The position numbers were made by a program, and so were the translations under genes. Of a DNA stretch of 13,698 bases, positions 1 through 13,698 are shown in pieces. Each line of letters starts with the position of its first letter. Within the stretch, counting starts at the first letter, position 1. Origin of the DNA: Betaproteobacteria bacterium (GTDB lineage: Bacteria > Pseudomonadota > Gammaproteobacteria > Burkholderiales > Gallionellaceae); contig JAGWMH010000023.1 of NCBI GenBank assembly GCA_028871775.1, positions 1 to 13,698 on the forward strand, written 5' to 3'. Below the pieces are notes generated by a model, which had not been told where the DNA came from, made no database searches, and saw nothing but the letters and a program-made list of their open reading frames with translations.

Positions 1-1
1 T

Positions 2-412
2 AATTACGGATCCACCGCCTACGCGCCGCGTGCCTCGCTGCTGGCGGCGCAGGTTAACAACCTGACCAAGGACCCGGCACGCGCCAAGACGCAACTGCAA
101 TGGGTGATCAAACACGCTGACGAGGAAGGATTGAAGAATGTGGCCCGCCTCAATCTGGCCAATGTGCTGCTGGACGAGAAAAGTTATGACGAGGCGCTGT
201 CGCTGCTGGACACTCCCCACCCCGATTCTTTCGATGGCTTGTATACGGAACTCAAGGGCGATGTGCTGAGCGCGCAAGGCAAGGTCGAAGCGGCACGCGC
301 CGCTTACCAGCAGGTATTGGACAAGACCGCTGCCAATAGCGCACACCACAACCTGCTCCAGATGAAGCTGGATTCGCTTGGCAAGGGGGATGCGCCCGGA
401 GGGAAAAAATGA
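2..412 (+). CDS. yfgM: YfgM-like TPR protein, 3' end only
   Basis: This is the C-terminal 136 residues of a gene whose start lies left of the window; the frame is open from base 2. The visible part is made of amphipathic helical pairs typical of tetratricopeptide repeats, with Ala/Leu-rich helices and the LARVLL/YDEALxLLD-like style of the YfgM (TPR_21) family. In E. coli YfgM is an inner-membrane protein with a periplasmic TPR domain that associates with the SecYEG translocon and periplasmic chaperones. The membrane anchor would be in the missing N-terminal part. The end is Lys/Gly-rich (GGKK). The stop overlaps the bamB start by four bases (ATGA, 409-412), so the two are probably translationally coupled. 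The order yfgM-bamB-der is the normal proteobacterial neighbourhood and supports the call. Confidence 0.85.
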   Translation, partial: NYGSTAYAPRASLLAAQVNNLTKDPARAKTQLQWVIKHADEEGLKNVARLNLANVLLDEKSYDEALSLLDTPHPDSFDGLYTELKGDVLSAQGKVEAARAAYQQVLDKTAANSAHHNLLQMKLDSLGKGDAPGGKK

Positions 413-1563
413 CATTCAGCCGCACGGCTGGGTTGCTGCTGCTGGTGTTGCTCGCGGGCTGTTCCACCGTGTCCGGCTGGTTCGGCGGCAGCAAAACCGG
501 CCAGGAGCCGGCCAGACTGACCGAATTCAAGGAGAGCGCCGCCTTTGCGGTGCGCTGGCATCAGGATGTCGGCAGCGCGGGCAGCAACGCGCTGCTGCCT
601 GCGGTGACGCGCGATGCGGTATATGCCGCGAATGCCAAGGGTGAACTGTTCCGTCTGGAGCGTGCGGCCGGCAAGCAGGTGTGGCGTGCCGAGAGCGGTT
701 TTGCCATTTCCGGCGGAGTGGGGGCGGGCGGCGGCCTGGTGCTGGTCGGCGGCGGGAAGGGCGATCTGGCGGCCTTTGAAGAGGACGGCAAGCTGCGCTG
801 GAAGGTCAAGATGTCCAGTGAAGTGCTGAGTGCACCGCAAGTGGCCGATGGCATCGTGGTGGTACGCACTGGCGACGGCCGCATTGCCGGGCTGAGCGTG
901 GCGGATGGCAAGCGCCAGTGGCTGTATGAGCGCGCCACCCCGGCGCTGGTCGTGCGCAGCCATGCCGGCGTAACTATCGGGCGCGGTGTGGTGTATGCCG
1001 GTTTCGCCGGCGGCAAACTGGCGGCAATCGGCCTGCACAACGGCATTCTTATTTGGGAATCGGTGGTATCGCTGCCGCACGGCAACACCGAACTGGAGCG
1101 CATCAGCGATGTCACCAGCCTGCCGGTAATCGACAACGAACAAGTTTGCGCGGTGGCTTTCCAGGGGAACGTGGCCTGCTTCGAACTTGCGCAGGGCAAC
1201 CTGCTGTGGAGCCGCGAGCTGTCCAGCGACAATGGCATGGCACTGCAGCGCAAATACCTCTACGTGACCGACACCAACGGCGCAGTGTCTGCGCTGGACA
1301 AGATCAGCGGCAGCACGCTGTGGAAGAACGATCAATTGGCCAGGCGCAATGTTTCGGCGCCTTATGTGATCGGCAGCCATGTGGTGGTGGGCGATTACGA
1401 AGGCGTTCTGCACGCCTTGAGCCGTGATGACGGAAGCCTGGCGGCGCGCCTCAAGACCGATGGCAGCGGCATCGTGACCGAACCGGTGGAACTGGACGGC
1501 GGCCTGCTGGTGCAAACGCGCAATGGCGGCTTGTACTCGCTGGAAATCAGGGCTAAGGACTGA
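409..1563 (+). CDS. bamB: Outer membrane assembly lipoprotein BamB
   Basis: The product is 384 residues, the usual BamB length. It begins with a lipoprotein signal peptide: a short basic start, a Leu-rich core at about residues 8-15 and the lipobox LAGC, with Cys18 as the lipidated residue. The rest consists of repeated PQQ/WD-like propeller blades, recognisable by recurring AxDGxxxW and GxVYA elements, as in the eight-bladed BamB beta-propeller. BamB sits on the periplasmic face of the outer membrane and helps the BamA complex fold beta-barrel proteins. The Asp after the lipidated-Cys position that would keep it in the inner membrane is absent (Ser follows), consistent with sorting to the outer membrane. 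The ATG at 409 overlaps the yfgM stop and directly precedes the signal peptide. The stop codon lies inside the repeat cluster of the following spacer. Confidence 0.95.
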   Translation: MTFSRTAGLLLLVLLAGCSTVSGWFGGSKTGQEPARLTEFKESAAFAVRWHQDVGSAGSNALLPAVTRDAVYAANAKGELFRLERAAGKQVWRAESGFAISGGVGAGGGLVLVGGGKGDLAAFEEDGKLRWKVKMSSEVLSAPQVADGIVVVRTGDGRIAGLSVADGKRQWLYERATPALVVRSHAGVTIGRGVVYAGFAGGKLAAIGLHNGILIWESVVSLPHGNTELERISDVTSLPVIDNEQVCAVAFQGNVACFELAQGNLLWSRELSSDNGMALQRKYLYVTDTNGAVSALDKISGSTLWKNDQLARRNVSAPYVIGSHVVVGDYEGVLHALSRDDGSLAARLKTDGSGIVTEPVELDGGLLVQTRNGGLYSLEIRAKD

Positions 1564-1630
1564 GCACTGAGGACTGAGTGCAAAGCACGGTGGTTTTACT
1601 CAGTCCACAGTCCTCGAACCTCAGTCCTCA
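1557..1630. repeat. Cluster of GGACTGAG / CTCAGTCC repeats in the bamB-der spacer
   Basis: The motif GGACTGAG occurs directly at 1557-1564, overlapping the bamB stop, and at 1571-1578. It occurs inverted as CTCAGTCC at 1599-1606 and within 1620-1630. TGAGGACTGAG (1568-1578) and CTCAGTCCTCA (1620-1630) are a perfect 11-bp inverted pair. GGACTGAGT (1571-1579) and ACTCAGTCC (1598-1606) form a competing 9-bp stem with an 18-nt loop. The arrangement could fold at the 3' end of bamB mRNA as a processing or attenuation element, or be a small dispersed intergenic repeat. No T-run follows, so it is not a classical intrinsic terminator. Confidence 0.7.
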
Positions 1631-1647
1631 ATTATTGAAAGTCCGAA

Positions 1648-3042
1648 ATGTTACCCACCCTAGTCCTTGTCGGCCGACCCAACGTCGGCAAATCCACGCT
1701 GTTCAACCGCCTCACGCGCAGCCGCGACGCCCTGGTGGCCGATCAGCCGGGGCTGACACGCGACCGCCACTACGGGCGCGGGCGCATCGGCGAGCGGCCA
1801 TTCCTGGTGGTGGATACCGGCGGTCTTGAGCCGGTGGCCAAGGAAGGCATCCTGTACGAGATGGCCAAGCAGACGCGGCAGGCGGTGGACGAAGCCGACA
1901 TCGTGCTGTTTCTGGTGGATGGCCGCCAGGGCTGCACGCCGCAGGACAAGATCATCGCCGAGCAATTGCGCAAGACCGGGCGCCCGGTACTGCTGCTGGT
2001 CAACAAGGCCGAGGGCATGCAGCGCGCCGCCGTCACCAACGAATTTTTCGAGCTGGGGCTGGGCGAACCGCTGCCGATTTCTTCGGCGCATGGCGACAAT
2101 GTGAGCGAGATGGTGGAGCTCGCGCTGGAAGATTTTCCGCCGCAGGCGGAAGGCGAAGAAGAAAAATCCGACCATCCCAAGATCGCCATCGTCGGTCGCC
2201 CGAACGTCGGCAAGTCCACGCTGGTGAACGCCATTCTGGGCGAAGAACGGGTGATAGCCTTCGACCAGCCCGGCACCACGCGCGACAGCATCTACATCGA
2301 TTTCGAGCGGGCCGGCCGCCAGTACACCATCATCGACACCGCCGGAGTGCGCCGCCGCGGCAAGGTGGACGAAGCGATCGAAAAATTTTCCGTGATCAAG
2401 ACCCTGCAGGCTGTGGAAGACGCCAACGTGGTGGTGCTGGTGGTGGATGGGCGCGACCAGATCACCGAGCAGGACGCGCACATCGCCGACTTCGTGCTGG
2501 AAGCCGGGCGCGCGCTGGTGCTGGCGGTGAACAAGTGGGACGGGCTGGATGATTACCAGCGCGACACAGTCAAGCGCGACATCGAGCGCAAGCTGCATTT
2601 CCTCGGCTTCGCCAAGCTGCATTTCATCTCCGCCCTGCACGGCAACGGCATACCCGGCGTGCTGAAATCGGTGGACGAGGCATATGCCGCCGCGATGGCC
2701 AAGCTGCCCACGCCGCAGCTCACGCGCGTGCTTATCGCCGCAGTGGAAAAGCAGCAGCCCCCGCGCTCCCGGTTCCGCCCCAAGCTGCGCTATGCCCACC
2801 AGGGCGGCAGCAACCCGCCGCTGATCGTGATTCACGGCAGCGCGCTGGACAAAATTCCGGACAGCTACCGCCGCTACCTGGAGCGCACTTTCTGCGAAGC
2901 TTTCAAGCTGCAAGGCACCCCGCTCAGGATCGAATTCAAGGCGGGCAAGAATCCCTTCGAGGGCAGGAAGCGTCCGCTCACCGAAAGCGAGCAGCGCAGC
3001 GCTCACCGCGCGCGCATAAGAGGGCGCAGGTTGTATGGCTGA
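1648..3042 (+). CDS. der: Ribosome biogenesis GTPase Der (EngA)
   Basis: The product is 464 residues with the tandem GTPase architecture unique to Der. The first G domain has GRPNVGKST at residues 9-17, DTGG at 56-59 and NKAE at 119-122. The second repeats GRPNVGKST at 183-191, followed by DTAG and NKWD. An acidic linker (EGEEEK) separates the two, and a KH-like domain with a basic tail follows. Der binds the 50S precursor and uses GTP to assist its maturation in the cytoplasm. The ATG at 1648 gives the conserved start ([15 protein letters not shown]). The ribosome binding site is weak, only GAAAG about 7 bases upstream. All key GTPase residues are present. In many betaproteobacteria hfq follows der; here a long non-coding gap and an unrelated operon follow. 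Confidence 0.97.
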
Positions 3043-3087
3043 AACCGCCGGAGAACAAGCGTAGCGGCAACCCAGAGATTTTGGCGC

Positions 3088-3184
3088 TGTCATTGCGAGC
3101 GAAGCGCGGCAATCTAAAGGTTCTGGCGGCGGATTATTGTGTACTTGGCTGGATTGCCACGGCCCTGCGGGCCTAGCAATGACA
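3088..3184. repeat. REP/MITE-like inverted-repeat element after der
   Basis: A left arm starting TGTCATTGCGAGCGAAGCG and ending GGCAATCT (3088-3115) faces a right arm starting GGATTGCC and ending GCAATGACA (3151-3184). The outer 9 bases (TGTCATTGC/GCAATGACA) and an inner block (GGCAATC/GATTGCC) are perfectly complementary, while the arm centres diverge. The CATTGCGAGCGAAG...GGCAATC pattern is familiar from short dispersed intergenic repeats in many bacterial genomes. It starts about 45 bases after der and could act as a transcript-end hairpin for the housekeeping operon. Confidence 0.7.
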
Positions 3185-3504
3185 ATGCTTAGGGGCTGTT
3201 CCGGTTAAAGAAATTGGTTGTGCCAGCACCCTCAATCTGGTTAATGGATCATTTGCGATAAACATGGGTGGCTTTGCCGTAATCGATCATGTGCTCGAAC
3301 TTTCAATACCATAGTCTGCCGAGACGTGCAGCGCAAATTGGGTTCATCAGAAAGCATTCCGCTTACGCTCTTCGAGCTTCAGGAATACCTCCATCACTTC
3401 ACGGCAACCACGCCTAACTACCTGTGCCCGTTGCACTTCTTTTTAACGGTGATTCGTATCGCCAGCAGGCATTTCTATTCGGGGAAAAACCGACTTTACT
3501 GCAT
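3185..3504. other. Non-coding stretch, no supported gene; possibly decayed sequence
   Basis: About 320 bases between the REP-like element and the promoter region of the next operon. Base use is more AT-rich than in the flanking genes. No reading frame on either strand has a family motif, a good ribosome binding site and sensible length together. The reverse strand around 3335-3425 reads as a short basic, charged helix-like peptide (...VMEVFLKLEERKR...) in a frame closed by stops on both sides. It may be a remnant of a decayed gene or mobile element. GGGGCTGTTCC at about 3192 resembles the ends of some insertion sequences, but I found no matching partner. Confidence 0.5.
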
Positions 3505-3528
3505 GGGTTAAACATTTTCTTTTAACCC
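3505..3528. promoter_or_regulatory. Perfect 8-bp dyad just upstream of the -35, candidate activator site
   Basis: GGGTTAAA (3505-3512) and TTTAACCC (3521-3528) are exact inverted copies separated by 8 bases. The dyad ends two bases before the -35 hexamer of the operon promoter, and its centre is about 48 bases upstream of the expected transcription start. That is a usual place for a dimeric activator. It does not match an FNR-type TTGAT-N4-ATCAA site. The stem is AT-rich and has no following T-run, so a terminator is less likely. Confidence 0.5.
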
Positions 3529-3530
3529 TC

Positions 3531-3558
3531 TTGTCAATATTACCAACTTCTTTATAAT
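3531..3558 (+). promoter_or_regulatory. Sigma70-type promoter of the fumarate reductase/Kor/Hdr operon
   Basis: TTGTCA at 3531-3536 (five of six consensus bases) and a consensus TATAAT at 3553-3558 are separated by 16 bases. Transcription would start at about 3565, giving a leader of about 115 nt before the ATG at 3680. It is the only strong promoter-like sequence seen in the 637-base gap before the first gene. Confidence 0.75.
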
Positions 3559-3586
3559 CCGTCGTTCGCAAAAAATCGAGCGACGG
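3559..3586. promoter_or_regulatory. Dyad overlapping the transcription start, candidate operator or leader hairpin
   Basis: CCGTCGTTCG (3559-3568) and CGAGCGACGG (3577-3586) pair over ten positions with a single G-U wobble around an 8-nt A-rich loop. The dyad begins at the base right after the -10 hexamer and covers the expected start site. As DNA it could be a repressor operator; as RNA only the downstream part would be transcribed. No poly-T run follows, so it is not a terminator. Confidence 0.55.
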
Positions 3587-3621
3587 AGTCGGCTGACTCA
3601 CTTAACTCAAGATATTGGCTC

Positions 3622-3638
3622 CAGCCGCTGTGCGGCTG
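3622..3638 (+). promoter_or_regulatory. Leader hairpin in the operon 5' UTR
   Basis: CAGCCGC and GCGGCTG form a perfect 7-bp stem around a TGT loop. A weaker four-pair stem (TTCC/GGAA, 3643-3656) follows before the ribosome binding site AAGG at 3668-3671. I do not recognise a known riboswitch class. The structure may stabilise the mRNA or modulate translation. Confidence 0.45.
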
Positions 3639-3679
3639 AGGATTCCGGTGCGGGAACAAGATATTTTAAGGTGTTTATT

Positions 3680-4423
3680 ATGGCGAGCATGCCGGCAGTA
3701 AAAACGATAAGTCCACCGACTTCACAGGCTGACGAGAAATACGGCGAAACGAAGGGACGCTTGATCACTATCTCCATCATGGGCAAGGCCTATGAGGTGC
3801 CGGCCGAGGCGACCATCATGGGGGCCATCGAATATGCCGGGCACCAGATCATCCGCGGCGCCGGTTGCCGCGAAGGTTATTGCGGCGCCTGCGCCACCAT
3901 CTACAGACTTCTTGGAGACTACAAGATACGCACCGGCCTTGCCTGCATGACCCTGGTCGAGGAGGGCATGACGCTTGCCCAGATACCCTATGTTCCGGCC
4001 GAGAAGGCGATCTACGACATCGAGAAACTCAAGCCCAACGTCAGCGCCATCGAGCAGATGTATCCGTCGGTTTTCCGCTGTGTCGCGTGCAATACCTGCA
4101 CCCGGTCCTGTCCGCAGGGGCTGCAGGTCATGGATTACGTCCAGGCCGCCAAACGGGGCGATATTGCGACGGTGATGGACCTGTCCTTCGACTGTGTTGT
4201 CTGCGGGCTGTGCATGCTGCGTTGCCCCGCCGAGATCACGCAACCCCTGATGGGTATCATGGCGAAGCGTTTGTATGGACGCTATCTGCGCAAGGACAGT
4301 CCGGAACTGGCGGTGCGGGTCAAGGCCGTGGAGGAGGGCGCTTATAATGATGAATATGCCGAATTGATGGCGATGAGCCGCGAGGCTTTGTCGAAACGTT
4401 ACTACGCCCGCGATTCGGAATAA
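3680..4423 (+). CDS. Iron-sulfur protein with one [2Fe-2S] and two [4Fe-4S] motifs, FrdB/TfrB-like
   Basis: The product is 247 residues. An N-terminal plant-type ferredoxin fold carries Cys63, Cys68, Cys71 and Cys89 for a [2Fe-2S] cluster, as in succinate dehydrogenase/fumarate reductase iron-sulfur subunits. A helical domain follows with two complete CxxCxxCxxxCP motifs (Cys134/137/140/144 and Cys172/175/178/182). Canonical SdhB/FrdB has one [4Fe-4S] and one [3Fe-4S] site, so this is a variant closer to the N-terminal part of thiol:fumarate reductase TfrB or to HdrC. It should carry electrons between a partner and the flavoprotein encoded next. There is no membrane segment. The ATG at 3680 is preferred because AAGG lies 8 bases upstream; a GTG at 3671 overlaps that site and would add only three residues. 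First gene of the operon. Confidence 0.85.
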   Translation: MASMPAVKTISPPTSQADEKYGETKGRLITISIMGKAYEVPAEATIMGAIEYAGHQIIRGAGCREGYCGACATIYRLLGDYKIRTGLACMTLVEEGMTLAQIPYVPAEKAIYDIEKLKPNVSAIEQMYPSVFRCVACNTCTRSCPQGLQVMDYVQAAKRGDIATVMDLSFDCVVCGLCMLRCPAEITQPLMGIMAKRLYGRYLRKDSPELAVRVKAVEEGAYNDEYAELMAMSREALSKRYYARDSE

Positions 4424-4452
4424 CCAGCACACGGACTTAGAGAGGATTCAAG

Positions 4453-6168
4453 ATGTATCCAGAGTATATGGCGGAGTCGCTCCGCAAAGTGGCCCAAACT
4501 CGCCCCAGACGTTTGGAACTGGCCCGCAAGCCGGACCCCGTCTACCCGCCCATGAACGCGGAGGAGCGCCGCGCCGTGCTGGAAGGTTTTCACCCGGATT
4601 TCGAACCCAGTGCCCGCCGTACGGTGCGCGTCGGCCCCAATCGGGATGAATCGTTGACTGCCGAGGTGGCCGACCTGCTGGAGTCCCACTCCTGGCTGCG
4701 CAGCGAGCAGGTGAATCTCGACAAACCGGATTTCGAGACCGACCTGCTAATCATCGGCGGCGGCGGCGCCGGCTGCAATGCCGCGCTGGTTGCCATGAAG
4801 GAACACGGCATGCGTTCGATCATCGCCACCAAGCTGCGCATGGGCGATTCCAACAGCATGATGTCACAGGGCGGCATGCAGGCCGCCGTGTCGCGCACCG
4901 ACTCGCCGACCCGCCACTATCTGGATGCCATCGGCGGCGGCCATTTCGAAAACAAGCCGGAATTGGTCAGGGCGCTTACCGAGGATGGCCCCGGAGTGGT
5001 CAAGTGGCTCGAAGACCTGGGGGTGGTGTGGGACAAGGAAGCGGACGGCTCGATGAAGGTCATGCACGGCGGTGGCACCTCGCGCAAGCGCATGCTGTCA
5101 TGCCGCGACTACACCGGCGCAATGATCATGCGCACCCTGATGGATGAGGTGCGCAACCACCCCGACATGATTGAGGTAAAGGAGTTCATGCCGGCCGTTG
5201 AGTTGATCATGGATAACAAGGGCCGTTGCGCCGGCGCGGTTCTCTACAGCATGGACAGCGAGGAGTTCTTCACGGTCAAGGCCAAGTCCACCGTGGTCGC
5301 CACCGGTGGCTATGGACGCCTGCACATCCGCGGCTTCGATACCACCAACCACTACGGCGCAACCGGTGACGGGCTGGTGATGGCCTACCGCGCGGGCGCC
5401 AAGCTGATGTACATGGATTCTGTCCAGTACCACCCGACGGGTGTTTCGTTTCCCGAACAGATCGCCGGCTTCCTGGTCACCGAGGCGATCCGCGGCGCGG
5501 GTGGCCAGCCGCTGAACAAGGAAGGCGAACTGTTCGTTTTTCCGCGCGAACCGCGCGACGTCGAGGCAGCAGCAATCATCCGCGAATGCGTGCAGAACGG
5601 CGGCGGCATCCAGACGCCTTCCGGGCGCGTCGGCGTGTGGCTGGATTCCCCGCTCATCGACATGCTGCACGGCGAGGGCTACACCGACAAGCACTTCCCG
5701 GCCATGTATCGCCAGTTCATCCGCTATGGCATAGACATCGCCAAGCTGCCGATGCTGATCTACCCGTCGCTGCATTACCAGAATGGCGGCATCGAAATCA
5801 ATGCGCGTTGCGAGACCGACATCCCCGGCCTGTACGTGGCAGGTGAGGCCAGCGGCGGACTGCACGGCCGCAACCGGCTGATGGGCAATTCGGTGCTCGA
5901 CTACAACGTGTTCGGGCGCAGGGCAGGCCGCTATGCCGGCGAATACGCCAAGACGGTCAAGCTCGGCAAGCTCAGCCTGGCTCATCTCGACGCCTACGAG
6001 AAGGAGTTGGCGGATGCCGGCGTGCAAACCAGTCTGGTGACCCCGACCCTGTTGCCGTCTTATGCGCCCGAGGATGTCAAGAAGCGCCAGCTGCTGCGCG
6101 GCGCCAACACACTGCCCGGGGCTTCGGTGCTGCAAAACCGGCTGCATGATGAAAGGGTCGGCGCCTGA
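4453..6168 (+). CDS. Fumarate reductase/succinate dehydrogenase-family flavoprotein
   Basis: The product is 571 residues. After an N-terminal extension of about 95 residues comes the FAD Rossmann motif GGGGAG (102-107), then HPTG (327-330), the catalytic Arg in EAIRGAGG (Arg347), His441 in HYQNGG and Arg475 in GRNRL. These match the substrate-binding and proton-shuttle residues of FrdA/SdhA, so it should interconvert fumarate and succinate. The His that carries FAD covalently in FrdA/SdhA aligns with Asn134 (SNSMMSQGG), so FAD is probably non-covalent. Only about 95 residues follow GRNRL, so the usual large C-terminal helical domain is missing or reduced. There is no twin-Arg signal or membrane segment, so it should be cytoplasmic. 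Its partner is the iron-sulfur protein upstream (29-base gap, GAGAGGA ribosome site). L-aspartate oxidase is a less likely alternative. Confidence 0.87.
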   Translation: MYPEYMAESLRKVAQTRPRRLELARKPDPVYPPMNAEERRAVLEGFHPDFEPSARRTVRVGPNRDESLTAEVADLLESHSWLRSEQVNLDKPDFETDLLIIGGGGAGCNAALVAMKEHGMRSIIATKLRMGDSNSMMSQGGMQAAVSRTDSPTRHYLDAIGGGHFENKPELVRALTEDGPGVVKWLEDLGVVWDKEADGSMKVMHGGGTSRKRMLSCRDYTGAMIMRTLMDEVRNHPDMIEVKEFMPAVELIMDNKGRCAGAVLYSMDSEEFFTVKAKSTVVATGGYGRLHIRGFDTTNHYGATGDGLVMAYRAGAKLMYMDSVQYHPTGVSFPEQIAGFLVTEAIRGAGGQPLNKEGELFVFPREPRDVEAAAIIRECVQNGGGIQTPSGRVGVWLDSPLIDMLHGEGYTDKHFPAMYRQFIRYGIDIAKLPMLIYPSLHYQNGGIEINARCETDIPGLYVAGEASGGLHGRNRLMGNSVLDYNVFGRRAGRYAGEYAKTVKLGKLSLAHLDAYEKELADAGVQTSLVTPTLLPSYAPEDVKKRQLLRGANTLPGASVLQNRLHDERVGA

Positions 6169-6175
6169 GGCGCCG
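6159..6175 (+). other. Hairpin whose loop is the flavoprotein stop codon
   Basis: CGGCGCC and GGCGCCG form a perfect 7-bp GC stem around the three-base loop TGA, which is the flavoprotein stop codon (6166-6168). No T-run follows, and the next gene starts 18 bases after the stop. It could mark an mRNA processing or stabilising point inside the operon, or be chance in GC-rich sequence. Confidence 0.45.
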
Positions 6176-6186
6176 GAATCAGACTG

Positions 6187-6720
6187 ATGGCCCATATTGA
6201 TGACAGAGTGATCGAACTGGCTCGCACTGCGCTCAGCTTCGAGTACGGTGAGGAGCACTTCTACCGCCATGCCGCCGAGATGATCCAGAATCCCAAAGGC
6301 AAAGCCATGTTCCTGCGTCTGGCTCAGGAAGAACCGGGGCACATGGATGATATGCACAGGTTGTTCGGCGCCATCATCGGCAAGGAGGAGTGGCAACGCC
6401 TTGTCGCCGAAGAAGCGGCGAATGCCCACCCGTCGAAAGTGATTGCCGAGATGGAAGCTGCCATTGCCCATCGCGGCATGATAGCAGTCGCCGACGACAC
6501 CCAGGCATTGCGCATGGCCATGGAGTTGGAACGGCGGGCCATCCACCTGCTCAAGGATATGGCCGACCACACCCAGGACCCTGCCATTATCGAACTGATA
6601 GGCAAGATGATCATGGAGGAATGCTCCCAATACGATGCCCTCCAGGCGCAGCTGGATAGCGTGCTGAACGTCGGGTTATGGCTGGATATGCCCGAGTTCC
6701 GCATGGACGGGAAGTATTAA
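6187..6720 (+). CDS. Ferritin-like/rubrerythrin-type di-iron protein
   Basis: The product is 177 residues, nearly all helical. It has the four-helix pattern of COG1633-type ferritin-like proteins: Glu-rich helix 1 (FEYGEEHFYRHAAE, about 18-31), ExxH in helix 2 (Glu49, His52), MELERR in helix 3 and EECSQ in helix 4. In rubrerythrin the last motif is ExxH; here it is Glu145-x-x-Gln148, so one His ligand is replaced by Gln and the metal site may be modified. There is no rubredoxin domain or CxxC motif. Possible roles are peroxide or oxygen removal protecting the many Fe-S clusters of the operon, iron storage for their assembly, or a small structural subunit. The start is preceded only by a weak GGA. 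The next gene begins directly after the stop. Confidence 0.75.
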   Translation: MAHIDDRVIELARTALSFEYGEEHFYRHAAEMIQNPKGKAMFLRLAQEEPGHMDDMHRLFGAIIGKEEWQRLVAEEAANAHPSKVIAEMEAAIAHRGMIAVADDTQALRMAMELERRAIHLLKDMADHTQDPAIIELIGKMIMEECSQYDALQAQLDSVLNVGLWLDMPEFRMDGKY

Positions 6721-7140
6721 ATGGAAACCACCTTGCGCATAACTTCGGCTCGTGCCGGAAGCGACTTTGTTTCCAGGATCGAAAAGATTAGCGGCCAGAA
6801 GCTGCTGGCCTGCTACCAGTGCGGCAAATGTTCTGCCGGTTGTCCGATGGCGGCCCACATGGATGTGCTGCCCAACCAGATCATCCGCATGGCCCAGCTG
6901 GGCATGAAGGAACAGTTGCTGGCAGCGCGCTCCATCTGGATGTGTGTCTCCTGCCTGACCTGCAATTCGCGTTGCCCGAAGGACATAAAAATCGCCGAGG
7001 TCATCGAAGCGCTGCGCAAGGCGGCGCTGGGCGGCGGCGAGCGCAACGACCATCTGCATATCATGGAATTGCCTTCCGAGGCGCGCAGTGTATTGCCGCC
7101 GATCGCCACCATCAGCGCCATGCGCAAACTGACCTCCTGA
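6721..7140 (+). CDS. hdrC: Heterodisulfide reductase subunit C-like protein
   Basis: The product is 139 residues with two complete CxxCxxCxxxCP motifs (Cys31/34/37/41 and Cys75/78/81/85), each binding a [4Fe-4S] cluster in HdrC. In HdrABC complexes HdrC passes electrons from HdrA to the active-site subunit HdrB, whose gene follows here. It lacks the [2Fe-2S] domain of the operon's first gene product, so the operon encodes two related dicluster proteins. The Met-Gly-Gln-rich central region (about 50-70) is the linker usual between the clusters. The ATG immediately follows the previous stop, with GGGAAG 6 bases upstream, which suggests coupled translation. Confidence 0.85.
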   Translation: METTLRITSARAGSDFVSRIEKISGQKLLACYQCGKCSAGCPMAAHMDVLPNQIIRMAQLGMKEQLLAARSIWMCVSCLTCNSRCPKDIKIAEVIEALRKAALGGGERNDHLHIMELPSEARSVLPPIATISAMRKLTS

Positions 7141-7153
7141 TGGGATGCCCCTG

Positions 7154-8071
7154 ATGGAAAATGAGAACAAACCGATGAAGCTTGCTTATTACCCCGGCTG
7201 CACACTGAAAAACCAGGCGACCAACTTCGATGTTTCCACGGTTTCATCGATGGCAAAACTGGATGTGGAGGTCGAGGAACTGGATCGCTGGAATTGCTGC
7301 GGCACGGTGCATGCACTGAACTCCGACAACGTCATGAACCGGGTGGCGCCGATCACCAACATGATTCGCGTCAAGGAAGCTCAGGCCAGAACAGAAGGCA
7401 TGGCCAGCGAATTCATGACTTCCTGCGCGATGTGTTACAACACGCTCAAGCGTGCCAACATCGACGTGAAGAAGCGTGCCGACGCGCTGGAAACCATCAA
7501 CGACTTCCTCTCCCTCGAAACAACCAAATACGAGGGCGACGTTGACGTCCTTCACCTGCTCGAGTACCTGCGCGACCGTGTCGGCTTCGACAAGCTGGCC
7601 GAGAGAGTGACAAAACCGCTCAAGGGCTTGCGCGTGGCCTGCTACTACGGTTGTCTGCTGGTGCGCCCGAAAGAGGTCGCCTTCGACGATGTCGAGAACC
7701 CGATGATCATGGAAAATCTGGTTCGCGCCCTCGGCGCCACACCCGTGGATTTTTCGCACAAGACCGAGTGCTGCGGCGCCTACCAGACGGTTGACAAGCC
7801 GGATGTCATCGCCGAACGCACCGACAAGATCATGGGCTCGGCGCATGAGGAACAGGCCGACCTGGTGGTGGTGAGCTGCCCGCTGTGCGCCTTCAACCTT
7901 GACTTCCGGCAGGATGACGCAAAGCGCCTCAACCCGGACTTCCACAATATGCCGGTGCTCTACTTCACCCAGTTGATGGCGCTGGCGTTCGGTTGCGACG
8001 AGTCCGCACTGCGTTTCGATCTGCAGCATATCGACCCGCTGCCAGTCTTGGCGGCTCGCGGCCTGGGCTAA
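7154..8071 (+). CDS. hdrB: Heterodisulfide reductase subunit B-like protein
   Basis: The product is about 305 residues with both cysteine-rich CCG domains of HdrB: Cys16, Cys48-Cys49, Cys91-x-x-Cys94, then Cys163, Cys167, Cys206-Cys207 and Cys242-x-x-Cys245. In methanogen HdrB these hold the non-cubane [4Fe-4S] clusters that reduce the CoM-S-S-CoB disulfide. All core cysteines are kept, so an active site for a disulfide or other two-electron acceptor is likely, but the substrate here is unknown. It could instead be the relay from HdrC to the fumarate-reductase-like pair, as HdrB-like sequence is fused in methanogen TfrB. In-frame starts also exist at 7145 and 7175; I chose 7154 for its spacing from GATGGG, but 7175, which gives MKLAYYPGC, is also plausible. 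Confidence 0.85.
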   Translation: MENENKPMKLAYYPGCTLKNQATNFDVSTVSSMAKLDVEVEELDRWNCCGTVHALNSDNVMNRVAPITNMIRVKEAQARTEGMASEFMTSCAMCYNTLKRANIDVKKRADALETINDFLSLETTKYEGDVDVLHLLEYLRDRVGFDKLAERVTKPLKGLRVACYYGCLLVRPKEVAFDDVENPMIMENLVRALGATPVDFSHKTECCGAYQTVDKPDVIAERTDKIMGSAHEEQADLVVVSCPLCAFNLDFRQDDAKRLNPDFHNMPVLYFTQLMALAFGCDESALRFDLQHIDPLPVLAARGLG

Positions 8072-8081
8072 GGAGGAAGGC

Positions 8082-8345
8082 ATGTATTTCAACGACCTCA
8101 AACAGATTCGCGGCAAAGTCTACATCAGCAATGACTGGTGCAAGGGATGCGGTTTCTGCGTGCAGTTTTGCCCCAAAGGGGTGCTGGACATGTCTCCCGA
8201 ATACAACGCCAAGGGTTACCACCCGCCCTATGTGAAAAACCCCGATGCCTGCCACGATTGCATGTTTTGCCAGATGATCTGCCCGGAGTTTTCCATCTAC
8301 GTGAAAATGGAAGAAGTCACCAATAAAGGAGAAACGAATAAGTGA
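8082..8345 (+). CDS. korD: 2x[4Fe-4S] ferredoxin subunit of 2-oxoacid:ferredoxin oxidoreductase
   Basis: The product is 87 residues with two CxxCxxCxxxCP motifs (Cys20/23/26/30 and Cys57/60/63/67), the classical bacterial dicluster ferredoxin arrangement. It lies directly before the alpha subunit, as the delta (ferredoxin) subunit does in four-subunit oxidoreductases. It would take or give low-potential electrons at the thiamine enzyme and may exchange them with HdrA. It has one of the strongest ribosome binding sites of the operon (AAGGAGG, about 8072-8078). The stop overlaps the next start by four bases (GTGA). A free ferredoxin is possible, but the position favours KorD. Confidence 0.87.
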   Translation: MYFNDLKQIRGKVYISNDWCKGCGFCVQFCPKGVLDMSPEYNAKGYHPPYVKNPDACHDCMFCQMICPEFSIYVKMEEVTNKGETNK

Positions 8346-9505
8346 AGACTGTCACCGCTGATCCCAAAGGGGTCGACTCCGGCCCGCATTTCATGGATGG
8401 CGACCACGCGCTCGCCGAAGGCGCCTTGGCTGCCGGCTGCCGGTTCTTTGCCGGCTATCCCATTACCCCTTCGACCGAGACCGCCGAGCGCTTTGCCGAG
8501 CGTGCACCGGAAGTCGGGGCGATGTTCATCCAGATGGAAGACGAACTCGCCTCCATCGCTGCCCTGATCGGTGGCGCATGGGGTGGGCAGAAATGCATGA
8601 CCGTGACCTGCGGCCCCGGCTTTTCCCTGATGACAGAAAATCTCGGCCTGGCTTGCATGACCGAAACTCCGATGGTGATCGCCAACGTACAGCGCGGCGG
8701 ACCGTCAACCGGCCTGCCCACGCTGACCGCTCAGCAGGACATGATGCAGGCGCGCTATGGCCCGCATGGCGACAACATGATCATCGCCCTGTGCCCGGAC
8801 AGCCCGCAGGAATGTTTTGATCTGACCGTCGAAGCCTTCAACCTGTCGGAATTCTACCGCGTGCCGGTTATCATCCTGACCGACGAGACCGTCGGCCACA
8901 TGCACGAGAAGGTAGTCATTCCGCCCGCTGACCAGATCAAGGTGGTACCGCGCAACAACTATAACGGCCCCAAAGAGGACTGCCGCCCCTACAAGTTTGA
9001 CAGCCAGGGCGGACACCCGATGGTGCGTGCGGGTGACGGATACAACTTTCACATTACCGGCCTGACTCACAACGAGAAGGGTTATCCAGCGATGACTGCC
9101 GAGCAGAGCAAGGTCGTCGTAACCCACCTGATGGAAAAGATCAACGGCAATGCCGACAAGATTATCCGCCTCGACGAGGATCAGATCGATGGCGCCGATG
9201 TGGTAGTGGTGTCGTATGGCATCACTTCCCGGATCGCCGTCAAGGCCATCCAGGATGCGCGCAAGGAAGGTATCAAGGTCGGTTCGCTGCGCCTGATCAC
9301 CATCTGGCCGTTCTGCGAGAAGCGCATCCGCGAACTGGCTCCCAAGGTGAAGGCATTCGTGGTGCCCGAGATCAACTACGGCCAGATGGTCAAGGAAGTG
9401 GAGCGTTGTGCAGGCGGTCGCAAGGTAATCAGCGTGAATCACTGCGGTGGCGCGGTGCACGACCCGCAGGTAATCCTGGACGCCATCAGAAAGGCAATCC
9501 AATGA
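8342..9505 (+). CDS. korA: 2-oxoacid:ferredoxin oxidoreductase alpha subunit, probably 2-oxoglutarate
   Basis: The product is 387 residues, with the alpha-subunit family motifs GYPITPSTE (from residue 38), TCGPGFSLMTEN and QRGGPSTGLPT (Arg118-Gly124). The alpha chain supplies the pyrimidine domain and binds the 2-oxoacid/CoA side of the thiamine enzyme. The complex interconverts 2-oxoglutarate + CoA with succinyl-CoA + CO2 + reduced ferredoxin. The start is GTG at 8342, overlapping the korD stop, with AAAGGAGA (8325-8332) upstream; the next gene starts in an ATGA overlap. Substrate specificity cannot be read from sequence: the branched-chain VorB type is closely related. The neighbouring fumarate reductase genes favour 2-oxoglutarate. 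Cytoplasmic. Confidence 0.88.
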   Translation: MKTVTADPKGVDSGPHFMDGDHALAEGALAAGCRFFAGYPITPSTETAERFAERAPEVGAMFIQMEDELASIAALIGGAWGGQKCMTVTCGPGFSLMTENLGLACMTETPMVIANVQRGGPSTGLPTLTAQQDMMQARYGPHGDNMIIALCPDSPQECFDLTVEAFNLSEFYRVPVIILTDETVGHMHEKVVIPPADQIKVVPRNNYNGPKEDCRPYKFDSQGGHPMVRAGDGYNFHITGLTHNEKGYPAMTAEQSKVVVTHLMEKINGNADKIIRLDEDQIDGADVVVVSYGITSRIAVKAIQDARKEGIKVGSLRLITIWPFCEKRIRELAPKVKAFVVPEINYGQMVKEVERCAGGRKVISVNHCGGAVHDPQVILDAIRKAIQ

Positions 9506-10683
9506 GTACTGAAATCGGAAAATTCAAGGCAGGCAGCCCTATGGCCGACACACTGCGCATGGACCGGATGCCGCATATCTGGTGTCCCGGCTGCGGCATC
9601 GGCTCCGAGGTAAACTCCTTTGCAGATGCCGTCAAGCGCAGCGGTATCGACCCCAAGAAGCTGGTCGTGGTGTCGGGCATCGGTTGCACCGGGCGTGTTG
9701 CGGGCTATGTCAATTTTGACTCGATCCACACCACGCATGGCCGGGCCATTCCCGTGGCCACCGGCGTCAAGCTGGCCAACCCGGAACTGACGGTGGTGGT
9801 GTTCAGCGGCGAGGGCGACCTGGCCGGGATCGGCGGCAACCATCTGATCCATGCCGCACGGCGCAACATGGATCTGGTGGTCATCTGCAACAACAACTTC
9901 ACCTATGGCATGACCGGCGGCCAGGTAACGCCGACCACCCCCGGTGGGGCCTCTGCCTCGACTACGCCTTACGGCAATTACGAATATCCGTTCAGCCTGC
10001 CTTTCCTGGCCGATGCCGCAGGTGCCACCTACATCGCACGCTGGACCTCGATGCATTCGCGCAACGTCACCCAGTCGATCGAGGAAGCGCTGTTGCGCAA
10101 GGGCTTCTCTTTCATCGAGATCATCTCGCCCTGTCCGACGCTCTACCTGCGCCGCAACCGCCTCGGCGATGGCGTCGACCAGCTGCAGAACTACCAGGAC
10201 AACTCGATACTCAAGCATGGTGCCGACACCCGCGAGACGGCCATCGACTACCAGGGCAAGATCGTCATCGGCAAGTTCGTCGAAAAGAACAAGCCTACTT
10301 ATCTCGAAGCCTCCGACAAGTGCAGCATCAAGCTGGTAGGGGACGATTATCAGCTTTATGGCAAGACCATTCCCGAACGTGAGGCCGAGGAAAAAGCCGA
10401 GAAGGAGAGGATCGCCGCTCGCCGGGCCGCGATGGCAGCAGCGGAAGCGCAGGAACAGGCAGTAGCCGCAAAACCACGAAAAACCTCTGCGCCTGCGGCA
10501 AAAAAGGCGGCTGCCGCACCGAGAGCAGCGAAGAAGGCTGCGACGAAAGCCAAGGCCAAGCCCGCCGTTAAAAAGGCTCCGGCCAAGAAGGCAGCGCCCA
10601 AGGCTCCGGCCAAGGCAGCAAAAAAGGCTGCACCCAAGGCAACCGCCAAGACCAAGGCCGCGCCTAAAAAGACCCGCAAGTAG
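9502..10683 (+). CDS. korB: 2-oxoacid:ferredoxin oxidoreductase beta subunit with histone-H1-like tail
   Basis: The product is 393 residues. The catalytic core is residues 1 to about 290: WCPGCG (Cys28, Cys31), GIGCTGR (Cys62) and SPCPT (Cys211) match the four-Cys [4Fe-4S] site of archaeal beta subunits. GEGDLAGIGGNH plus NNNFTYG form the thiamine diphosphate/Mg site. The usual GDG appears as GEG (Glu104 for Asp). About 104 extra residues follow: a charged Glu/Arg helix (about 294-322), then a Lys/Ala/Pro-rich run of PAKKA-type repeats to the end, like the tails of histone H1-like bacterial proteins or PhaF/AlgP. Typical beta subunits stop where this tail begins. The ATG at 9502 overlaps the korA stop; an upstream in-frame extension into korA is not needed. 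Role of the tail unknown. Confidence 0.88.
   Translation: MSTEIGKFKAGSPMADTLRMDRMPHIWCPGCGIGSEVNSFADAVKRSGIDPKKLVVVSGIGCTGRVAGYVNFDSIHTTHGRAIPVATGVKLANPELTVVVFSGEGDLAGIGGNHLIHAARRNMDLVVICNNNFTYGMTGGQVTPTTPGGASASTTPYGNYEYPFSLPFLADAAGATYIARWTSMHSRNVTQSIEEALLRKGFSFIEIISPCPTLYLRRNRLGDGVDQLQNYQDNSILKHGADTRETAIDYQGKIVIGKFVEKNKPTYLEASDKCSIKLVGDDYQLYGKTIPEREAEEKAEKERIAARRAAMAAAEAQEQAVAAKPRKTSAPAAKKAAAAPRAAKKAATKAKAKPAVKKAPAKKAAPKAPAKAAKKAAPKATAKTKAAPKKTRK
10471..10680 (+). repeat. Low-complexity Lys/Ala/Pro-coding repeats in the korB 3' end
   Basis: The stretch is built of degenerate GCC/AAG/CCG codons encoding PAKKA-like units. AAGGCTCCGGCCAAG occurs identically at 10573-10587 and 10600-10614, and shorter AAAAAGGC / AAGGCAGC units recur. 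Such sequence is prone to slippage and unequal exchange, so tail length may vary between strains while the frame stays intact. Confidence 0.75.
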
Positions 10684-10694
10684 GAATCGAGCGC

Positions 10695-11264
10695 ATGAGC
10701 ACACAAGAAATCAGGTTTTCAGGGTTCGGCGGCCAAGGCATCATTCGCTGCGCCCTGATTACGGGCAAGGCGCTGGCCCTGTACGACGACAAGTTCGCCA
10801 CCATGACCCAGGCCTTCGGGCCTGAGGCGCGCGGCAGCGCCTGTGCCGCGCAGCTCGTGGTTTCCGACGAGCGTGTCCTGTATCCCTATATCACACACCC
10901 GGGAATTCTCATGGCGCTGTCCCAGGAGGCTTACGACAAGTATTACAGCGAGCTGCCCAAGGGGGGAACGCTGATCGTCGAGCAGGAACTGGTGAAGCTG
11001 CGCAGCGACCATCCTGATCTCAGATTGATGCGGGTGCCGGCGACCCGCTATGCCGAAGAACTGGGCAACCGCCTGTTCACCAATCTCGTGGCGCTCGGCT
11101 TTTTTACTGCGGTCACCAACGTGGTCACCGCCGATGCCATGAAGAAGGCTCTGCCCGGCCTGGTTCCCGAACGTTTCCTGAAGATCAACATCAAGGCATT
11201 CGACAAGGGCTATGAGCACGGCATTCAGATGATGAACCAGAAGACCGGCGGAGCAGTGTCATGA
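10695..11264 (+). CDS. korC: 2-oxoacid:ferredoxin oxidoreductase gamma subunit
   Basis: The product is 189 residues, the usual gamma-subunit size. It begins with the family signature GFGGQGI (residues 10-16) and carries the AFGPEARGS loop at 40-48, in the place of the common SYGPEARGG. The gamma chain binds CoA and completes the KorDABC enzyme; D, A, B and C are all present here in that order. AGGA lies 9 bases before the ATG. The stop overlaps the hdrA start by four bases (ATGA at 11261-11264), so the thiamine enzyme and the Hdr electron hub are translationally coupled, which supports a joint function. Confidence 0.9.
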   Translation: MSTQEIRFSGFGGQGIIRCALITGKALALYDDKFATMTQAFGPEARGSACAAQLVVSDERVLYPYITHPGILMALSQEAYDKYYSELPKGGTLIVEQELVKLRSDHPDLRLMRVPATRYAEELGNRLFTNLVALGFFTAVTNVVTADAMKKALPGLVPERFLKINIKAFDKGYEHGIQMMNQKTGGAVS

Positions 11265-13213
11265 CGAAGAAACGCACCGGCGTATTTGTCTGCCATTGCG
11301 GCACCAACATCGCCGCCACCGTCGATGTGGCGAAAGTAGCCAAGGAGATGGCCGGCGAAGATACCGTTGCCTATACCCAGGAATACGTCTACATGTGCTC
11401 GGAGCCGGGACAGGAGTCGGTAGTCCAGGCGATCAAGGACAACAAGCTGGACAGCGTCGTTGTCACCTGCTGTTCGCCGAATCTGCATGAAAAGACTTTC
11501 CGCGACAATGCCCAGCGCGCCGGCATCAATAACTTCACCTGCGAGATCGCCAATATCCGCGAGCAGTGCAGCTGGGTTCACAATGACAAGGCCAAGGGAA
11601 CCGAGAAGGCGATCAAGATTTCGCGCGGCGTCGTGCGCCGGGTTAACCGCAACAAGCCCCTGGACACCATCGCCGTCAACGTCACGCGGCGGGCAATGGT
11701 GATAGGCGGCGGCGTCGCCGGTATCCAGGCCGCACTCGACATTGCCAACGCCGGGGTGGAGGTGGTGCTGGTCGAGAAACAGGCCACCATCGGCGGCCGC
11801 ATGCTCCAGCTCTCCGAGACCTTTCCCACGCTGGACTGTTCGCAGTGCGTTCTGTCGCCCAAGATGGTCGAGATAAAGCGCCACCCGAAGATCAAGCTGA
11901 TGACCTACAGCGAAGTGCAGGAGGTCAGCGGATCCGTGGGCAACTTCCAGGTCAAGGTCCTCAAGAAACCCACTTATGTGGATCCCGACAAATGCAAGAT
12001 CTGCGACCACTGCACCGAGGTTTGCCCGGTAGTGGTGCCGAACGAATATGAACTCAATCTGACCGCCCGGCGCGCCATCTATATCCCTTATGCACAGGCC
12101 ATTCCGGCCAGCTTCACGCTCGACGAGAGCGCATGTCTGGGCTTGAACCCCATCGTCTGCGGCAAGTGCAAGGATGTCTGCGAGGCCGGTGCCATCAATT
12201 ACGACATGCGGCCCGAGACGGTGACCGAGGATGTGGGCGCCATCGTGGTGGCGACCGGTTTCGATCTCTACGGCCAGGAGAAATTGGGCGAGCTCGGCGG
12301 CGGCAAGATCGAGGATGTGCTGGACGGCCTTCAGTTCGAGAGGCTGATTTCGGCCTCGGGCGCGACCAAGGGTCATATACTCCGGCCGTCCGACCACAAA
12401 GAGCCGAAAGAGGTGGTCTTCATCCAGTGCGCAGGATCGCGCGACCCGGCGAAGCATTGCGCCTATTGCTCCAAGATCTGCTGCATGTACACCGCCAAGC
12501 ACGCACGCCTCTACAAGAAGCATGTTCCGGACGGACGCGCCTACGTTTTTTACATCGACATCCGCTCCGGCGGCAAGGGCTACGAGGAGTTCGTGCAGCG
12601 CACCATGGAGGACGACGACACCCTCTATCTGCGCGGCCGCGTCTCCAAGCTCTACCGGCACAACGGCAAGATCCGCGTACTCGGCACCGACACCCTGACC
12701 GGGCAGAACGTGGAGATCGATGCTGACATGGTGGTGCTGGCGCTGGCCATGACGCCATCGAAGGGCACCGCAGATATCGCCAAGACCCTCAAGATCGGCC
12801 GCGACAAGGATGGCTTTCTGGCTGAGGCACATCCCAAGCTGCGGCCGGTCGAGAGCGTTACCGGCGGCATCTACCTGGCGGGTGCCGCGCAGGCCCCCAA
12901 GGACATCCCGGAGACTGTCGCCCAGGCCGGCGCGGCGGCTTCCAAAGTGATCGCGCTGCTGTCGCAGACTACCCTCAGCCGCTCGCCGCTGATCGCCAAG
13001 GTGCGCCGTTCCCATTGCACCGGCTGCGGGATGTGCGTTGAGGCCTGCCCCTTCATTGCGATCCGGCTGGAAGATGGAAAAGCTGTGGTGAACGAGGCGC
13101 TGTGCGAAGGCTGTGGCAGCTGCTCGGCTACCTGCCTGCGCGCCGCCATCGATGTCAAGAATATTACGCAGCTGCAGATCTACGAAATGATCGAAGCGAG
13201 CCTGGCATTGTGA
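11261..13213 (+). CDS. hdrA: Heterodisulfide reductase subunit A-like FAD/Fe-S protein
   Basis: The product is 650 residues, full length for HdrA. The layout is: N-terminal Cys-rich domain (CHCG at 11-14, CC near 70); FAD Rossmann motif GGGVAG (149-154); CSQC (193-196); an inserted ferredoxin (Cys245/248/251/255 and Cys292/300/303/307); a second flavin-fold segment with the DIRSGGKGYEEF signature; and a C-terminal ferredoxin (Cys586/589/592/596 and Cys615/618/621/625). HdrA is the flavin-based bifurcating subunit, splitting electron pairs between ferredoxin and HdrBC; its FAD and clusters are all intact here. HdrC and HdrB are encoded upstream and MvhD downstream, giving a full HdrABC-MvhD set interleaved with Kor genes. 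A standalone non-bifurcating HdrA role cannot be excluded. Confidence 0.92.
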   Translation: MTKKRTGVFVCHCGTNIAATVDVAKVAKEMAGEDTVAYTQEYVYMCSEPGQESVVQAIKDNKLDSVVVTCCSPNLHEKTFRDNAQRAGINNFTCEIANIREQCSWVHNDKAKGTEKAIKISRGVVRRVNRNKPLDTIAVNVTRRAMVIGGGVAGIQAALDIANAGVEVVLVEKQATIGGRMLQLSETFPTLDCSQCVLSPKMVEIKRHPKIKLMTYSEVQEVSGSVGNFQVKVLKKPTYVDPDKCKICDHCTEVCPVVVPNEYELNLTARRAIYIPYAQAIPASFTLDESACLGLNPIVCGKCKDVCEAGAINYDMRPETVTEDVGAIVVATGFDLYGQEKLGELGGGKIEDVLDGLQFERLISASGATKGHILRPSDHKEPKEVVFIQCAGSRDPAKHCAYCSKICCMYTAKHARLYKKHVPDGRAYVFYIDIRSGGKGYEEFVQRTMEDDDTLYLRGRVSKLYRHNGKIRVLGTDTLTGQNVEIDADMVVLALAMTPSKGTADIAKTLKIGRDKDGFLAEAHPKLRPVESVTGGIYLAGAAQAPKDIPETVAQAGAAASKVIALLSQTTLSRSPLIAKVRRSHCTGCGMCVEACPFIAIRLEDGKAVVNEALCEGCGSCSATCLRAAIDVKNITQLQIYEMIEASLAL

Positions 13214-13227
13214 AAGAAAGAAAATAG

Positions 13228-13662
13228 ATGTCTGAACAACAAGTTTACGAACCCCGGATCGTCGCCTTCCTGTGCAAGTGGTGCTCGTCGGCGGGCAGTG
13301 ATCTGGCTGGTGTCTCGCGCATCCAGTATCCGCCCAACGCGACGCCGATCACCGTCCCGTGCACGGGCGCCATATCGCCGATGTACATCATGTCGGCCTT
13401 CAACAAGGGGGCGGACGGTGTTCTGGTGTCGGGCTGCCATATCGGCGACTGCCACTACATCGAGGGCAATTATCTGGCGCGGCGCAAGATGAAACTGATC
13501 ATGGAGCTGCTCGAATTCATCGGCGTCGAGCCGAACCGGTTCCGTATGTCCTGGGTGTCGGCCGCCGAGGGCGCCAAGTTTGCCCAGGTCATTACGGACT
13601 TCGTCCATGATCTCCAGCCGCTCGGGCCGCAGAACAAGCTGAAAAGGGCGGAGCACTCATGA
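13228..13662 (+). CDS. mvhD: MvhD-like [2Fe-2S] subunit (FlpD family)
   Basis: The product is 144 residues. Signature elements are CKWCSSAGSD (Cys16, Cys19), Cys45 in PCTGAISP, KGADGVLVSGCH (Cys70) and GDCHY (Cys75), with GNYLARR after. In methanogens MvhD carries a [2Fe-2S] cluster and passes electrons from hydrogenase, or formate dehydrogenase, into HdrA. Family members usually have an Arg and an Asp after the third Cys (CSGRVDP); here it reads CTGAISP, a change near the docking/cluster region. No hydrogenase or formate dehydrogenase gene is visible, so the donor is unknown. The start is 14 bases after hdrA with an A/G-rich but weak ribosome site. The stop overlaps the next start (ATGA). 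Confidence 0.88.
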   Translation: MSEQQVYEPRIVAFLCKWCSSAGSDLAGVSRIQYPPNATPITVPCTGAISPMYIMSAFNKGADGVLVSGCHIGDCHYIEGNYLARRKMKLIMELLEFIGVEPNRFRMSWVSAAEGAKFAQVITDFVHDLQPLGPQNKLKRAEHS

Positions 13663-13698
13663 TCAATATCCAGGACATCCGCGATACCGCAAGGGATA
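13659..13698 (+). CDS. Start of a further operon gene, cut by the window end
   Basis: An ATG overlaps the mvhD stop in the same four-base arrangement seen elsewhere in the operon. It opens a frame of 13 codons (MINIQDIRDTARD) that runs off the window. The position after hdrA-mvhD suggests another electron-transfer subunit, perhaps the one that accepts electrons from the primary donor, but the visible part is too short to assign a family. Confidence 0.6.
   Translation, partial: MINIQDIRDTARD

What the first reader, a model, noticed from the sequence alone, without database searches (positions are those of the whole stretch)
3680..13698. Interleaved fumarate reductase, HdrABC-MvhD and 2-oxoglutarate:ferredoxin oxidoreductase operon: candidate bifurcating engine for a reductive TCA arm
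One operon encodes the enzymes for fumarate to succinate and succinyl-CoA to 2-oxoglutarate plus every subunit of a flavin-based bifurcating hub. The two steps each need one electron pair, one at fumarate potential (about +30 mV) and one at ferredoxin potential. Bifurcation by HdrA would give exactly one of each, so the reactions would be stoichiometrically matched. Run backwards, the set could combine ferredoxin and succinate electrons onto a mid-potential carrier. Four-base overlaps at korD/korA, korA/korB, korC/hdrA and mvhD/next argue for co-assembly. Family assignments are seen in sequence; the coupling is inference.
Basis: partly seen in the sequence, partly recalled or inferred. Interest (0 to 1): 0.82.

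Follow-up and report, generated by a model that had tools for sequence, protein, structure and literature searches.

The report
NADH-driven reverse TCA cycle operon
This stretch is the middle of a gene cluster for fixing carbon dioxide by running the TCA cycle backwards, in which one flavin enzyme probably splits electrons from NADH between an easy step and a hard step; the idea was published in 2019 for tubeworm symbionts, and here it turns up in a groundwater relative of iron-oxidising bacteria.

Summary
The contig stops 40 bases into flxC. Another contig of the same genome carries flxC-flxB-flxA (the NADH module), ATP-citrate lyase, aconitase and isocitrate dehydrogenase. So the window is the middle of a largely complete reductive TCA operon, in a genome that also has RuBisCO, 2-oxoglutarate dehydrogenase and succinate dehydrogenase flavoprotein. 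The bifurcation idea is in print: Rubin-Blum et al. 2019 describe the interspersed flxABCD-hdrABC/korABCD/tfrAB cluster in tubeworm symbionts and the MAG RIFOXYD12_FULL_61_37 (our L054) and propose the same electron flow; a 2024 paper adds co-expression. Added here: betaproteobacterial members; matching HdrA in 28 of 31 genomes that carry this FrdBA; linkage under several gene orders; an in-place FrdBA swap; a non-covalent-type FAD site in FrdA that favours fumarate reduction. Against a rigid complex: three genomes lack a matching HdrA, and seven Aminicenantes-type loci lack flxABC beside mvhD. Direct wiring to FrdBA rather than through DsrC is unproven. Verdict: real, well explained, a new member of a known kind.

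The parts
3671..4423 (+). frdB-like (tfrB N-terminal-type) iron-sulfur subunit, 250 aa: one plant-type [2Fe-2S] motif (residue 66) and two CxxCxxCxxxC [4Fe-4S] motifs (137, 175); no CCG domain; its only hydrophobic run (residues 165-183, mean 1.87) is the second cluster motif
4453..6168 (+). frdA-like flavoprotein, 571 aa: catalytic residues of the fumarate reductase/NadB family aligned and invariant; covalent-FAD histidine replaced by N134
   Evidence: 'rbr' also appears in the Fig. 2 legend of PMC6315080
6721..7140 (+). hdrC, 139 aa, two [4Fe-4S] motifs, no membrane domain
7145..8071 (+). hdrB, 308 aa, two complete CCG motifs (non-cubane cluster type)
8082..8345 (+). korD, 2x[4Fe-4S] ferredoxin subunit of 2-oxoglutarate:ferredoxin oxidoreductase
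8342..9505 (+). korA (alpha)
   Evidence: NF006412, above its curated cut-off
9502..10683 (+). korB (beta, TPP-binding), 393 aa with a Lys/Ala/Pro-rich C-terminal tail
10695..11264 (+). korC (gamma)
11261..13213 (+). hdrA, 650 aa, full bifurcating type with inserted and C-terminal ferredoxin domains
13228..13662 (+). mvhD/flxD, 144 aa (Pfam FlpD)
   Evidence: matches directly after hdrA in 57 relatives' places, 45-96% identical
13659..13698 (+). first 40 bases of flxC; the gene and the rest of the operon (flxC, flxB, flxA, aclB, aclA, acn, idh) lie on contig C335 of the same genome (L113)

Best explanation
The window is the central part of a reverse-TCA carbon-fixation operon, frdBA-rbr-hdrCB-korDABC-hdrA-flxDCBA-aclBA-acn-idh, in a betaproteobacterium near Gallionellaceae that also carries RuBisCO of the Calvin cycle. 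Proposed working: NADH is oxidised by FlxA/B/C; electron pairs pass through FlxD to the flavin of HdrA, which bifurcates them. The high-potential electrons go through HdrC/HdrB, most simply onward to FrdB and FrdA, reducing fumarate to succinate (E0' +33 mV). The low-potential electrons go, directly or by ferredoxin, to KorD/KorABC for reductive carboxylation of succinyl-CoA to 2-oxoglutarate. Two NADH thus drive one turn of both steps, and the product of the first (succinate, after CoA activation) is the substrate of the second. Shown: genes, order, conserved linkage, motifs, presence of other rTCA enzymes. Inferred: NADH as donor, bifurcation, the direct HdrB-to-FrdB route, physical association, direction. 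The confidence covers the whole mechanism; for the identity of the system alone it is about 0.9.
For: Same cluster as the published one: L054 is the MAG RIFOXYD12_FULL_61_37 named in PMC6315080, and its genes match the window's at 64 (FrdB), 73 (FrdA), 83 (HdrB), 87 (KorA), 78 (KorC) and 82% (HdrA). Continuation in the same genome: C335 holds flxC-flxB-flxA-aclB-aclA-acn-idh; in L114 and L115 hdrA-flxD-flxC-flxB-flxA-acl lie on one contig. 43 of 80 loci hold all three flxCBA genes. ATP-citrate lyase is strongly found in 20 of 31 surveyed genomes, in 18 of the 20 on the contig of HdrA. HdrA at 68-100% over full length in 28 of 31. Linkage survives rearrangement: proteobacterial order frdBA first, Aminicenantes order frdBA last, and L082/L116 with frdBA-hdrC about 5 kb beyond the acl gene on the same contig. 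FrdA residues H327, T343, E344, R347, R368, H441, R475 are invariant in 18 sequences and align with an SdhA of solved structure; N134 replaces the FAD-binding His, whereas the genome's own SdhA (931 bits) has the SHTVAAQGG motif. No membrane anchor among the eight window proteins scanned. Upstream of frdB in L010 lie malate dehydrogenase, pyruvate:ferredoxin oxidoreductase and RnfA genes. Energetics: fumarate +33 mV and NADH -320 mV (PMC5861303 passages); with ferredoxin near -500 mV (recalled) the two-acceptor mean is about -234 mV, so 2 NADH drive the pair with roughly 33 kJ/mol to spare. Published co-expression of the homologous cluster as an operon (PMC11636981 passages).
Against: 3 of 31 genomes with the FrdBA have no matching HdrA (G101, G103, G107); G101 and G103 have no close KorA either (35-37%), and G107 has a 70% KorA but far from its flxB-flxA-frdB-frdA. 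Seven Aminicenantes-type loci (L044, L060, L062, L068, L070, L076, L079) have mvhD directly followed by frdBA with no flxABC in the DNA held and a divergent MvhD (44-53%); only 3 of these 7 genomes hold a close FlxA elsewhere. So NADH is not shown to be the donor everywhere, and FrdBA next to MvhD or FlxA leaves open that it docks on that side rather than at HdrB. In L054 the FrdBA pair is swapped while the Hdr/Kor part is not, which speaks against an intimate co-evolved interface. DsrC is present in 29 of 31 genomes, so a DsrC-mediated high-potential branch is open. In the 2024 paper tfrAB was the exception to the shared expression pattern. The genome also holds 2-oxoglutarate dehydrogenase. 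No biochemistry exists here.
Confidence: 0.56

Rival explanations
1. Hdr-Flx is an NADH-driven bifurcating disulfide reductase: HdrB reduces the disulfide of a DsrC-like protein and HdrA reduces free ferredoxin. Reduced DsrC then serves FrdBA, and ferredoxin serves Kor, as diffusible carriers; the genes are only co-regulated.
For: HdrB keeps both complete CCG motifs and matches disulfide-reducing HdrB of solved structure. DsrC is found in 29 of 31 genomes against 1 of 14 controls, two copies in the window's genome. The authors of PMC6315080 give this as their alternative. FrdBA is swappable.
Against: In the 27 genomes with both, no listed DsrC match lies within 50 kb of the matching HdrA (coordinates compared); it is on the same contig only in G082, G092 and the one-chromosome G104 and G105. 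DsrC is expected anyway in sulfur-metabolising proteobacteria (recalled). G085 (L015) has the cluster and no DsrC match, though it may be incomplete. FrdB has no CCG domain, so FrdBA alone shows no thiol-oxidising site.
Confidence: 0.22
2. The system runs oxidatively: electrons from 2-oxoglutarate (low potential) and succinate (high potential) are confurcated onto NAD+ or another mid-potential acceptor in an anaerobic oxidative TCA cycle.
For: All components are in principle reversible; the six surveyed genomes with the Aminicenantes-type order (G104-G109) have neither a RuBisCO nor an OGDH match nor a strong ATP-citrate lyase match, so the rTCA reading is weaker there.
Against: Mean potential of the two donors (about -234 mV) is too positive for NAD+ (-320 mV). 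FrdA lacks the covalent-FAD His, and loss of covalent FAD impairs succinate oxidation more than fumarate reduction in E. coli FrdA mutants (recalled). In the window's genome SdhA and OGDH already cover the oxidative route. The operon goes on to ATP-citrate lyase.
Confidence: 0.09
3. No bifurcation couples the two steps: FlxBA passes NADH electrons straight to FrdBA, and Kor draws ferredoxin reduced elsewhere (Rnf, hydrogenase); the Hdr part serves an unrelated substrate.
For: L057 keeps flxB-flxA-frdB-frdA with no hdrABC or kor in the DNA held and no matching HdrA in its chromosome; flxA is next to frdB in the Aminicenantes order; frdB2-frdA2-nuoF sets link a related FrdBA to another NADH module.
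Against: In 28 of 31 genomes the full-length bifurcating HdrA is kept, with kor placed between hdrB and hdrA in both main gene orders.
Confidence: 0.09
4. The hdr genes belong to a sulfur-oxidising sHdr system or a methanogen-type heterodisulfide reductase.
For: HdrABC names; DsrC in the genome.
Against: HdrA is the long bifurcating type (5odc_A 651 bits) and matches the short 349-aa flavoprotein 6tjr_A at only 132 bits. Kor and Frd genes are not part of sHdr sets (recalled). NCBIfam methanogen HdrB/HdrC equivalog cut-offs are not reached.
Confidence: 0.03

Closest known systems
HdrABC-FlxABCD-KorABCD-TfrAB rTCA cluster of tubeworm symbionts, Thioflavicoccus mobilis and MAG RIFOXYD12_FULL_61_37 (Rubin-Blum et al. 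2019, PMC6315080)
   Same: Same genes, kor between hdrBC and hdrA, frd/tfr and acl adjacent, rbr listed, RuBisCO in the same genome, same proposed electron flow
   Different: Betaproteobacterial host; FrdBA of another sub-clade than in L054/L074/L078; pntAB not looked for, an rnfA gene seen upstream in the relative L010 only
MvhAGD-HdrABC of methanogens (5odc) and the formate-linked HdrABC complexes
   Same: HdrA full-length 651 bits, HdrB with both CCG motifs, HdrC, MvhD
   Different: Donor module is NADH-type Flx, not hydrogenase; proposed acceptor fumarate, not CoM-S-S-CoB
FlxABCD-HdrABC of Desulfovibrio (Ramos et al. 2015; seen only as a reference, content recalled)
   Same: FlxD/MvhD, AsrA-like FlxB, AsrB-like NAD-binding FlxA, Fe-S FlxC, full HdrABC
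   Different: Interspersed with kor, frd and acl; the Desulfovibrio role is in ethanol metabolism
Thiol:fumarate reductase TfrAB of methanogens
   Same: FrdA's best NCBIfam match is TfrA (339 bits); FrdB, HdrC and HdrB each match parts of TfrB
   Different: Below the equivalog cut-offs; FrdB has no CCG domain, which sits in separate HdrB
8-methylmenaquinol:fumarate reductase SdhABE
   Same: HdrB scores nearly as well on the SdhE model (170 bits) as on HdrB (175 bits)
   Different: All below cut-off; no quinone site or anchor shown; the rest of the operon is Hdr/Flx

Membership tests
rTCA cluster with HdrABC-FlxABCD-KorABCD-TfrAB (Rubin-Blum 2019) | korABCD interspersed with hdrABC, tfr/frdAB adjacent | tested here: met
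   L054 is one of the paper's own genomes
rTCA cluster with HdrABC-FlxABCD-KorABCD-TfrAB (Rubin-Blum 2019) | flxABCD present | tested here: met
   flxD in window; flxC start at 13659; flxCBA on C335 of the same genome; one contig in relatives L114, L115
rTCA cluster with HdrABC-FlxABCD-KorABCD-TfrAB (Rubin-Blum 2019) | ATP-citrate lyase, aconitase, isocitrate dehydrogenase in the cluster | tested here: met
   C335; the 900-aa large subunit is named by position and recall, its own family matches are CoA-ligase models below cut-off
rTCA cluster with HdrABC-FlxABCD-KorABCD-TfrAB (Rubin-Blum 2019) | RuBisCO in the same genome | tested here: met
   G000:C162, 416 bits
Bifurcating HdrABC | full-length HdrA with FAD domain, inserted and C-terminal ferredoxin domains; HdrB with two CCG motifs; HdrC with two [4Fe-4S] | tested here: met
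Bifurcating HdrABC | electron bifurcation activity | not testable with these tools
   needs purified protein
Fumarate reductase flavoprotein family | catalytic His/Thr-Glu/Arg/Arg/His/Arg set | tested here: met
   invariant in 18 sequences, aligned to solved SdhA and NadB; assignment of roles recalled from Fcc3/FrdA literature
Quinone-linked SdhA/FrdA (covalent FAD, membrane anchor) | FAD-binding His and an anchor subunit | tested here: not met
   N134 in place of His; no anchor among the eight window proteins scanned
Thiol:fumarate reductase TfrAB | TfrB with C-terminal CCG domains; TfrA/TfrB equivalog scores | tested here: not met
   no CCG in FrdB; TfrA 339 of 718 bits, TfrB 34 of 385 bits
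2-oxoglutarate:ferredoxin oxidoreductase, 4 subunits | KorA, B, C, D of the 2-oxoglutarate type | tested here: met
   four subunits found, best models 2-oxoacid/2-oxoglutarate; of the NCBIfam models only KorA's passes its curated cut-off; substrate not testable here

The most novel reading that the evidence does not exclude
A single soluble assembly, HdrABC-FlxABCD-KorABCD-FrdAB, wires one NADH-bifurcating flavin directly to two consecutive TCA enzymes without diffusible carriers, so that fumarate reduction pays for succinyl-CoA carboxylation at a fixed 1:1 ratio; and the module has spread, with its carbon-fixation operon, through Gallionellaceae-like betaproteobacteria that also keep the Calvin cycle, giving them a switchable second CO2 fixation pathway.
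Probability: 0.28. Interest if true: 0.75.

Novelty: new member of a known kind. Interest (0 to 1): 0.42.

Why it matters
If the coupling is real, the reductive TCA cycle in these organisms pays for its most unfavourable step with the energy of fumarate reduction; that would lower the cost of CO2 fixation from NADH. The betaproteobacterial members widen the set of lineages with both Calvin and reverse TCA genes from the vent symbionts and Chromatiaceae of the 2019 paper to groundwater Gallionella/Sideroxydans/Hydrogenophilales-type bacteria. The genomes where the parts separate, the loci without flxABC and the in-place FrdBA swap are natural test cases.

Tried and rejected
Rejected: chance or mis-assembly (40 of 80 relatives hold all ten genes); sHdr or methanogen-type role; quinone-linked SdhAB; replacement of a missing 2-oxoglutarate dehydrogenase (the window's genome has it, split over C223 and C210; 19 of 31 genomes with the FrdBA have it).

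Led nowhere: the CCG family search of the own genome found HdrB here and one 745-aa protein on C20, not followed up. DsrC presence did not settle the two routes. Distance correlations between six subunits (r 0.85-0.93) do not discriminate coupling from common descent. Searches for this cluster in Gallionellaceae, Betaproteobacteria or Aminicenantes showed no title or abstract start that describes it; only the top 12-20 of up to 137 papers were listed per search, and one search found none; two candidates (PMC6137239, PMC8305228) were checked by passages only and the passages do not describe it. The library holds only open-licence papers, so this is weak evidence of absence. No structure prediction was run.

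Dropped before counts: of the 80 loci (the best 80 of 139 confirmed), 11 miss only hdrC, at or beyond the edge of the fetched DNA, L011 misses only frdB and L018 only mvhD, both at ends; of the other 27, 22 reach a locus end before the missing genes, on my reading, and L041, L057, L059, L075 and L082 do not. L082 is linked on the same contig; L075 is undecided. The 31 genomes were chosen by me from loci that carry the FrdA (30 of 80) plus the window's genome, so they say nothing about genomes without FrdA. Four of the 24 ATP-citrate lyase matches (G106-G109) are weak (E 1e-7 to 1e-6) and I do not count them; PF00016 also matches RuBisCO-like proteins (B. subtilis rings in the control) and G085's match is a fragment. 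In an even draw of 80 genomes of the order 2 of 80, the window's own and G067, hold an FrdA at 80% or more.

Full report
What is there. The window is one whole contig (C293, 13,698 bases) of a 2.04 Mb, 365-contig draft genome, 96% complete. A TPR protein of the YfgM kind, bamB and der (the YfgM name by eye) precede an operon of eleven complete genes and the start of a twelfth, all on the + strand: frdB, frdA, a rubrerythrin-like gene, hdrC, hdrB, korD, korA, korB, korC, hdrA, mvhD/flxD, and 40 bases of flxC.

What lies beyond the contig end. In relatives such as L010 and L045 mvhD is followed by three genes: a 343-aa double [4Fe-4S] protein, a roughly 345-aa protein related to sulfhydrogenase beta/AsrA, and a roughly 275-aa NAD-binding protein related to sulfhydrogenase gamma/AsrB. 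These are the FlxC, FlxB and FlxA parts of an NADH module (naming after PMC6315080 and recall of Ramos et al. 2015). 43 of 80 loci hold all three, 14 hold two. In the window's own genome they open contig C335 (L113), whose first bases repeat the window's last bases with a few mismatches, as strain variants would, and are followed by the citrate-binding subunit of ATP-citrate lyase, a 900-aa CoA-ligase-like protein taken as its large subunit (by position and recall), aconitase and a monomeric isocitrate dehydrogenase. In L115 a succinyl-CoA ligase alpha gene lies about 1.3 kb further on. In L010 malate dehydrogenase, pyruvate:ferredoxin oxidoreductase and rnfA lie upstream of frdB; whether the window's genome has these was not tested. 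The operon therefore encodes most steps from fumarate back to acetyl-CoA.

Genome setting. The same genome has RuBisCO (C162, 416 bits), 2-oxoglutarate dehydrogenase E1 in two contig-end pieces (C223, C210), an SdhA at 931 bits (cut-off 727) with the usual SHTVAAQGG flavin-attachment motif (L088), and two DsrC genes. So the operon is not a replacement for a missing oxidative cycle; a second, low-oxygen or autotrophic mode is more likely.

How conserved it is. A scan with an 18-sequence FrdA alignment gave 80 named loci, among them Nitrosomonadales/Gallionellaceae, Hydrogenophilales, Rhodocyclaceae, Gammaproteobacteria including a Lamellibrachia symbiont, Rhodospirillales and Aminicenantes. 40 of 80 hold all ten genes; 11 more miss only hdrC, at the edge of the fetched DNA; most of the rest are cut by locus ends. 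There are two main gene orders, frdBA first (Proteobacteria) and frdBA last (Aminicenantes), and a third in L082, where frdBA-hdrC lies about 5 kb past the acl gene on the contig that holds hdrB-kor-hdrA-flx-acl. Of 31 genomes carrying the FrdBA, 28 have HdrA at 68% identity or more over its length; the exceptions are G101 (L059), G103 (L041) and G107 (L057, a single-contig chromosome that keeps flxB-flxA-frdB-frdA and has a 70% KorA more than 1 Mb away). ATP-citrate lyase is strongly matched in 20 of 31, in 18 of these on HdrA's contig; RuBisCO in 24 of 31; OGDH in 19 of 31; DsrC in 29 of 31. In an even draw of 80 genomes of the order, an FrdA at 80% or more is found in 2 of 80, the window's own included: the system is patchy.

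Results against a uniform system. In seven Aminicenantes-type loci (L044, L060, L062, L068, L070, L076, L079) mvhD is followed directly by frdBA, flxABC is absent from the DNA held, and MvhD is only 44-53% identical to the window's. Of their genomes 3 of 7 hold a FlxA at 74-76% elsewhere; the other four show at best 38-43%. There the donor may differ, and FrdBA beside MvhD or FlxA leaves open that it docks on the donor side.

Modularity. In L054 FrdA groups with L074 and L078 (support 100/100), while HdrA groups with a mostly betaproteobacterial set of 14 rows that also holds L030 and L034 (100/98); identities agree (FrdB 64, FrdA 73 but HdrB 83, KorA 87, HdrA 82% to the window). The FrdBA pair was exchanged in place while the slot was kept. 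I read this as selection for having an FrdBA there, but it also weakens the case for a finely co-evolved interface.

Mechanism. HdrA is the full bifurcating type, HdrB keeps both CCG motifs, FlxABC supplies an NADH site. FrdA keeps the family's catalytic residues but has N134 where SdhA/FrdA bind FAD covalently; enzymes of this kind and mutants of E. coli FrdA without the covalent bond work mainly as fumarate reductases (recalled). No anchor subunit is seen among the eight proteins scanned; FrdB's one hydrophobic run is its second cluster motif. With NADH at -320 mV and fumarate at +33 mV (PMC5861303 passages) and ferredoxin near -500 mV (recalled), two NADH can serve fumarate and ferredoxin with about 33 kJ/mol to spare, while the reverse reaction onto NAD+ is uphill by the same amount. 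The DsrC route stays open: in the 27 genomes with both, DsrC is never within 50 kb of HdrA, but it is nearly always present. Shown: genes, order, motifs, linkage. Inferred: donor, bifurcation, route from HdrB to FrdB, direction.

Comparison with what is known. Rubin-Blum et al. 2019 (PMC6315080; I saw the abstract, passages, and parts 1 and 2 of 4 of the text) describe this cluster and propose, in the legend of Fig. S5, that HdrA bifurcates NADH electrons to KorABCD and TfrAB, or by way of ferredoxin and DsrC. The MAG they name, RIFOXYD12_FULL_61_37, is our L054. A 2024 paper (PMC11636981; passages only) reports operon-like co-expression in the Riftia symbiont, with tfrAB as an exception. Searches for the cluster in Gallionellaceae or Aminicenantes listed no description in the open-licence library.

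Verdict. The addition is a new host group, the missing NADH module, and a first test of how far the parts separate.

Noticed in passing
L087 (G000:C80) 1-5653; also L093, L094, L134-L140: A second set in the same genome: korA-korB-frdB2-frdA2-nuoF (FrdA2 44% identical to the window's FrdA, NuoF with FMN/NADH and [4Fe-4S] domains). frdB2-frdA2-nuoF is together in 10 of 10 loci looked at, with korAB-like genes beside it in 8 of 10, so FrdBA and a 2-oxoacid oxidoreductase are linked again through a different NADH module.
   Followed up: partly
L054 10001-18586: In-place replacement of the frdBA pair inside the operon of the published MAG RIFOXYD12_FULL_61_37, shown by conflicting FrdA and HdrA trees.
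   Followed up: yes
L044, L060, L062, L068, L070, L076, L079: Seven Aminicenantes-type loci with hdrCB-korDABC-hdrA (cut off in L070), then a divergent mvhD and frdBA directly after it, without flxABC; 4 of the 7 genomes show no close FlxA at all.
   Followed up: partly
L057 7334-11665: A single-contig Aminicenantes chromosome keeps flxB-flxA-frdB-frdA without hdrABC or kor nearby and without a matching HdrA, while a 70% KorA lies more than 1 Mb away: a possible NADH:fumarate reductase without bifurcation.
   Followed up: partly
L059 4100-7543: A pyruvate carboxylase gene (1813 bits, cut-off 965) follows frdBA-hdrC; a gene with a similar start follows frdBA in L075 (by eye).
   Followed up: partly
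L010 183-8568: Upstream of frdB in this relative: malate dehydrogenase, a 1201-aa pyruvate:ferredoxin oxidoreductase and rnfA, further parts of a reverse TCA gene neighbourhood.
   Followed up: partly
window 13659-13698 and the head of L113: The window's end and the head of C335 overlap with a few mismatches, so strain variation probably broke the assembly inside the operon.
   Followed up: yes
window 10300-10683: KorB ends in a long Lys/Ala/Pro-rich tail; in many relatives only about 70-80% of the protein aligns, so the tail is variable.
   Followed up: no
window 6187-6720: The rubrerythrin-like gene has a match in 37 of 80 loci, among them all of L005-L037; it is missing from L046, L074 and L078 and from the Aminicenantes-type loci except a 37% match in L063. 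Possibly oxygen protection of the low-potential enzymes.
   Followed up: partly
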